A DNA stretch of 64,000 bases, taken from Polyangiaceae bacterium. Its GTDB lineage: Bacteria > Myxococcota_A > Polyangia > Polyangiales > Polyangiaceae. Both the position numbers and the translations under genes were made by a program. This document shows, piece by piece, positions 1-64,000 of this stretch. Location of the stretch: positions 1-64,000 of the forward strand of contig JALHPN010000008.1 in NCBI GenBank assembly GCA_022842465.1, in the 5' to 3' direction. Numbering within the stretch: the first letter of the stretch is position 1; each line of letters begins with the position of its first letter. The notes under the pieces were generated by a model. That model had not been told where the DNA came from. It searched no databases and saw only the letters and a program-made list of their open reading frames with translations.

Positions 1-1208
1 GCCTCCGGCGATGCCTCCGCGAAGGCGCGGAGGCGCGCGACGAGCGCCGCCGTGATCGCGCCGACGTCCCGCGGCGCGACGACGTCGCCGAGGTGGTGCC
101 GCCGCGCGAGCCGCGTGAGCGCGCCCTCCGGCGAGAGGACGAGGACGGGGCGCCCGAGGTACATGAGCTCGAAGATCTTCGCCGGGTAGATGCGCTCGAC
201 GTTCGGCACCGCGTCGAGGATGCAGAGGGTGAGGTGGCTCGCGGAGAGCGAGGCGAGGACCTCCCCGTGCGGGACGTACCCGTGCGTCGTGACGCCGAGC
301 GACTCCGTCCCGTCGAACGCGGCGCGCTCCGTCTCCACGATGCGACCGAGGAAGCGCACCTGGAGGAGCTTCGCGAGCTCGGGCTCCTCCGCGTGGACCC
401 GCCTCACCGCGTCGAGGAAACCCTTCGCGCTCGTGAGCTTGAAGACCGTCCCGGCGTACGTCACGACGAAGCGGTCCGCGGGAGGAAGCGGCAGCGTGCT
501 CGGGTAGTCGTCGGGGTCGAAGCCGTTTGGGATGCACGTCACGTGGCCAGGGTCGAGGAAGCGGTAGCGCCGGAGGAGCTCCTCGCGGAACTCCTCGGTC
601 GCCGTCGTCACGCGGTGCGCGCAGCGGAGCAGCGTCGGCTCGAGCACGTCGCCCGCGAGGCGGGCCGCGCCGCCGCCCATCATCTCGTACGTCGTCCGGT
701 ACGTGCTCCACTCGTCGCGGTAGTCGAGGACGACGCCGACGCCCCGCCGCGCGCGCGCGAGCGGCGCGAGGAGGAACTGCGAGAACGGCGGGGCGCTCAC
801 GACCATCACGTCATCAAGGTTCTTGCGGAGGCGATCCGCGAGCGCGAGCTCCGCGGCCGGCACCCAGAGTACCTGCGGATCGGGCACGAGCGCCGTCTTC
901 GCCGCCGCCGTCAGCGCCGAGAGGACGCGTCGCTGGACCGTCGGGGTCGTGGTGGTCTGCCACGCGGCCTGCTTCAGCGCGTAGCCGGGCTCGAACGTCC
1001 GCGCGCGCGTGATCTCGAGGCCCTCGGGGAGGTCCCCCTCCAAGGACGCGTCCGTCAGCGGGACGGACGGATTCGCCACCGTCAGCACGGACGGTCGGAC
1101 CCCCTGCGACGGTAGGTACTTGACGAGCTTCGACACGCGCTGCACCCCTGCGCCGCCCACGGGCGGGAAGTTGTAGGCGACGACGAGCGCGCGGAGAGAG
1201 CCGTCCAC
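1..1208 (-). CDS. Glycosyltransferase, GT4-like (3' end beyond window)
   Basis: This gene is missing from the ORF track because it runs off the left edge. Reading the minus strand from GTG at 1208 gives an uninterrupted frame of about 400 codons beginning MDGSLRALVVAYNFPPVGGA. The N-terminal 'FPPVGGAGVQR' loop, a middle 'YAGTVFKL' segment and a C-terminal 'KIFELMYLGRPVLVL' stretch are the hallmarks of GT-B fold, family 4 glycosyltransferases, where the last segment holds the nucleotide-sugar-binding glutamate. It probably adds a sugar to a surface polysaccharide, as flippase, ligase and GT2 genes lie nearby. It once probably followed the flippase gene directly (see the 52-bp repeat at 1221). 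The donor sugar cannot be told. Confidence 0.85.
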   Translation of the reverse strand, partial: MDGSLRALVVAYNFPPVGGAGVQRVSKLVKYLPSQGVRPSVLTVANPSVPLTDASLEGDLPEGLEITRARTFEPGYALKQAAWQTTTTPTVQRRVLSALTAAAKTALVPDPQVLWVPAAELALADRLRKNLDDVMVVSAPPFSQFLLAPLARARRGVGVVLDYRDEWSTYRTTYEMMGGGAARLAGDVLEPTLLRCAHRVTTATEEFREELLRRYRFLDPGHVTCIPNGFDPDDYPSTLPLPPADRFVVTYAGTVFKLTSAKGFLDAVRRVHAEEPELAKLLQVRFLGRIVETERAAFDGTESLGVTTHGYVPHGEVLASLSASHLTLCILDAVPNVERIYPAKIFELMYLGRPVLVLSPEGALTRLARRHHLGDVVAPRDVGAITAALVARLRAFAEASPE

Positions 1209-1220
1209 CTCGCCCGGAGT

Positions 1221-1272
1221 ACCACGCGCTCACGCGCGACGTCGACGCTTCCGTGCCGCGGCCACGACGGTG
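1221..1272. repeat. 52-bp direct repeat, copy 1 (of flippase 3' end)
   Basis: It matches 4021-4072 at 49 of 52 positions. On the minus strand it encodes the last residues of the flippase (TVVAAARKRRRRA, then stop), but here it is detached from the rest of that gene. All three differences are synonymous in the flippase frame. The two copies are exactly 2800 bp apart and flank the lipoprotein/HTTM cassette. Confidence 0.9.
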
Positions 1273-1329
1273 TCACGGCGCCATTCCGTCGTTGACCGAA
1301 GCGGTCCCCCACGTGACGATTCGAGGCTC

Positions 1330-2787
1330 ATGCGAAGCTTCCTCCTCTCGGCCGCTATCCCCCTCGCTTGCGTCTCGGGCGCCCTGCTCCTCGTCGCCGC
1401 CTGCGAAGACGACCCCAACGGCTTCGGCGGCTTCGACGCCGGCGCCGAAGGCTCCCTCACGCCGACGCCCACGTCGACGAGCCCGACGCCTCTGCCGGAC
1501 GGCGCCGTCCCCGAGGCGGGCTCTCGGCTCGTCACCGTTCGCGTCCGCGACAGGGGAAACCAGCCCGTGGCGTCCGCCTCCGTGCTCTTCAGCAACGCCG
1601 CGGGCGACGCGCTCGGGACCGTCCAGGCCGACGCGACCGGCGTGGCCACCTTCGCCGCGCCGTCCGGCGCGCAGGTGACCGTCGGCTTCGGCGACGAGCT
1701 CACGCCGAGGCTCGTCACGATCACGGGAGTCGAGCCTGGCGATGACTTGCTCGCCGCCGACATGCGTCCCGGCGCGAGCGGTGACTCGCGCACCTTTCGG
1801 ATCGCGTCGCTCCCTCCGGACCCGCCTGCCGGGTCCCAGACCTACGCCCGCCTCGGCGACTGCTACGAGAACGTCGGCGCGCCCCCCACCAGCGTCGCGT
1901 TCTCCCCGGACTGCTCTCAGGGGGCGACGACGGTCCCGCTCGTCGTCGAGACGACGGACGGCCTCGTCACGGTGGGGTGGACCGCCGCGAAGAACCTCGC
2001 ACCCCTCGCCGACGGCGGAGAGACGCCCGTGACGCTGCCGGCGTGGTCCACGAGCACCCTCGCGCAGACCGTCACGGCGACGAACGTGGCCGGCGCGGGT
2101 GGCAGCTTCTACGTCTCGTTCGGCGAGATCGCGAGCGGCGTCGTTCTCCGGACGACGGAATACGCCGGGTCCGAGGGCGCCGAGCGAAGCGCCACGTTCC
2201 TCGCCCACCCAGGCTTCGGCGAAGCGCTCCAGGCCGGCGCCCTCGCCTACGACTACTCCGTCTCCGGCAGCGGCATGGGGATCGTCGGGGCCAGCGTGCG
2301 CGCGGCGGCGCCGACGGCGGACGGCGGCGTGAGCATCGATTGGGCGAACCAGCTTCCCGGCTTCACCTCTGCCGGGATCGACGCCGGCGCGCCGTCGCGT
2401 CCTTACGTGTCATGGACCTCCGGCGGATCGCTCGCGAGCGCCGACGGCACCTTCGTCATCCTGTTCTGGGACGAGCCGCGCGACGCCGGGACGGCCCAGG
2501 GCTCCTGGACGATCCTCGCACCGCCGACCGCCACCTCCGTGCAGACGCCCGCGCTCCCGCCCGGCTTCAAGGGCGCGCCGAGGACGGTTCCGAGCTACGA
2601 CGACCCGCCGCGCATCGTCACGGTGGAAGCCTCGTTCGTGCCCGGGTACGCGCAGCTCCGCGCCGCAGCGACGGCCTTGTCCCCGTCCGACGGGCTCCTC
2701 AACGGCAACACGAGCGCGAACGCGCCGGCGCTGCCGAGCAATGGGGCCGCCGTCCGGTTCACCGCGTACACGCGGAACAACGACTGA
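1330..2787 (+). CDS. Surface lipoprotein with Ig-like/carboxypeptidase-regulatory-type domain
   Basis: A 485-residue protein starting at ATG 1330. The track's longer start at 1270 lies inside the repeat and lacks a signal peptide. The N-terminus MRSFLLSAAIPLACVSGALLLVAACEDD is a lipoprotein signal with lipobox 'LVAAC', so Cys25 should be acylated. A Gly/Ala/Thr/Pro/Ser linker follows, then a segment at about 65-130 ('VRVRDRGNQPVASASVLF...ATGVATF') resembling carboxypeptidase-regulatory-like beta-sandwich domains. The rest is beta-rich with no enzyme motif seen. It lies 17 bp upstream of an HTTM-like gene and inside a repeat-flanked cassette. Its function is unknown; it is likely an outer-surface protein. 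Confidence 0.85.
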   Translation: MRSFLLSAAIPLACVSGALLLVAACEDDPNGFGGFDAGAEGSLTPTPTSTSPTPLPDGAVPEAGSRLVTVRVRDRGNQPVASASVLFSNAAGDALGTVQADATGVATFAAPSGAQVTVGFGDELTPRLVTITGVEPGDDLLAADMRPGASGDSRTFRIASLPPDPPAGSQTYARLGDCYENVGAPPTSVAFSPDCSQGATTVPLVVETTDGLVTVGWTAAKNLAPLADGGETPVTLPAWSTSTLAQTVTATNVAGAGGSFYVSFGEIASGVVLRTTEYAGSEGAERSATFLAHPGFGEALQAGALAYDYSVSGSGMGIVGASVRAAAPTADGGVSIDWANQLPGFTSAGIDAGAPSRPYVSWTSGGSLASADGTFVILFWDEPRDAGTAQGSWTILAPPTATSVQTPALPPGFKGAPRTVPSYDDPPRIVTVEASFVPGYAQLRAAATALSPSDGLLNGNTSANAPALPSNGAAVRFTAYTRNND

Positions 2788-2804
2788 CCGACAGGCGACG
2801 CACG

Positions 2805-4007
2805 GTGCGAGGCTGGTTTGATGCCCGCGCGCGCGTGATCGCCGACGACCCCGTGCTCGCGCGCTACGGCGCGATGCTCGGGCTCCTCCAGGCGGTCACG
2901 GCGATCGCCTGGCTCGACCTCAAGCACGTCGCGCGTCTCCTGACCGGCGACGACGTCGTCTGCTGGCCCTTCTTCCCGGCTTGCGACGTCGTCCGCGCGC
3001 ACCTCTCGCCGTCCCTCGTGCGGCAGCTCGTGGCCGTCTACGCCGGCCTCGGCGTGGCCGCCGCCGTCGCCTTCCTCATGCGACGCGCGGCGGGGCTCGG
3101 CACGCTGCTCGCGTCCGCCTCTGTCGGCGCGTTCGTGCACGCGCTCGACTACCGCATGCGCCTGAACCAGACCTACATGCTGGCCTGGGTGGTGCTCGTC
3201 TTCGCGCTCGCGCGCGACACGCGCAAGGCGCTCACCGCGCTCCTCGTCGCGTTCTACGTCGCGTCGGGCGTCCTCAAGCTCGGCCCCGAGTGGCTGAGCG
3301 GCCGGGCGCTCTACGCGCGTCCGTGGCTCGTCCCCGACGCGCTCGTGCCGGCCGCGTGCGCCTACGTCGTGCTCCTCGAGGTCGTGCTCGTCTGGGGCCT
3401 CCTCTCGCGGAGACGCGTCGTGCGCGCGCTCACGCTCGCGCAGCTCGCGCTGTTCCACCTCGTCTCGTTCCCCGTCGTCGGCTGGTACTACCCGGTCCTC
3501 ATGGCAGGCCTCCTGTCGCTCTTCGTGCTCGGCGACGGAGCGCCGGTCACGTTCGCGATCCTCCTCGAGGGCCTCGGCCCGCGCGCGTCCGCGCTACGCG
3601 TGGTCGGGGTCTTCGGCGCGCTCCAGCTCGTGCCGGCGTGCTTCCGGGGCGACGCGGCGCTCACGGGGGAGGGGCGGCTCGTCGCCCTGCACATGTTCGA
3701 CGCGAAGGTGAGCTGCGAGGGCGGCGCCGTCGTGCGTGCGGGAGCGCGGGCGCCGGTCACGATCCCGCTCGTGGCCGAGGGCAGCGACACGCGATCGAAG
3801 TGCGACCCCATCATCCTGCTCGCGCACGCGCGCCTCGTTTGCAGAGAGCCGTGGGCGCGCGCGCCGGACACGCGCGTGTCCGTGGAGGTCGACGCGAAGC
3901 GCGCGACCGATCCCGCGATGCGACCGCTCGTGCGGATCCCCGACGTGTGTGCGCACGCGCCCGACTATGCCCTCCTCCGAGAGAACGCCTGGATCGTGGC
4001 GCGCTGA
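2805..4007 (+). CDS. HTTM-like (VKG-carboxylase-type) membrane protein
   Basis: The reading frame is hidden inside a longer ORF in the track. GTG at 2805, 17 bp after the lipoprotein stop, gives 400 residues. There are about seven hydrophobic helices between residues 20 and 280. The motif 'VASGVLKLGPEWLSGRALY' matches the conserved lysine/tryptophan region of HTTM proteins, relatives of vitamin K-dependent gamma-carboxylase. A soluble tail of about 110 residues with several cysteines follows. Bacterial HTTM proteins are largely uncharacterised. Tight spacing suggests co-transcription with the lipoprotein, which might be its substrate or partner; that is inference. Confidence 0.75.
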   Translation: MRGWFDARARVIADDPVLARYGAMLGLLQAVTAIAWLDLKHVARLLTGDDVVCWPFFPACDVVRAHLSPSLVRQLVAVYAGLGVAAAVAFLMRRAAGLGTLLASASVGAFVHALDYRMRLNQTYMLAWVVLVFALARDTRKALTALLVAFYVASGVLKLGPEWLSGRALYARPWLVPDALVPAACAYVVLLEVVLVWGLLSRRRVVRALTLAQLALFHLVSFPVVGWYYPVLMAGLLSLFVLGDGAPVTFAILLEGLGPRASALRVVGVFGALQLVPACFRGDAALTGEGRLVALHMFDAKVSCEGGAVVRAGARAPVTIPLVAEGSDTRSKCDPIILLAHARLVCREPWARAPDTRVSVEVDAKRATDPAMRPLVRIPDVCAHAPDYALLRENAWIVAR

Positions 4008-4020
4008 GGGACCGACCCCC

Positions 4021-4072
4021 ACCACGCGCTCACGCGCGGCGTCGACGCTTCCGCGCCGCGGCCACCACGGTG
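4021..4072. repeat. 52-bp direct repeat, copy 2 (inside flippase 3' end)
   Basis: Partner of 1221-1272. This copy is in its native context: it contains the last 14 codons and stop of the flippase plus 9 bp downstream. The repeat ends 13 bp after the HTTM gene stop. Confidence 0.9.
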
Positions 4073-5529
4073 AGGAACTCGCGCGTGATGCCGGGCGCGA
4101 GGACGAAGGCGCCGCCCACGAAGGCCGCCGCGCCGACGAGGATCTCGAGCGGCAGCCCGACCAGCGGGGGCGCCCCGAAGCCTCGCCACGCTTGCCGCAC
4201 TCCGTAGACCGCCGCGACCATCGGCGCGCAGGCGAGCAGGGGCGGGACGCAGCGTCCGAGGAGCGTCGACATCGGGATGCCGTCGGCCTTCCAGACCGAG
4301 TACTGCCCGATGAGCAGCGCCGCGGCGAAGCCGAACCCGACCGAGAAGCATGCGACGAGGGGACCCAGGCGGCCGATCGTGAGCATGGCGACCACGATGA
4401 CGACGAGCTTCACGAAGGAGCACATCATCGCGACGCGCGGTCGGTCGTTCGCGATGAGGTATCCCGAGAGGTGCCAGGTGAGCGGCCGGAGGAGAGAGAG
4501 GACGCAGAGGATCGTGAGCATCGGCGCCACCGGCGCCCACACCGGACGGAGGACGAGCGTGACGAGCGTGTCCGCGACGGCGCCGAAGCCGATGGCGACG
4601 GGGAAGATGACGAAGGCGAGGAGTCCGGCCGTCGAGACGAGCGCCCGCTTCCGCTCTTCGCCCTCCATCGCGACGAAGCTCGGGAGGAGCACCTCCGCGA
4701 CCTGCTCGCCGATCTGATCGGCCGGGACGTCGGCGAGGTTGTAGGCGACCTGGTACTGCGCCATCACCTGCGGCCCGTAGAGGTACGAGACGAGCAGGTT
4801 GTCGACGCGCGCCGCAGCGAACTCGCACACGGCCTGGAACCAGGTCGGGAGCCCGAAGGCGAGGATGGATCGATAGACGTCGCCCGAGAGGCGATGCGGC
4901 GCAGCCCAGGCCTTCCGATCGGCCATCGAGATGTAGAGGATCGCGCGGAGGCCGCTCCGTACGAGGTTCGCGATGATGATGGCCCACCCGCCGAAGCCGA
5001 GCACGGCGAGGGAGAGCGAGACGACGGTGTTCGCGAGGTCCGTCCCGGCCCGCGCGCCGGCGATCGCCCGGAAGCGAAGGTTCCGGAGGACGATCCGCTC
5101 GGGGACGTACCCGATGCGGTCGAGGAGGATGACGAGCGCCGCGCCCGGGACGAAGACGGCCGCGTGGGGCGCGTTCAGGAGCGTCGCGAGCGGGACCGCG
5201 AGCGCCGTCACGGCCGCGAGCGCGAGGACCCCGGTGCCGAGGTGGAGGACCGTGGCGTGGAAGACCACGCGCGGACCCTCGCCGCCGCGGGCGAGGACGA
5301 ACTGCCCGACGCCGAGGTTCGAGGCCTGGTTCGTCAGGAGCATGAGGATCATCGCCGCACCCACCTCGCCGATCGCGCTCGGATCGAGGTAGTGCGTGAT
5401 CGCGACGGAGCCGACGAGGCCGAGCACGCGCGTGACGAGGCCGGCGGAGATCGTCCAGCTCGCGCCGCGCACCGCGGTCGCCTCCATCGACGGCTGCGGC
5501 TCGGACGGCTCGGACGTCGGCTCGGACAT
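4030..5529 (-). CDS. Polysaccharide flippase, Wzx/MATE-like
   Basis: A 499-residue protein starting at ATG 5529 (MSEPTSEPSE); the upstream ATG in the track adds only an Arg-rich leader. It has about 12-14 predicted transmembrane helices, an N-terminal 'ATAVRGASWTISAGLVTRVLGLVGSV' typical of oligosaccharide-flippase (PST) exporters, and a basic C-terminus RKRRRRA. Such proteins move lipid-linked oligosaccharide repeat units across the inner membrane. It is divergent from the O-antigen ligase-like gene and, before insertion of the 2.8-kb cassette, probably sat about 21 bp upstream of the glycosyltransferase at 1208. Confidence 0.9.
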   Translation of the reverse strand: MSEPTSEPSEPQPSMEATAVRGASWTISAGLVTRVLGLVGSVAITHYLDPSAIGEVGAAMILMLLTNQASNLGVGQFVLARGGEGPRVVFHATVLHLGTGVLALAAVTALAVPLATLLNAPHAAVFVPGAALVILLDRIGYVPERIVLRNLRFRAIAGARAGTDLANTVVSLSLAVLGFGGWAIIIANLVRSGLRAILYISMADRKAWAAPHRLSGDVYRSILAFGLPTWFQAVCEFAAARVDNLLVSYLYGPQVMAQYQVAYNLADVPADQIGEQVAEVLLPSFVAMEGEERKRALVSTAGLLAFVIFPVAIGFGAVADTLVTLVLRPVWAPVAPMLTILCVLSLLRPLTWHLSGYLIANDRPRVAMMCSFVKLVVIVVAMLTIGRLGPLVACFSVGFGFAAALLIGQYSVWKADGIPMSTLLGRCVPPLLACAPMVAAVYGVRQAWRGFGAPPLVGLPLEILVGAAAFVGGAFVLAPGITREFLTVVAAARKRRRRA

Positions 5530-5651
5530 GGTGAGAACACGCGGAACCCCGCGGCCCGGCCGTCGTACCACAGGTCGCGCGCCGCCGGATGCGATAGCCT
5601 GACCTAGCCCTGGCGACCTTCGGCGCGCTCCTCCTCGTCCTCTTCCTCCTG

Positions 5652-7010
5652 ATGCGGCCGATGGACATCTGGTCGTGGATGGGGAAGCTGCACGCGCTCG
5701 AGGTGTTCGCGACCGTCACGGCGATCGGGATCGGCGTCGACGCCTCGCGCGGGAGGCGCGGCGCAGGCTCGTCGCCGCAGCTCCCCTGGCTCGCCGGCTT
5801 CTTCGCGTGGGCGTGGCTCGTGACGATCGCGCGGCACGGGGTCGATCACGGGGCGAAGGCCTCGTGGGCGATCACGCTCGGCCCGATCTTCATGGTCCTC
5901 GTCGTCTTCGCCCTCCGCGACGCAGCGCGCCTCCGGAAGGCGGCGTGGCTCCTCATCGCGTGCGCGGCCTTCGTCTCGGGGGTCGCCATCCACCAGGGGA
6001 TGCAGCCCCGCCAGTGCGTGGCGCTCATCCTCGAGGACGGCGAGACGGAGCCCGAGATGGAGCCGGACGGGCGCGAGTGCGAGGGCGCGCGTATCTGCGA
6101 GCAGGGCGGAACGCACGCCGGCGACTACATGTGCGAACGCGCCGGTCTCTTCGGGACCTTCAGCACGCAGGGGCGCGTGCGCTGGCGGGGCCAGCTCGAC
6201 GATCCGAACGAGGTCGCCGTCCTCATCGGCGCGGTCGTGCCGTTCCTCATCATGTTCGCGGCGAAGCGGAAGTCGAAGGAGGGCGAGGAGCTCGGCCGGA
6301 GCCCTTTCGCCACTGCGGTCGTGATCGCCTGTCTCGCGCTCGGGCTCTGGGCGATGGTCTACACCCAGTCGCGCGGCGGGCAGCTCGTCCTCGGTGCCGT
6401 CGTCCTCATGGCGTCGATCCGTCGCTTCGGCTGGTGGAGCGTGCTCGGCGCCGTCGCCGTCACGCTGCCGATCGCCCTCCTCTCGTGGCGCGAAGGAGAC
6501 GCGGCCGAGTCGTCGTCCGCCGAGCGCGCGGAGATCTTGAACGAGGGGCTCCTCATGCTGAAGGGCCATCCGATCCTCGGCGTCGGCATCGGGCAGTTCG
6601 CGAGCGAGAACCCGATGAACATGGCCGCGCACAACTCGTATCTCCTCGTCTCGACCGAGACGGGGGTGTTCGGCTACGTCGTCTGGTGCGGGCTCATCTG
6701 GATAAGCGTGAAGATCCCGCTCGCGATCGCGCGGAACCCGCCCGAGAACCTCGATCCGCTCCTCCTGCGCTTCGCGGACGCGCTCGCCGCGAGCCTCATC
6801 GGCATGCTCGTCGGGGTCTTCTTCCTCTCGTTCGTCTACAAGAGCATCTTCTTCGTCTGGCTCGGCCTCGCCGGCGCGCTCTACGGGGCCGTCCGGATGG
6901 AGGCCCCCGACTTCCGCGTCCGCTTCACGGGCAAGGACTTCGCCGGCACGATGGCGCTCGTGGTCCTCTCGCTCGCCTTCGTCCGGGTCGCCGCGATGAC
7001 GGTGCGGTGA
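5652..7010 (+). CDS. O-antigen ligase/polymerase family protein
   Basis: At least 452 residues with about 10 membrane helices. It has the family's large loop around residues 275-330 ('GHPILGVGIGQF...AHNSYLLVSTETG'), where a conserved His follows the 'GxGxGxF' motif, and 'TQSRGGQL' at about 238. These match Wzy_C / WaaL-type enzymes, which polymerise or ligate surface oligosaccharides at the periplasmic face. The frame stays open upstream to 5598, and a hydrophobic stretch (LATFGALLLVLFLLM) could be a first helix initiated at CTG 5610. No ATG, GTG or TTG lies upstream in frame, so ATG 5652 is annotated. Its stop abuts the stop of the convergent GT2 gene. Confidence 0.85.
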   Translation: MRPMDIWSWMGKLHALEVFATVTAIGIGVDASRGRRGAGSSPQLPWLAGFFAWAWLVTIARHGVDHGAKASWAITLGPIFMVLVVFALRDAARLRKAAWLLIACAAFVSGVAIHQGMQPRQCVALILEDGETEPEMEPDGRECEGARICEQGGTHAGDYMCERAGLFGTFSTQGRVRWRGQLDDPNEVAVLIGAVVPFLIMFAAKRKSKEGEELGRSPFATAVVIACLALGLWAMVYTQSRGGQLVLGAVVLMASIRRFGWWSVLGAVAVTLPIALLSWREGDAAESSSAERAEILNEGLLMLKGHPILGVGIGQFASENPMNMAAHNSYLLVSTETGVFGYVVWCGLIWISVKIPLAIARNPPENLDPLLLRFADALAASLIGMLVGVFFLSFVYKSIFFVWLGLAGALYGAVRMEAPDFRVRFTGKDFAGTMALVVLSLAFVRVAAMTVR

Positions 7011-8060
7011 TCAGGAGTAGACGACGGCCGGATCGGGCCGGTCTTCGGCGGTGAGGCGCTCGGGCTTCTCCGGCCAGTCGCGATCGAAGAGGCCGTGCCG
7101 CACGAGCCCGACCGCGAAGCCGACGCCGTGCGAGACGTGGAGGACGGGGAAGATGCTCCACACGAGCGGGATCGTCGCGAGCCCCTCACGCCGGCCGACG
7201 CGTACGGCCTCGAGGGCCGTCGCGAGCGCGTAGGAGCCGAAGGCGAGGGGCGCGAGGCGGTGCCAGCGGTTCGTGGCGAGGAGCGCCGCGCCGCCCACCG
7301 TCATCAGGAAGGGGAGGGCGGGGCGGAGGGAGAGGAACTTTCCGTGCTTCACGAGCGTCCGCGCCCGCCCGCGGCCGTACTTGAAGTACTGCGTGGCGAG
7401 CGCCTCGTACGACGCGCGCGGGTGGTAGAAGACGACGATGTCGCGCGAGAGGTAGACCTTCCCGCCCGCCGCCACGATGCGCTGGTTCAGCTCGGCGTCC
7501 TCGTTCGTGACGGCCTTCGGATCGTAGAGGCCGACCTCTTCGAACACGGACCGGCGGAACGCGCCGAGGAAGACGGTGTCGACGAAGCCCTCGCTCTCGG
7601 CCGATCGGTACTTCGCGCCGCCGACGCCGAGCGGGCTGTCGAGCGCCGCGCACAGCGCGCGCTGGAAGAGCGTCGTCGCGCGCGCGCGCTGGGCGCCGCC
7701 CACGTTGTCCGCGCCCGTCTTCGCGAGCGCTTCGACGCAGTTCCGGACGTAGTCCGGGGCGTACTCGCAGTGCACGTCCATCCGGACGACGACATCCCCT
7801 CGTGACGCGCGGATCATCGCGTTCATCCCGGCGGCCTGGATCCGATCGGGGTTGTCGATCATGCGCACGCGCGGATCGGCCTCCGAGATGCGAGCGAGGA
7901 TCTCGCGCGTCCGGTCGGTGCTCCGTCCGTCGGCGACGAGGACCTCGAAGCGATCGGCGGGGTAGTCCTGGGCGAGCACGCTGCGGAGGCAGGTCTCGAG
8001 GAAGGCCTCCTCGTTCAGGCATGGCATCGCGATCGTGACGAACGGCAGCGGGCTCGGCAT
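7011..8060 (-). CDS. GT2 glycosyltransferase (succinoglycan ExoA-like)
   Basis: A 349-residue protein starting at ATG 8060 (MPSPLPFVTIAMPCLNEE). It has a GT-A fold: the N-terminal nucleotide-binding strand, 'VLVADGRSTDRT' at about 38-49, the metal-binding DxD-type motif 'VRMDVH' at about 91-96, and 'VTNEDAELNQRI' as acceptor-site ED motif. Two or three hydrophobic helices at 240-330 suggest a membrane-attached enzyme like ExoA. It should transfer an activated sugar to a polysaccharide intermediate on the cytoplasmic face. It converges with the ligase gene with no intergenic base. Confidence 0.9.
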   Translation of the reverse strand: MPSPLPFVTIAMPCLNEEAFLETCLRSVLAQDYPADRFEVLVADGRSTDRTREILARISEADPRVRMIDNPDRIQAAGMNAMIRASRGDVVVRMDVHCEYAPDYVRNCVEALAKTGADNVGGAQRARATTLFQRALCAALDSPLGVGGAKYRSAESEGFVDTVFLGAFRRSVFEEVGLYDPKAVTNEDAELNQRIVAAGGKVYLSRDIVVFYHPRASYEALATQYFKYGRGRARTLVKHGKFLSLRPALPFLMTVGGAALLATNRWHRLAPLAFGSYALATALEAVRVGRREGLATIPLVWSIFPVLHVSHGVGFAVGLVRHGLFDRDWPEKPERLTAEDRPDPAVVYS

Positions 8061-8064
8061 GGAC

Positions 8065-8106
8065 GGACCGCGAGGATACCGGCGGGAGGGGTGGCGCGGT
8101 ACTCTC
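8065..8106. repeat. 42-bp imperfect repeat, copy 1
   Basis: Matches 10739-10780 at 37 of 42 positions in the same orientation. It lies 4 bp upstream of the GT2 start (minus strand); the other copy lies just upstream of the DUF362 start (plus strand). It may be a dispersed small repeat or a regulatory element. It codes for nothing recognisable. Confidence 0.6.
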
Positions 8107-8268
8107 CAGCGGCTTCCAGGACGACACGAGGTGCCCAAGTCGCGCGTGCGGAGCCGCGTAGGCATGACCGCACCGTCGCGCAGTTGTCGTCGATGTCCGA
8201 ACGCGTAGCGCGGAAGTGGCTGGAAATCCTGGTAGCTTCAGCGGCACGCGGTGTGTTGAGGCTGATAC

Positions 8269-9282
8269 ATGCGTTCGCTCCCCGTACTCGTCGCCGTCGC
8301 CATGCTCACCACCGTCGCCACGGTCCGCGAGGCGCGCGCCTGCTCTGGGTTCTGCTTCCCGGCTCGTCTCCTGCCGTCGGGGCAGGGGGCGACGGTGCCG
8401 GCCAACGCGGGCGCGTTGCCGTTCTACCTCGGAGGGAGGCTTGCTGCGGCGCCGTCCGACGCCGGCGCCGAGGTCCCGACGCTCCGTGACGGCGCCGGGA
8501 ACGTCGTTCCGACGAGCGTCGAGGCGTTGCCGGAGGGCTCGCTGCGACGGAGCGGCTTCGAGCGCGTCGTCCGGTGGAGCTCCGAGCTGGCTCCGGGGCC
8601 GTACACCTTCGAGGTGCCCTCGCCGTGCGCGACCAGCTTCTCCGCGAAAGCGTCGTTCACCGTCGTGCCCGCGGCGCCGCCTCCGGCGAAGCTCGGGACG
8701 GTGACGGCGACGTCGGCTCGGGGCCTCGTCCTCGCCGAGGAGAGAGCAGCCTCGTGCGTCGCGAACATCGACGCCGCGCAGGCGAAGCTCTCGCTCGTGC
8801 CTGATCCGAGCTTCGCGCCCTTCGCGGCCGTGGCGCTCTACGAGGTCGAGGTCGACGGCGCGCTCTGGCGCGGCTCCGTCGTCGACTACGGGCCCGGGAG
8901 GCTCGGGCCCCCCTCGGCGTTCGACGCTTTCACGCTGATCGCGGATTGCAGGCCGAGCAGCGTCGGCGACAGCGTGACGGTCCTCCCCGAAGGGGACCAC
9001 GACGTCACCGTCCGCGCGAGGCTCCCGGCTCTCGCGGGCGTCCCGGAGCTCTCGACGACGACGCGCGTATCGCTGTCCTGTGCCTCGGCCTCGAGCGGCG
9101 CAGCTTCGAGCGGCGCGCCTTCGAGCGGCGCATCTTCGAGCGACTCCGGCGGGGAAGGCGGGTGCCGCATGAGCCCGGGATCGGGCTCGGGAGCTGGCGG
9201 ATTCGCGGGCGCGCTCGGGCTGGCCGCAGCGCTCGCCACGACGCTCCGCCGCGCGCGACGCACCTCCGCGCGGCCGAGCTGA
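8269..9282 (+). CDS. Secreted protein with MYXO-CTERM-like sorting tail
   Basis: A 337-residue protein with a Sec signal peptide (MRSLPVLVAVAMLTTVATVREARA, cleavage before Cys25-Ser). An early Cys pair 'ACSGFCFP' is followed by beta-rich sequence with several more cysteines, a Ser/Gly/Ala linker at about 275-300, then 'GGCRMSPGS', a hydrophobic Gly/Ala/Leu stretch and Arg-rich end. That tripartite Cys-helix-Arg tail resembles MYXO-CTERM, thought to be processed by a myxosortase for surface anchoring. The ATG has GAGG 10 nt upstream. The function of the mature domain is unknown. Confidence 0.8.
   Translation: MRSLPVLVAVAMLTTVATVREARACSGFCFPARLLPSGQGATVPANAGALPFYLGGRLAAAPSDAGAEVPTLRDGAGNVVPTSVEALPEGSLRRSGFERVVRWSSELAPGPYTFEVPSPCATSFSAKASFTVVPAAPPPAKLGTVTATSARGLVLAEERAASCVANIDAAQAKLSLVPDPSFAPFAAVALYEVEVDGALWRGSVVDYGPGRLGPPSAFDAFTLIADCRPSSVGDSVTVLPEGDHDVTVRARLPALAGVPELSTTTRVSLSCASASSGAASSGAPSSGASSSDSGGEGGCRMSPGSGSGAGGFAGALGLAAALATTLRRARRTSARPS
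9091..9142 (+). repeat. 15-bp tandem repeat encoding SSGA units
   Basis: About 3.5 copies of a 15-bp unit beginning tcgagcggcgc lie in the linker just before the sorting tail of the 337-residue secreted protein. Length variation here would only lengthen or shorten the stalk. Confidence 0.8.
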
Positions 9283-9536
9283 GCTCCGCGAGCGCTCACC
9301 GCGGGAGGCCTCGCGGGGCGAGCTGGCGCAGCCGCTTGCAGCGCTCGGAGCTGAAGATCCAGGTGGTCCATGCCGCAACATCTGCTGCAGGGGCTCTTTC
9401 CGGGGCACCTCGTATGGCGCGGCGTTTGCGGTGTGTGCCAGCCACGAAGGAAGGCCTTCACATGGTCGGGGTGAGACGGTCTCGCCTCCATCTTCGTCGG
9501 AGGCGCAAGAGCCTCCCACCTTCAGATGAGGTCATC

Positions 9537-10688
9537 ATGCGCGCCCGGTCGCTCCTGCAGATTGCCGCCGTTCTCGTGCCGTGTGTCGCCGCGTGCTCCC
9601 TCGTCAACGAGGACGTCGGGGGGGCCGACTCCGCGTTGCGGAGCGACGCGGGGCAGCCGGCCGATGGCTCCGTCGACGCAGGGGCGACCGATTGCCAGGA
9701 GGCTGCGACGACCCTCCTCGACGAGGACGATGCCTCGTTGTCCTTGGAAACCGTCCAGGCTACCTCGCTCGGTATCGTCGTTCTCAACACGACCGGACAA
9801 GTGATGAGCAACGGACAGCCCGCGGGCGAGATCCTTCGGTACGACGCGAACGGCGCCGCCACGCGGCTCTACGCGCCGCAGCTGAACGCCGGAGCGCTGA
9901 GCTCGATGGCTGCGAAGCGAAACGGCGACGTGTTCTTCGTCGAGGCCGACTTCACGTCGCCTCGCTCGGAGTATTACAAGCTGGTTGCCCTTCGAGGAGG
10001 CCAACGCAGACCTCTGATCTCGTTCCCTGAAGGGGCCGGAATCAGGCTGATCCGGGCCACGGACGACGCTCTCTTCATCGAGCGAAGAGATGTCGCCGCG
10101 CCCCGGGCTCGCCACATCACGCGCATCGACCTCTCGAACAACGTCGCAACGGACATCGGTGGGAGCGGGTACGATCTCCACAGCGAGCAGGTGTCGGGTG
10201 CGGACTTCTGGTTCGGGGAGTTCGACGCTTCCACGCGGGAGTTCAAGAAGCTCTGGAGGACGCCGACGACCGCAACGAGCGCAGGCGCCCAGGCCGAAGT
10301 CGCGCACGACTGCAAGGGTGAGGTCACGGTCCTGCCCTCGGGCTTCGCGTGTGCGTCGCCTGCCCTGCAGCGTCTCCAGCGCTACGACAGCGCTTTCGCG
10401 AACCCGGTGACGCTCTTCCAGCCGTCGTCACCGGCCTCCGTGAGAGTGTGGGGGCACACCGACTCGACGCTCCTGGTCGCGCAACAGGGATCACGGGGAG
10501 CAGGACCCGTCGAGGCGAGCATGTACACGGTCCCGGTCAGCGGCGGGGCGCCCACGCGCCAATCCTGCGGCGATTGGCACGTTCAAGGAGCCGACGTCTA
10601 CGCGGGTCGCGCCTACTGGTCCGAGTGGTTGAACGACGAGACCTCTCTCACGGTCCGACAGCGACTTCGAAGCACCTCGATGCCCTGA
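9537..10688 (+). CDS. Lipoprotein, possible beta-propeller
   Basis: A 383-residue protein starting at ATG 9537, with ATGAGG 6 nt upstream; the track's longer ORF start is not real. The signal peptide MRARSLLQIAAVLVPCVAACS ends in lipobox 'VAAC'. A short Asp/Gly/Ser linker precedes a domain with repeated patterns such as 'NGDVFFVEAD', 'TDDALFIERRD', 'GADFWFGEFD' and 'GRAYWSEW', spaced like blades of a beta-propeller. No catalytic motif is visible. It has its own leader region and probably forms a single-gene transcript ending at the hairpin at 10717. Confidence 0.8.
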   Translation: MRARSLLQIAAVLVPCVAACSLVNEDVGGADSALRSDAGQPADGSVDAGATDCQEAATTLLDEDDASLSLETVQATSLGIVVLNTTGQVMSNGQPAGEILRYDANGAATRLYAPQLNAGALSSMAAKRNGDVFFVEADFTSPRSEYYKLVALRGGQRRPLISFPEGAGIRLIRATDDALFIERRDVAAPRARHITRIDLSNNVATDIGGSGYDLHSEQVSGADFWFGEFDASTREFKKLWRTPTTATSAGAQAEVAHDCKGEVTVLPSGFACASPALQRLQRYDSAFANPVTLFQPSSPASVRVWGHTDSTLLVAQQGSRGAGPVEASMYTVPVSGGAPTRQSCGDWHVQGADVYAGRAYWSEWLNDETSLTVRQRLRSTSMP

Positions 10689-10716
10689 CGATCTCGAGAG
10701 CATCTCCGCGCGGGAG

Positions 10717-10748
10717 CTCGCGGTCCGGCCTGAAGACCGGACCGCGAG
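10717..10748 (+). terminator. Strong 12-bp hairpin after the lipoprotein gene
   Basis: A perfect 12-bp inverted repeat (10717-10728 with 10737-10748, core CGCGGTCCGG / CCGGACCGCG) around the 8-nt loop CCTGAAGA, 29 bp after the lipoprotein stop. No U-run follows, so it is a terminator candidate only. Its 3' arm is also the first part of the 42-bp repeat. Confidence 0.55.
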
Positions 10749-10780
10749 GATTCCGGCGCGAGGGAAGGCGCGGTACGCTC
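10739..10780. repeat. 42-bp imperfect repeat, copy 2
   Basis: Partner of 8065-8106. It ends 7 bp before the DUF362 start codon and overlaps the 3' arm of the hairpin. Confidence 0.6.
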
Positions 10781-10787
10781 GCGAGCG

Positions 10788-12146
10788 ATGTCCGGGACCT
10801 CGCGACGCAAAATCTTGATGGCTGCCGGCGCGATCGGCCTCACGGGGACGGCGCTCGCCCTGCGGCGGAAGCTCGGGACCGCCGTCGGCAAGTACACCCA
10901 GCACGCCTCCTTCACCGCCACGCCTCCGCTCGTCCCGCACGATCCGGCGAAGGATCGGACGCGCCTCCACGTCGCCCGCGGGGGCTCGCCGGCGGCGAAC
11001 GTCGACGACGTCCTCGCGAAGCTCGGCGGCATCGGCACGGTCGTCGGGACGGACGACGTCGTCGTCGTGAAGGTCTCCGCCCAGTGGTGGAACCAGGGGA
11101 TGACGAACGTGGCGGCCGTGAAGCGCCTCGTCGAGCACGTCCTCGAGCGGCCCGGCTTCAAGGGAGAGATCGTCGTCTTCGAGAACACGCATTTCCGCCT
11201 CGCGAACGGCTCCGGCCTCTCACGCGCGTGGACGCGACCCTCGGATCGCAACGTCGACGTCCCCGGGTGGACGACGATGGGCGATCTCGTCGCCCACTTC
11301 CGCGACCGCAAGGCCCCCGTCTCGTTCGTCGGCCTTGTCGACGCGGGCGAGAGCAGCTTGTCCGGCGACGCGTGGCACGACCCCACCCACGAGCACGGCA
11401 CCTACGGCGGCGACGGCCGCGGCCCGATCCCGAAGGGCGACCCGCGTGACGGCTACCACTGGGACTTCGAGCGCGCGTTCCGCCTCGCGAAGAGCTGGAC
11501 GGAGGAGGCGCGGACGCCGCTCAGCTGGCCTCGCTTCACTTCCGGCGGAGGCCTCGTCGTCGATCTCCAGGACGGCGTCTTCCGTCGCGAGGGCGCCCGC
11601 CTCGTGAAGACGGACCGGAAGCTCGTCTGGATCAACATGACGACGGCGAACGAGCACGGGTCGACCGGCTTCACGGGCGCCTGCAAGTCGACGATGGGCG
11701 TCGTCGACATGAGCGCGGGGAGGCTCGGCACGCATCCCCTCGCGTCCGGCTACGCGTCGGTCCACTACTTCGGTCACGGCCGGCCGAGCGCGACGTGGCG
11801 CATGGCCGGGCCGCTCGCGCACTTCGCGCGCGAGGTCCGCTCGCCGGATCTGATCCTCACCGTCGCCGAGTGGGTCGCGTTCGATCGCGCGGGCTACGCG
11901 GGCACCGAGGACATCCGGCACTCGGCGGAGACGTGCTCGCAGACGAAGACGATCATCGCCGGAACGGATCCGGTCGCGATCGACGTCTGGGCGGTGCGAA
12001 ACCTCCTCGCGGACGTCCCGAGCGCGAACACGAAGGCGCTCCTCGACCTCGACGATCCCGACGCGATGGTGACGAAGTTCCTCCGGTACTACCGCGAGGT
12101 CCGCGGGAAGGGCACGCTCGAGACCGCGCTCGTGGACGTCGCGTGA
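10788..12146 (+). CDS. DUF362 family protein, Tat-exported
   Basis: A 452-residue protein beginning MSGTSRRKILMAAGAIGLTGTALAL, a twin-arginine signal (SRRKIL plus hydrophobic core), so it is probably exported folded. The body matches my recollection of DUF362: 'VVVVKVSAQWWNQGMTNVAAVKRLVEHVL' near 85-115, 'TTANEHGSTGFTGACKSTMGVVDM' near 285-310, and 'TIIAGTDPVAIDVWAVRNLL' near 390-410. The biochemical role of DUF362 is not settled. Here no ferredoxin-type CxxCxxC cluster is seen. The stop overlaps the start of the next gene by GTGA. Confidence 0.85.
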   Translation: MSGTSRRKILMAAGAIGLTGTALALRRKLGTAVGKYTQHASFTATPPLVPHDPAKDRTRLHVARGGSPAANVDDVLAKLGGIGTVVGTDDVVVVKVSAQWWNQGMTNVAAVKRLVEHVLERPGFKGEIVVFENTHFRLANGSGLSRAWTRPSDRNVDVPGWTTMGDLVAHFRDRKAPVSFVGLVDAGESSLSGDAWHDPTHEHGTYGGDGRGPIPKGDPRDGYHWDFERAFRLAKSWTEEARTPLSWPRFTSGGGLVVDLQDGVFRREGARLVKTDRKLVWINMTTANEHGSTGFTGACKSTMGVVDMSAGRLGTHPLASGYASVHYFGHGRPSATWRMAGPLAHFAREVRSPDLILTVAEWVAFDRAGYAGTEDIRHSAETCSQTKTIIAGTDPVAIDVWAVRNLLADVPSANTKALLDLDDPDAMVTKFLRYYREVRGKGTLETALVDVA

Positions 12147-12964
12147 CCACCGCGCGCGTCCTCTTCGTGAGCGGCGTCCTCGGCGTCGTCGCCGGCTGCT
12201 CCTTCCTCCTCGACGTCGAGGGGCCGCTCCCTACCATCCCGGCGCCCGACGACGCGTCGGCCGAAGGCGGCGGGGAAGGCTTCGCCGACGGCGCGGCTCC
12301 CGATGCCTTCGCAGAGGACCCCCTCGAGGCGAGCACGGGGTTCTGCGCGCTCGCGGGCACGGTGCGTTTCTGCGACGACTTCGGGCGCCCGGGCGGGGAC
12401 GCCGGCGGCGACTGGCTCGTGCGCCTCGCCTCGGGCGGATCGCTCGCCGTCGAGGCGGACGGCACCTCGGGCGGGTTCCTCCGCGCGCGGCTGACGGCGT
12501 CGCCGGAGACGGGGCGCGCCGCGCTCGCGCGATCGTTCGAGGCCACGCCGCAGACGCGCCTCCGCATGACGTCGCATCTCCGCTTCACGACGCGCCCCGC
12601 GAGCGTGGTCTCGACCGCGAGCGTCGTCCTCGGTCCTCTGCCGGGCGCGCATGCGTTCACGCTCCTCGCGGGGCCGGACACCTTCACGCTCCTCGAGCAG
12701 GCCCTCCCCGGGGGCGCCGTCGTGGAGCACCCGCTCGCGATCGCGGTGCCGCTCGGCCGCTTCGTGGAGCTCGAGGTCCGCCTCGGGCTCGACGTCTCGC
12801 CACCGAACCTCGACGTGATCCTCGACGGTCAGACGGCGCTCTCGGTCCCTAGCATGCAGGGCACGACGACCGGAGTGCCGAGCGTCGTCGTCGGGATCGG
12901 TGAGGCCACGCCCTCGCCGGCGTGGGAGGTCGACGTGGACGACGTGGTGGTGGACTTCGAGTGA
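12143..12964 (+). CDS. Lipoprotein with LamG/concanavalin-like domain
   Basis: A 273-residue protein from GTG 12143, overlapping the DUF362 stop (GTGA). Lipobox 'VVAGCS' (MTTARVLFVSGVLGVVAGC). An acidic/Ala-rich linker precedes 'FCDDFGRPGGDAGGDWLVRLASGG' and strands ending 'WEVDVDDVVVDFE', a pattern common in myxobacterial lipoproteins with a jelly-roll (LamG-like) domain. No catalytic residues are recognised. Coupled translation with its neighbours suggests they work at the same place in the envelope. Confidence 0.8.
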   Translation: MTTARVLFVSGVLGVVAGCSFLLDVEGPLPTIPAPDDASAEGGGEGFADGAAPDAFAEDPLEASTGFCALAGTVRFCDDFGRPGGDAGGDWLVRLASGGSLAVEADGTSGGFLRARLTASPETGRAALARSFEATPQTRLRMTSHLRFTTRPASVVSTASVVLGPLPGAHAFTLLAGPDTFTLLEQALPGGAVVEHPLAIAVPLGRFVELEVRLGLDVSPPNLDVILDGQTALSVPSMQGTTTGVPSVVVGIGEATPSPAWEVDVDDVVVDFE

Positions 12965-13947
12965 GCCGCGGGCGCTTCTGGCAGGGGAGGGGAGGCAAGG
13001 CGGCGGTCGGGCTCGTCCTCGTCCAGATCGCCGTCCAGGCGCTCTTCGTCGCGCTCCTCCTGCTCGGGGAGAGCACGCGGCTCGGGTTCATGGCGCTCTA
13101 CCTCCCGCGTCACCCGATGGCGCTCGGCGCGACCCTCGCGCTCGGTCTCGCGCTCCTTGCGCGCCGGCGCGCGCTCGCGGCGGTCCAGGGAGCTGTCACC
13201 GTCTTCGTGGTCGTGGGGGTGATGGGGCTCCACCTCCACGGCGAGGGGGCGCCGCCGACGGTGCCCGTCCGGCTGGCGTCGTACAACGTGTACTTCGGCA
13301 AGATCGATCGGCCGCGTCTCGATCAGGAGATCGAGGACGCCTTCGCGGACGTGGTCGTCCTCCAGGCGGCGTACGACTCGCTCGGCGACCGGCTCCGCAA
13401 GCGCTTCCCCGATCGCGTCGTCCACCAGGAGCACGAGCTCCTCCTCCTCTCGCGCCTGCCCTTGATCGAGGTCGAGGTGCCGCCGATCGACGCGATCGAG
13501 GGCGAGCAGCGCCCGATGTTCGTGACGTACGTGCTCGAGGCGCGTGGCCGGCGTTTCGCGGTCGTGAACCTCCACCCCTTCTCGCCGCGCCACGCGCTCT
13601 TCGGGGAGGGGGACTTCGCGGCGGACGTCCGCGTCCGCGAGGCGCAGGTCGAGATGGCGATGGCATCCGCGAGGCGCCGCGGCCTTCCGTTCGTCGTCGC
13701 GGGCGACACGAACCTGCCCGAGTGGTCGGCCATCGCGCGGAGGCACTTCGCGGGCCTCACCGACGCGTTCGCGGACGCGGGCTTCGGCTTCGGCTACACG
13801 TTCCCGGCGAAGCGGCCGTGGATGCGCATCGACCGCGTCCTGCTCGGGCCGGACGTGAGGGCGGTCGACGCGCGCGTCGCGGCGACGGGGTCCCCTCCGG
13901 CGAGCGACCACCGCATGCTCTTCGTCGTGCTCGACGTGGCGCGCTGA
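12961..13947 (+). CDS. Endonuclease/exonuclease/phosphatase (EEP) family membrane protein
   Basis: A 328-residue protein from GTG 12961, again overlapping the previous stop by GTGA. Three hydrophobic helices (about 15-95) precede an EEP domain beginning 'VRLASYNVYF'. Recognised active-site elements: 'VAGDTNLPEWS' (GDxN) and 'PASDHRMLF' (SDH, catalytic His). The usual metal-binding Glu after the third strand ('LQE') is replaced: 'VVVLQAAYDS'. It resembles the membrane-anchored EEP proteins of unknown substrate rather than DNA repair nucleases. Activity may be weakened or use another metal ligand. Confidence 0.85.
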   Translation: MSRGRFWQGRGGKAAVGLVLVQIAVQALFVALLLLGESTRLGFMALYLPRHPMALGATLALGLALLARRRALAAVQGAVTVFVVVGVMGLHLHGEGAPPTVPVRLASYNVYFGKIDRPRLDQEIEDAFADVVVLQAAYDSLGDRLRKRFPDRVVHQEHELLLLSRLPLIEVEVPPIDAIEGEQRPMFVTYVLEARGRRFAVVNLHPFSPRHALFGEGDFAADVRVREAQVEMAMASARRRGLPFVVAGDTNLPEWSAIARRHFAGLTDAFADAGFGFGYTFPAKRPWMRIDRVLLGPDVRAVDARVAATGSPPASDHRMLFVVLDVAR

Positions 13948-13965
13948 GGTAACGTCGACGGTCGC

Positions 13966-14814
13966 ATGGGGGTCCCTCTCGCCTTCTCCGCGTATCCGCC
14001 GACGAGCTTCCCGCTCCGGGATCTGCTCGTCATCCATCACCTCCGCGTGTCGCCGGACGATCGCGTGTGCGAGATCGGCGTCGGCAGCGGCGGCACCACC
14101 GTGCGGCTCGCCAAGGTCTGTCGGGAGGTGGTCGGCTTCGAGATCTCGAAGGCGACGGTCGCGGCGCTCCGCTACCTGGAGGCCCGGCATCCGAACCTCC
14201 GCTTCGTGCACGCGGACATCACGAGGCCCGACGACACGGCCACGCACGAGGGCACGTTCACGCGCGCGCTCGCGTGCGACACGCTCGAGCACGTCGAGGA
14301 TCCGGAGGGCTTCTTCGCGTCGGTCGCGAAGCTGCTCGCGCCGGGCGGCGAGATGCTCGTCACGTTCCCGAACGAGCCGCCGGAGAAGATGCACGGCATC
14401 ACGCGCTTCGAGACGCGCGAGGAGCTCGAGCGCCTCGTCACGGGCGCGGGCCTCCAGGTGACCGGCTTCGGCGCGGCGAAGCTTTCGCCGTGGGCCGATC
14501 GCGTCGCCGAGACGCTCGGGTGGGGTCCGCTCCGTGCCACGCGCGCCGTCCTCCGCGGGCGCGGCAAGAAGCCGTCGGCTGCGGCGTCACCGCCCGCCGC
14601 GGCGCCGCCGCAGACGTTCGAGGAGACGCACTTCATGCGTCAGATGAGCGGCTGGAAGAAGCTCTCGCCGGTCGTGAACCTCTACTGGCACGGTGTCCTC
14701 CACCTCATGGAGCAGCGCGGCCCGAGCTTCGAGATCGACGAGGGCTTCCGCGCGACGGACTTCCGCGACTGTCAGGTGTTCGTCACGGCGCGGAAGCCGA
14801 CCGGCTCGGCGTGA
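13966..14814 (+). CDS. Class I SAM-dependent methyltransferase
   Basis: A 282-residue protein. Motif I 'VCEIGVGSGGTTVRLA' at about 34-49 binds SAM, 'GFEISKATV' carries the acidic residue for the ribose, and 'LACDTLEHVEDPEGFFASVAKLLAPGGEMLVTFPN' at about 102-135 is the classic post-motif region of ubiE/COQ5-type enzymes. A proline/alanine-rich insert at 203-220 and a C-terminal extension are not diagnostic. It starts 18 bp after the EEP stop and probably ends that operon. The substrate is unknown. Confidence 0.9.
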   Translation: MGVPLAFSAYPPTSFPLRDLLVIHHLRVSPDDRVCEIGVGSGGTTVRLAKVCREVVGFEISKATVAALRYLEARHPNLRFVHADITRPDDTATHEGTFTRALACDTLEHVEDPEGFFASVAKLLAPGGEMLVTFPNEPPEKMHGITRFETREELERLVTGAGLQVTGFGAAKLSPWADRVAETLGWGPLRATRAVLRGRGKKPSAAASPPAAAPPQTFEETHFMRQMSGWKKLSPVVNLYWHGVLHLMEQRGPSFEIDEGFRATDFRDCQVFVTARKPTGSA

Positions 14815-14822
14815 GGGCCCGA

Positions 14823-16091
14823 TCACCTGACCCTTCGGAACACCTCCCAACCTCGGACGGCCTCGTCGGCGAGGGATCGGGAGAGGTCGTGCGCCCGCTC
14901 CCGGGTGAGGTCGAAGGCGCGGAGCTGCGCCATCCGCTGCGTCATGCGTAGCGGCTCGGGGAACGTCGTCCAGAACGCACCGGCGAGCTGCTTCGCCGCG
15001 TCGACGGCGAGCTCCTCGAGGTCTGCCTGGCTCTCGAGATCCTCGATGCCGAGCTCCGTGTAGCCCGGGTCCCAGCTCTGGAGCCAGTACTCGGGGGTCT
15101 TCGGCGTCCGATCGAGGGCGGCGAGCCCGAACACCTCCGGCATCCGCGGGCCGAGCAGCGACATGAACATGAGCGTCTGCATCGAGCCGCCGTAGCTCGG
15201 TCGCCAGACGCAGGTGTCGGCCGGCGGCGTGATCGACCGCGCCTCGATGACGAGATCGTCGTCGGGCGACGCCGTCCTTCCGCGCACGCGGAAGAGGAGC
15301 TTCGTCTCGAGCGCGCTCCCGATGCCGATCTGGAGACCGACGACCTTCACGAGCTCGTAGGAGGCGCTCGGTCGGTCCGGGGTGACGGACTTCTGCTGGG
15401 TGACGAACTCCGTCCACCGCTCGCGCACGACCTTCTCGACGTTGGGAGGAAGCGGCTGACCGAGCGTCTCCGTCCACGCCAGCCACCCCGGCGTCGTCGG
15501 GAGTCGCCTTCGGATCCGATCGACGAAGGCCGGAGGCTCCCGGGTGGGAGGGAAGTCGAGCGCGCGGCGGTACGCGTCGAGGAAGGTGTTCGTCGCGCGC
15601 TCCCCATCACACCACCACGTCACCTCGCGGCAGACGAGGTGGAGCGATGCACCGAAGCGCACGAGGTCGACGATCGCCGGGCCGAAGCCGGCTTGATCGT
15701 AGTCCTCGATCCCGTACGTCGCCGCCGTGACGACGTACTGCTCGACGTGCGCGTCGCCGTGGACGGCGACCGCAGGGAGGATCCATCGCGCGTCTCGGAG
15801 CTCCCAACACACGCGGGACGAGGTCTCGACCGCGAGCGCGCGAAAGTAGCGGTGGGGGCTCGCGTCGAGCCGCGCGAGGAGCTTCGGCGAGGCGCCAGCC
15901 GCGATGAGCTTCTGACGATCGAGGTCGAGCTTCATGGGCCGGCCGAAGCTCGTCGCGCACTCCGCAGCCGCGATCGTGGGCCGCTCCGTACCTGGTCCGG
16001 AGGTGGCCGCCCGCGTCGTCGCGCGACGACATCCCGCAAGAGCGCCCAGCGACAGGGCGAGGGCTCCGAAGTGCACCAGGGCGCGCGACAT
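14823..16091 (-). CDS. DUF2252 family lipoprotein
   Basis: A 422-residue protein from ATG 16091 (MSRALVHFGALALSLGALAGCRR); lipobox 'ALAGC'. The core has the kinase-like DUF2252 signature 'VAVHGDAHVEQY' at about 108 and 'IEDYDQAGFGPAIVDLVRFGASL' at about 127-150, resembling the catalytic and metal-binding loops of aminoglycoside-phosphotransferase folds. DUF2252 proteins have no established reaction; an envelope-anchored version is less usual. It converges with the methyltransferase gene (8 bp between stops). Confidence 0.85.
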   Translation of the reverse strand: MSRALVHFGALALSLGALAGCRRATTRAATSGPGTERPTIAAAECATSFGRPMKLDLDRQKLIAAGASPKLLARLDASPHRYFRALAVETSSRVCWELRDARWILPAVAVHGDAHVEQYVVTAATYGIEDYDQAGFGPAIVDLVRFGASLHLVCREVTWWCDGERATNTFLDAYRRALDFPPTREPPAFVDRIRRRLPTTPGWLAWTETLGQPLPPNVEKVVRERWTEFVTQQKSVTPDRPSASYELVKVVGLQIGIGSALETKLLFRVRGRTASPDDDLVIEARSITPPADTCVWRPSYGGSMQTLMFMSLLGPRMPEVFGLAALDRTPKTPEYWLQSWDPGYTELGIEDLESQADLEELAVDAAKQLAGAFWTTFPEPLRMTQRMAQLRAFDLTRERAHDLSRSLADEAVRGWEVFRRVR

Positions 16092-16143
16092 GGCTCGGCG
16101 CGCGAGCGTCGCCGAAGCGCGACCGTGACGCAACGCCGCGCTC

Positions 16144-17766
16144 GTGTCTTCTCGTCGTTCGTGGCATGGAGCTGTCGTGGGCGGCGCGAGTCACGTGAGT
16201 CAAGCGATCCTCGCGGCAGACGAGCTGCCGGTGGCCATCTGGCTGGGGGAGGTGCCGTCGGGCGCCGTCGTCTACACGAACAGGGCCTTCCGCGAGGTGC
16301 TCGGCATCGAGCCGCCGGAGGGAGCTGCGCGGAACGCGTTCGTCGAGCCCTACGGCGTGCACACGACGGACGGACGGCCGTACCCCGAGGACGCGATGCC
16401 CTTCGAGCGCGTCCTCGCGGCGCGGGCGCAGGTCGTCGTCGACGATCTCGTCATCCACCGTCGCGACGGACGGAGAGTCCATCTCCGCGTCTTCGCGAAG
16501 CCGCTGTTCGACGAGCACGGGACGATGACGCACGTGCTCGAGGCGTTCACGGACATCACCCGCGAGATCGAGGCGGACCGTGCGCGCGTCGAGGGCGAGC
16601 AACGCCTCGCGCGCGCGCATCGGCTCGAGTCGATCGGGCAGCTCGCCGCGGGCATCGCGCACGACTTCAACAACCTGCTCACCGTGACGAAGCTCGTCGC
16701 CGGGAGCCTGCGTCAGTCGGAGAGGGATCGTCAGCGAGCCGAGATGATCGGACAGATCGACGCCGTCACCGACAGCGCGATCGCGCTCGTCAAGAACCTC
16801 CTCGGGTTCGCCAGCCGGCGGAGGACGTTCTCCGTCGCGCTCGCCCTCGACGAGGTCGTCTCGTCCGTGGTCTCGCTGACGGCGCGCACGTTCGACCGCC
16901 GCGTGGTGATCCGGACGGAGCTCGCCGGCGACGGCGCGTCGGGGAGCGCGCCGGTGGTGATGGGAGACGCGTCCGAGCTCGCGCAGGTCGTCATGAACCT
17001 CCTCGTCAACGCACGCGACGCGGTCACGGGCGAGGGCACGATCATCGTTCGCACCTACGCGCGGGCGTTCGAGGCCGGAGAGAGCGGCGCACCGGCCGCC
17101 GGCGCCTACGCCGTCCTCGAGGTCGAGGACACGGGCGCCGGCATCGAGCCGTCCATCCTCGAGCGCGTGTTCGAGCCCTACTTCACCACGAAGACGTTCG
17201 GGCCGGTCAAGGGGACCGGGCTCGGCCTCGCGACCGTGCACGGCGTGGTGCAGCGCCACGCGGGGTTCGCCGCCGTGGCGCGCTCTTCGGCGGAGGGGAC
17301 GCTCATGCGCGTCGGCATCCCGCTCGCGTCGGCGACCGAGCGCGCTGGGCTCGTCGCGGCCAGCGCACCCGGACGCGGGGAGGCGGGGCTGCCGCGCGGA
17401 GCGGGGGAGCTCGTGCTCGTGGTCGACGACGAGCCGTTCGTCCGCGCGTCGGCGTCGGAGACGATCCGCTCGCTCGGCTACGACGTGCTCGTCGCCGAGG
17501 ACGGCAAGAAGGGGCTCGACGTCTTCACCGCGCACTCCGAGCGGATCGCCCTCGTCCTCCTCGACATGGTCATGCCCGAGATGAACGGCAAGGAGCTCTT
17601 CCGGGCCATCCGCCGCACGCACCCGAACACGCCCATCGTCCTCAGCACGGGCTGCATCGACGATCGAGACGCGCGCGAGCTCGCCGCCGAAGGGGCCGAG
17701 GAGTGGCTCCCGAAGCCCTACGACGTCGCTCAGCTCGCGGCGACGCTCTCGCGCGTCGTCAGGTGA
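16144..17766 (+). CDS. Hybrid histidine kinase (PAS-HisKA-HATPase-REC)
   Basis: A 540-residue protein, probably from GTG 16144; later in-frame GTGs at 16177 and 16195 are possible. PAS-like sensor at about 20-140 ('GAVVYTNRAFREVLGIEPPEG'). HisKA with phospho-acceptor 'GIAHDFNNLLT' (His at about 172). HATPase with N box 'MNLLVNARDAV', G1 'DTGAGI' and G2 'GTGLGLATVHGVV'. Receiver domain from about 423 with phospho-acceptor Asp in 'LLDMVMPEM' (about 474) and switch Lys in 'LPKPYDV'. No membrane helix, so it is a cytoplasmic sensor. No partner regulator lies next to it. The stop overlaps the next ATG by one base. Confidence 0.92.
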   Translation: MSSRRSWHGAVVGGASHVSQAILAADELPVAIWLGEVPSGAVVYTNRAFREVLGIEPPEGAARNAFVEPYGVHTTDGRPYPEDAMPFERVLAARAQVVVDDLVIHRRDGRRVHLRVFAKPLFDEHGTMTHVLEAFTDITREIEADRARVEGEQRLARAHRLESIGQLAAGIAHDFNNLLTVTKLVAGSLRQSERDRQRAEMIGQIDAVTDSAIALVKNLLGFASRRRTFSVALALDEVVSSVVSLTARTFDRRVVIRTELAGDGASGSAPVVMGDASELAQVVMNLLVNARDAVTGEGTIIVRTYARAFEAGESGAPAAGAYAVLEVEDTGAGIEPSILERVFEPYFTTKTFGPVKGTGLGLATVHGVVQRHAGFAAVARSSAEGTLMRVGIPLASATERAGLVAASAPGRGEAGLPRGAGELVLVVDDEPFVRASASETIRSLGYDVLVAEDGKKGLDVFTAHSERIALVLLDMVMPEMNGKELFRAIRRTHPNTPIVLSTGCIDDRDARELAAEGAEEWLPKPYDVAQLAATLSRVVR

Positions 17767-18470
17767 TGCTCGGTCCCCTGACGAGAGGCGCGGCGCGGCT
17801 CCTCCCGGCGCTGGCGCTCGCGCCCGTCGACAACGCGGCGTCCTGGCGCGCGGCGTCGCGGGCGTCGCGCGCGATCCTCGACGACTTCGGCATCGAGACC
17901 CGTACGTCCGATCACACCGGCCTCTCGCCCGCCGACGTCGCGCGCGGAGGGTACCTCTACGTCCATCTCGATCAGCAGACGCTGCTCTCGACGTGCCTCT
18001 ATCCGCTCGTGCTCCACGGCCCCTGCTCGCTCGTGATCAACGTCGAGTTCGCGCTCCTGCCCGTCGTCGGATGGCTCTCCCTCCTCCAGGGCGCCGTCCC
18101 CATCGTCCGGCAGCGGCCGGCGCAGGCGCGGCGCGCGGTCGGGAGGGTCGCGCGGCGCCTTCGCGATGGGGAGAACTTCGGGATCTCGATCGAAGGAAAG
18201 CGCACGACGGACGGGAGGCTCTCCCCGTACAAGAAGGGGCCCGCCGTGATCGCGATCGAGGCGGGCGCGACGATCGTGCCGTTCATGTCCCACGGCGAGT
18301 ACCGCCTGTGGCCACGCGGCGTGCGCCGGCCGCGTCCGGGCCTCGTCGACCTCGTCGCCTATCCCCCGATCGCGACGCGCGGCCTGACGTACGCCGATCG
18401 TGACGACGTCGTCGCGACGTTGCGCGCGCTCGCCGAGCGCGAGCGGCGTGCGCGCGGCATCGAGGCGTGA
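17766..18470 (+). CDS. Lysophospholipid acyltransferase (PlsC-like)
   Basis: A 234-residue protein from ATG 17766 (TGATG overlap with the kinase stop). The family's 'EGxR..G' motif is seen as 'SIEGKRTTDGRLSPYKKGPAVIAIEAGATIVPF' (about 140-172), with substrate-binding and 'P-F-K-K-G' features. The usual catalytic NHx4D is not canonical: the equivalent place reads 'YLYVHLDQQTLLS', with His followed by Asp two residues later. It is either a divergent or an inactive acyltransferase; a role in membrane lipid synthesis is inferred from family only. Confidence 0.75.
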   Translation: MLGPLTRGAARLLPALALAPVDNAASWRAASRASRAILDDFGIETRTSDHTGLSPADVARGGYLYVHLDQQTLLSTCLYPLVLHGPCSLVINVEFALLPVVGWLSLLQGAVPIVRQRPAQARRAVGRVARRLRDGENFGISIEGKRTTDGRLSPYKKGPAVIAIEAGATIVPFMSHGEYRLWPRGVRRPRPGLVDLVAYPPIATRGLTYADRDDVVATLRALAERERRARGIEA

Positions 18471-18471
18471 G

Positions 18472-18915
18472 CTACTCGGCCTTCGCTTGGCGGTTCGCGT
18501 CGCCCGCGAGCTCGAGGAGCCAGCGCTTGTCTTCGGGATCCTTGCTGAAGGACGCGGCCCTCTTGAAGGCCGATCCCGCGCCGCGATAGAGCGCCTGCGC
18601 GCGTCGCCGCTTCGTCGCGCTCGTCGTGCGCGAGGCGAGGAGCTCGCACGTCTTCGCGAGCGTGCTCCACGCGCTCTTCTCCTCGGGGACGAGCTTGGTC
18701 GCGCGGACCGCGTAGTGGAGCGCCCGGGCGGGCGACTTGCGGCGTGCCCAGCCGCGGGCGAGCTCCTCCGCGACGACTGCCGTGTCGTCCGCGACGCCGG
18801 CCTCCTCCGCGATCGCGTACGCCTTCTCGAGCTTCGCGACCGCCCCCTTCGCGTCGCTCTTCATCGACGAGGCGGCTTCCTTCAGGAGTCGGGCGATGTC
18901 GTCGCGGGCGGCCAT
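18472..18915 (-). CDS. Helical TPR-like hypothetical protein
   Basis: A 147-residue, Ala/Lys/Arg-rich, all-helical protein without signal peptide. Paired helices such as 'AVAKLEKAYAIAEEAG' and 'ARALHYAVRATKLVPEEKSAWSTLAKTCELLAS' have tetratricopeptide-like spacing, suggesting a protein-binding scaffold. It converges on the acyltransferase gene (1 bp between stops). I do not recognise a family. Confidence 0.7.
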   Translation of the reverse strand: MAARDDIARLLKEAASSMKSDAKGAVAKLEKAYAIAEEAGVADDTAVVAEELARGWARRKSPARALHYAVRATKLVPEEKSAWSTLAKTCELLASRTTSATKRRRAQALYRGAGSAFKRAASFSKDPEDKRWLLELAGDANRQAKAE

Positions 18916-19141
18916 TCCGGGTCGAGGATACGACGCCCCCGCCGCGCATGTCGACGGGCGCGGAGGCGCGTTTCACAGCGCGACAGCGAAGCTCCCCGGC
19001 GCAAGCTCGGCACGATCGGGTCATTCCGGCTCACGGCTCATGGAGGGTGTCGGGTTCACGTCGCGGAACGCGCGCCGAGGGCCGTGGCGCGCTCCATGCT
19101 TGTCCGTACTGGCTGCAGAACGCGGCCGGAAGGAGCGACCA

Positions 19142-19972
19142 ATGACGAGAGGGCGAGGCAATCGCGCACCGTTCGCGCGCGCCACGGGGCGCGCGGCGAA
19201 GAGGGTCGCAGGGAGGACGGACGTGACGACCACGCCGCTGAACGTCCGAACGACGGGGCTCTCGGTGGACGACGCCAGCCGGAAGACCGTCCGCGCGCGC
19301 CTGGGCGCCAAGCTCGGGAAATTCGCCGCGCGCATCGAACGGCTGAGCGTCCGATTCGAGGACATCAACGGTCCTCGAGGCGGCGTCGATACGCGGTGTC
19401 GCGTGAAGGTCGTGCTCAGTGGACTCGACTCCGTGGTCTTCGAGGCGACCGGCCGAGACGTCGCGGAGGCAACCAGCATGGCGGCCTCTGGGATCGAGCG
19501 CGCCGTACGCAGAGAGCTCGGGCGCGCCGGCGGCGGGAAGCGCTCGTCTGCGGCGCGCACGTCCGCCCGTGCCGAGCGAGGCGAGGAGACCCACCGCGTC
19601 CCGCGAAGCGCGCAGACACCCGCGACCGGAAGCCTGATCGGGAGGCGCGTCGGGCAGCGCGCGGACAACCTCGAGGCCGCCCTCGAGAGGCCCGAGAAGC
19701 GGCGTCGCGACGTCCCGGTCGATACCTCCCAGCCTGGCGCGAGCGCTTCGGATCGACGCGCCGGCGGAGGTCACACCGCGCGTCGGAACACGAAGCGAAA
19801 TACGGCACGGGCGACGTCGGCGCTCGAAGACTCGACTCTGGACAGGCCCTCGCGAAAGTCGACACGCCGCGCCGCGAGTCGCTCGAAGCGTGACTCGAAC
19901 CTCCAGCGACGACAGGTGCGGCGGGTGCACTCGTCGAAGGCGCGCGCCGCGAGGAGCGCCGGTGAGCGTTAG
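19142..19972 (+). CDS. Ribosome hibernation factor-like (HPF/RaiA fold) with long basic tail
   Basis: A 276-residue protein from ATG 19142 with a very good ribosome-binding site (GGAAGGAG, 7 nt spacing). Residues about 30-130 ('VTTTPLNVRTTGLSVDDASRKTVRARLGAKLGKFAARIERLSVRFEDINGPRGGVDTRCRVKVVLSG') fit the beta-alpha-beta-beta-beta-alpha fold of HPF/RaiA, which binds the 30S A/P sites. Instead of the S30AE C-terminal dimerisation domain there is about 145 residues of low-complexity Arg/Ser/Thr-rich tail ('RKSTRRAASRSKRDSNLQRRQ'), likely RNA- or ribosome-binding. It is the first gene of an operon with zwf and pgl. Confidence 0.8.
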   Translation: MTRGRGNRAPFARATGRAAKRVAGRTDVTTTPLNVRTTGLSVDDASRKTVRARLGAKLGKFAARIERLSVRFEDINGPRGGVDTRCRVKVVLSGLDSVVFEATGRDVAEATSMAASGIERAVRRELGRAGGGKRSSAARTSARAERGEETHRVPRSAQTPATGSLIGRRVGQRADNLEAALERPEKRRRDVPVDTSQPGASASDRRAGGGHTARRNTKRNTARATSALEDSTLDRPSRKSTRRAASRSKRDSNLQRRQVRRVHSSKARAARSAGER

Positions 19973-19984
19973 GGAGCAGCGGCC

Positions 19985-21376
19985 ATGATCGAGCGTTTCG
20001 CGATCCTGGGAGCCGCGGGCGATCTGACGCGCCGCTACCTCATGCCTGCGCTCGCTCGGCTCTCGGCCGAGGGCGCGTTCGAGCCCAGCCGGGAGCTCGA
20101 GGTGGTCGGCGTCGCGCGCGACGACTGGAGCACCGCGGACTTCAGAGCTCGGATCCGCGCAGGTCTCGAGGAGCTGGCGCCGGACTTGTCCCGCGAGAAA
20201 CTGGAAGCGTTCGTGCGTCGCCTCCGATTCGCGCGCTCCGACGTGACCGATCCCCAGACGCTGAAGCGGGTCCTCGAGCCCGCGAGGGGCCCCGTGGTCG
20301 CGTACCTCGCGCTTCCGCCCGCCGCCTTCGGGCCGACGATCGCCGCGCTCTCGGCCGTCGGCCTGGCGGACGGGAGCCGCATCGTCGTCGAGAAGCCCTT
20401 CGGCGACGGCCTGGCGTCGGCCAGAGAGCTCAACGGCCTCCTCCACGATTCGTTCGACGAGCGCTCCGTCTTCCGCATCGACCACTTCCTCGGCAAGCAG
20501 ACGGCACAGAACCTCCTCGGCCTCCGCTTCGCCAACCGGCTCTTCGAGCCGATCTGGAACAACCAGCACATCGAGCGCGTCGAGATCCGGTGGGACGAGA
20601 CGCTCGCCCTCGAGGGCCGAGCCGCCTACTACGACCGGGCGGGCGCGCTCAGGGACATGCTGCAGAATCACCTCCTCCAGCTCCTCTGCTTGGTGGCGAT
20701 GGAGCCGCCAACGAGCCTCGGAGAGCGCGATCTGCGCGATCGCAAGGTCGACGTCCTGCGTGCGGTACGGCGCCTCTCCGGCGAGGAGATCGCGAAGCAT
20801 ACCCTGCGGGCACGCTACGGCGCGGGCACGAGCGGCGCGCGAAGCATTCCCGCGTACGTCGACGAAGACGGCGTCGATCCCGCGCGCGATACCGAGACGT
20901 TCGCGCAGGCGACCTTGCTCCTCGACAACTGGCGGTGGAGCGGTGTGCCGTTCACGCTGCGGTCCGGCAAGGCGCTCGCCGAGGACCGCCACGAGATCAC
21001 GGTCCACTTCCGTCCGGTTCCGCACCTCGCGTTCGGGCAAGACGAGGACCCGGCACCCAACGCCGTCCGCATCACGTTCGACCCCGACCGCGTGCGGGTC
21101 GACCTGAACGTGAACGGCCCCGGGGATCCGTTTCGCCTCGAGCCTGCCGCGCTCACCATGAGCCTCTCGCCGCAGCGGATCAGCGCGTACGGCAAGCTCT
21201 TGCTCGACATCCTCGAGGGCGACCCGACGCTCTCGATCCGCGACGACGAGGCCGAGGAGTCGTGGCGCATCGTCGAACCCATCCTCGAGCACTGGCGTAC
21301 GGGCGCCGTGCGGATGCAAACGTACCCATCAGGCGAGGCCTTCGAGCCGACGACGACGGGAGGAGAGCCGCGATGA
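19985..21376 (+). CDS. zwf: Glucose-6-phosphate 1-dehydrogenase
   Basis: Oxidises glucose 6-phosphate to 6-phosphogluconolactone with NAD(P)+, the first step of the oxidative pentose-phosphate pathway. 463 residues, near family length. N-terminal dinucleotide site 'FAILGAAGDLTRRYLMPAL' (GxxGDL with Ala in place of Ser), 'VVEKPFG' at about 137, and the signature 'RIDHFLGK' at about 165-172 with catalytic His and substrate Lys; 'IRWDETLALEGRAAYYDRAGALRDMLQNHLLQ' also matches. It begins 12 bp after the hibernation-factor stop and overlaps pgl by ATGA. Confidence 0.96.
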   Translation: MIERFAILGAAGDLTRRYLMPALARLSAEGAFEPSRELEVVGVARDDWSTADFRARIRAGLEELAPDLSREKLEAFVRRLRFARSDVTDPQTLKRVLEPARGPVVAYLALPPAAFGPTIAALSAVGLADGSRIVVEKPFGDGLASARELNGLLHDSFDERSVFRIDHFLGKQTAQNLLGLRFANRLFEPIWNNQHIERVEIRWDETLALEGRAAYYDRAGALRDMLQNHLLQLLCLVAMEPPTSLGERDLRDRKVDVLRAVRRLSGEEIAKHTLRARYGAGTSGARSIPAYVDEDGVDPARDTETFAQATLLLDNWRWSGVPFTLRSGKALAEDRHEITVHFRPVPHLAFGQDEDPAPNAVRITFDPDRVRVDLNVNGPGDPFRLEPAALTMSLSPQRISAYGKLLLDILEGDPTLSIRDDEAEESWRIVEPILEHWRTGAVRMQTYPSGEAFEPTTTGGEPR

Positions 21377-22173
21377 CCCAGGACACCTCACGAGAGCGCC
21401 CACGGCCGGACCTCGGCGAGGCCTCGTCGGCGCTCGTTCGCGTGTACGCGACCGAGGCGGAGGCGTCGCGCAGCGGCGCACGGTCGTTCGCGGACCGCGC
21501 GCTCGAGGCGGTCGCAGAGCGAGGCCGCTTCACCGTGGCGCTGAGCGGCGGGGACACGCCCCGCCTCATGTACGAGATGCTCGCGACGCCCGAGCTCGCG
21601 CGCTCGATCCCGTGGGATCGGGTGCACGTCTTCTGGGGAGACGACCGCGGCGTCGCGCCGGATCATCCTCGGAGCAACTTCCGGATGGCGCGCGAGGCGC
21701 TGCTCGACCACGTCGACATCCCCGCCGCGAACGTCCACCGCATTCAGGGCGAGCTGCCGGCGACCGAGGCCGCGAGGCTCTACGAGAGCGAGCTTCGCAG
21801 CGTGTTCGGTGGGGGTCCCGCGCTGCCACGCTTCGATCTGATTCACCTCGGCATCGGCGGGGACGGGCACACGGCGTCGCTCTTCCCCGGCGAGCCGAGT
21901 CTGCACGAGAGCTCGAGGTGGGTGCTCGACGCGATCGATCGCAGTCACCACGACGAACCCCGTGTGACCTTCACGTTTCCGGTGATCAACGCCGCGCGTG
22001 CGGTCGAGGTCCTCGTCCTCGAGCCAGCGAAGGCCGACGTCGTGCACCGCGTGCTGAGCGAGCGAGGAGAGGTGGACGTGCTCCCCGCGCGTGGCATCGC
22101 GCCGACGGGCGAGCACGTCTGGCTGCTCTCGACGGGGGCCGCCCGACGGCTCGCGTCAGCGGGGCAGCGATGA
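21373..22173 (+). CDS. pgl: 6-phosphogluconolactonase
   Basis: Hydrolyses the lactone made by Zwf to 6-phosphogluconate. 266 residues of the NagB/Pgl (DevB) type: 'FTVALSGGDTPRLMYEML' at about 52-70, 'HVFWGDDRGVAPDHPRSNFRMAREALLDHV', and the active-site 'DLIHLGIGGDGHTASLFPG' at about 156-175. The start ATG overlaps the zwf stop and the stop overlaps the next start (both ATGA), so translation is coupled. Confidence 0.95.
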   Translation: MTQDTSRERPRPDLGEASSALVRVYATEAEASRSGARSFADRALEAVAERGRFTVALSGGDTPRLMYEMLATPELARSIPWDRVHVFWGDDRGVAPDHPRSNFRMAREALLDHVDIPAANVHRIQGELPATEAARLYESELRSVFGGGPALPRFDLIHLGIGGDGHTASLFPGEPSLHESSRWVLDAIDRSHHDEPRVTFTFPVINAARAVEVLVLEPAKADVVHRVLSERGEVDVLPARGIAPTGEHVWLLSTGAARRLASAGQR

Positions 22174-23978
22174 CCGACCGCGTCGCGAACCAGGAGATGC
22201 GAATCGAGGACTACGCCCTCATCGGCGACTGCGAGACGGCCGCTCTCGTGTCGATCGACGGGTCGATCGACTGGCTGTGCCTTCCGCGCTTCGACTCCCC
22301 CGCGTCCTTCGCGGCGCTCCTCGGGTCGAGCGCGCATGGTCGGTTCCGGGTCGCGCCGTGCGCGCCCGCGCCGAAGGTCACGCGGTCGTATCGCCCGGGG
22401 ACGCTCGTCCTGGAGACGCGCTTCGACACGCCGGACGGCGCCGTCACCGTCATCGACTTCATGCCCGTGCGGTCGGGTCTGGCGGACGTCGTGCGCATCG
22501 TCCGAGGCGAGCGGGGGGCCGTCGCGATGCAGCTCGAGCTGGCGCCGCGCTTCGACTACGGCTCGAGCGCTCCGTGGCTGTCCGTGGTCGACGGGGGCGC
22601 CCTCGCCGTCGCAGGTCCGGACGCGCTCCGGCTGACCATCGGCGTGCCGCTCGTGATCGAGGACGAGGCCGTCACCGCCACGTTCACGGTGCGCGCGGGC
22701 GAGCAGCTCGCGATGCACCTCACGTGGGCGCCTTCCCACGTCACGATGCCTCCGGCTCCTGACGCGCGCGAGCGGCTCGAGGCCACGACGCGCTTCTGGA
22801 CCGAGTGGTCCCGTGCCTGCACGGTCGAGGGCCCGGACCGGGAGGCAGTGATCCGCTCGATGATCACGCTGAAAGCGCTGACGTACGCGCCCACGGGCGC
22901 GATCGTCGCGGCGCCGACGACCTCGCTCCCCGAGCACGTCGGCGGCGTCCGCAACTGGGACTACCGCTTCTGCTGGCTGCGCGACGCGACGTTCACCATC
23001 CTCGCGCTGATGGATGCCGGCTACGAGAGCGAAGCGCTCGCCTTCCGCGAGTGGCTCCTCCGAGCGACGGCAGGCAAGGCCTCGCAGGTGCAGATCATGT
23101 ACGGCCTCGCCGGTGAGCGGCGCCTCGATGAGCGCGAGCTCCCTTGGCTGCCCGGGTTCGCCCGCTCGGCGCCCGTTCGGATCGGTAACGGCGCGTACGA
23201 CCAGTTCCAGCTCGACGTCTTCGGCGAGGTGATGGACGCGCTGCATCAGTGCTGGCGTCGCGGCCTCGGCCCCGGGCTCGTCGGCTGGAAGCTCGAGCGC
23301 GTGATGATGGACTTCGTGGAGACCGCCTGGGAGCGCCCCGACGAGGGGATCTGGGAGGTGCGCGGCCCGCGACGTCACTTCACGCATTCGAAGGTGATGG
23401 CGTGGGTCGCCGTCGACCGCGCCGTGCGCGCCGTCGAGGAGCTCGGACTCGAGGGCCCGCTCGACCGCTGGCGCGCGCTCCGCGCGCAGATCCACGAGCA
23501 GGTCTGTCGCGAAGGCTACGACGCCGACAGGGGCGCGTTCGTGCAGTTCTACGGATCGAAGCACCTCGATGCGAGCTTGCTCACGATCCCGCTCGTCGGA
23601 TTCTTGCCCGCCAAGGACCCGCGTGTCCGCGGAACGATCGAGGCGATCGAGCGAGAGCTCACCACCGACGGCTTCGTGGCGCGGTACCGGACCGACCCCG
23701 ACGTCGACGGACTCCCGCCGGGGGAGGCCGCCTTCCTGCTCTGCTCGTTCTGGTTGGTCGACTGTCTCGGCCTGCTCGGTCGGCGCGCCGAAGCGCGCGC
23801 GCTCTTCGAGAAGCTGCTCGCGATCCGGAACGACGTCGGGCTCCTCTCGGAGAGCTACGACGTGGGCTCCCGTCGCCTCGCGGGAAACTTTCCACAGGCC
23901 TTCTCCCACATCGGCCTGGTGACGGCGGCGGGGCTCTTCGCGAAGCGTCTCCACGACCCCGACGCGCGGTCGCGGTAG
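22170..23978 (+). CDS. GH15 glycoside hydrolase (glucoamylase/trehalase-like)
   Basis: A 602-residue cytoplasmic protein. N-terminal beta-sandwich ('IEDYALIGDCETAALVSIDGSIDWLCLPRFDSPA') and C-terminal (alpha/alpha)6 barrel with 'GGVRNWDYRFCWLRDATFTILALMDAGY' (about 254-281) and the likely catalytic base near 'RPDEGIWEVRGPRRHFTHSKVMAWVAVDRAV'. Family members release glucose from alpha-glucans or trehalose. Coupling to zwf-pgl suggests it feeds glucose from storage glucan or trehalose into the pentose-phosphate route (a kinase for glucose is not in the window). Confidence 0.92.
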   Translation: MTDRVANQEMRIEDYALIGDCETAALVSIDGSIDWLCLPRFDSPASFAALLGSSAHGRFRVAPCAPAPKVTRSYRPGTLVLETRFDTPDGAVTVIDFMPVRSGLADVVRIVRGERGAVAMQLELAPRFDYGSSAPWLSVVDGGALAVAGPDALRLTIGVPLVIEDEAVTATFTVRAGEQLAMHLTWAPSHVTMPPAPDARERLEATTRFWTEWSRACTVEGPDREAVIRSMITLKALTYAPTGAIVAAPTTSLPEHVGGVRNWDYRFCWLRDATFTILALMDAGYESEALAFREWLLRATAGKASQVQIMYGLAGERRLDERELPWLPGFARSAPVRIGNGAYDQFQLDVFGEVMDALHQCWRRGLGPGLVGWKLERVMMDFVETAWERPDEGIWEVRGPRRHFTHSKVMAWVAVDRAVRAVEELGLEGPLDRWRALRAQIHEQVCREGYDADRGAFVQFYGSKHLDASLLTIPLVGFLPAKDPRVRGTIEAIERELTTDGFVARYRTDPDVDGLPPGEAAFLLCSFWLVDCLGLLGRRAEARALFEKLLAIRNDVGLLSESYDVGSRRLAGNFPQAFSHIGLVTAAGLFAKRLHDPDARSR

Positions 23979-24043
23979 CGGCGCCAGCCCCGCGCTCCAC
24001 GCGCGGCCGAGCCGCCGTGAGAAGCGTGATAGACCGTCGAGGA

Positions 24044-24649
24044 ATGCACGACGCCTACCGGTACCGCGCCGAGGACGGACGGTTCTGCATCGACATCCGC
24101 TTGAAGAGCTCCCGGCAGCTCTTCGACGGGCGCGATCCGGCGCCGTTTCGCGAGCGAGACCTCGATGAACGCGCGGTCGAATACCTCGTGGGCGCCGTGC
24201 AAGAGCTCCCCCGCGACGCCGTCTTCAAGATCGTCTTCTGGATCTCCGACGAGCCGTCACCGCAGCTCTCCGACGCCATGCTCGTCGAGGCCGTGCAAGG
24301 GCACTTCCGCTACGAAGAGCAGCATCTCGATCGGCAGCTTCGCCAGCACGTCCGGCGCGGACAGCTCTATCTCCTGCTCGGGCTCACCATCCTCGTCGTC
24401 TTCCTGACGTTGGCGGAGCTGACGACGGGCCTCCCGGCGGGGCATGTGCGGCAAGTCCTCCGCGAGGGCCTGGTGATCACGGGGTGGGTGGCGATGTGGC
24501 GCCCCCTCGAGGCCCTCCTCTACGACTGGTGGCCGCTCCTCCAAGCGCGTCGGATCAGGCGACGGCTTCGCCAAGCCCCGATGCAGGTGCTGCAGGAACC
24601 CGGTCCAGACGCGGGAGAGAGACACAGCGATCACGCACGCGCACCGTAG
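24044..24649 (+). CDS. Membrane-associated hypothetical protein
   Basis: A 201-residue protein from ATG 24044, hidden in a longer track ORF. The first 110 residues are soluble ('FCIDIRLKSSRQLFDGRDPAPFRERDLDERAVEYL'), with two hydrophobic segments at about 110-128 and 145-160 and a basic C-terminus. The N-terminal part may correspond to a small group found beside stress genes, but I cannot name it. It follows the GH15 gene by 65 bp and converges with gntK. Confidence 0.7.
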   Translation: MHDAYRYRAEDGRFCIDIRLKSSRQLFDGRDPAPFRERDLDERAVEYLVGAVQELPRDAVFKIVFWISDEPSPQLSDAMLVEAVQGHFRYEEQHLDRQLRQHVRRGQLYLLLGLTILVVFLTLAELTTGLPAGHVRQVLREGLVITGWVAMWRPLEALLYDWWPLLQARRIRRRLRQAPMQVLQEPGPDAGERHSDHARAP

Positions 24650-24657
24650 AGCGACAA

Positions 24658-25164
24658 TCACGGGACGGCGCCGCCGACGCGAGCGAGGGCGCCGCGGACG
24701 AGGGAGACGACCTCGTCGGGAGGGGCCGCGCAGTCCACCGTGAGCGCGTCTTCGGGAGGTTCGAGCGCGGCGAGCTGGCTCTCCAGCAGCTCTCTCGGCA
24801 TGAAGTGGCCATCGCGCTCGCGCAGCCGAGCTGCCAGCGTCTCGACGGGGACGACGAGATGCACGAAGCGGACGTGGCCGCGCCCGCTCTCCCGGAGCGC
24901 ACGACGATGTGAGCGGCGGAGTGACGAGCACGCGACGACGACGTTCGACTCGGCGTCCACCCAGCCCCGGACGGCCGCAGCAAGCGCTGCGATCCACGGA
25001 GCGCGGTCGTCGTCGTCGAGCGGCCTACGCGCCGACATCTTCGCGATGCTCTCGGGCGTGTGGAGGTCGTCGGCGTCGACGAACGCATATCCCATCTCCG
25101 CAGCCAGTCGCCGGCCAATGGTCGTCTTGCCCGCGCCCGAGACGCCCATGACCACGATGACCAT
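24658..25164 (-). CDS. gntK: Gluconokinase
   Basis: Phosphorylates D-gluconate to 6-phosphogluconate. 168 residues, normal length. P-loop 'VVMGVSGAGKTT' at 4-15, 'FVDADDLHTPESIAKMS' at about 28-44 (substrate-binding DADDxH), 'SSLRRSHRRALRE' and 'RDGHFMPRELLESQLAALEPP'. It is the last gene of the Mrp operon, its start overlapping the previous stop by one base. Together with Zwf/Pgl it gives a second entry to 6-phosphogluconate. Confidence 0.93.
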   Translation of the reverse strand: MVIVVMGVSGAGKTTIGRRLAAEMGYAFVDADDLHTPESIAKMSARRPLDDDDRAPWIAALAAAVRGWVDAESNVVVACSSLRRSHRRALRESGRGHVRFVHLVVPVETLAARLRERDGHFMPRELLESQLAALEPPEDALTVDCAAPPDEVVSLVRGALARVGGAVP

Positions 25165-25622
25165 CAGAACCTCGCGCCGCGCGCCTCATAGCCGTGGCGG
25201 ACGATGGCTCGGACGTCGGGCCAATCCTGGCAACCGACGTCGCTGCGGCGCTCCCACTCTTCGCGCAGCTCTTGCTCGAGAGCGGAGTCCCACCCCTCGT
25301 GCTTCCCGCCGAACTCTTCGCGGGCGCAATACCCGTAGCAAAGCGCCGGCTCGGCATCATCCCATCGAAGGCCCGTGCTCCACGCCCCGCCCTCCGGGGC
25401 CGCCGGGTCCCGAGGCGTGGTCGCATGCGGCGCCGGCATGGCCGCCGTGCCGATCGCTTGCTTCACCGTGTCGTCGACGTCCTGGCCGAGCTCGCGGCCA
25501 CCGAGGTGCAAGTCGGACTTCGTCTGCTCCCAGTCGCGGCGTAAGGCCTCCTTCGCGCGCTCCCACGCGCTTCCGTGCCTCTCGTTCGTCCACCAGACCG
25601 GCTGCCACCCTGCGCTACTCAT
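25164..25622 (-). CDS. Hypothetical protein in Mrp/gluconokinase operon
   Basis: A 152-residue soluble protein. The N-terminal half is a helix rich in charged residues ('WERAKEALRRDWEQTKSDLHLGGRELGQDVDDTVKQA'); the second half has 'CYGYCAREEFGG' and 'ELREEWERRSDVGCQDWPDVRAIVRHGYEARG'. No signal peptide or membrane helix. I do not recognise a named family. ATGA-type overlap with mrpG and one-base overlap with gntK argue it is real. Confidence 0.75.
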   Translation of the reverse strand: MSSAGWQPVWWTNERHGSAWERAKEALRRDWEQTKSDLHLGGRELGQDVDDTVKQAIGTAAMPAPHATTPRDPAAPEGGAWSTGLRWDDAEPALCYGYCAREEFGGKHEGWDSALEQELREEWERRSDVGCQDWPDVRAIVRHGYEARGARF

Positions 25623-26014
25623 CTCGGCTCCTCTGCGGTCGCGCTCGGCGCGATTCGCCGCGCTGGTCGACGAGCTGCAACGGGCGGGCCACCCCCGCGC
25701 TCCGGTGCGCCGGAGATGTTCGGCAGCGCCAAGTGGAGCGCCGTCTTGACGACGAGATGGGCGCTCACGGGTGCGGTCAAGAAGAGGAAGACCGTGACGA
25801 GAAGCTCGTGGAAGCTCGGCGCCGCCGTGGTCGCGCTGAAGTACAAGGAGGAGCCGATCAACGTCGCGCCGACGCCGAGCGTCGTCGCCTTCGTCGGCCC
25901 GTGGACCCGCGAGTAGAGATCGGGAAGCCGAGCCAGCCCGATCGAGCCGATCAGCGCGAAGGACGCACCGACCAGAAGCAGCGCGGACACGACGGTCTCC
26001 AGGATGATGGACAT
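25619..26014 (-). CDS. mrpG: Mrp antiporter subunit G
   Basis: A 131-residue protein with three membrane helices. 'VGASFALIGSIGLARLPDLYSRVHGPTKATTLGVGATLIGSSL' (about 15-57) is the conserved core of MnhG/PhaG. It is part of the hetero-oligomeric Na+(K+)/H+ antiporter in the inner membrane. The Ala/Pro/Arg-rich last 30 residues are an extension beyond the usual end. Confidence 0.92.
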   Translation of the reverse strand: MSIILETVVSALLLVGASFALIGSIGLARLPDLYSRVHGPTKATTLGVGATLIGSSLYFSATTAAPSFHELLVTVFLFLTAPVSAHLVVKTALHLALPNISGAPERGGGPPVAARRPARRIAPSATAEEPR

Positions 26015-26021
26015 GGTGAGG

Positions 26022-26291
26022 TCACTCCACGATGTCGCCGCGCAAGAGGAACTTGCAGAGGGCGACGGTACCCACGAAGCCCATCATCGCGATGACGAGG
26101 GCGGCCTCGAAGTACAGCTGGCTCGAGCGGTGGATCCCGAGGAGCACGACGAGCGCGATCGAGTTCACGTAGAGCGTGTCGAGCGCGAGCACACGATCGA
26201 CGGCGCTCGGCCCGCGGACGATTCGCGCGAAGTTGAGGGCCAGCGCCGCCGTCACGAGCACGAGCGCACAGCGAACCGCCACCGCTAGCAT
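26022..26291 (-). CDS. mrpF: Mrp antiporter subunit F
   Basis: An 89-residue protein from ATG 26291, hidden in a longer track ORF. Three helices; 'ARIVRGPSAVDRVLALDTLYVNSIALVVLLG' matches the 'GPs..DRvla.D' signature of MnhF/PhaF. Overlaps mrpE by 7 bp and precedes mrpG by 7 bp. Confidence 0.92.
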   Translation of the reverse strand: MLAVAVRCALVLVTAALALNFARIVRGPSAVDRVLALDTLYVNSIALVVLLGIHRSSQLYFEAALVIAMMGFVGTVALCKFLLRGDIVE

Positions 26292-26782
26292 TCGAACGCC
26301 TCCTTCACGAGGGTCTCGTATCGATCCTTGATACGGGCGATCTCCGCGGCGACGTCGTCGATCGCGAGGCCGTGTACCAGCAGCGTGCGGCGGTCGCCGC
26401 TGAGATTCGCGGACACGGTTCCTGGCGTCAGCGAGATCACGCTCGCCAGGAGGGTGATGGCGTGCCCGGTCTCGACGGCGAGCGGTAGCTCGAGGAAGCG
26501 CGGTCGGAGACGTCGCTTCGGTCCGAGGACGAGCAGGGCGACGCGCACGTTGGCGATGACGATGTCCGCGCCCACGCGAACCGCGAGTCGAGCCAGCGGG
26601 AGATAGCGAACGTGCGCGGGATACTCGGGCCAGAACCGCGCCGAGAACAGCGGAATGCCGATCGCGAGCGCCGCGCCCAGAAGCACGGCGGCGACGGTGA
26701 CGCCGTTCTGTGCGAGCAGCCAGGTGAGAAGGACGGCGACGCTGACGGCTGGCTGGGGGAAGACCTTGTGGAGCACGTTCAC
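26285..26782 (-). CDS. mrpE: Mrp antiporter subunit E
   Basis: A 165-residue protein from GTG 26782, which overlaps the mrpD stop (GTGA). N-terminal hairpin of membrane helices followed by 'DIVIANVRVALLVLGPKRRLRPRFLELPL' and 'TLLASVISLTPGTVSANLSGDRRTLLVHGL', the conserved MnhE/PhaE features ('slTPGT'). Confidence 0.92.
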   Translation of the reverse strand: MNVLHKVFPQPAVSVAVLLTWLLAQNGVTVAAVLLGAALAIGIPLFSARFWPEYPAHVRYLPLARLAVRVGADIVIANVRVALLVLGPKRRLRPRFLELPLAVETGHAITLLASVISLTPGTVSANLSGDRRTLLVHGLAIDDVAAEIARIKDRYETLVKEAFEC

Positions 26783-28257
26783 CTCGCACCGAGCACGGCT
26801 CGAACATAGGTGTCGCGGTCGCGGAGCTGCTCCTCCGTGAGCGAGGCATAGTCCATCAGTGGACCAGCGAAGACCGAGGACGCGGCGATGACCGCGAACA
26901 GGGCGAGGGGTACGCCGAGAGGGGCGCGGCTGACACCGCCGGTTTGCTCGGCGGGGACGTCCCAGAACACGGTGCTCGCCGCACGCGCACATGCGACGAG
27001 GCCGAGGAGGCTGGAGACCAGCATGACGCCGAGCGTGGTCGCGCCGAGCGGCGTGTCGGGGAGCGCGGCGAGGAGCGCCGCCTTCCCCAGGAAGCCCGAG
27101 AGCGGTGGAAACCCGACGACCGCGATCGACGAGAACAGAAAGCACGCACCGAGCGCGCCAGCCTGGGGTCCGATCGCGCCTCGCTCGATGCGATCGCCCG
27201 AAGGGCGCCGCGCCTGCGCGATGCAGCCGACGACGAGGAAGGCCGCAGCGACGCTCACCGTGCTGTGGCCGAGGTAGAAGAGCCCCGCGCCGACCGCGTG
27301 CCCTGCGAGCAGCACGCCCGTGAGCATCACGCCGACCGAGCTGACGAGCAGGTAGCTCTGCATTCGGCCGAGCTCCCGACTGACGACCGCGCCGACCCCC
27401 GCGATCAGCTGCGTCGCGAGGGCGGCGGGCAAGAGCCACGCGACGACCTCCCGCGTGGCGTCTGGCGCGAGCGAGATCGCGCGAACGATGCAGTAGACAC
27501 CGACCTTGGTCATGATCGCGAAGGAGGTCGCCACCTCCGGACGCGCGACGGGGTACGCGCGCGTGAGCCAGAAGTGGAGCGGCGCCACGCCCGCCTTGAG
27601 GGCGAACACGATCGCGAAGAGCGCGAACGCGACGTGCACGAGAGGGCGATCCGACATCGGCAGCTCGGAGAGGCGGCTCGCGACGTGCGCCATGTTGAGT
27701 GCCCCCGTGCTGCCGTAGAGGACGGCGAGCCCCACCAGGAAGAGAGTCGACGCGATGAGGTTCGCCACGACGTAGGGGATGGCCGCGCGCATGCGTGGGG
27801 CGCCCTTTCCGTGGAGGAGCAGGCAGTACGACGCGATCAGGAGGACCTCGAAGAACACGAACAGGTTGAAGAAGTCCCCCGTGAGGAACGCGCCGTGGAC
27901 CCCGGCGAGTTGCAGATGGACGAAGGCGTGGAAGTGTCGGCCGCGGGCGTCCCCGCCGCGGAGCGCGTGGGCGATGGCGGCGAGCGTGACGACGTCTGCG
28001 AGGACGAGCATCGCCGCCGAGAGCCGGTCGACGACGAGCAGGATTCCAAAAGGCGACTCCCAGCCGCCGACCCGGTACACGATGGTGTCCTCGGCCGTCG
28101 CCGAGAGCGCGAGCGCCGCGGAGACGGCGAGCGAGAGCACGATGGCCGACGCGGACACCACCCGCCGGGCGCCCTGCCGGTCCGCGGCGCCGAGCAGCAC
28201 CAGCACGGCCGCGGCGAGCAACGGAATCAGGACGGAGACGACGGCGGTGTGCGTCAT
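26779..28257 (-). CDS. mrpD: Mrp antiporter subunit D
   Basis: A 492-residue protein from ATG 28257, about 14 membrane helices. It belongs to the proton-pumping NuoM/N-like family: 'DFFNLFVFFEVLLIASYCLLLHG' holds the conserved helix-5 Glu, 'FALKAGVAPLHFWLTRAYPVA' the helix-7 Lys region, and 'GFPPLSGFLGKAALLAAL' the helix-12 region. Overlaps mrpC by ATGA. Confidence 0.94.
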   Translation of the reverse strand: MTHTAVVSVLIPLLAAAVLVLLGAADRQGARRVVSASAIVLSLAVSAALALSATAEDTIVYRVGGWESPFGILLVVDRLSAAMLVLADVVTLAAIAHALRGGDARGRHFHAFVHLQLAGVHGAFLTGDFFNLFVFFEVLLIASYCLLLHGKGAPRMRAAIPYVVANLIASTLFLVGLAVLYGSTGALNMAHVASRLSELPMSDRPLVHVAFALFAIVFALKAGVAPLHFWLTRAYPVARPEVATSFAIMTKVGVYCIVRAISLAPDATREVVAWLLPAALATQLIAGVGAVVSRELGRMQSYLLVSSVGVMLTGVLLAGHAVGAGLFYLGHSTVSVAAAFLVVGCIAQARRPSGDRIERGAIGPQAGALGACFLFSSIAVVGFPPLSGFLGKAALLAALPDTPLGATTLGVMLVSSLLGLVACARAASTVFWDVPAEQTGGVSRAPLGVPLALFAVIAASSVFAGPLMDYASLTEEQLRDRDTYVRAVLGAR

Positions 28258-28586
28258 GCGTCCTCCTCGCCACCGTCGACGTGGTCGCTCCCCGTCGCGC
28301 GCCGCGCACGCAGCGCCAGCACGACGAGGAACGCCGTCATGCCGAAGCCGATCACGATCGCCGTCAGGACGAGCGCCTGCGGAAGGGGGTCGGCGTAACC
28401 CGTTCCTCCCGGCTCGATGATCGGCGGCCGCACGGCGCTCAGCCGTCCGCTCGCGAGCAGGAAGAGGTTGGTCGCGTACGAGACGAGGGTGAATCCGAGG
28501 ATGACCGAGAACGTGCGCGCCTGCATCAGCAGGTACGCACCGCTCGCGAACAGCACGCCGATCACACCGGCGATCAGGGCAGCCAT
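28254..28586 (-). CDS. mrpC: Mrp antiporter subunit C
   Basis: A 110-residue, three-helix NuoK-like subunit from ATG 28586. 'SVILGFTLVSYATNLFLLASG' and 'DPLPQALVLTAIVIGFGMTAFLVVLALR' are the family signature. It overlaps the 3' end of the mrpAB gene by 13 bp. Confidence 0.94.
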   Translation of the reverse strand: MAALIAGVIGVLFASGAYLLMQARTFSVILGFTLVSYATNLFLLASGRLSAVRPPIIEPGGTGYADPLPQALVLTAIVIGFGMTAFLVVLALRARRATGSDHVDGGEEDA

Positions 28587-31462
28587 GGGCTCGCTTCGCG
28601 CCGGAAGGTTTCGTCGACGGGGGAGCTCGCGCGGGAGATCTCGCCGAGTCGCGCGAGGATGACGACGCTCGAGGAGACGACGGCGAGGTAGACCCCGAAG
28701 TCGAACACCATTGCCGTCGCGAGCTCGATCTCCCCGAGGACGGGGACGTCGACGTGCGTGGACCACATCGTGAGAAACGGCGCGCCGAGCAGCGTGGACG
28801 CGAGCCCGGCCCCAAGCGCGACGAGGAGCGAGACGCCGAAGACCGGCAAGAAATCGCGACGCAGGCGCTCGTGCGTCCACGTGGTTCCGCTCGCCAGGTA
28901 CTGGAGGAGGAGCGCGATGGTGGTGACGAGCGCTGCGACGAACCCGCCGCCGGGGCGGTTGTGGCCGCGCAGGAACAGGAAGGCGCTGAACACGAGCGCC
29001 AACGGAAGCAGCGTACGACTGATCGTCACCAGGATCACCGGCGCGCGATCCCTCGAGCGCACCTCGAGCGCGTCCGGCGCGTCGCGGGGCATCCCGTCGA
29101 GCATGACGGCCGCGCCGAGCCCAGCCGCTCCGAGCACGGTGATCTCCCCGAGCGTGTCGAAGGCGCGAAAGTCGACGAGGATGACGTTCACGACGTTGCG
29201 GCCGCCACCCGCAGGAACGCTCTCCCGTAGGAAGAACGCCGAGATTCCCTCGGGCGCCGGACGCGAGAGGAGCGCCCACGAGAGCGCGGCCGCGCCGAGC
29301 CCCACGAGCGCCGCGAGCGCGACGCGGCCGATTTGCGCGGCGCCGGCGCGCGGAGCCGCCGGCTGTCGGGGCAGGTGATGCAGCGCGAGCAGCATCAGGA
29401 GAATGCTGACGATCTCCACGAGCAGCTGCGTCAGCGCGAGGTCCGGTGCCGAGAGGCGAACGAAGGCCAACGCGACGATCGATCCGACCGCAGACAGGAC
29501 GACGACCGCCACGTACCGGCGTTCGTGCACGACCGCGACGACGACGGCGCCGGCGCCGGCGACGAGCCCTAGCGTCCCAGAGAGTGGGTCCGGAGCAACG
29601 AAGGCCGCGAGCTCCGGAGTGCCGCCGCTCAGAACGGGGAGAGCGACAGCCGCCGCCGCGGCCACGAGGAGGAGGGCGACGTACCTTTGGAGCGACCCTC
29701 TTCCGAGGAACGCCGTCACCGACGCGCCCGCGCGCATCGCGCGGCGCCCGCTCGCCTCGAGCATCGCGGCGGCGCGCGCACGAGGAACGACGCGATCATG
29801 AAGCGCGCGAACGCGACCGAGGCTCGCATAGAGGCCGACTCCTCCCACGAGCGCGATCGCCGTCATGAGCAGGGGCCACGTGAGGCCGTGCCAGAGAGCG
29901 ATGTCGTAGGGCGGAAGATCGGCCCCGACGACGACGCGGGCCGCCATCGCGACGAAGGGCTCGTCGATCGCGGCGGGCACGACGCCGACGACGATGCACA
30001 CGAGCGACAAGAGCTCGACGGGGACGCGCATCCACGCACGCGGCTCGTGCGGGAGCTTCGGCATCCCGGTCCCTTCGCCGCGAAAGAACACGTCGTGGAC
30101 GAAGCGCGCCGAGTACGTCACGCCGAAGAGCCCCGCCAGGGTGACGCCGACGATCAGCGTCCACCGCGCGAAGGCCGGCAGCTCCGCGGCGATCGCCTCG
30201 GCGAAGAACATCTCCTTGCTGAGGAAGCCGTTCAAGAGCGGCACCCCGGCCATCGCCGCGGCCGAGACGCAGGCGAGGACCGCCGTTCGAGGCATGTGTC
30301 GGTACACGCCGTTCAGAACGCGGATGTCGCGCGTACCCGTCTCGTGATCGAGGATGCCGGCCGCCATGAAGAGGGAGGCCTTGAACGTCGCGTGGTTGAG
30401 CGTGTGGAAGACGGCCGCGATGGATGCCGCCGGCGTGCTGAACCCGAGGAGGAGCACGATGAGGCCGAGATGGCTGATGGTCGAGTACGCGAGCAGGCCC
30501 TTGAGGTCGTCTTGGCGCGTCGCTGCATAGGCGCCCCCGACGAGCGTGACGAGGCCGACGCTGCACACGACCCCGAACCACAAGTCGGTACCTGCGAGCG
30601 GCGCGTGGAGCCGGGCGAGAACGAAGATGCCCGCTTTCACCATCGTCGCGCTGTGGAGGTAGGCGCTGATCGGGGTCGGCGCGGCCATGGCGCGCGGCAG
30701 CCAGAAGTGGAAAGGAAACTGCGCGGACTTGCTGAAGGCGCCTGCGAGCACCAGCAGCACCGCCGGCGCGTAGAGGCGATGCGCGCGAATCGCCGGCCCG
30801 GAAGCGAGGACGACGTCGACATCGAAGGAACCGACGATCCTCGCGATCAGCACGACGCCGCCGAGCAGAGCGAGTCCCCCCGCGCCGGTCACGGTGAGCG
30901 CGGTGAGTGCGGCCCGTCGCGCCTCGGCATCATCATGCCAATACGCGATCAGAAAGAACGAGGTGAGGCTCGTGAGCTCCCAGAAGATGACGAGGAGCAG
31001 CAGGTTGTCCGAGAGGACGAGGCCGGTCATCGCGGCGGCGAAGAGAAGGAGGAGGGCGAGGAACCGCCCGAGACGGTCCTCGATGGGGAGGTAGTACGCC
31101 GCATACAGCACGACGAGCATCCCGATGCCGAGCACGAGGACCGCGAACACGAAGGAAAGCCCGTCGAGCCGCAGCGCGATCTCCAGACCGAGCCGAGGCA
31201 CCCAGGGGACGCGAAGCTTGGCGATGGCCCCTGTCGCGACGGACGGTCCCTGCGCTGCAACGAGGGCGAGCGCGCTCCCGAAGGCGAGGGCGGAGACGCC
31301 GCCCGCGAGCCGGCGCGATACGCGAGCGGCCGCTGGCGCGGCGATCGCGCCAGCGAGAAGGACGAGCATCGCGATAGCCAGCGCCACGGAAGGCGCGTCT
31401 AGCACTCGCTGCGCCAGACCCCGACGAGGCGGAGCGCGGTCGGTCGTCTGCCCGCCGAGCAC
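28574..31462 (-). CDS. mrpA: Mrp antiporter fused subunits A and B
   Basis: About 962 residues. MrpA part: NuoL-like helices with 'FWELTSLTSFFLIAYWH', 'SKSAQFPFHFWLPRAMAAPTPISAYLHSATMVKAGI' and 'PLLNGFLSKEMFF'. The last about 140 residues ('PVILVTISRTLLPLALVFSAFLFLRGHNRPGGGFVAAL') are an MrpB domain, so A and B are fused as in Pha-type antiporters. The start is uncertain: GTG 31462 has AAGGAG 3 nt upstream; GTG 31405 or 31387 lies closer to the first helix. First gene of the mrpAB-C-D-E-F-G-hyp-gntK operon; needed for Na+ and pH homeostasis. Confidence 0.93.
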   Translation of the reverse strand: MLGGQTTDRAPPRRGLAQRVLDAPSVALAIAMLVLLAGAIAAPAAARVSRRLAGGVSALAFGSALALVAAQGPSVATGAIAKLRVPWVPRLGLEIALRLDGLSFVFAVLVLGIGMLVVLYAAYYLPIEDRLGRFLALLLLFAAAMTGLVLSDNLLLLVIFWELTSLTSFFLIAYWHDDAEARRAALTALTVTGAGGLALLGGVVLIARIVGSFDVDVVLASGPAIRAHRLYAPAVLLVLAGAFSKSAQFPFHFWLPRAMAAPTPISAYLHSATMVKAGIFVLARLHAPLAGTDLWFGVVCSVGLVTLVGGAYAATRQDDLKGLLAYSTISHLGLIVLLLGFSTPAASIAAVFHTLNHATFKASLFMAAGILDHETGTRDIRVLNGVYRHMPRTAVLACVSAAAMAGVPLLNGFLSKEMFFAEAIAAELPAFARWTLIVGVTLAGLFGVTYSARFVHDVFFRGEGTGMPKLPHEPRAWMRVPVELLSLVCIVVGVVPAAIDEPFVAMAARVVVGADLPPYDIALWHGLTWPLLMTAIALVGGVGLYASLGRVRALHDRVVPRARAAAMLEASGRRAMRAGASVTAFLGRGSLQRYVALLLVAAAAAVALPVLSGGTPELAAFVAPDPLSGTLGLVAGAGAVVVAVVHERRYVAVVVLSAVGSIVALAFVRLSAPDLALTQLLVEIVSILLMLLALHHLPRQPAAPRAGAAQIGRVALAALVGLGAAALSWALLSRPAPEGISAFFLRESVPAGGGRNVVNVILVDFRAFDTLGEITVLGAAGLGAAVMLDGMPRDAPDALEVRSRDRAPVILVTISRTLLPLALVFSAFLFLRGHNRPGGGFVAALVTTIALLLQYLASGTTWTHERLRRDFLPVFGVSLLVALGAGLASTLLGAPFLTMWSTHVDVPVLGEIELATAMVFDFGVYLAVVSSSVVILARLGEISRASSPVDETFRREASPWLP

Positions 31463-31739
31463 GCGCTCCTTGTCGCGGGGAAGGATCGCCGCAGCGCGCA
31501 ATGAGCCACGGCGGCTCGAACCTCGAGCGCACGCTGCCGCGCGAGGTCGCGAGCTCGCGAAGCGCGGCATCCGCGCCGAGGCGTTGCGTGTTGCAGCGAG
31601 ATGTGACTGGCGCGCTCTACGAGGCAGCAAAGCGCCTCGCCGTGGAGGCTGCCTGTCTCGCGTCGTGCGGCCGCTTGGGCGCAGCTTTCGAGAGCGGATG
31701 CGTTACCGACTGGCGTGCGCCTTGCGTCGATGAGCGACC

Positions 31740-32363
31740 ATGTCCTTTCGTGTCCCCGACGTCGGCGCGTTGTCGCGATCGGCTCTTGCCGCAACGGGTG
31801 TGCTCGTCCTCGTGGGATGCGCGCGTCCGTCACCCGAGATGAGTGTCGCCGCGACCGAGGTCGCGACCGGCGAGGACGTCGTCGTCACATTCGACCGCCC
31901 TCACACGGGGAAGGCGACGAATCAGTACTGGATCGCGCTTCAACGCGCCGACGCACCCGAGTCCGAGACGACAGGCCGAGTCGTCCTCGAGCGTCACGAG
32001 ACGGTCGTGCACTTGCCGGCGCGTTCACCCGGTAGGTATGAAGTGCGACTGCACGGTCAGTTCCCGAAGAAGGAGCACCACCTTCTTCGGCGTATTCCCG
32101 TCGTCGTGCGCGGGTGGCCCGTCCGCGTCGGCGCTCCGTCGCACGTGGATGGTGGCGGCGAACCGTGCATGGACAGCTGGCTTGCGGAGCGCGACCTGGA
32201 CCCGTATGGCGCCGCGAGCGGCACGGCCTACGCCGGGGGTGACCCGCTCCTCGACGAAACGACGGGACGGAGCGTGACACGGTGGGAGCACGTCGTGGCC
32301 CAGCACCCGGAGCTCGAGCAGGTATGTGTGGGCCCGCGGCGGCGGAACACGCTCGATCACTGA
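31740..32363 (+). CDS. Lipoprotein of unknown function
   Basis: A 207-residue protein; signal 'ALAATGVLVLVGCARP' with lipobox 'LVGC'. A beta-sandwich-like domain (about 35-125: 'GEDVVVTFDRPHTGKATNQYWIALQRADAP...VRLHGQFPKK') is followed by a Cys-containing C-terminus. It is divergent from the Mrp operon across 277 bp that hold no other gene and presumably the promoters of both. Confidence 0.75.
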   Translation: MSFRVPDVGALSRSALAATGVLVLVGCARPSPEMSVAATEVATGEDVVVTFDRPHTGKATNQYWIALQRADAPESETTGRVVLERHETVVHLPARSPGRYEVRLHGQFPKKEHHLLRRIPVVVRGWPVRVGAPSHVDGGGEPCMDSWLAERDLDPYGAASGTAYAGGDPLLDETTGRSVTRWEHVVAQHPELEQVCVGPRRRNTLDH

Positions 32364-32435
32364 GGTGCGGGCGGTGGTAGCGGCCGCCAGGACGTCGATG
32401 GCGCGCATATGGAGTCGATCAGCCGGACGGCATCT

Positions 32436-32515
32436 CGTGTCAAAGGCCGCGCGCCCGTTCCGGGGCGTGCGGGGCTGTTACGAGACGCTGAAAGAACCGA
32501 AGCCGGCGTGACCTG
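32436..32515. repeat. 80-bp imperfect copy of the island-end sequence
   Basis: It aligns without gaps to 35541-35620, the first 80 bp of the integrative element beyond the anticodon-loop end of the att core. The similarity begins exactly at 'cgtgtcaa', the last 8 bp of the 46-bp att core, and ends abruptly at 'gacctggg'. Both ends are identical or nearly so; the middle 26 bp diverge. It also supplies the out-of-frame end of the AbiEii remnant. Confidence 0.7.
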
Positions 32516-32808
32516 GGGTCTCGGGGGGCTCCGTGAGGACGTCGCCGAAGCCGACGTCGAGCCCGAACGGACCCGCGTAGATCTTCCCGGCGAGCATGGC
32601 CTGGACGCGGAACCTCCGGCGGTCGTAGACCGGGTGCTGCGCGCACGCTGGCGCGCTCGCCGAAGTGCTCGAACATGCGCGCGAGGAAGCGGTCGAAGAC
32701 GAGCACCTGCCGGAAGCGCCCCATGCCCGGCGCACCCGCCGCCGTGCGGATCCTGCGTTCGACCGCCTGCTTGAAGGCTTCGGGGCTAGCGTACGTCTGC
32801 GGCGGCAT
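32478..32808 (-). pseudogene. AbiEii/AbiGii nucleotidyltransferase toxin, remnant
   Basis: Two pieces in different frames look like one family. From ATG 32808: 'SPEAFKQAVERRIRTAAG' and 'MGRFRQVLVFDRFLARMFEHFG', an AbiEii-type N-terminus. After a frameshift and large internal deletion: 'RRFRVQAMLAGKIYAGPFGLDVGFGD', the later core. The nucleotidyltransferase GS/DxD motif is missing. The last 11 codons come from the island-end repeat (32436-32515), so the gene was cut off by that junction. It is distinct from the intact AbiEii at 36417. Confidence 0.65.
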
Positions 32809-32984
32809 CTCGCTCGGGGCCGAGCCTGGTCGTCGCCGTCTTCGGTACGTCCGCGAAGTGAAGAACCAGGCCGCGAGGGAGCCGAAGCCTGCGCTGCGAC
32901 CACGATGCGGGCGCGGAGTGAAGGCCCCGTTCATCGAGTTGTGGCGAGGGAGAACGGCGTCCGGGGAAGAGTCGAGTCCGCGCC

Positions 32985-34484
32985 TCAGCGTGCCTTGCGG
33001 CGTCGCACCACCGCGGCGAGTCCGAGGAGAAGCACCGCGCCTCCGAGTCCGCGCGACGGAGCGCCCGAGGTCGGCTGCGAGACCGAGCAGCCGCCCCCGG
33101 CGGCGGGCTTCGAGGCGGCTTCCTCGGTCGGCCCCGACTCGTCGTCTCGGGAGGTCGTGCTGTCGGAGTCGGAGTCGCTGGGATCGCTGCTCGGGTTGTA
33201 GTCTGCGGCAGGGGCCGGGGTCGTCGTTGCCGGCGCCGCCGCGGACACGCGCAGCGCGAGGGTCTGCGACGCGCCGTTCTGCGAGCCGTCGAGATCACAG
33301 TCGGTCCACGTGAGGCCGCCGTCCGCCGAGGCACGGAAGAGCACGACGTAGTCGCCTTCGGTGGTCGGGGCGTCGAGCCCGCCTTGGATGCGAACGTCGG
33401 CGCGCGCGCCCGTCGTCTCGGCGACCGTGGCGGGCGTCCAGGTCATCTTCGTCGGCGCTGCCTTCGGCGCGATGCCGATCTGCGCGCGCGCCTCCCCCGC
33501 GCGAAGGTTCGTGTACGTCGCCGTCGCCTCGAGGACGGCCGTGCGCGCGCCGCTCTTCACCTCGGCGAGCGTCTGCGTCACGATCGAGCACGACTGCAGC
33601 TCCGCCTTCGTGGCCGGGGAGCCTGCGTTCGGGGGCTTTGGCGTAGGCTTCGGGGGGGCGAACTTCGCGAGCCAGCCTGCCTGGGCGGCGACGGCGGCCG
33701 CGCTCCAGGGGCCGTTCGCGCAGCCCTTGTCGATCGAGGTGGTGGTCGCGGTCGACGGGTCCGTCTTGGACGTGTCCGACGGGGTCGCGGCAGTGTCGGT
33801 CGCGGCGCTCCTTCCGGAGACCATGCCCGAGAGGACCCAGTCGCCCGTCTTGAAGAGCCACGCGGTGTACCAAGCCCGCTTGGGCTTCTTGGCGAACACA
33901 GGCGCGCCGAGGTCCGTGGCGCACAGCTGCTGGTCTCTCTCGGTCAGCACGAGCTTGCCCACCGCGCCCGTCTGGGACTCGATGCGCCCTTCGACCTCGA
34001 CGGCGTTCTTGTCCTTCGGGTCGAGCGTGTTGGCCCCCAGGACGGTGTATCCGTCCTTCAGCGTGAGCGCCCCGAGCTTGACGTCGGGGCCCTCGATCTT
34101 CGAGGCGAGCTCGAGGACGCGGAGGTCGGAGGTGTCCGCCGTCGAGCTGCCCGTCGGCGTGAGGACCTTGCTGATCGCGATCGGCTTCGTGGCGCCGTCG
34201 GCCGAGGCCTGGCGCACGACGGAGGAGTCGCTACCGCACCCCTTCACCGTCAAGACATGCTTGTCGCCGATCTTCGCGCCCATGCAGACGGGCCCCGCGG
34301 CCGAGTCCTTGTCGTCGAAGACGTAGACGAGCGGGGAGTTCTTCTCGGTCTCGTCGCTGCCCGTGACCGCCGCGCCCTGGCCGTCGACGTCGTCGAGCGC
34401 CGGAGCCCCGCAGCCGAGGGCAAGGCAGGAGACGCTCGAAGCGACGAGCAGGGCAAGCGGGAGGGAGACGATGCGCGGCAGCAT
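32985..34484 (-). CDS. Trypsin-fold pseudoprotease with MYXO-CTERM tail
   Basis: A 499-residue lipoprotein-like or secreted protein ('VASSVSCLALGCGAP', lipobox 'LALGC'). Residues about 45-260 read like an S1 protease scaffold: 'GPVCMGAKIGDKHVLTVKGCG' stands where 'TAAHC' is expected, 'SDLRVLELASKI' where the catalytic Asp strand is, and 'LCATDLGAPVFA' where 'GDSGGPVF' should be. Both the His and the Ser are gone. A beta domain ('GARADVRIQGGLDAPTTEGDYVVLFRAS'), a long Ser/Asp/Thr linker and a textbook MYXO-CTERM ('GGGCSVSQPTSG', hydrophobic helix, 'RRRKAR') follow. It should be surface-displayed; the ligand is unknown. Confidence 0.8.
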   Translation of the reverse strand: MLPRIVSLPLALLVASSVSCLALGCGAPALDDVDGQGAAVTGSDETEKNSPLVYVFDDKDSAAGPVCMGAKIGDKHVLTVKGCGSDSSVVRQASADGATKPIAISKVLTPTGSSTADTSDLRVLELASKIEGPDVKLGALTLKDGYTVLGANTLDPKDKNAVEVEGRIESQTGAVGKLVLTERDQQLCATDLGAPVFAKKPKRAWYTAWLFKTGDWVLSGMVSGRSAATDTAATPSDTSKTDPSTATTTSIDKGCANGPWSAAAVAAQAGWLAKFAPPKPTPKPPNAGSPATKAELQSCSIVTQTLAEVKSGARTAVLEATATYTNLRAGEARAQIGIAPKAAPTKMTWTPATVAETTGARADVRIQGGLDAPTTEGDYVVLFRASADGGLTWTDCDLDGSQNGASQTLALRVSAAAPATTTPAPAADYNPSSDPSDSDSDSTTSRDDESGPTEEAASKPAAGGGCSVSQPTSGAPSRGLGGAVLLLGLAAVVRRRKAR

Positions 34485-34753
34485 GGTGCCCGGCGAGGTC
34501 CAAGAACCATGCCCGGTCGGCGCGTCGACGTTGCCGGCAGTTACGGCCCTCGTCCCTGGGGAAAGGCGCGGCGACCCTCTCCGATGGTGATCGCGTATCG
34601 AGCGGTTGACGCGTCGGGCGCAGTCGCGCGCGCGCGACCTGGGCCCGCACGGTCAACGATCCGGTGACCGCTCGACGCAGAGGGCCGGGAGCCGTCCGTC
34701 GACACGGCGACAGCTTCGACTCCTGCAGTTGTCACCGTCTCCGCAGACCCCGG

Positions 34754-34774
34754 ACCGAGCGAGAGCCGCTCGGT
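34754..34774 (-). terminator. Hairpin after DUF1697 gene
   Basis: An 8-bp inverted repeat (ACCGAGCG / CGCTCGGT) with a 5-nt loop, 4 bp after the DUF1697 stop on the minus strand. No U-run. The rest of 34485-34777 contains nothing I recognise. Confidence 0.45.
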
Positions 34775-34777
34775 GTG

Positions 34778-35308
34778 TCAGAGCGCGGCGGCGATCTTCT
34801 GCACGGTGTTCCAGTTGCGGGCCGTGCCCACGAGGCCGAGGGCGCGCCACCCCGGGTTGGCGCTCAGCTTCGAGCGGCCGATACCGTCTGGATACGTGAT
34901 GTAGAGGCAGCCTTCACCGACCTCGAGCTCCTCGGGGCCCGGCGCGCGGAGCTGGGCGAGGGCGGCCAGCTCTGGCTTGCCGCGCGTGACCAGCACCACG
35001 AGATGGCTCGGGTCACGCTTCGCCATCTCCGCGAACGGGTTCGCCGTCACGATGGCAGCCCACTGTGCCGGCGTGCGAACGAAGACCTCCGTCTCGAGGC
35101 CGAGGCGGGACGCGAGCGCGGCTTCGAGCTCCTTCTCGACCGCGGACGTCGTCCTTGCCTTGGAGTCGAAGACCGCGTTGCCGCTCTGAAGGAGAGTCTG
35201 CACGCGGGAGCACTCGAGCGACTCGAGAAGGTCGCGGAGATCGGCCATGGCGATCTTGCCAATCTTGCCGAGGTTCACGGCGCGAAGGAGGGCGACGTAT
35301 CGAGCCAC
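34778..35308 (-). CDS. DUF1697 family protein
   Basis: A 176-residue protein from GTG 35308, chosen because family members begin 'YVALLRAVNLG' and are about 180 residues; the track start adds 44 unrelated residues. 'MADLRDLLESLECSRVQTLLQSGNAVFDS' and the C-terminal 'NWNTVQKIAAAL' are characteristic. Function of the family is unknown. It is the last chromosomal gene before the integrative element. Confidence 0.88.
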   Translation of the reverse strand: MARYVALLRAVNLGKIGKIAMADLRDLLESLECSRVQTLLQSGNAVFDSKARTTSAVEKELEAALASRLGLETEVFVRTPAQWAAIVTANPFAEMAKRDPSHLVVLVTRGKPELAALAQLRAPGPEELEVGEGCLYITYPDGIGRSKLSANPGWRALGLVGTARNWNTVQKIAAAL

Positions 35309-35459
35309 GTGCGCATGCGTACCCCTCGGTGATGCGCTCGTCAGCCCCAGGTCCCAGCCCCGCCCCAGCCGCGACCCTGCACCCGCCGCCGACTGGGCAC
35401 TCAGAGGGGCGATACGCGAACGCCGAGGTACCGAGGACACTGTGAGGGACCAAAGCAGA

Positions 35460-35490
35460 ACGGGCTGAGAGCTTTGCTCTCAACCCGTTC
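35460..35490 (-). terminator. Original chromosomal terminator of tRNA-Val
   Basis: A 14-bp stem (aacgggttgagagc / gctctcagcccgtt, one G-T pair) with an AAA loop, followed on the minus strand by 'ctgcttt'. Before the island inserted, this lay just downstream of the tRNA 3' end. Its counterpart sits inside the island at 60731. Confidence 0.7.
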
Positions 35491-35502
35491 GTTCACTGCG
35501 GT

Positions 35503-35548
35503 TTTGTAGGCGCGATTGGGGTTGAACCAACGACCCCTACCGTGTCAA
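35503..35548. repeat. Attachment site, left (46-bp tRNA-Val 3' fragment)
   Basis: An exact 46-bp copy of 60778-60823, containing tRNA-Val from the anticodon loop to the 3' end plus 4 bp. The 5' half of the tRNA is absent here, so this is the displaced end of the target gene and marks the left boundary of the integrative element. Confidence 0.92.
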
Positions 35549-35620
35549 AGGCCGCGAAGGCGTTGCCGAGCGTGTCAGGTCGTTACGAGACCGCAGAAAA
35601 ACCGAAGCCGGCGTGACCTG
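35541..35620. repeat. Island-end sequence copied at 32436
   Basis: The first 80 bp of the element counted from the end of the att core. Its imperfect ungapped copy lies 3.1 kb away outside the element. Confidence 0.7.
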
Positions 35621-35654
35621 GGCGTTCCACCCGTTACGACGCGTTTCGGGCGAA

Positions 35655-35675
35655 GTGGTGAGGATGGTGGGGAGG
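35655..35675. promoter_or_regulatory. Putative integrase arm site, left
   Basis: A 21-bp sequence containing gtggtgaggatggtggggag is repeated exactly at 60680-60700, at the other end of the element and in the same orientation. The two lie 106 and 77 bp inside their respective att cores. In the circular form they would flank the crossover site, as arm-type integrase sites do. Confidence 0.5.
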
Positions 35676-35744
35676 CAGAGGGCGGCAGGTGGGGAGGGCG
35701 GCCGAGGTCGCGCTGCCTGCCCTCCGCGCTCGGCCGACCTGGAC

Positions 35745-35790
35745 GGTACGAAACGTTGTGTCATAATCGTACTAATCAACGTTTCGTACC
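35745..35790. promoter_or_regulatory. Palindromic operator/promoter of abiEi-abiEii
   Basis: A perfect 14-bp inverted repeat, GGTACGAAACGTTG (35745-35758) and CAACGTTTCGTACC (35777-35790), encloses 18 AT-rich bp with a -10-like 'cataat'. The right arm touches the abiEi ATG. AbiEi antitoxins are known to repress their own operon by binding inverted repeats, so this is very likely that operator. The transcript would have a very short leader. Confidence 0.8.
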
Positions 35791-36420
35791 ATGCCTGCTC
35801 CTGTCCCCTCGAAGGCCGATGTTCTGCGGCGCCTCGCGCGCCGGGGGCCCCTCCGCGCGCGCGATCTCGACGATGCGGGCGTTCCGCGCTCGTACCTCGC
35901 GCGTCTCGTCGAGCGCGGCGAGCTGGAGCACGCCGGGCGCGGCCTGTACCGCCTCCCGGACGCCGATGTCACCGAGCTCCACAGTCTCGTCGAGGTGAGC
36001 CTCCGCGTTCCGCACGCGATCGTCTGCCTCCTGAGCGCGCTCCAGGTGCACGGCCTCACGACCGAGCTGCCGCACGCGGTCTGGATCATGATCGACACGC
36101 GCGCGCGCGCGCCGAAGATCGACACGCCGGCCATCGAGGTCGTCCGCGCGCATGGCGCCGCGCGCGAGCACGGCGTCGAGCGCCGCCGCGTCGAGGGGGT
36201 CGAGGTGCAGATCACGAGCCCCGCGAAGACCGTCGCGGACTGCTTCCGATACCGGCGACACGTCGGCACGGAGGTGGCCGTGGCCGCGCTCCGGGACTAC
36301 CTCACGCTTTCGCGTCGCCGGGACCGACCGGCCCATGTGACGATCGATGCGCTCGCCGCGGCCGCAAAGGCCGACCGCGTGAGCACGGTGCTCCGTCCCT
36401 ACCTCGAGGCGCTCGCGTGA
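35791..36420 (+). CDS. abiEi: AbiEi-type antitoxin (type IV TA)
   Basis: A 209-residue protein. N-terminal winged helix ('SKADVLRRLARRGPLRARDLDDAGVPRSYLARLVERGELEHAGRGLYRLPD', about 7-58) is the DNA-binding domain, followed by the AbiEi C-terminal domain ('PHAIVCLLSALQVHGLTTELPHAVWIMID', 'ITSPAKTVADCFRYRRHVG'). Antagonises the AbiEii toxin and represses its own promoter. No Shine-Dalgarno is seen before the ATG, which abuts the operator. GTGA overlap with abiEii. Confidence 0.92.
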   Translation: MPAPVPSKADVLRRLARRGPLRARDLDDAGVPRSYLARLVERGELEHAGRGLYRLPDADVTELHSLVEVSLRVPHAIVCLLSALQVHGLTTELPHAVWIMIDTRARAPKIDTPAIEVVRAHGAAREHGVERRRVEGVEVQITSPAKTVADCFRYRRHVGTEVAVAALRDYLTLSRRRDRPAHVTIDALAAAAKADRVSTVLRPYLEALA

Positions 36421-37337
36421 CGAAGGCCCCCACGAACATCGGCGCGTCGGTTCGGGCGAGGCTCCTCAAGCTCTCGAAGGAGCGCCGGGAGGACTACCAA
36501 CTCCTGCTCGCGCGCTACGCGAACGAGCGCCTGCTCCATCGGCTCTCGACCTCGTCGCACGCCACGGGCTTCGTCCTCAAGGGCGCCGCCCTCTTCACCC
36601 TCTGGACGGGGCGCGCCCACCGCGCGACGCGTGACATCGATCTCCTCGGCTTCGGCGACCCGACCGAGGTGCGCCTGCGTGCCGTCTTCGAGGATGTCCT
36701 TCGCGCCGACGTCGTCGACGATGGTGTGCGCTTCGACGTGTCGTCGCTCGAGGTGGGCCCCATCCGCGAAGACCAAGAGTACGGCGGCGTCCGCATCACG
36801 CTGCGTGCCGAGATCGGGAGCGCTCGCGTCCGTCTCCAGGTCGACGTCGGGTTCGGCGACGCCATCACCCCGGGGCCCGAGCTCGTCGAGTTTCCAGCGC
36901 TCCTCGACTTCGACGCCCCGAAGCTGCGCGCCTACCCGCGCCCGACCGTCGTGGCCGAGAAGTTCGAGGCGATGGTGAAGCTCGGCATCGCGAACAGCCG
37001 CATGAAGGACTTCTTCGACGTCGTCATCATGTCGCGAACGTTCGCCTTCGACGGCGACGAGCTCGTGCGGGCGATCCGCGCGACGTTCAAGCGGCGGGGG
37101 ACGGCGCTGCCAGAGGCGCTCCCGCTGGCCCTCACCGACGAGTTCGCGGAGGACGCGACCAAGCGGGCGCAATGGGCGGGCTTCGTGCGCAAGGCCGGCG
37201 CATCGACCGAGCTTCGCGACTTCGGCGAGGTCGTACGCGAGGCCCGTGCCTTCCTCGCCGATCCGCTGGGCGCGTGCCGCGCGAGCGAGGCGTGGGCGCT
37301 TGAATGGCCGCCGCCCGGACCCTGGAAACGCCGATGA
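36417..37337 (+). CDS. abiEii: AbiEii-type nucleotidyltransferase toxin
   Basis: A 306-residue protein from GTG 36417. The DUF1814 nucleotidyltransferase core is complete: 'FVLKGAALFTLWTGRAHRATRDIDLLGFG' (about 48-77, metal-binding DxD within 'RDIDL'), 'RLQVDVGFGDAI' and the late 'PTVVAEKFEAMVKLGIANSRMKDFFDV' with the conserved Lys. The family blocks growth by modifying tRNA or other targets with nucleotides, giving abortive infection. Its convergent neighbour is the 1180-residue defence protein. Confidence 0.92.
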   Translation: MTKAPTNIGASVRARLLKLSKERREDYQLLLARYANERLLHRLSTSSHATGFVLKGAALFTLWTGRAHRATRDIDLLGFGDPTEVRLRAVFEDVLRADVVDDGVRFDVSSLEVGPIREDQEYGGVRITLRAEIGSARVRLQVDVGFGDAITPGPELVEFPALLDFDAPKLRAYPRPTVVAEKFEAMVKLGIANSRMKDFFDVVIMSRTFAFDGDELVRAIRATFKRRGTALPEALPLALTDEFAEDATKRAQWAGFVRKAGASTELRDFGEVVREARAFLADPLGACRASEAWALEWPPPGPWKRR

Positions 37338-37402
37338 GCCTCCGCGGTTTCAGCGTCCAAGCGTGCATGCGGGGCCGGGCGAGTGGCCGTCGGCGCTGCA
37401 CA

Positions 37403-40400
37403 TCAAGTGAGGTCCCGGAAGTCGTGAAGGCCCCGTGCCCCCAGCTCGTTGACGATAGTTCGAACGGCCGGCCGCGCGGGCTCGTGCTTCGCGCAGGCCG
37501 TGAGAACAGTGCGGACCTCCTCGCGCCACGTGTAGATGTGGCTGCCGCTCTCATCATTCAGAAGGTACAGACGGAGGGCTTGGAGCACCTCTCCCGGGTT
37601 CTTCTTGGCGAAGTTGGCGAGCTTCTTCAGCAGGAATGATCCGCCCTCGACGATCGTACCGCCGCGCAGAACGTCAGCCAGGCAGCGCAGCAGCCATAGC
37701 GGATCGAGCTTGCCCGCGACGACCCACCAACCGAACGCCGTCTCCTCCGGGCGCACGGTTTCGATCGGCGTCTTGGCGTGAGTCGTGCGCCGATGGTCCC
37801 AGAATCGCGTGAGCCGCTCGGTCACTTCATCTGGCACGTCCTTTACCCGCCAGAGTCGCCTTCCGATGAACTCCACGAGCTCGTGTCGAGCGTCCGCGGG
37901 CGCCGCCTCAAAGAAGAGGTCGAGCAATCCGTCCTCCCCACCAGGCGCAATCAGCCCGAGCGCGGTCAGCTCCCCTAGGTGCTGGGCCAGACGTTGCCAA
38001 CGCTCCTTGGCACCGAGGTCCGTCGCTGCCGGACGCTTCGGCATCTGCGTGATGGCTGCGCGATAGCGCGGTGCGAGGAGGCCGAAGAGCGCTCGGGTCG
38101 GCCAGTTCCAGCGCAGGAAGGCACCGAAGGCCGCCACGCCTACGTCGTGTGCACCGAAGAGGCGCTCTTCCTGGGTCTCCGACCAACGCGGATCGAGGAA
38201 GTGAAGTACCCCGAACCACCAGCCGAAGATTGCTCGGACAGCAGGAGAGGTCTCTTCGCCGACTCGGGTGGCAACAACATCGCGGAACTCGGGAGGCAGT
38301 CCGGCGTTGCGCCGGTCGCGCGACACCCACCGCGCGTACGAGATGGCGGCTTCGGCGGCGCGCCCCCGAATCGTGTTGATCCCGTGATCCTCGGGGTGTC
38401 GCCACGAGGCAAGGTTCTCCCGTTCGGGCGTCGGGTCCACGTCCTCGAGGAGCACGTGGATTGTTCGCCAGACTGATGGGCGCCGCGCACGGGGGATCTT
38501 CTCCTTCTGCAGCGCGGTGACCAGAAGGTCGGCCACGCTGCTCCGGCAGGACGCCCACGTCGGGTCGCGCGACTCCCATGGCATGACTTCGGGAAGCGGC
38601 TCGTCCGCCTGGCTCACGATCCAGTAAGCGAGTTCGAGGGTCTTCTCCCAATCGACGTTCACCTCGTCGGAGACGAGCGCCTCGCGGACTCCATCGGTGA
38701 CGGCTCGGACATACGCCGGGGCCAACTCGCGAACACGATCTTGCCGCTCGATGAATCGTCCAGGGTCGCGGGCGATCGCCTTCGCGAGCTCCCGGCCGAC
38801 GCCGGCCCGAGAGTGGTCGAGGAGACCTCGCGGCGGAACCCAGGCCCTGAGTCTGTCGATGACGTCATCCACCGCGAGCGCAGCAAGCTCGTCGCTCGAG
38901 AAGGGGCTCGTCGGCCCCACCCAAGCCTCGCCAACGACGGGGCGCGCCCGGACGTCCTCCGGCTCACCGCTCCGGGCGACAGCCTGCAGATACAGACTCT
39001 TGGCGGTCGCGGGCAGCTTCTCGACGATCGGACGCAGTTTTCGGAGCATCCACCACTCGCGGAGCTCCGCTCGCCGTCTGTTCTCCTCCGGTTCACCGCC
39101 AGCGATCTCCTGGAACAACTCCGGGCCGCGGAGCGCCATTCCGAGGAGGCGAGTGCGGTCGGCCTCGTCGACGTCGGCGAACGCTTCCCCGAGAAGGAGG
39201 CCGTACTCCCGCTCAACTTCGTGGTCGAAGAGGAGATCTGCCCGCGTCACCCACGCAACGGCACGCTCGGCGAGCTTCTCCCGCCGGACAGCCAAGACGT
39301 AAAGGGCGATGCGGCGAAAGATGGCGTATGGCCGACGTCGAAGGCTCTCAAAGAGCCATTCGTCCTGCCCGAGGTCGACGAGATGGATCGCTGCATCGCG
39401 GACGGCATCAACCAGCGCATCGAGAATGTCTTCAGTCCAGCCGGCATCCTCGATCGCTGGCCGCCAGCCTGCGGAATGGTCGCGCTCATCGTTCTCGTTG
39501 AGAGTAGACCTCACCGCGGTGTGAAGATGATCCGAAACGAGTTCGAAGAACGTGCGCGCCGAGCATGCCAGCAGCGCGGGGCCACTCTTGGCGAGCGCTT
39601 CGCCGTAGGCTGAGGGCGACAGGCGTGCTCTCACGTCGCGTGCGCGCGATACGGTGTGTTCGCTTTGACCGTTGGGAGCGAACGGTTCGAAGAGGCGGCG
39701 GGCGAAAGCGAGTGCCTCCTTCACGCGACCGGCGAGTGCTAGGTGCGCTGCGACATCCCCGAGGCGGTTCTCAACGAAGGGTCCGACGGGCCTACGCTCC
39801 TCGATCGCCTTTGAGAGTGCGGAGGTAAGCGAAGCTGCCACGTCTGCCGGCAATCGAAGGACCACCGCGAGAAGCGTGGAGACGACGTTAGGGTTCGCGG
39901 GCTTCTGCCCCAAGATCGACTTGAGCGCGACGGCGACCGGCTGGGGCGCTCTGGCTGCAATGCGATAGAGGTATCCGAGCTGGGCCCAAGGAGGGAACCG
40001 CGTAGCTCCGCTGGGTTCTTCGATCGGCTCTGGTGGATTCTCAAAGAACCCCAGTTTCAACAGCGGAGCGAGCCAGCGCGGATCATCTAGTCGCTCGAAG
40101 AGGTACGCGACGTGTTCGGGATGGGCGAGGTGTGATGCGACGATCTGTATCGTTGTCTCTGTCGGCTCGGCCTGCTCGCGAAGCAGGCGGTCGAGATCGT
40201 CGATGGACGTGTAGAAGTCGAGCACGCGCGAGAGCAGCATCTTCTCGAACCGATCAAACTGGTCGAGGAACTCCTGGTCGTTCCGTGCACGGGCCCCCAC
40301 TTCGAGGTGCGTTCGCGCTACGAACCACTTGCCGAAGCTCATCCAGAGTGCGGCGAGCGGAGCTGCCGCAGAGCGGTCGTCTCGGTGCCCGACGAACAAG

Positions 40401-40945
40401 CGGGCCGCGTTGTTGAGGTTGTTCAGCTGAACGTCTTGGTGCGCCTTGATGAGCGCCTCGAGACGAGCACCGGCCGAGGCCGGGAGAAGGTAGTGCAGCG
40501 GCTCGCGGTCGCGCAGTGCTTCAAGCGGCTGCGGCGTGGCTTCGGCCAGAGCACCGACGAGCGGTCGGTACTCGAGACGCGGAACCAGCCGCGGACCCAC
40601 GAGGATCTCAGGGAGACGGTTGCAGATGTCGCGGACGGCGTGCGCGAGGAAGTACTGCCAACCGGGAGGTCGCGGTTCGACGTGTCGTAGCTGCACCGCC
40701 CCGGCGTAGAGCGCGGCGAGATCGGTCTGCTTCTCTGCCAGCGTCTCGAACGCACGGCGGCGTCGCTCCGTCCACCACACCTCACCGGGGAACGGAGGCC
40801 CGGAGGGCTCGCGTGCGCCTCGCGACCTCGTCGAGCGCACCTTCCGTACCGTCGCCGGAGGCGCTGGCGTTCGCCTCACGTTGCCATCGGAGCCCTTCGC
40901 CCTCCGGATCGCTCGGGTCGAACCCTTCGCGTTACGAGCGCTCAC
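37403..40945 (-). CDS. 1180-residue protein of unknown function, end of defence operon
   Basis: Translation starts at GTG 40945, which overlaps the mrr stop (GTGA); the track start at 41200 lies inside mrr. After a basic, disordered N-terminus (about 50 residues, Arg/Lys-rich), the protein is almost entirely helical with regularly spaced Leu/Trp/Arg. Recognisable stretches: 'YFLAHAVRDICNRLPEIL', 'HPEHVAYLFERLDDPRWLAPLLKLGFFENPPEP', 'FPPWAQLGYLYRIAARAPQPVAVALKSIL', 'RAIFGWWFGVLHFLDPRW'. This looks like an alpha-solenoid. No Walker motif, nuclease motif, membrane helix or signal peptide was found. Probably a recognition or scaffold component of the operon; that is inference. Confidence 0.85.
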   Translation of the reverse strand: MSARNAKGSTRAIRRAKGSDGNVRRTPAPPATVRKVRSTRSRGAREPSGPPFPGEVWWTERRRRAFETLAEKQTDLAALYAGAVQLRHVEPRPPGWQYFLAHAVRDICNRLPEILVGPRLVPRLEYRPLVGALAEATPQPLEALRDREPLHYLLPASAGARLEALIKAHQDVQLNNLNNAARLFVGHRDDRSAAAPLAALWMSFGKWFVARTHLEVGARARNDQEFLDQFDRFEKMLLSRVLDFYTSIDDLDRLLREQAEPTETTIQIVASHLAHPEHVAYLFERLDDPRWLAPLLKLGFFENPPEPIEEPSGATRFPPWAQLGYLYRIAARAPQPVAVALKSILGQKPANPNVVSTLLAVVLRLPADVAASLTSALSKAIEERRPVGPFVENRLGDVAAHLALAGRVKEALAFARRLFEPFAPNGQSEHTVSRARDVRARLSPSAYGEALAKSGPALLACSARTFFELVSDHLHTAVRSTLNENDERDHSAGWRPAIEDAGWTEDILDALVDAVRDAAIHLVDLGQDEWLFESLRRRPYAIFRRIALYVLAVRREKLAERAVAWVTRADLLFDHEVEREYGLLLGEAFADVDEADRTRLLGMALRGPELFQEIAGGEPEENRRRAELREWWMLRKLRPIVEKLPATAKSLYLQAVARSGEPEDVRARPVVGEAWVGPTSPFSSDELAALAVDDVIDRLRAWVPPRGLLDHSRAGVGRELAKAIARDPGRFIERQDRVRELAPAYVRAVTDGVREALVSDEVNVDWEKTLELAYWIVSQADEPLPEVMPWESRDPTWASCRSSVADLLVTALQKEKIPRARRPSVWRTIHVLLEDVDPTPERENLASWRHPEDHGINTIRGRAAEAAISYARWVSRDRRNAGLPPEFRDVVATRVGEETSPAVRAIFGWWFGVLHFLDPRWSETQEERLFGAHDVGVAAFGAFLRWNWPTRALFGLLAPRYRAAITQMPKRPAATDLGAKERWQRLAQHLGELTALGLIAPGGEDGLLDLFFEAAPADARHELVEFIGRRLWRVKDVPDEVTERLTRFWDHRRTTHAKTPIETVRPEETAFGWWVVAGKLDPLWLLRCLADVLRGGTIVEGGSFLLKKLANFAKKNPGEVLQALRLYLLNDESGSHIYTWREEVRTVLTACAKHEPARPAVRTIVNELGARGLHDFRDLT

Positions 40946-41865
40946 ACATCCTCGAAGTAGTCGCCGTCGACCTTTGGAATGCGGAGTGCCTTGTGGCTGA
41001 CACCGATGCCGTAGTCCATCATCAGGGCGGAGAGCTGGGCCCCGTCGACGAGCACGATGCTCCCGCGGGCGCGGCCCGCGGCTTCCTTGGCATCTCGCGT
41101 GAACGCGCTCGTCGTGATGAACACGCCCTTGGACGCGGCTTGCAGCTGTAGTGCGCCCATGAAGCCCTGGACCTCCGGGCTGCCGACCGTGTTCTTCCAC
41201 CGCTTGGCTTGGACGTAAACCTTCTCGAGGCCGAGCCGATCGAGGGAGATGATCCCGTCGATGCCTCCGTCGCCCGAGCCGCCTACGCGCTGGAGATCGG
41301 AGCGACTCGTCCCGTAGCCCATCGCGTGCAGCAGATCGAGCACGAGCTGTTCGAAGAACTCCGGTGGTGCGCGGCCGATGTTCTCAAGCAGATCGCGGCC
41401 GACGCTCTCGCGCAACTCGGCGAGTGCCGCCTCGATGCGTTCCTCGGGGCTCGCCTTCGCGGTGGTCTCGGTCGGCACCGCGGGCGCTGGCGGGACATCG
41501 TCGGGGGCGTCCTTCTTCGGGCGGAGCCTCTGACTGCGGTCGACGTTGGCTAGGCGGTCGATCTCCTCCTCGGAGAGATTCGAGTTCGCGGCGGCGAACC
41601 TCTGTCCCTCCGGGGTGAGGCGCCAGAAGCCCTGTCGCGGGCTACTGGAGAAGCCCGCGCGCTTGAGCCGGTCGTGCGCCCAGCCGTTGCGGTTCTTGTA
41701 GAGCAGCTGCACCCCGCTCGGCACGCGGTCAGCTCGGTCCTCGGCGCTGAGACGAAGCGCGTTGGCAACCGCCTCGTGCGCATCGGCAGTGCGAACACCG
41801 TCGGGGTGCTCGGCAAGGTAGCGAAGAAGCGGAGCGATGAACTGGTCGTAGGTGGGAACGGACAT
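40942..41865 (-). CDS. mrr: Mrr-type restriction endonuclease
   Basis: A 307-residue protein from ATG 41865. The N-terminal winged helix of Mrr proteins ('TYDQFIAPLLRYLAEHPDGVRTADAHEAVANALRLS', 'HDRLKRAGFSSSPRQGFWRLTPEGQRF', about 5-100), an acidic/Pro linker, then the PD-(D/E)xK domain: 'FEQLVLDLLHAMGYG', 'GGSGDGGIDGIISLDRLGLEKVYVQAKRWKN' (catalytic Asp and Gln-Ala-Lys at about 199-217). Mrr enzymes cut modified DNA. Here it is translationally coupled into a type I restriction operon, so its target may be guided or restrained by the other products. Confidence 0.93.
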   Translation of the reverse strand: MSVPTYDQFIAPLLRYLAEHPDGVRTADAHEAVANALRLSAEDRADRVPSGVQLLYKNRNGWAHDRLKRAGFSSSPRQGFWRLTPEGQRFAAANSNLSEEEIDRLANVDRSQRLRPKKDAPDDVPPAPAVPTETTAKASPEERIEAALAELRESVGRDLLENIGRAPPEFFEQLVLDLLHAMGYGTSRSDLQRVGGSGDGGIDGIISLDRLGLEKVYVQAKRWKNTVGSPEVQGFMGALQLQAASKGVFITTSAFTRDAKEAAGRARGSIVLVDGAQLSALMMDYGIGVSHKALRIPKVDGDYFEDV

Positions 41866-41872
41866 GGGAGGC

Positions 41873-42859
41873 TCAACGGGACGGGACCGCACCGAGATCG
41901 ACGCGGTCGGGATGACGGAGCGCAGCGTCGATCACCAGAGAGGTGGCCTCGTTCAGCGTCCGGGCGAGCACGCTAAGAAGCACCTGAGATCGGGGCGATG
42001 TGAGGCCTGCCAGCTTCGCGACTGCGGCGACACACTGCCGATGGTGTCTCTTCTCGATCGAACCGATGTTCTCTGCGATGCGTTCAAGCAATCGTCGCCA
42101 CCGCTGTTTCTCCCAGTAAGCATCGGGCGACTTCCGCAACCACTCGGGCGCGAACCGGGTCAGCTTCCGCGTCGCTCTCTCTAGCTTCGTTTCATCCTCC
42201 CAGCCGACGGCCGTAGGCATGAACAGCGTGACATCTTGCTCGACCCCGCCCGTGATCGGACCCTTCTGGGTCGGTGTCTTCGTGTGGACGATGAAGTCGT
42301 TCCGAAAGTGTCGAAACCAGAAGACGAGCCATCGGAGTGCGGCGGCATGGGGCCGGAGCGCGGCGATCGGCTCGGGAGCGTCAGCTGCATCGAGGCGTTC
42401 TTCAACAAGCGGGAAGAAGGAGATGTCCGTGGGCTTCGCGAACCCGGCGAGTCTCGACACCATGTACGACCACTGGTCGAGCATTACGGCTCCAAAGAGG
42501 AAGACGGCCTCGAGGTCGACGCGGAGCGCGTGAACGAGTTTGCCGATCGAGCGCGATGCCTGCGCGACGTTTGCGGGCCAAGGCACTCCCGCGGGAATAT
42601 CGAACGGGCGCAGAGCCTGGAACTGTGCGTTTGCGCGCTCACGCCGAGCGCGAACGCGGAACATGCGGCGCGTGATCAATGCAAGGTCCTTCGCGCGAGT
42701 GATGACCTCGACCTGGTGGTAATAGAGGGCGTATGGTCCCTTTGGAATCGTGATACCGAGTTGCTGCGTAGTGGGCGGGTTCTCGGCAAGCCGCGTACAA
42801 AGGCTCATGAAGTGCCCCACGATCTCATCTTCGGACAACACGACCAGGTGACCGGTCAC
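41873..42859 (-). CDS. Helical protein with RNx4H motif, defence operon
   Basis: A 328-residue protein from GTG 42859, overlapping the previous stop (GTGA) and 7 bp before mrr. All-helical. The sequence 'LRWLVFWFRHFRNDFIVHTKTP' (about 175-197) includes R-N-x4-H, within the Rx4-6H range of HEPN ribonucleases, preceded by 'FLFGAVMLDQWSYMV', as if a HEPN-like four-helix bundle. No family is recognised with certainty; it may be a HEPN toxin, its partner, or unrelated. Confidence 0.8.
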   Translation of the reverse strand: MTGHLVVLSEDEIVGHFMSLCTRLAENPPTTQQLGITIPKGPYALYYHQVEVITRAKDLALITRRMFRVRARRERANAQFQALRPFDIPAGVPWPANVAQASRSIGKLVHALRVDLEAVFLFGAVMLDQWSYMVSRLAGFAKPTDISFFPLVEERLDAADAPEPIAALRPHAAALRWLVFWFRHFRNDFIVHTKTPTQKGPITGGVEQDVTLFMPTAVGWEDETKLERATRKLTRFAPEWLRKSPDAYWEKQRWRRLLERIAENIGSIEKRHHRQCVAAVAKLAGLTSPRSQVLLSVLARTLNEATSLVIDAALRHPDRVDLGAVPSR

Positions 42860-44295
42860 GCGGGCTCCACGTTTGGGACTGATTCGGCACTGGCTTCGTA
42901 GAGCTGTCGTGCCGCGATGAGAGCTCCTTCCGATGGTCCGAACCAATCCGCGCGGCCGGGCCATCCCTGCTCGTCGAGGTCCCACCCGTTTAGCGCACCG
43001 TCGTAGCCGACGTGGCGCAGGAGCACCGCCGCGAGGAGCGCGCGCACGATCCGAATCCTGCGGACGTCGCGCTCGATGACGTAGTCCTCTCCGTCCTTGT
43101 TCATGAGGCCGGTGTGCGCAACGGTGTTCCGTCCTCGGATCTCGCGGAGTGCCTCATCTGGAACCGTCATCCCCCAAGCGTCGAACAAGTTGCGCGTGAG
43201 GCTCGACGTCGTCGGTCGGGCCACGTCCTTCAACTTCGAGTACATGTCGGCCGCCGCGCGGTCGTCGCGAGCGTGGGCCGCCCACATCTCGCGCGTCGTC
43301 TTCAACCATGCTTTCCAGTCAGCCTTGCTGCGCACCAACGGCACCTTGGACGGCGTCAGCCGATTCGCGAGCGCTTCGAGGCCGATCTGAGCAGAAAGGT
43401 ACTGACCGTCCACGTGCCCGGCCGTGGAATCCACGTAGCTGCACGTCGCCATTGTCGTCGGATTCGGAGGCGCGCCGCTGAGGGCGCGTGCCAAGAGCGG
43501 AAAGGCAACGGCGATCCAGGCGTGGTCCCGTTCATCAGGTAGTGGAGGCGCCTGGCTGACGTCTTCGCGGTAGCGGTAGCCGAACGACGCCCCGTACGCA
43601 GCCACGGGCTGATTGTCGGCATCCACACCGATGAGCGTGTCGAGATGCAGAGGCGTTCCGAGCAAGAACTCCAACGCGGCGAAGTCGTGCCAAAGCGGCT
43701 CACGTCCAACGACGGCATCCTGCGTTTCCAGTACAACGACGCACGACCGGGGACCAAAGGCGCCCTTTCGCGTGAGGTGCCAGGTCGCGTTCCCCTGCAA
43801 GCGCAAAGAGTTGAAGCAGCGCGCGCCGTGACCGTAGACGAAGAGGTTGTACGCACGGCGGACGCGCACACCCTTGAGGGCACCGACCCACGCGACGGCC
43901 GCCTTCCCTGTCGACCAATGCCATTCCGTGAACTGCAGCTCTGTCGTGAGCTCCGCTGCGTGCCCTAGCTTGATCGACGTGCCTTGAGTCGTGACGTGCG
44001 CGTGGCGAGCGGTGACGATCGACCCGTCAGCAAGTAGTGCTTCGATGCCGTCGTCGGAATCCTCGTGCAGCCGCCTGAAGTGGCCCTCAAGGGACACGAG
44101 TGCATGGCCCGACTCCTTGATCGTGACCGCGCCTCGCGCCCCCGATCCTGAAGCAGAGGCAGCGCCACGAAGACTCTCAACCGCGGCGAGCGAGAGCGAC
44201 GGGATGTCGGCATGAGCGTGGGCATAGAGCGCGAGGATTGACGCGAGCGGCTTGGGCAGCTCGATCACCTCCGGCCTCGGCTCCGACGCGCTCAC
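42856..44295 (-). CDS. HEPN-like protein (possible ApeA-type), defence operon
   Basis: A 479-residue protein from GTG 44295 (GTGA overlap with hsdS). The N-terminal half is beta-rich ('ESGHALVSLEGHFRRLHEDSDDGIEALLADGSIVTARH'). The C-terminal part is helical with 'DEALREIRGRNTVAHTGLMNK' (RNxxxH at about 389-394), the catalytic signature of HEPN RNases. An N-terminal sensor plus C-terminal RNxxxH HEPN is the layout of ApeA-type abortive infection proteins, so I suggest but cannot prove that affiliation. It would cleave RNA on infection. Confidence 0.8.
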   Translation of the reverse strand: MSASEPRPEVIELPKPLASILALYAHAHADIPSLSLAAVESLRGAASASGSGARGAVTIKESGHALVSLEGHFRRLHEDSDDGIEALLADGSIVTARHAHVTTQGTSIKLGHAAELTTELQFTEWHWSTGKAAVAWVGALKGVRVRRAYNLFVYGHGARCFNSLRLQGNATWHLTRKGAFGPRSCVVVLETQDAVVGREPLWHDFAALEFLLGTPLHLDTLIGVDADNQPVAAYGASFGYRYREDVSQAPPLPDERDHAWIAVAFPLLARALSGAPPNPTTMATCSYVDSTAGHVDGQYLSAQIGLEALANRLTPSKVPLVRSKADWKAWLKTTREMWAAHARDDRAAADMYSKLKDVARPTTSSLTRNLFDAWGMTVPDEALREIRGRNTVAHTGLMNKDGEDYVIERDVRRIRIVRALLAAVLLRHVGYDGALNGWDLDEQGWPGRADWFGPSEGALIAARQLYEASAESVPNVEPA

Positions 44296-45872
44296 GCTTC
44301 GACCGCCTCCTTGCCGCGCGCGCGTCGTGCGGCGCGCTTGGTGCGACCACCGTAGGCGGACGGGCCAAGTGTCTCGCCCTCGTCAACCCGTTGCCGCCGG
44401 AGCGTCGTTGCCGCCGGCTCGTCGGACGGATCCTGGGGCACGAGGTCTCCCCGGAACGCCTTGCCGAGAACCGAGCGAACGAGCGTCTTCAAGCTCGCGC
44501 TCGCAGCAACGTGGGTCGTGTCCAATCTCTCGACCACTCGCAGCATGTCTCTTGCTCGGGCAACGACGGCCTCCTGCTCAGCGACAGGTGCGAGCGGAAG
44601 CGCCGCCGCTCGCAAGTCGACCAGATGGATGTGGAGCAGGCCGGACCCCGTGGCTTTGAAGCGCTCCTGGAAGAACGGCGACCAGAACGCGAGTTCGAGG
44701 AACTCGCCCATGTCGCGCACTACGGGCTTCACCAATGCGAGCGATACAAAAATGCTGAACACCGCGTCCGTCTTGATGAGCCGCGCGACGCCCAGCGTTC
44801 CGTCCTTGCTGATGAGGATGTCGCCTCGTGCCGGGTCGGTCCGCTTGATGTACTCCTCGTGATCGGCCTGCGTGACGTGGTTCACGTCTGCGAACGAGAT
44901 TCCAGGCCCGGCCGTCAGATTCTTAACCGTGAGGAAGGGGACGCCCTCCGCCACGTACGTCGGCTTCTTGTGAACCCCGTCAACGACTTTCGTCGAGAGC
45001 TCCTCGACGCTCGCCCAGCACCACCCCTCCGGCAGCTCGGGCAGCCCTGTCGTGTCCACCGGCGCGGGCTCGTTGTACTTCGCCTTCCACTTGTCGTCGA
45101 TCGGGGGCTTGCCCTTGGCCTTCATCTTGGCGAGCTCGGACCCCTCCCACCTCTTGCGGCGCTCGGCGCGGATGCGCTCGAGAAGCGTGCTCGCGGGCTC
45201 GACGTTCGGGTTCTTTGCGCGCCAGTCCTTCGTGAGGTCGCCGCGGAAGGCCGCCGCGAGGATCGACTGGCGGAGCTTCTCGAGCAGCGGCGGGACGGTG
45301 TCGAGCGCCTCGCGCGCGCGGCGGTTCCGCGCCTGGAGGGCTTCGAGCTTGGCGACGATGCGGCGCTGCTCGTTAAGCGGCGGGAGCGGCAAGCGCACGG
45401 TGCGGAAGCGCTCGAGGCTCAACTTTTGCTGAGCCACTCCTGCCGTCTGATCAAGGATCTGAGTCCTGACGGGCTCGGCTCTAAAGGCATCGCGGAGGAA
45501 CTCGGCGATGGTGAGCCCCGTATTCGGCGTCAGCTTGATGCAGTCCGCAGTGATGATGGCGGGCGGACGGGTGGACGGGTACACCGCCGTGTCACCCGGA
45601 GGATCGCCCATCTTGGTTACAAGCAAGTCCCCGGGCCGAACGTAGTGCCGCGCCAGCTTTGCCGCTTTCGCCTCATCAACGAACTTGGTTCGAGCATCAC
45701 CGAAGCGCCCGGCGCGAATCTCTCTCACGAAAACGAGAGGGACGCCCTCGGCGCGGTAGTCGGGCACCTTCAGGTCGCTACCGAAGGGCCCAATCGTGAG
45801 CGCATTCGGAACGTTCGCCGCGATCTCATCCGGCGTTGCCCAGGTCCATCCGCGAGGCAGCGTGCCGCTCAC
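44292..45872 (-). CDS. hsdS: Type I restriction specificity subunit
   Basis: A 526-residue protein from GTG 45872 (GTGA overlap with hsdM). Two target-recognition domains (about 5-180 and 255-430), each followed by a conserved coiled-coil repeat: 'LPPLNEQRRIVAKLEALQAR...LRQSILAAAFRGDL' and 'LAPVAEQEAVVARARDMLRVVERL...LVRSVLGKAFRGDLVPQDP'. TRD1 recognises one half-site and TRD2 the other. Its sequence sets the DNA target of the whole complex. Confidence 0.95.
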   Translation of the reverse strand: MSGTLPRGWTWATPDEIAANVPNALTIGPFGSDLKVPDYRAEGVPLVFVREIRAGRFGDARTKFVDEAKAAKLARHYVRPGDLLVTKMGDPPGDTAVYPSTRPPAIITADCIKLTPNTGLTIAEFLRDAFRAEPVRTQILDQTAGVAQQKLSLERFRTVRLPLPPLNEQRRIVAKLEALQARNRRAREALDTVPPLLEKLRQSILAAAFRGDLTKDWRAKNPNVEPASTLLERIRAERRKRWEGSELAKMKAKGKPPIDDKWKAKYNEPAPVDTTGLPELPEGWCWASVEELSTKVVDGVHKKPTYVAEGVPFLTVKNLTAGPGISFADVNHVTQADHEEYIKRTDPARGDILISKDGTLGVARLIKTDAVFSIFVSLALVKPVVRDMGEFLELAFWSPFFQERFKATGSGLLHIHLVDLRAAALPLAPVAEQEAVVARARDMLRVVERLDTTHVAASASLKTLVRSVLGKAFRGDLVPQDPSDEPAATTLRRQRVDEGETLGPSAYGGRTKRAARRARGKEAVEA

Positions 45873-47284
45873 GCTCCCAGTTCCTCTTGGAGCGCCTGCA
45901 TCTCCTCCAGCGCGGTCTGGAGCTGCGCGACGATCTCCGCGGCAATGACGTCCGGCTCCGGCAGGTCGGCATGGTCGGTCACGCTGTCGTCCTTGAGCCA
46001 AGCGATGTCGAGGTTCTCGCCGCGCTTCGCGATCTCCTCCCGCGTGAACTTGCGGAAGCGCCCCGCCTCGCCCTGGTCCTTGCGCTTGCTCTTGCCGTGC
46101 GGATCCTCGCCGAACGCCTTCTCGAACTCGGCAAAGTGCGCGCGGGTGAACGGCGTCCGCTTGCCGAAGGACGGCATGTTCGTCCGCATGTCGTAGAACC
46201 AGACGCCCTTCGTGCTCGCCTTGTCCTTCGCGCCGCGCGTGAAGAAGAGGACGTTGGTCTTCACGCCCTGGGCGTAGAAGATGCCGGTCGGCAGGCGCAG
46301 GATGGTGTGGAGATCGCACTTCTCCATGAGGTCGGCGCGGACCTTCTGGCCGACGCCATCCTCGAAGAGCACGTTGTCGGGAAGGACGACCGCCGCGCGG
46401 CCACCGGGCTTGAGCCCGCGGTAGATGTGCTGGAGGAAGACGAGCTGCTTGTTGCTCGTCGGGTACGTGATGTCGTCGCGCGTCGGCCCGCCGCCACCCT
46501 TCTTCGTACCGAACGGCGGGTTCGTCAGAATGACGTCCGCCTTCGGGAGCTTCGCGCCGCTCGGACCGAGGGCGTCGCCCAGCAAGATGTCGCTCTCGAT
46601 GTCATGGAGCATCGCGTTCATGAGCGCGAGCCGCTGCACGTCGGCGACCAGCTCCATGCCGTAGAACGCCTCGCGGCGCTGGAAGTTTTGCTGCTTCGTC
46701 GACAGGTCGAAGTGCTCGTTCGTGTGCTCGTAGACGTAGCGGTGCGCGTTGATGAGAAAGCCCCCGGTGCCGACGGCGGGGTCTTGGACGAGCTCGCCGG
46801 CCTGGGGCTTCACGAGGGCGACCATGCACTCGATGAGCGGGCGCGGCGTGAAGTACTGCCCCGCGCCGCTCTTGGTCTCCTCAGCGTTCTTCTCGAGGAG
46901 CCCCTCGTAGAGATCTCCGAGCCCCTCGGCCTTGGCGCTGTACCAGTCGAGCGCGTCGATGGCCTCGACGACGGTGCGGAGGTTTCGCGGCTGCCGGAAC
47001 GACGTGTTCGCGTTCGCGTAGATCGCTTGCACGCGGCCGGCGCCCTTGCCGCCGAGCTCGACGAGGAGCGTCTTGTAGAACTGGAGGAGTTCGACGCCGT
47101 CCTTCGACGCGAGGTCATCCCAGCGATAGCCGGCCGGGACCTGCTTCTCGGCGCCCGTCTCCTTCGCCATCTTGAGGAAGAGGAGGTAGGTGAGCTCGGT
47201 CACGTACTGGAGGTACGTGATGCCGTCGTCGCGGAGGACGTGGCAGAGGTTCCAGAGCTTCTGAACGATGTCTTGCGTCTTCAT
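45869..47284 (-). CDS. hsdM: Type I restriction methyltransferase subunit
   Basis: A 471-residue protein from ATG 47284 (MKTQDIVQKLWNLCHVLRDDGITYLQYVTEL). N6-adenine methyltransferase: SAM motif 'VQDPAVGTGGFLINAHRYV' (motif I) and catalytic 'DVILTNPPFGTKKGG' (NPPF, motif IV), with 'SGAGQYFTPRPLIECMV' before motif I. Methylates the hemimethylated site and forms the HsdM2S core. ATGA overlap with the HNH gene upstream. Confidence 0.96.
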   Translation of the reverse strand: MKTQDIVQKLWNLCHVLRDDGITYLQYVTELTYLLFLKMAKETGAEKQVPAGYRWDDLASKDGVELLQFYKTLLVELGGKGAGRVQAIYANANTSFRQPRNLRTVVEAIDALDWYSAKAEGLGDLYEGLLEKNAEETKSGAGQYFTPRPLIECMVALVKPQAGELVQDPAVGTGGFLINAHRYVYEHTNEHFDLSTKQQNFQRREAFYGMELVADVQRLALMNAMLHDIESDILLGDALGPSGAKLPKADVILTNPPFGTKKGGGGPTRDDITYPTSNKQLVFLQHIYRGLKPGGRAAVVLPDNVLFEDGVGQKVRADLMEKCDLHTILRLPTGIFYAQGVKTNVLFFTRGAKDKASTKGVWFYDMRTNMPSFGKRTPFTRAHFAEFEKAFGEDPHGKSKRKDQGEAGRFRKFTREEIAKRGENLDIAWLKDDSVTDHADLPEPDVIAAEIVAQLQTALEEMQALQEELGA

Positions 47285-47871
47285 GTCGTTGTCTCGAGAG
47301 CCTTGATGCCGGCCCGATGCCAGCGGGCGATGTAGCGATCGGCGAGGAGCTCGGGGTGCGCCGCGAGGAACTCGCGGCACCAGCCGACGAGGCCGTCCCA
47401 CGCGCTGGTGGCGTCGACGGGGCGGAGCGACCAACCTAGCTCATCGAGGGTCCAGTTCGACTTGGCGGCGTTCCGTAGCATGGACGTGGTCACCCAGTTC
47501 GTCGGGTCGTCGGCGCCGCCGCGAGCGACCGGCTGCACGTGATCGATGCTCGGAAACAGCTGCCAGAAGGCGATGTGGCTCTCGCTCATCTTCCAGTTCG
47601 GGTGAGCCGGAAACTCTTCCGGCATCACCTTCGAGAGGAGACGGAGCGTGGCGGGGAAGACGAGGCGTGCGCCGGAGTAACGGTCGGTGAAGCGGTCTCG
47701 CAGAAAGACGTGCATCGACTGGAGCTCGGTATAGGCGCGGCCCGCGTTCGCCACGGGGACGAAGGGGTACTCGGCCGTGGCGATCGCTCGCGCCGTGTCG
47801 GGCTCGTTCCGAAGCAGCGCCCCGCAGACGCGGGTCAGCACGTCCGCTGGATCGCCCACGTCAGCCCGCAT
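47281..47871 (-). CDS. HNH endonuclease embedded in type I RM operon
   Basis: A 196-residue protein. 'LFPSIDHVQPVARGGADDPTNWVTTSMLRNAAKSNWTL' (about 106-143) is an HNH beta-beta-alpha metal motif: Asp-His pair, Asn, and Asn/Lys in the last helix; the zinc-ribbon cysteines of some HNH proteins are absent. It overlaps hsdR by 11 bp and hsdM by 4 bp, so it is translated as part of the restriction system. It could be an extra effector nuclease or an accessory factor. Confidence 0.9.
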   Translation of the reverse strand: MRADVGDPADVLTRVCGALLRNEPDTARAIATAEYPFVPVANAGRAYTELQSMHVFLRDRFTDRYSGARLVFPATLRLLSKVMPEEFPAHPNWKMSESHIAFWQLFPSIDHVQPVARGGADDPTNWVTTSMLRNAAKSNWTLDELGWSLRPVDATSAWDGLVGWCREFLAAHPELLADRYIARWHRAGIKALETTT

Positions 47872-50800
47872 CTTTCCAGACCTCGTCGGCGAGGTCGCCG
47901 AGGACGGCCTCGAGCTTGCCGTCGAACGCCTTGTTCAGGTGCGCGAAGCCGCCACGCGCCTTGAACTCCCCGGTGTCGAGGGCGGCGCGGTCGACGACGG
48001 TCTCGATCTTGAGCTGCGCGCAGATCCGGTCGAGCCACTTCTTCTGCGGCTCGGTGAACTTGCCCGATTGGAGGACGCGCACCCGCGCCCGCTCCACGCG
48101 CTCGGCGTACGGAATGAGGGGCGAGCCGATGGCGAGCTTGCGAACGAACCCAATGATGGTCGCGGCCACGTCCTCGTTCTTCGCCTCGCGCCAGGCCGAC
48201 TGGAGGTACGCCTCGTTGTAGCCCGCCTCGTCGAGGGCGAGCTTCAAGCTCTTGAGGTCCTCGCGGGTGAGGTCGCGCGGGCGCTGGGTGACGACGAGAA
48301 GCGCCGGGAGCTTGTTCAGGTTGCCCTCGATGAATGCACGAAAGTCTTCGAGGTAGTCGACCGGAGGCCGGCTCTGGTGTTTGCCGTAGCCGCGGGTGAT
48401 CTCGCGGATCTCGTCGACGCGCTCGGACACCACGACCTTGTAGGCGCCATTGCCGGTCGCGCGGTCGAGATATGGGGCCAGGGCGGTCTGGCTGGCGAGC
48501 CAGGCGGCGACGTCACCGACGCTCGCGCTCTTCAAGAAGGCGAGCGCCTCGCCCACGGGCATGCCGGCCGCGGTCTCGAACTTCTCTTCCGCCTGGCCCT
48601 TGAGAGCGCGGCGCTTGCGCTGGAGCTTTGCGACGAGCTCCTCGATCGACTCGCGGCGCATCTCCTCCTCTTTGCCGGTGACGATCTCCTTGACGAGCTG
48701 CTCGAAGGTGACGAGCGGGTTGACGACGACCGGCTTCATATCGGTCATGTCCTTGATGGCCGAATAGAGGTCGACGGCGTCGAAGATGCGGAATCGCTCC
48801 TTGCCGATCTCCGGGCAGAGCCGGGTCGCGCGGCCGATCATCTGCTCGTAGAGGATGCGGCTCCGCACGCGCCGCAAGAAAACGAGGTTCGCGATCTTCG
48901 GGACGTCGATGCCGGTGGTCAGCAGGTCGACGGTGACGGCGACGCTGGGCTGTCGCTCGTTCCGGTAGCGGCGGATCGCCTCGAGGCACCTGTCGGTCGC
49001 GCCGGTGATCTTGAGGATGGCGTCGTCGTCGACGCTGCCGTACTTGGCCGCGAACAGCTCCTTGAGCAGGAGCACCACCATGTCGGCGTGCTCGTCGGTC
49101 GCCGCGAAGATGAGCGTCTTTTCGTCCTGCTCGGGATCGATGTGGTTCACGATCTCGCCGAGCACGGCGCGGTTGAACCCCTCGGTGATCACACGCCGGT
49201 TGAAGGCGTCGACCTCGAAGGCGAGCTCGTCGGGTAGCTCCTCCTTGTTCACGGTCTGCGTCGCGCGGTCGAGGACCAGCACCTCCTCGCGGGCCTTGTA
49301 GTGAATGCCGTCCTGCGCGAGCTTCGTGACGATGCGTATCGGCGGCTCGTGATCGACGAGGAAGCCGTCGATGACGGCCTCGCGGTACGAGTACGAGTAG
49401 ACCGGCGCGCCGAAGATCTCGGTCGTGTGCAGCGCGGGCGTCGCCGTGAGTCCGACCTTCACGGCGTCGAAGTGGTCGAGCACGCGGCGGTACTTCGAGA
49501 TGTAGTCGTCCTCGTCGCGGAACTGGAACTCGCGCTCGGACAGCTCGCGGTCGAGGAGATAACCGCGATGACATTCGTCGACGACGATGCAGTCGTACTG
49601 GTCGACGGGCGGGATGTTCTTCTCGCTCTCGTCATCGTGCGGCCCGAGGACGCGCTTTACCATCGCCTGGATGGTGGCGATCTGGAGCTTGGTCTCGCGG
49701 TCGGGCTTGAGATCGGCCAGCTCCTTCACGTCGAAGATGTCCGTGAACGTCTGGAGGTTCTCCAGGCGGAGATCTTTGAGCGCGTCGGCGGTCTGCTTGC
49801 CGAGTGCGTTTCGGTCGACGAGGAAGAGCACCCGACGAAAGCGCTTCGTCTTGAGAAGGCGGTAGGTGAGCCCGATGCACGTCCGCGTCTTGCCCGTGCC
49901 CGTCGCCATCGCGACGAGCAGCTCGCGCCGTCCATCGGCGAGCGCCTTCTCCACCGCGAGGATGGCCTTCCTCTGGTACTCGCGGTCGATGTACGGCATC
50001 GGCTCGACCTCGAGCTTCGCGTGCGCGTCGTCGACATCTTGCTTGAGCAGATCGAGCAGGCCCTCCGGGCTGTACCAGCCTTCGAGCGGCGCGGAGTGGT
50101 TCGCCGCGCGCCGCGCGTCGAGAAACCAGATCCCGCTCTTGGTCTTGAGCTGGCGAAGGAAGGGGCGGCCGTTCGTGGCGAAGAGGAACGGCACGCGGAG
50201 CCCTGGCTCGCCCTTCGCCGGATCACGGCACCACGGACCCCCGGGCGGCGGAGCCTCGTCGCCCTTCACGACGTAGCCGCGGGAGTACCGCTTGGCCTGG
50301 GGGATGACGCCGGCCACGTCCTTGTGCTTTCGCTTCGCCTCGACGACCGCGAGGACCTGGAGCCCGGCGAAGAGCACGTAATCGGCGCGCCCCTCCTTGC
50401 CGTCGACCACCGTCGGCCACTCCGCGATCGCGAGGTTCTTGCCGCGCGTCGGCCGCGCGCCGCGCTCGAACGTCAGATTCGCCGAGTCCGCCTCCCAGCC
50501 GGCCACGCGAAGCTGATGGTCGATGACCTTGCGGGTGGCGGCCTCGTCGAGGACGATCGCGTCACTCGCCTCGGCGGCGCGCTCGATCGCTTCTCGGACC
50601 ACCGGAGCCGGCGCCGCCTCTGCTGCCGCCTGGAGCGCCGCGAGCTCGGCGGCGAGCTTTCGGTTCTGATCCTCGAGCTCCCTCGAGCGCGCTTCGTTCG
50701 TCGTCGTCGCCTTCTCGCGCGCGACCATCTGCTCGGAGGCGAGCGCCTCCCAGATGGCGGCGTCCTCCCGCGCCTTGGCGGCGCGCTCCTCGGCGGAGAG

Positions 50801-51433
50801 GCGGTCCTTCGCTTCCTTCTCGGCCGTGAGCCGTATGGCCTCGATCTGCGCGCGCGCCTCATCGGCCTCCTTCGCGTGGGCGGCGAGCTGCTCCCGGAGC
50901 CTCGCGAGCTCGTTGTGAAGCGCGGGGCTCGCCGCCTCGGTCTTCGTGGGCGCGGTCGGCGGCACGAACGGCCCCGGATCGAACTTGCGGTTGTTGCCGT
51001 AGGTCCGCTGGAACCAGACGCCCAGCTCCCGCGCCATCCGTAGCTGGTGGAGCGCCTCGGTGGCGTCGCCGCGGTTCTCGTGGACGGCCGCGTTCCCGGC
51101 CCGCCGCATGTCGTGAAAGAGCGAGCGCTGGGTCGCTCCGATGACGTTCCTCTCGAACAGCCGATCGACGAGCGTCTGCTGGGTCTCGTTCGGCAGAGGC
51201 AGGAGACCGATCTTCGCGGCCGCGCGCTTGGCGAGCACCTCGGCGAAGAGGCGGAGCTTCGCGATGCTTGTCGGCGGATCGCTCGCGAAGTGCTCCTCGG
51301 CCTGCGTGGCGAGGGCCACGAGTCGCGCGTCGTGATGCGCGAGGTAGGCGAAGTTCGGAGAGGGTTTGCTCGGCACCGCGTCGGCCCCCCGGATCCAGCC
51401 CGGCGAGGGAACCCCTCCGTCCGCCGGCACCAT
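47861..51433 (-). CDS. hsdR: Type I restriction endonuclease/translocase subunit
   Basis: A 1190-residue protein. N-terminal DUF4145-like helices (about 25-130), coiled coil (about 165-270, Ala/Glu-rich), nuclease domain around 'EGRADYVLFAGLQVLAVVEAKRKHKDV' (D..ExK), SF2 helicase with 'LVAMATGTGKTRT' (about 512-522), 'VVDECHRGYL' (DECH, about 618) and 'YEQMIGRATRLCPEIGKERF' (motif VI). The C-terminal helical domain binds the MTase core. An alternative start at GTG 51376 (PSKPSPNFAYL) fits homologues better. First gene of the eight-gene operon. Confidence 0.95.
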   Translation of the reverse strand: MVPADGGVPSPGWIRGADAVPSKPSPNFAYLAHHDARLVALATQAEEHFASDPPTSIAKLRLFAEVLAKRAAAKIGLLPLPNETQQTLVDRLFERNVIGATQRSLFHDMRRAGNAAVHENRGDATEALHQLRMARELGVWFQRTYGNNRKFDPGPFVPPTAPTKTEAASPALHNELARLREQLAAHAKEADEARAQIEAIRLTAEKEAKDRLSAEERAAKAREDAAIWEALASEQMVAREKATTTNEARSRELEDQNRKLAAELAALQAAAEAAPAPVVREAIERAAEASDAIVLDEAATRKVIDHQLRVAGWEADSANLTFERGARPTRGKNLAIAEWPTVVDGKEGRADYVLFAGLQVLAVVEAKRKHKDVAGVIPQAKRYSRGYVVKGDEAPPPGGPWCRDPAKGEPGLRVPFLFATNGRPFLRQLKTKSGIWFLDARRAANHSAPLEGWYSPEGLLDLLKQDVDDAHAKLEVEPMPYIDREYQRKAILAVEKALADGRRELLVAMATGTGKTRTCIGLTYRLLKTKRFRRVLFLVDRNALGKQTADALKDLRLENLQTFTDIFDVKELADLKPDRETKLQIATIQAMVKRVLGPHDDESEKNIPPVDQYDCIVVDECHRGYLLDRELSEREFQFRDEDDYISKYRRVLDHFDAVKVGLTATPALHTTEIFGAPVYSYSYREAVIDGFLVDHEPPIRIVTKLAQDGIHYKAREEVLVLDRATQTVNKEELPDELAFEVDAFNRRVITEGFNRAVLGEIVNHIDPEQDEKTLIFAATDEHADMVVLLLKELFAAKYGSVDDDAILKITGATDRCLEAIRRYRNERQPSVAVTVDLLTTGIDVPKIANLVFLRRVRSRILYEQMIGRATRLCPEIGKERFRIFDAVDLYSAIKDMTDMKPVVVNPLVTFEQLVKEIVTGKEEEMRRESIEELVAKLQRKRRALKGQAEEKFETAAGMPVGEALAFLKSASVGDVAAWLASQTALAPYLDRATGNGAYKVVVSERVDEIREITRGYGKHQSRPPVDYLEDFRAFIEGNLNKLPALLVVTQRPRDLTREDLKSLKLALDEAGYNEAYLQSAWREAKNEDVAATIIGFVRKLAIGSPLIPYAERVERARVRVLQSGKFTEPQKKWLDRICAQLKIETVVDRAALDTGEFKARGGFAHLNKAFDGKLEAVLGDLADEVWKDAG

Positions 51434-51505
51434 GCCCGCGAGCCCGTGAGAGGCTCAGCATCAGAGGCTACACGCGATCGCGCGTCTCATGTGGCCGATG
51501 TCGCG

Positions 51506-51521
51506 CCGAGAGCCCTCTCGG
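51506..51521. promoter_or_regulatory. Palindrome upstream of hsdR, candidate operator
   Basis: A perfect 7-bp inverted repeat (CCGAGAG CC CTCTCGG) next to an AT-rich run 'ttttcacaatgtgg', 73 bp before the hsdR start in the only untranslated gap of the defence locus. It could bind a regulator such as the Xre protein at 54045, or be a small terminator for the recombinase gene upstream. Confidence 0.35.
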
Positions 51522-51600
51522 TTTTCACAATGTGGTGTGTCTGCGAATCGCGGATGCCGTGCCGGGAAACGTCGCTCGGAAACGGACTTTCGCGTCTCGG

Positions 51601-52359
51601 TCAACTTGAAGAGGCGGGGGTGCCCTCGGTGCTCGCGCGCCACGGGCTGTCGCAGCTCTGCCGACGGAGCACTCGGTGGACCGTAACCGGGCGCCACTCC
51701 CCGCCTCGCTTGGTGGGCCGGCCCTCGTTCGTGAGCGCAGAGGCGATCGCGCGCAGCGAGAGGCCATGCCCTCGCAGCTCGATGATCCGGTTAACGGTCG
51801 CGAGCTCGTCATCGAGCTTGTACACGAGGAGGCGCCCGTCGGCGTCGCGCTCGTCCGCGCGCGTCCACCCAAGCGCGGGGCGGCCGAGCCGAACCCCCTC
51901 GCGGCGGAGATGCGCGAGCGCCTCGCGTGTCCGCTCGGAGGTCGCCTCGCGTTCCCACTGTGCGACGGACGTCAGAACGTTCAAGACGAGGCGTCCTGCT
52001 GCCGTGCGGGTGTCGATGGCGTCGCCAACGGAGAGCAGGGAGAAGCGCGCGCCGAAGTACTCGTCGACGAGCGTGCCCAGATCGCGAACCGAGCGAGTGA
52101 GCCGATCGAGCTTCACCACGAGCAGCCCGCTCGCGCGTCCGTCCGCGAGGGCCTTGAGGGCGACTTGAAGGCCGGGACGCGCGAGCGTCTTCGCCGAGTA
52201 GCCGGCGTCTTCGATGACGTCGACGAGCTCGAGGTCGAGCGCGAGGGCGTACGCCGCGAGCTTCTGCCGTTGGGCCTCGAGCGACACGCCGCCGTCGGCC
52301 TGACCCTCCGTGGAAACCCGAACGTACCCGATCACCTTTTCCCGTTGTCCGTGCGCCAT
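51601..52359 (-). CDS. Serine recombinase (resolvase-like)
   Basis: A 252-residue protein. Catalytic N-terminal domain 'GYVRVSTEGQADGGVSLEAQRQKLAAYA' with Ser16 in 'YVRVST', 'LLVVKLDRLTRSVRDLGTLVD' and 'LNVLTSVAQWEREATSERTREAL'. The C-terminal part contains the short recombinase helix-turn-helix ('GLSLRAIASALTNEGRPTKRGGEWRPVTVHRVLRR'). No large-serine-recombinase extension. Likely an invertase/resolvase or cassette integrator. It stands 167 bp upstream of hsdR and may have brought the defence operon into the element. Confidence 0.93.
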   Translation of the reverse strand: MAHGQREKVIGYVRVSTEGQADGGVSLEAQRQKLAAYALALDLELVDVIEDAGYSAKTLARPGLQVALKALADGRASGLLVVKLDRLTRSVRDLGTLVDEYFGARFSLLSVGDAIDTRTAAGRLVLNVLTSVAQWEREATSERTREALAHLRREGVRLGRPALGWTRADERDADGRLLVYKLDDELATVNRIIELRGHGLSLRAIASALTNEGRPTKRGGEWRPVTVHRVLRRQSCDSPWRASTEGTPASSS

Positions 52360-52430
52360 GAGTTCCGACGTTCACCATCGATCGGACCCGAGACGACCGT
52401 TTCGTGAACGCGGGACCGGGAGGTGCAGGG

Positions 52431-53537
52431 ATGATGCAGGGAATGGACCAGGGGGATCGAACGGCGGCGCGCGTCAAAGGGTGCTTCCTCGGCGGCGCCG
52501 TCGGGGACGCGCTCGGCGCCCCGGTGGAGTTCATGGCGCTGACCGACATCCGGCGACGGTTCGGGCCGGCCGGGATCCAGGACTACGTGGAGGCGTACGG
52601 CCGCGTGGGGGCGATCACGGATGACACGCAGATGACGCTCTTCACCGCCGAGGGACTCGTGCGTGCGTACGTGCGCCAAGCGCTCAAGGGCATCTGCGCG
52701 CCGGAAGCCGTCGTGCAGCATGCGTATCTGCGATGGCTGCTCACGCAGGGCGTGAAGCCGCAGGCGGAGATCGCCACCAGCGGCGTGACCACGTGGCCGG
52801 ACGGCTGGCTCGTGCGGGAGCGCCAGCTCTGGGCACGCAGAGCGCCGGGGAACACTTGCCTCGCCGCGCTCGGCGAAACGATCACGCTCAGGGAGCGCGC
52901 GAAGAATGACAGCAAAGGGTGCGGGACAGTCATGCGTGTCGCCCCGGTCGGTCTCGTCTGCCGGCCGTACGGCGACGGCGGCCGGTCCCCCGCCTACGAG
53001 CTCGGGGCGGCCGTGTCGGCGCTGACTCACGGGCACCAAGCTGCCATCACTGCGGGCGGGGCGTTCGCCCTGCTCATCTCCTTCCTCATGGAGGGCCTCG
53101 CGCTCGATCGGGCACTGCGGGCAATGGCCAGCGTCGTTCGCCCGATGCCCGGCTCCGGCATCCTCACGCGCGCGATCGACATGGCCTTGAGGCTCGTGGT
53201 CAAGGGCCGCGAGGCATCGGCCGAGGAGGTCGAGAGCCTCGGCGGAGGCTGGGTCGCCGAGGAAGCACTCGCCATCGCCCTCTACTGCGCTCTCCGGGCC
53301 GAGAGCTTCGAGCATGGCGTCCGCCTCGCGGTGAATCACTCGGGCGACTCCGATTCGACGGGGAGCCTGACGGGGCAACTCCTGGGAGCGGCATGGGGCG
53401 CCGAGGTCGTCCCGGAGCGCTGGCTCGCCGACCTCGAGCTACGAGACCTGATCGAACGCATCGCCGACGACCTCGTTGCGGTACGAAACGAGACGCTCGA
53501 TCCCGATGCGGCGTGGTCTCGGTACCCGGGGTGGTGA
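52431..53537 (+). CDS. ADP-ribosylglycohydrolase family protein
   Basis: A 368-residue protein from ATG 52431 (GGGAGG, 7 nt spacing; the GTG at 52404 lacks one). Metal-binding motifs: 'GAVGDALGAPVEF' (about 23-35), 'ITDDTQMTLFTAEGL' (TDDT, about 62-76), 'GCGTVMRVAPVGLV', and C-terminal 'NHSGDSDSTGSLTGQLLGA' (DSDST). Removes ADP-ribose from proteins or nucleic acids, using two Mg2+. Inside a defence island it may reverse a host or phage ADP-ribosylation or guard against self-toxicity; no ADP-ribosyltransferase is visible nearby. Confidence 0.94.
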   Translation: MMQGMDQGDRTAARVKGCFLGGAVGDALGAPVEFMALTDIRRRFGPAGIQDYVEAYGRVGAITDDTQMTLFTAEGLVRAYVRQALKGICAPEAVVQHAYLRWLLTQGVKPQAEIATSGVTTWPDGWLVRERQLWARRAPGNTCLAALGETITLRERAKNDSKGCGTVMRVAPVGLVCRPYGDGGRSPAYELGAAVSALTHGHQAAITAGGAFALLISFLMEGLALDRALRAMASVVRPMPGSGILTRAIDMALRLVVKGREASAEEVESLGGGWVAEEALAIALYCALRAESFEHGVRLAVNHSGDSDSTGSLTGQLLGAAWGAEVVPERWLADLELRDLIERIADDLVAVRNETLDPDAAWSRYPGW

Positions 53538-53728
53538 TCGTCGGAGGCATGCCCCAAGCCCGTTCGGACAAGCTCCTCGCCCAAGCTCTGCGCCTCGCCC
53601 GCAAAGGGCTCGAAGAGCGCGCGAACGCCGAAGACCTCGAGGAGCTGGCGCTCGTCGTCCTCGAGCTCGACGAGGCGATCGTCGTCGACGGCGGACGCGG
53701 GCCGAAGCGATGGTGCCGGCCCCTGTGA
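53534..53728 (+). CDS. Small helical protein coupled to ADP-ribosylglycohydrolase
   Basis: Not listed separately in the track. GTG 53534 overlaps the glycohydrolase stop (GTGA) and gives 64 residues: an amphipathic Lys/Arg/Leu helix 'SDKLLAQALRLARKGLEERANAEDLEELALVVLELDEAI'. An alternative ATG lies at 53549. No family recognised; the composition and coupling argue for a real gene. Confidence 0.55.
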   Translation: MIVGGMPQARSDKLLAQALRLARKGLEERANAEDLEELALVVLELDEAIVVDGGRGPKRWCRPL

Positions 53729-53796
53729 GGGCGCGGTTTAGAGCGCTCCTCGTCGCGTTTAGACAGCGCCGCACTCCGTATAGACCGCACGAACGT

Positions 53797-54045
53797 TCAC
53801 CGCGAGGCCCCAACGCGCTTCTTGAAGTACCGCGGCGCCAGGAGCTGCCACGGCTCGACCTCGAGCGCCGCTGCCACCTTCGCGAGCCAGTCCGTCGTGG
53901 CGCTCGACGTCCCTGCAAGCACGTTGAACATCTGCGCGCGGGAGACGGTCGCGAAGTCGGCCAGAGCGTTGATCGTCACCCGCTTTCGCTTCGCGGCGGC
54001 GCGGATGTTCTCCGCGACCACGGCTCGCAAAGCATCGGCGTCCAC
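53797..54045 (-). CDS. Xre-family HTH regulator
   Basis: An 82-residue protein that is nearly only a helix-turn-helix: 'LRAVVAENIRAAAKRKRVTINALADFATVSRAQMFNVLAGTSSATTDWLAKVAAALEVEPWQLL'. The recognition helix lies in 'SRAQMFNVLAG'. It is divergent from the lipoprotein gene across 87 bp containing the AT-rich 'caatatact' (TATACT-like -10), so it probably controls that pair and itself, and perhaps other island genes. Confidence 0.9.
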   Translation of the reverse strand: MDADALRAVVAENIRAAAKRKRVTINALADFATVSRAQMFNVLAGTSSATTDWLAKVAAALEVEPWQLLAPRYFKKRVGASR

Positions 54046-54132
54046 GTCCCGGACGCTAGGTAGAGTCCGGGATGGTGGACTCCAATATACTGGACTATCT
54101 TCGCCAATTCACTCGAACGAGAGGGGTGCTCG

Positions 54133-54507
54133 ATGCTCAAGACGTCGCTCGTATGCGCGGTTCTCCTTGGTCTGCCTGCTGTCGCCGCGTGCCGCCCGAA
54201 GACGGATCCGAGTGCTGGTGCCACGCCCGACGCGGAGGCGGCGCCGAGCGCCGTCGCGCCAGCCCGTCCGGCGTTGCCGCCGGAGCCCGCGCCTCCGGTC
54301 GCCGATAAGGCCGGCGAAGTCCCCGACCTCGAGGCGAAGGTCGCCGCGGACAAGGCTTACGCCGCGGTCTGGATGGGCCCGCGCGCCGACCTCAACGCGT
54401 TCCTCTCGTATGTGAGCGAGCTTCTCGCCACCGGCGGCGCTCCGACGCCGCTGGCGAGCGCGGTCAAGGCCAAGAAGCTCCAGGACCCGGCCATAAGCTC
54501 TTCATGA
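54133..54507 (+). CDS. Lipoprotein N-terminal part, likely frameshifted partner of 54504
   Basis: A 124-residue ORF: signal 'MLKTSLVCAVLLGLPAVAACRP' (lipobox 'VAAC'), Ala/Pro linker, then the beginning of a globular domain ending abruptly at 'KKLQDPAISSS'. The other frame reads '...PGHKLF' directly into MIFARVGKFPDD, so this and the next ORF look like one gene broken by a one-base frameshift near 54480, unless both are made by ATGA coupling. Cargo of the island; role unknown. Confidence 0.7.
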   Translation: MLKTSLVCAVLLGLPAVAACRPKTDPSAGATPDAEAAPSAVAPARPALPPEPAPPVADKAGEVPDLEAKVAADKAYAAVWMGPRADLNAFLSYVSELLATGGAPTPLASAVKAKKLQDPAISSS

Positions 54508-55220
54508 TCTTCGCACGCGTCGGGAAGTTCCCCGATGACTTCGCGAAGAAGCTTGCCGCGCACCTCGACACGACGAAGGGTGAGCCGCACGCGGGAACGT
54601 GGTCCGCCTTCACGAAGGGCGGTCCCATGCATGACTACGCGGCGCTTGCGGCGTGGTCGCGTCCCGAGGACGCGAGGCTTCTCCGCGAGCACATCGCATC
54701 GCGGCAAAGCGGCGCTGGGCCGTTCGGGTGGGAGGGGTGGCAGGGGACCGGGGAAGCGCCCCGTCCCTGGCTCGTCGAGGAGAAGGCTGCGCTCGATCGG
54801 GTCGCCATCGTCGACAAGCTCACGGCCGAGGAGGAGCAGCGCCGTAACTCGTTGCAGGCCGTCGCCAAGAAGGAGGCCGCGGCGAAGGCGGAGCTGGCCT
54901 CGGCGGTGTCGGTCACGGCGAAGGAGCTCTTCGCCGCGTACGAGGCGAACGAGGTGAGCGCCGACCAACTGTACAAGTCGAAGAAGCTCCTCGTGAGCGG
55001 CACGGTGTCGTCGATCGACAAGGGGGGCATCACCGGCGAGGCGATCCTGTTGAAGCTGGCGACGCCGAATGAGTTCATGCCCGTGACTGCATCCATGGAG
55101 GACGAGGAGAAGGCAAAGGCGGGCAAGCTCGCGAAGGGCGAGCAGGTTCGGCTCTTCTGCACGGGTGGCGCCATGAAGGTGATCGGGTTCATCCAGCTCT
55201 CGGACTGCACCCTGCGATAG
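54504..55220 (+). CDS. OB-fold (tRNA_anti-like) protein, continuation of lipoprotein
   Basis: A 238-residue ORF starting at ATG 54504, overlapping the previous stop by ATGA. No signal peptide of its own. Residues 1-100 continue the domain begun upstream ('FARVGKFPDDFAKKLAAHLDTTKGEPHAGTW'); a coiled region follows. Then a tRNA_anti-like OB fold: 'AKELFAAYEANEVSADQLYKSKKLLVSGTVSSIDKG' to 'GEQVRLFCTGGAMKVIGFIQLSDCTLR'. These OB domains occur in secreted lipoproteins, which supports a single original gene. Confidence 0.75.
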   Translation: MIFARVGKFPDDFAKKLAAHLDTTKGEPHAGTWSAFTKGGPMHDYAALAAWSRPEDARLLREHIASRQSGAGPFGWEGWQGTGEAPRPWLVEEKAALDRVAIVDKLTAEEEQRRNSLQAVAKKEAAAKAELASAVSVTAKELFAAYEANEVSADQLYKSKKLLVSGTVSSIDKGGITGEAILLKLATPNEFMPVTASMEDEEKAKAGKLAKGEQVRLFCTGGAMKVIGFIQLSDCTLR

Positions 55221-55815
55221 GGGTCTGCCGGCGACCGCGGGAGCGGGTCCGCGAGATCGAGCACCACGTGTCGGCGGATGCACGACCTCTGCGGCGGCGC
55301 GCTACCGTCGGTCGCGGCGCCCCGGTCGGGCTCGGTCGCGTGCGCGTGCGCCGGGCGCGCACGCGCAGAGGCGCTTCCTGTTCGCATACGCGACGTTTCC
55401 TGCTCATACGCGCTCGCGTCGGAGGCCAAGCTCGCGGGACTGCTCCATCTTGTCGGTGATCGATACGGCCGTTCGTGGCGCCCTCGAACGCGGAACGTGA
55501 CCAATACGCGCCCGAACCTGCATTCGGTTCTCGTATCGCCAGCGTAAGAGGCGCGCTTCGAGGGTTCGGACCGTGCGAACGTGCCTCCGATGCGTTCGTT
55601 TGCGTCCAGATGTGGACACGTCGCGTGCGACTCCGATGCCGGAGCGGCGCCCCCCGGAACCCCTGCCGGTCAGGACGGCGGCTTTGCGGGCATCACGGCT
55701 CGTGTCTGGGCATCGGCGAGACGGGGCCGCAAGCCAGATGGTCCTGGTCCGCATCGTCACGACCGTCATCGTCGTCATCGGCGGCAATGACGATGATGAC
55801 GGTCATGACGGTTGC
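55221..55815. other. Intergenic stretch without recognised gene
   Basis: 595 bp between the OB-fold gene and the convergent primase gene. The 127-residue minus-strand ORF here (55404-55787) is Arg/Thr-rich and low complexity without recognisable fold. The only clear element is the inverted repeat at 55761. Confidence 0.6.
55761..55804 (-). terminator. 18-bp inverted repeat after primase gene
   Basis: Arms 55761-55778 and 55787-55804 (gaccgtcatcgtcgtcat and its complement with one mismatch) with an 8-nt loop, 11 bp beyond the primase stop. No U-run. It is either a factor-independent terminator or a replication-related site of the element. Confidence 0.45.
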
Positions 55816-58074
55816 CTAGAGCTTGCGTACGAGCTCGATGCGGCGTTGCGTGGCCACGCGGGTCGTCTTGACGCCGACACCGACCTCACGAAGCGTCGGG
55901 GCCAGCCGCCGGAGACGGTTCGCGAGGCTGGGGGGTGCGCTCGGAAGCTCACGACGCCCCTCTGCATCGGCGCGGTCGCGGAGTTCGGTCAACAGCTCCG
56001 TTGCCGAGCCCGACCAGTGACCGCCGGTCGTCTGGAGGAAGTCGATGATTGCGTTTCCGAGTCCGTCCACCTCAAGCGCGAGAGCCGTCGCTTCGGCCTT
56101 GGAGCGCTCGAGGGCGCGGTGCAGATCCTTCTCCGAATAGCCGAGGGCCGGGAGCCCAGCAGCGGCCCAGCGAACGAAGTCTGCCATGCGCGGCGTGCTC
56201 GTCAGCTTGACCGTCGCTTCGTCGCGAAGCGCCATCGCCGCCCCATCGAGCAATGCGCCGAGGATGTCGGGGAGCGAGCGCTTCAGCTTGTCGAACATGT
56301 GCGCTTCGGCCTGCCGCTGGCTCGGAGGGATCTCTGCGAGGGGAACGAGCAGCGCGCGGTCGGCGAGGTCCGGTCGCGTAAGAAGGTCGTCGATCCCGTT
56401 CAGGATCATGGGACGGCTTGCGTAGAAGATCGTCTCGTCGGCGTCAGAGTACAGCTTCCGCGTGGCGAACGCGCTGCCGGTCGCGAGCCGGCAGAGGGCA
56501 TCGCTCAGCCAGTCCGAGAGGCCGGAGAGGTTGTCGTAGGCGAGCAACCATCCATTCCGTGCAGCGATGACCAGGTCCTGCTCGCTACGTGGAGGCGCTC
56601 GGACGGGAGCGGCATTCGGGTCGATGAGCGCGCGAAGGATGCGCGCGGTCGTCGACTTCGCGGAGCCGTGCCGGCCCTGGAGAACGAGCACGGGGAAAGG
56701 GCCGCTCGGCCGGAGAGCGGCGAGGAGCCATGCCAGGATGAGCATATAGTTCGCGCTGGCGCCGCGGTTGAGGAACGACAGTATCTCGTAGACGTCTCCC
56801 CCTGGAGTCGGCGTCGGAAGCTCAAGGATGCCGTCCGGCCGAAGGAAGTTCACCGGGCAGGAGGTGACGATGCGCCACCCGGCCGTGTCGACTTCGACGG
56901 CTTCGTGGCGTTCGTTCGCGAGATCGAGGTAGATGCGACCGGAGTGAGCGGCCACTCGAACGGCGACTTCCTCGTGGGGGGAGTCGTGGAGAGCGATCCC
57001 CTTCAGAGTCGCGAGCGCCTCGTTCTTCGCGGTGCTCGCTGCGCTCCTCCCATACACCTTGAAGTGGAGGCTGCCGAGGAAGAGGTCGAAGGCACCCGAC
57101 CGCAGCTGCATGACCGAACCATTGCTCGCGCGTGCGTACGGCGTGCGCACCGAGTCGTGGAAGAAGGTGCAGTGTTCGCGCGCGAGCGCGACCAGCAGGT
57201 CGGCCTGCTTCTTCGGCGCGCCTTCCGCCGACGCGGCAACGTCCCCGCCGATCCTGAGCCAGTCCTTCGCCTGACGAACAACCGCTTCGCCGAGCAGCTT
57301 CTCGAGCGTGGGCCACCCCGTGACCTCGTCGCCCTCGGCGAGTTTCTTCGCGGTGTCCGACACGGACTTCACTCGCTCCGACGCTTCTTCATCGCGTGCA
57401 GCCGCGGCTACGGCGCGGATGAACGCCTCCGTCCCAGCTGCGGACCAACCCGCGCGGAGGAGGCCGCCCGCTACGGCGAGGCTCGCGTCGTGGCGCGTCC
57501 CCTTCGGCCAGTGACGCGCGAGTAGCGCAGCGGCGGCGACGCGGCCGAACATCTCGATGAGCATCGCCGGCTCGACGGTGGCGGGGTCCGGGGTCGTCGT
57601 CGCCGACCACCTGATCGACTCGCCGGAGGGGTGCGTCGAGCCCGGAAAAACCGTCTGATGCCCCTCGCCTCGGAACTCGACGAGCATCTGGCCGTCGCTC
57701 CGGTCGACGTACTTCGTCGTCGGGCAGCCGTCGGCGTAGAACAGGTAGTGGGAATCGGGGCGGCTCGTGCGGCCGAACCTGCACGTCGTCGGCAACAGGA
57801 CGTTGGCGGCGATCACCGCCTCGTCGCAGTCCATGTCGCCGTCGATGAGCCCGCCGCTCGCACCGCCCAGGAGGACGCCGATGTTGCCCGGGCCCTCACC
57901 GAAGTGCACCTCGACGGTGTTCTCGTCGATCCGCGTGTTCTGCCAATCCTTGAAACCGGGGTTCTTCTTCCGATGCGGAATCGGGATCGGGCTCCACCCG
58001 CGCCCGACGTACCCGAGCGCAACCTCCACCGGCTGCGGCCGCGCGCGGCTCTTCGTGCTCTGCTTGCTCTTCAT
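55816..58074 (-). CDS. Primase-polymerase/helicase fusion
   Basis: A 752-residue protein from ATG 58074 (GAGAGG, 4 nt spacing; the track's longer start has none). N-terminal prim-pol domain (about 10-190): 'WSPIPIPHRKKNPGFKDWQ', 'GVLLGGASGGLIDGDMDCDEAV' (catalytic acidic pair DxD) and 'DSHYLFYADG'. Middle helical linker, then an AAA+/SF3-like helicase with Walker A 'LQGRHGSAKST' at about 465-475 and 'DETIFYASRPMILNGIDDL'. This is the replication module of many integrative plasmids and phage satellites. Confidence 0.9.
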   Translation of the reverse strand: MKSKQSTKSRARPQPVEVALGYVGRGWSPIPIPHRKKNPGFKDWQNTRIDENTVEVHFGEGPGNIGVLLGGASGGLIDGDMDCDEAVIAANVLLPTTCRFGRTSRPDSHYLFYADGCPTTKYVDRSDGQMLVEFRGEGHQTVFPGSTHPSGESIRWSATTTPDPATVEPAMLIEMFGRVAAAALLARHWPKGTRHDASLAVAGGLLRAGWSAAGTEAFIRAVAAAARDEEASERVKSVSDTAKKLAEGDEVTGWPTLEKLLGEAVVRQAKDWLRIGGDVAASAEGAPKKQADLLVALAREHCTFFHDSVRTPYARASNGSVMQLRSGAFDLFLGSLHFKVYGRSAASTAKNEALATLKGIALHDSPHEEVAVRVAAHSGRIYLDLANERHEAVEVDTAGWRIVTSCPVNFLRPDGILELPTPTPGGDVYEILSFLNRGASANYMLILAWLLAALRPSGPFPVLVLQGRHGSAKSTTARILRALIDPNAAPVRAPPRSEQDLVIAARNGWLLAYDNLSGLSDWLSDALCRLATGSAFATRKLYSDADETIFYASRPMILNGIDDLLTRPDLADRALLVPLAEIPPSQRQAEAHMFDKLKRSLPDILGALLDGAAMALRDEATVKLTSTPRMADFVRWAAAGLPALGYSEKDLHRALERSKAEATALALEVDGLGNAIIDFLQTTGGHWSGSATELLTELRDRADAEGRRELPSAPPSLANRLRRLAPTLREVGVGVKTTRVATQRRIELVRKL

Positions 58075-58180
58075 GTGACCTCTCGGCGACCGCGCTTCTG
58101 AACGCGCGTGACGTGGATCACGTATGCCGCGGCCGCCGTACGCGACCACGGCACGCGCTTCGTGCTGTAGAGATCGCTGT

Positions 58181-58936
58181 ATGGCGAGCTCACGAACGAG
58201 AGCGGACGCGGGCGCTCCCGAAGCCAGCTCAGGCGCGCAGTCGCCCCGCCGGCGTCGGCTGCTCACTCGTCACTTCAGGCACGACCTCCACGCGCCCGAC
58301 GAATCCAAGCTCACCGACGTCCAGTGGTTGGTCGCCGATCTCATGACGAACCTCGAGCGAGCCTTCTTCGACGAGAACCTCTCCACGCCACGGCGGCAGG
58401 CAATCGCGCGTATGCAGGTCGAATGGCAAAAGGCGGAACTTGGGGACCAGGACCTGCGCGTTTTGCGCGCGGTCCAGGCGGTAGAGCAGGCGATGGCGGA
58501 GCTGCGTGAGGCCCGGACACGTGCGGTGAGCGGATTGAAGCAGAAGAAGCCGACGAGGAGGTTGCAGCACGGACGCTGGGAGTTGTCTGAAGAGGAGCGA
58601 GGCGTCGTGTCCGCCGCCCGCAACGCCGCTCCCTCTGCTCTGCAGGGGGTTGGGCGTGACGCCGAGTTTCTCGTTCAGATGGTCACGGGAGCGTTCGGCG
58701 GCGAGGTCTTCGGCAGCGCGCTCGACCTGCGCGAACGTGTGCTCGGCCCACCAACGCGAATGGAGAATGTCGAAAAGATCGTGGACGCGATGAATCGCTT
58801 CGGAGTCGCTCGTCGAAAGCGCGGGCTTCGCGCATCCGGCGTGCTCGCCGTGATCCTCGAGCTCGGGGGCGTGCCGACGCAAGGCTTGGTGAAGCGAATC
58901 GACTCAGCCTGCACACGCGCGCGAAAGGCTCGATAG
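58181..58936 (+). CDS. Hypothetical helical protein of the element
   Basis: A 251-residue (or longer, from 58124) soluble protein. Several charged helices: 'DVQWLVADLMTNLERAFFDENLSTPRRQAIARMQVEWQ', 'LRAVQAVEQAMAELREARTRAVSGLKQKK'. Its C-terminus 'MNRFGVARRKRGLRASGVLAVILELGG' could be DNA-binding. Divergent from the primase gene, as a replication-control protein might be. No family recognised; the start is uncertain. Confidence 0.65.
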   Translation: MASSRTRADAGAPEASSGAQSPRRRRLLTRHFRHDLHAPDESKLTDVQWLVADLMTNLERAFFDENLSTPRRQAIARMQVEWQKAELGDQDLRVLRAVQAVEQAMAELREARTRAVSGLKQKKPTRRLQHGRWELSEEERGVVSAARNAAPSALQGVGRDAEFLVQMVTGAFGGEVFGSALDLRERVLGPPTRMENVEKIVDAMNRFGVARRKRGLRASGVLAVILELGGVPTQGLVKRIDSACTRARKAR

Positions 58937-58993
58937 TTTTCGGCACGAGCGGCGTGCCGTGATCCAGCGATCGCGACACGCCAATGTCGGCGC

Positions 58994-59188
58994 ATGACCC
59001 CGCGCCGAAAGCTCTCCAGCTTTGAGCTCCGTTGCATCGCAGCCGACGCTTCCTGCGATCTCGCATGCATCCAGGCCTACCTTCTCGACCCGGCGAGCGT
59101 CGCACGGCCGGTGGCCGCCCGCATCGACCGGGCCATGCACCGTCTCATCGCAGCCTGGGGCGCGATCGGCGAGCCCGTCGATGGATGA
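58994..59188 (+). CDS. Small protein upstream of excisionase-like gene
   Basis: A 64-residue protein (MTPRRKLSSFELRCIAADASCDLACIQAYLLDPASVARPVAARIDRAMHRL...), with three cysteines in 'CIAADASCDLAC' and a helical C-terminus. It overlaps the next start by 8 bp (one continuous unit with xis and int). No family recognised. Confidence 0.55.
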   Translation: MTPRRKLSSFELRCIAADASCDLACIQAYLLDPASVARPVAARIDRAMHRLIAAWGAIGEPVDG

Positions 59189-59741
59189 GCGTGAGCGGGG
59201 CGGTCCAGCGCGCCCTCTCCTGACAACCAGGGAAGCCGCCGCCTACTGCGGCTTCCGTAACTCGAGCGCGCTCCGCAAGGCCCACCTCGAGGGCCGCGTT
59301 TTCCCGGTGGGGAAGCGCGGCGGCCGAGGCACCTGGATATGGGCGATCGAGGATCTGAACCGCTTCCTCCGCGGCGAGCTTCCTGGGACGATCTCCTCGG
59401 AACGCTCAGGCGCGCCTCGAACACGAGGTGACGAAGATGAGCACGAAGAAGGACTGGAAGTTGCTGCGAGGAACCTGGATCTCGAGCCGGCCCGTGCTGC
59501 CCGGGGTCTGGCAGAGGAAGGAGGGAGGGCACGTCGTCCGGGGCAGAGCCACGGACCCGGCGACGCGGCGGCTCCGCGAGATCTACAAGGTGCTGCCGAA
59601 GGCCGACGCGGCGACGGCGCTGAAGTGGTTGAGCGAGGAGCAGGCGCGCGTCCGGGACGGCGCCGCCTCTCCGAAGAGTCCGAGCGTGCGCTTCAGCGAA
59701 TTCGCGGCGTCGCTGTTCGAGCACAAGGTGAAGGTGGGTGA
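59181..59741 (+). CDS. xis: Excisionase-like HTH protein (long 3' overlap with integrase)
   Basis: A 186-residue ORF from ATG 59181. Only the first 70 residues look like a protein: 'LLTTREAAAYCGFRNSSALRKAHLEGRVFPVGKRGGRGTWIWAIEDLNRFLRGELP' is a MerR/excisionase-type winged HTH (DUF-like HTH_17), needed to bend DNA for excision. The rest runs for about 300 bp inside the integrase gene in another frame and is Arg/Gly/Glu-rich, probably an accidental extension. The functional domain may be the first 75 residues. Confidence 0.7.
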   Translation: MDERERGGPARPLLTTREAAAYCGFRNSSALRKAHLEGRVFPVGKRGGRGTWIWAIEDLNRFLRGELPGTISSERSGAPRTRGDEDEHEEGLEVAARNLDLEPARAARGLAEEGGRARRPGQSHGPGDAAAPRDLQGAAEGRRGDGAEVVERGAGARPGRRRLSEESERALQRIRGVAVRAQGEGG

Positions 59742-60738
59742 CATCCGCAGCGCGATGGGACGCAACCGGTGGAAGTACACCTTGCAGCGCCTCATCGAAG
59801 CCTTCGGCGATCACTACCTCGACAGGCTTCACGTCTCGCACGTCGAGGCGTGGCGCGCCGAGCAGGCCGCTCGCGTGACGAAGGGAGAGCTCTCCCCGAC
59901 GACCGTGAACGGCTACCTCGCGATCCTCCGCGTCGTCATGAAGGCGGCGCGGCGCAAGTATCAGCTCGCGCACGACGCGCTCGACGGCGTCGAGAACCTC
60001 GACACCTCCGAGCACGAGACGTACACGGAGGAGGAGCCGAACGCCCTCGAGCCCGAGGAGGTGGCGCCGTTCGTCGCGAAGTTCAGGGAGGTGTACCCCC
60101 AGCACTTCGCGATGCTCTACCTCGGCCTCGTCACGGGCCTTCGGCCCTCGACGCTTCGCCCGCTCCGGCGGCGCGGCGCCGAGTGCGACGTCGTCTGGGA
60201 CGAGGGTCGCCTGCTCGTGCGGCGCTCGCACTCGCTCGGCGAGGAGGTGATGCGGACCACGAAGCAGAAGCGGCGCTACGCCATCGACCTCCCGCCCGAG
60301 GCGATGAAGGTGCTCCGCTGGCACGTCGCCACGCAGCTCACGACGCCGGAGCAGGAGGACTCGGACCTCCTCTTCCCGTCTATCACGGGCGGCTTCCGCA
60401 CGCAGAAGGTGCTCAACGTCCCGATCGCCGAGACCGCCGCCGAGCTCGGCATCACGAAGCACCTCACGCAGCGCGCGCTCCGGCGCACGTTCAACGATCT
60501 CGCGCGGGCCGCCGCCGTAAGCGACCTGGTCACGCGCTCGATCTCCGGCCACCTCACGGAGGCCATGCAGCGGCACTACTCGACGGTGAACGGAGCCGAG
60601 CAGCGCGCCGCGCTCGCGAAGGTCATCCGCCTCGTCGACCACCGCTCCGCCGCCCCGGCGACCGCGGCCAACGCGCCAGGTGGTGAGGATGGTGGGGAGG
60701 GGACCCGCGCGAGTGGTGAAGAAAGCGGAACGGGCTGA
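59437..60738 (+). CDS. int: Tyrosine integrase of the element
   Basis: A 433-residue protein, start at ATG 59437 (AGGTGA, 5 nt spacing; GTG 59428 possible). An N-terminal arm-binding region, SAM-like core-binding domain ('FAASLFEHKVKVGDIRSAMGRNRWKYTLQRLIEAFG', about 85-125) and catalytic domain with 'VTGLRPSTL' (box I Arg), 'HLTQRALRRTFNDLAR' (box II; Arg stands where the usual His is, as in a known subgroup) and 'ISGHLTEAMQRHYSTV' (His and nucleophile Tyr). It lies next to the tRNA attachment site. Its last codons cover the right putative arm site. Confidence 0.94.
   Translation: MSTKKDWKLLRGTWISSRPVLPGVWQRKEGGHVVRGRATDPATRRLREIYKVLPKADAATALKWLSEEQARVRDGAASPKSPSVRFSEFAASLFEHKVKVGDIRSAMGRNRWKYTLQRLIEAFGDHYLDRLHVSHVEAWRAEQAARVTKGELSPTTVNGYLAILRVVMKAARRKYQLAHDALDGVENLDTSEHETYTEEEPNALEPEEVAPFVAKFREVYPQHFAMLYLGLVTGLRPSTLRPLRRRGAECDVVWDEGRLLVRRSHSLGEEVMRTTKQKRRYAIDLPPEAMKVLRWHVATQLTTPEQEDSDLLFPSITGGFRTQKVLNVPIAETAAELGITKHLTQRALRRTFNDLARAAAVSDLVTRSISGHLTEAMQRHYSTVNGAEQRAALAKVIRLVDHRSAAPATAANAPGGEDGGEGTRASGEESGTG
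60680..60700. promoter_or_regulatory. Putative integrase arm site, right
   Basis: Exact 21-bp repeat of 35655-35675, within the last codons of the integrase. Confidence 0.5.
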
Positions 60739-60762
60739 GCGCCGAAGCGCCCAACCCGTTGT
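60731..60762 (-). terminator. Element-borne terminator after tRNA-Val
   Basis: On the minus strand, a 14-bp stem (aacgggttgggcgc / gcgctcagcccgtt, two G-T pairs) with a UUCG tetraloop, followed by 'ccgctttcttc'. It lies 19 bp beyond the tRNA 3' end and replaces the original terminator now at 35460. Confidence 0.75.
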
Positions 60763-60777
60763 TATCGTAAGTGCTTG

Positions 60778-60853
<76 letters not shown>

Positions 60854-61276
60854 AGGGGAGCGCTGAAGTACCGCCCCCCCGACCCGATGTCAACGGGATC
60901 GTTTGCCGAGCCCTGGTACCTCCCGCTCGGGCCCCGAGTGGAGCCGGGCGGTGACGGGGGCATGTCTCCAAAGTCAGACCTCGCGAGGCCTCGGGCGGCC
61001 CGCGGGGCCCTCCGGCGAGCCCTCGGCGGCGCCGTCTCCCTGGAAAATCCCACATTTGCTCGCCTGGCACGGCCGCTGCTCTTGGACCTCTCGCTTCCTT
61101 CGACTGACTTGGTCGCCGCGAGGGAGGGGCAGGGGGGCCGGGAGGGCCTCGGCTTTCCTGCCCCCCTCGCGGTGACGGATTCGAGCCCTCGAGGGAGGGC
61201 GATATCATCATGCCGACGTCCGCTCCGCGCGTGACGTCTACGAACCCGCGGCTCGCCCGCGTGGTGGAGGGTTTCC
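60854..61276. other. Intergenic stretch with tRNA promoter
   Basis: 423 bp between the tRNA and the lipoprotein gene. Apart from the tRNA promoter I see only GC-rich runs and no credible gene; ORFs here lack a fold or ribosome-binding site. Confidence 0.6.
60865..60893 (-). promoter_or_regulatory. Sigma-70-type promoter of tRNA-Val
   Basis: On the minus strand a perfect -35 TTGACA (60893-60888), a 17-bp spacer and -10 TACTTC (60870-60865), with the tRNA 5' end 11 bp further at 60853. Spacing fits initiation just before the tRNA. Confidence 0.7.
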
Positions 61277-62059
61277 ATGTCTCGTTCTTCACGTTGGGCG
61301 TTGGTCGGAACGGCGAGCGCATTCGCGCTCGCGCTCGTCGGGTGCGCCGATAGCAACGACCCCGTACCCGGGAGCGCGGCCTACAAGGCCGGCGCGCTCG
61401 GCAACGGGGGCTTCACGTTCTCTTGCGCCGACACCAACCAGACCTGCCTCGCGCAGACGACGGGCGACGCGAAGACGTTCCCCGCCGGCGTCGCGAAGGG
61501 CTCATCCTTCCGCGTCCGCTACATCCCGCGACCGGAGCTGAGGACCACGCTCAACGTCGAGATCGACGACACGTCCGGCAACGCCTCGGCCGGCGCCGGG
61601 GGGGCGAGCGTGGGCAGCCTCGACACGGTGGGGACGCAGTTCCTCGAGCGAAACTCGAACGGCTTCTTCGCCAAGACCGCCGGCGTCGGCACCGTCCTCG
61701 CGCGGGACGCGTCGGGCGCGCTCATCGAGTTCACGACGATCCCGATCCGCGAAGCCAAGCGCCTCCTCGTCTACGAAGCCGCGACGACGACCACCACGCC
61801 GTCGGGCCCGAGCGTCCTCTCGACGACGATGAAGGTGAACGACCAGCGCTCGTTCCGTGTCGTCGCCCAGGACGTCACGCAGCAGAACCTCGGCGGATCG
61901 TTCCTCACGACCTGGTCTTCCGACGACAACGCCGTCGCGGACGTCGAGAGTCAGGACAAGGCGATCGTGAACGTCGTCGCGCGCAAGGCGGGGACGGCGA
62001 AGCTGTCGGTGAAGGGCGTCGAGCTGACGACCGAGATCAACGTGGAGGTGACGCCGTGA
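61277..62059 (+). CDS. Lipoprotein with bacterial Ig-like domain
   Basis: A 260-residue protein: signal 'WALVGTASAFALALVGCADS' (lipobox 'LVGC'). Beta-rich body; the C-terminal about 85 residues ('VLSTTMKVNDQRSFRVVAQDV...TWSSDDNAVADVESQDKAIVNVVARKAGTAKLSVKG') match the Big_2-type Ig-like domain. GTGA overlap with the next lipoprotein gene implies a joint surface function. Confidence 0.85.
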   Translation: MSRSSRWALVGTASAFALALVGCADSNDPVPGSAAYKAGALGNGGFTFSCADTNQTCLAQTTGDAKTFPAGVAKGSSFRVRYIPRPELRTTLNVEIDDTSGNASAGAGGASVGSLDTVGTQFLERNSNGFFAKTAGVGTVLARDASGALIEFTTIPIREAKRLLVYEAATTTTTPSGPSVLSTTMKVNDQRSFRVVAQDVTQQNLGGSFLTTWSSDDNAVADVESQDKAIVNVVARKAGTAKLSVKGVELTTEINVEVTP

Positions 62060-62448
62060 GCCGCTCGATTAAGAATCTCCTCGCCTCCGCCGCCGTCCTC
62101 CTCGGCACCGCCGCGCTCACGGGGTGCGGTCCCGACTTCGAGCGGATGTCGATCGACGGCGTCGTCACGACGAGCACGTCGGCCGGCCGCATCGACACCG
62201 CCCGCGTCACCGTGCCCGTCGGCATGGTCGTGAAGGCGCGGGTCGTCGCGTACAACGACGACGACGAGGTCATGCCGACCGAGATGCGGACCCGGAACGG
62301 CGGAACGCTCTCGATCAGCCGCGTCATCACCGAGAACGACTGGGCCTTCTACGGGATCAGCGAGGGCGAGACCGAGGTCGAGGTCTACGCGGACGACAAG
62401 CTCGTCCTCGTCATGCGCGCGTCGGTCACCCCCCAGCCTCCGCCCTGA
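62056..62448 (+). CDS. Small Ig-like lipoprotein
   Basis: Hidden in a longer ORF. GTG 62056 overlaps the preceding stop and yields 130 residues: signal 'LLASAAVLLGTAALTGCGPD' (lipobox 'LTGC') and a single beta-sandwich ('ARVTVPVGMVVKARVVAYNDDDEVMPTEMRTRNGG...GETEVEVYADDKLVLVMRASV'), again Ig-like. Probably a partner of the 260-residue lipoprotein. Confidence 0.82.
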   Translation: MSRSIKNLLASAAVLLGTAALTGCGPDFERMSIDGVVTTSTSAGRIDTARVTVPVGMVVKARVVAYNDDDEVMPTEMRTRNGGTLSISRVITENDWAFYGISEGETEVEVYADDKLVLVMRASVTPQPPP

Positions 62449-62469
62449 GACGGCCGCCGTGCCGTGACG

Positions 62470-62498
62470 CCCGCACCTCGTCCTGGTAGAGGTGCGGG
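62470..62498 (+). promoter_or_regulatory. Hairpin covering the aldolase ribosome-binding site
   Basis: A perfect 10-bp stem CCCGCACCTC / GAGGTGCGGG with a 9-nt loop ends 1 nt before the ATG at 62500, and the 3' arm contains the GAGG of the ribosome-binding site. It is 21 bp after the lipoprotein stop, so it may be a terminator, a translational block, or both. Confidence 0.55.
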
Positions 62499-62499
62499 C

Positions 62500-64000
62500 A
62501 TGGAAAGCAAGTACGTCGACGGCGACGCCGCGCGCGTGGTCGCGGACCGCGGACCCTCGGTCAGCGAGCTGCTCGCGCTCCGGACGTACACGGCGCGGCT
62601 CCTCGGCAGCTCCCCGTCGCTCGTCCTCCACGGGGGCGGCAACACGAGCGTGAAGGCCGAGGCGCGGACGATCTTCGGCGAGCTCGTCGACGTGCTCCAC
62701 GTGAAGGGCTCCGGCTGGGACCTCGCGACGATCGAGCCGCCCGGCCATCCCGCGGTGCGCATGGAGCCGCTCCTCCGCCTCCTCGAGCTGCCGGACATGA
62801 CGGACGAGCAGATGGTGAACGAGCTCCGGCTCGCGCTCCTCGACGCGAACGCGCCCACGCCGAGCGTCGAGACGCTGCTCCACGCCGCGCTCCCGGCTCG
62901 GTTCATCGACCACACGCACGCAGACGCGATCCTCGCCGTCGCCGATCAGGAGGACGGGCACCGCATCTGTCGGGAGATCTTCGGGGACGCGCTCCTCTGG
63001 GTTCCTTACGTCATGCCTGGCTTCGGGCTCGCGCGGGCCTGCAAGAAGGCGTGGGACGGGGCGAAGGCGGAGGGGCGGACGCCGACGGTGATGGTGCTCG
63101 AGCGCCACGGCGTCTTCACGTTCGGCGAGACGGCGAAGGAGAGCTACGAGCGGATGATCGCGGTGGTCACGAGCGCCGAGCGGCACGCCGCCGACCGCAT
63201 GGGCACCGTGAGCGTCGGCGCGATCGATCGCAACGAGGCCCTGGAGGCCGCCGTCCTCCCCATCGTGCGCGGCGCCCTCGCGACCGTCTCGAACGAGGCG
63301 CCCGAGCGTGGACCCATCGCGGTCGTCCGCTCGAGCGAGTGGATCCTCCAGTTTCTCGCGCGAAAGGACGCCTACGAGCTCGTGCAACGTGGCTGCGCCA
63401 CGCCCGACCACGTCATTCGCACGAAGCCGACGGCGCTCTTCCTCCCCGACGTGAAGTACGACGACGAGGCGGCGCTCGCGGCGCGCCTCGAGCGCGACAT
63501 CGCGGACTACGCGCGCCGCTACGACAAGTACGTCGAGGAGATGTGCGCGAAGAAGAAGGTCACGCGTACGAAGCTCGACCCCTGGCCGCGCGTCGTCCTC
63601 CTCCCCCAGGTCGGCATCGTCGCGTTCGGCAAGACTCGAAAAGACGCGGAGATCGTCGCCGACGTCTACGAGCACACGATCCACGTGATGGTGGATGCGT
63701 CGGACGTCGGCGCGTACTCGCCGGTCAGCCGGGAGGACCTCTTCGACGTCGAGTACTGGAGCCTCGAGCAGGCCAAGATCAAGAAGCCCGCGCCGCTCCC
63801 GATGGCAGGGCGCATCGCCGTCGTGACCGGCGCCGCGTCGGGGATCGGACGCGCGACCGCGAAGCTCTTCCTCGAGCTCGGCGCACACGTCGTCGCGAGC
63901 GACCGCGACGGCGCCGCGCTCGAGAAGACGGCGAAGGAGCTCTGCGCGAAGCACGGGACGGCGCTCGCGACGGCCGTGGCGGACGTCACGAGCAAGGCCC
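62500..64000 (+). CDS. Bifunctional class II aldolase/short-chain dehydrogenase (5' part)
   Basis: Missing from the ORF track because it runs off the window. ATG 62500 begins MESKYVDGDAARVVADRGPSV. The class II aldolase/adducin domain covers about 25-430: 'SLVLHGGGNTSVKAE', 'FIDHTHADAILAVAD' (zinc-binding His pair) and 'VLERHGVFTFG' (third His). A short-chain dehydrogenase begins at about 432 with 'GRIAVVTGAASGIGRATAKLFLELGAHVVASDRD', the NAD(P)-binding TGxxxGIG motif. Such fusions act in rhamnose/fucose-type sugar breakdown (rhamnulose-1-phosphate aldolase/lactaldehyde dehydrogenase). The 3' end is outside the window. Confidence 0.92.
   Translation, partial: MESKYVDGDAARVVADRGPSVSELLALRTYTARLLGSSPSLVLHGGGNTSVKAEARTIFGELVDVLHVKGSGWDLATIEPPGHPAVRMEPLLRLLELPDMTDEQMVNELRLALLDANAPTPSVETLLHAALPARFIDHTHADAILAVADQEDGHRICREIFGDALLWVPYVMPGFGLARACKKAWDGAKAEGRTPTVMVLERHGVFTFGETAKESYERMIAVVTSAERHAADRMGTVSVGAIDRNEALEAAVLPIVRGALATVSNEAPERGPIAVVRSSEWILQFLARKDAYELVQRGCATPDHVIRTKPTALFLPDVKYDDEAALAARLERDIADYARRYDKYVEEMCAKKKVTRTKLDPWPRVVLLPQVGIVAFGKTRKDAEIVADVYEHTIHVMVDASDVGAYSPVSREDLFDVEYWSLEQAKIKKPAPLPMAGRIAVVTGAASGIGRATAKLFLELGAHVVASDRDGAALEKTAKELCAKHGTALATAVADVTSKA

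Follow-up and report, generated by a model that had tools for sequence, protein, structure and literature searches.

Insertion with long target duplication was described by Nobusato et al. (2000) for restriction-modification genes in two Helicobacter pylori strains, as cited in later articles (PMC1643837, PMC3031569, PMC3154945), and the target duplications are given there as long and variable in length (PMC1643837, PMC3031569). As far as those articles portray the Helicobacter pattern, the locus described here is alike in that a gene block without a transposase lies between long, variable direct repeats equal to the target. It differs in its cargo (pairs of lipoprotein or exported-protein genes, not restriction-modification genes), in its host, a member of the Myxococcota, and in that no empty-site strain was found for the locus. 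In homology-facilitated illegitimate recombination (PMC3240628), foreign DNA is added through one joint that is homologous and another that is illegitimate, and a duplicated anchor can remain; no donor arrangement is seen for the present cassette. In the gene transpositions of Arabidopsis (PMC2869330), ordinary genes likewise lie between long direct repeats that are not those of a transposon; the repeats there also occur at the empty orthologous site. That host, however, is a eukaryote, and some of its repeats come from the source locus. Integrase islands share direct repeats equal to the 3′ end of a gene (their att repeats), whereas the 2.7-kb inserts found here carry no integrase and use a different target each time. 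The pattern itself is known; what is new is the host group, the cargo and the occurrence of several cases in one genome.

The window, the whole 64-kb stretch of DNA that was analysed, belongs to contig C8 of a 9.57-Mb assembly in 431 contigs; those of its relatives that carry names are MAGs labelled delta-proteobacterial or Myxococcales. Along its plus strand lie a GT4-like glycosyltransferase gene (3-1208, minus strand, start at 1208; PF13439/PF13579), which runs off the contig end, a repeat (1221-1272), a predicted lipoprotein gene (1330-2787, plus strand; lipobox ...LVAAC), a gene for a multi-helix membrane protein (2805-4007, plus strand), the second repeat copy (4021-4072) and a flippase (polysaccharide biosynthesis protein) gene (4030-5529, minus strand; PF13440, E=1.4e-41) with its stop codon at 4030-4032. 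The two 52-nt copies are direct repeats, identical at 49 of 52 positions (94.2%) and spaced by 2800 bp, and both edges of the pair are sharp. The copy at 4021-4072 belongs to the flippase gene itself, as its genuine 3′ end, whereas that at 1221-1272 is an orphan adjoining the glycosyltransferase. Only three dispersed direct repeats in the window, this pair among them, score at least 24 (+1/-2 scoring; the maximum in shuffled windows was 19). A search of the whole assembly with the flippase 3′ end returned these two copies only (E 5e-28 and 2e-16); the next match, at E 5e-4, is at background. Removal of one 2800-bp unit leaves 21 bp between the flippase stop and the glycosyltransferase start. 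The copies differ in three codons (GTG/GTC, GCG/GCA and CGC/CGT), each of them synonymous in the flippase frame. The initial annotation had recognised the repeat as the flippase end, the restored flippase-glycosyltransferase operon and the silent nature of all three differences, and each of these observations holds.

The inserted cassette proper (1273-4020, 2748 bp) has a GC content of 73.2%, like its flanks. It holds two genes only, neither of them a tyrosine or serine recombinase, it has no mobility gene and no terminal repeats common to other inserts, and no further copy of it was found in the same genome. About 57 bp precede its first gene and 13 bp follow the last. The lipoprotein has two distant paralogues in the genome, and the lipoprotein and membrane-protein genes also lie side by side in genome G010. 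Relatives of the membrane protein were found in only three other genomes among 184 of the order. Glycosyltransferase relatives at 50-71% occur in 24 further genomes of the order. Of the two products named at the outset, the lipoprotein stands, and the HTTM-like label is weak. The membrane protein has no match in Pfam and does not reach the gathering cut-off of the HTTM domain (PF05090); the label depends on one homologue with a sub-threshold match (E=0.0099, 15.9 bits, cut-off 27.7), so that the protein is at best remotely HTTM-like. A single-sequence fold prediction was too poor for use.

A second insert (8107-10737, 2631 bp), whose two genes (8269-9282 and 9537-10688) encode exported proteins, lies in the same window. 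It is bounded by a 43-nt repeat (8064-8106 and 10738-10780, 88% identical) and occupies the divergent intergenic region between another glycosyltransferase gene (7011-8060), upstream of which the left copy lies, and a DUF362 gene (10788-12146), with the right copy just upstream of it. Extension of the repeat into either neighbouring gene start is not significant (p=0.13 and 0.33). By eye, a terminator-like 12-bp inverted repeat (CTCGCGGTCCGG...CCGGACCGCGAG, 10716-10749) spans the right junction, with one arm mostly within the 43-nt repeat.

The window also contains an integrative island of about 25 kb in tRNA-Val (35503-60823), with a perfect 46-nt duplication of the tRNA end and a GC content of 67% against 71%. 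Its cargo includes AbiEi/AbiEii (35791-37337) and a Dsr1-like protein (37403-41200); three more genes, read by eye, resemble those for a type I restriction-modification subunit (45869-47284), for a resolvase (51601-52359) and, beside the tRNA, for an integrase. An 82-nt direct repeat (82%; 32436-32517 and 35541-35622), just left of the island and overlapping its left repeat edge, is possibly an older island end.

A wider repeat scan covered 1.33 Mb of the genome. It gave about seven repeat-flanked inserts, those of the window included, with repeats of 43 to about 400 nt (43, 52, 54, 77, 123, 337 and ~397 nt) and inserts of 1.65-17.6 kb. The cases outside the window are C3 (54-nt repeat, 1.65-kb insert), C5 (337 nt, 1.88 kb), C10 (~397 nt, 6.8 kb), C14 (123 nt, 17.2 kb) and C6 (77 nt, 17.6 kb). 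One repeat copy of C10 has decayed through a 219-nt deletion and loss of its stop codon. The weakest case is C6, which is at odds with a simple target duplication: its right copy is a fragment from the middle of a gene, and the surroundings are unrelated. A strict filter retains six isolated repeats in the 1.33 Mb, and the same scan of this sequence as shuffled triplets gave none in five trials. The proposed search of the genome for similar cassettes produced other repeat-flanked inserts and no copy of the cassette itself. In two other genomes the scan found one match, an ABC-type protein motif, in 389 kb (G010) and none in 400 kb (G030). The enrichment over these two (no convincing case in 0.79 Mb, P ~0.06) is suggestive only. 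The repeat around the homologue in genome G104 was considered as a second case and rejected; it is a MITE/REP-like palindrome, dispersed through that genome in about 40 copies (locus L126, 7610-7733 and 10760-10836), and this element provides the stop codon of the genes upstream of it.

Comparison with relatives had been proposed as a check for the cassette-free order. A flippase-glycosyltransferase arrangement of that kind was not found among the glycosyltransferases of 184 genomes of the order, among 58 flippase relatives or in the named genomes, and relatives show extensive rearrangement of the polysaccharide locus. In G101 (JACPFM01; flippase 62%, glycosyltransferase 66%), the nearest relative, a different pair of genes occupies this position, and no relic of the flippase end lies near the glycosyltransferase. 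At C3 an insert-free order was found. In relatives within the genus (G010, G008, G007 and others) rdgB and an outer-membrane-protein gene are adjacent; in the present genome they are separated by a lipoprotein gene followed by the two-gene insert. The 54-nt repeat contains the terminal codons of that lipoprotein gene as well as the end of the outer-membrane-protein gene. The neighbouring lipoprotein gene is likewise missing in the relatives, so the history of the site is complex. In G003 a tryptophanyl-tRNA-synthetase-like gene (locus L148, 206-1500) lies between rdgB and the outer-membrane-protein gene; this junction therefore takes different inserts in different species.

We regard it as somewhat probable that a two-gene segment of exogenous origin entered between the flippase and glycosyltransferase genes through an illegitimate insertion, not that of a transposon, and that the event duplicated about 52 bp of the landing site; the extra copy ahead of the glycosyltransferase gene would then probably be a drifting relic. 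The sequence and the further cases in the same genome lend good support to the reading of the locus as an inserted cassette with a duplicated target end, already put forward in the initial annotation. A DNA fragment may have been captured at a break with nicks tens to hundreds of base pairs apart, both overhangs being filled in and the captured fragment end-joined; two Ku genes are present in the genome. Replication could also have switched template into the fragment and returned upstream of its exit point. With the gene end present again in the duplicate, neither neighbour is disrupted, so that such insertions would survive selection, which would explain the retention of these events. The C3 repeat, covering the ends of two genes, is what duplication of a landing site leaves and fits a local duplication. 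Several observations count against target duplication. Where a repeat contains a gene end, it terminates in all five cases 0-17 nt past the stop codon (Fisher p ~5e-4, post hoc), and all eight changed codons in the three young cases (C8-1, C6 and C3) are synonymous, both of which are expected if the source was a homologue in a donor; further, the empty site of the window locus was not found, the slot in G101 being filled by two other genes.

The same observations bear on a possible, though unlikely, origin by one-sided homologous recombination. Here the cassette would already have been present in a related donor, in convergent orientation to the donor's flippase gene; a crossover within the flippase gene, combined with an illegitimate joint lying 52 nt inside the flippase end of the recipient, would make the relic the recipient's old end and the intact copy the donor's. 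This makes explicit the earlier proposal, not established, in which a homologous locus, and not local duplication, supplied the extra copy along with the cassette. The synonymous differences in the flippase end and the repeat edges just past stop codons fit a donor, and recombination of this type is documented in bacteria (PMC3240628). The C3 repeat fits local duplication; its inclusion of the second gene's end is unexpected if a donor insert adjoined the outer-membrane-protein gene. When the six coding cases are pooled, synonymous changes account for 23 of the 40 altered codons, about the expectation for one constrained and one free copy, and by our estimate three out of three synonymous changes would follow a local duplication with one constrained copy with a chance of ~0.2. 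For these reasons the three flippase sites are indecisive.

Insertion with target duplication could also be read more broadly. The lineage may have an unusually active gene-capture route that brings in small cassettes of exported proteins with target duplications of 40-400 bp and drives gene gain without mobile elements; extrapolation of the roughly seven cases in 1.33 Mb would give perhaps 40-50 events traceable in each genome. We consider this broader reading, taken as a whole, doubtful.

Ordinary operon reshuffling, with the two similar ends as a conserved motif rather than a duplication footprint, is improbable. The rearranged state of the polysaccharide locus among relatives would suit it, but such a motif has no other copy in the genome, and G101 lacks it near the glycosyltransferase. 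A mobile element that is non-autonomous, relies on an enzyme from another locus and leaves a target duplication was already disfavoured and appears very improbable. Several inserts in one genome and the membrane-protein and lipoprotein genes travelling as a pair speak for it. At the inserts, however, there are no terminal inverted repeats, no short target duplication of fixed length and no transposase, and no sequence is common to the insert ends (best 29, null 22-37); the variable repeat length and the unrelated ends argue against a transposase. The window insert is also single in its genome, and the repeat flanking the G104 homologue is an unrelated multi-copy element. An assembly artefact in a chimeric contig, for which the fragmented draft and 6.2% contamination could be cited, is scarcely credible, as several contigs show this architecture, the genes are intact, and a misjoin through a long shared k-mer is impossible because the copies differ at three sites.

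Capture of a two-gene segment with duplication of its landing site would be an instance of a known but little-studied route of bacterial gene gain. Little is understood of how non-mobile genes come into the large genomes of myxobacteria. As readable scars of such events, long target duplications could date them through the divergence of their repeats. Such scars point to testable mechanisms of repair or replication, and with several of them in one genome this lineage is a candidate for studying gene capture.
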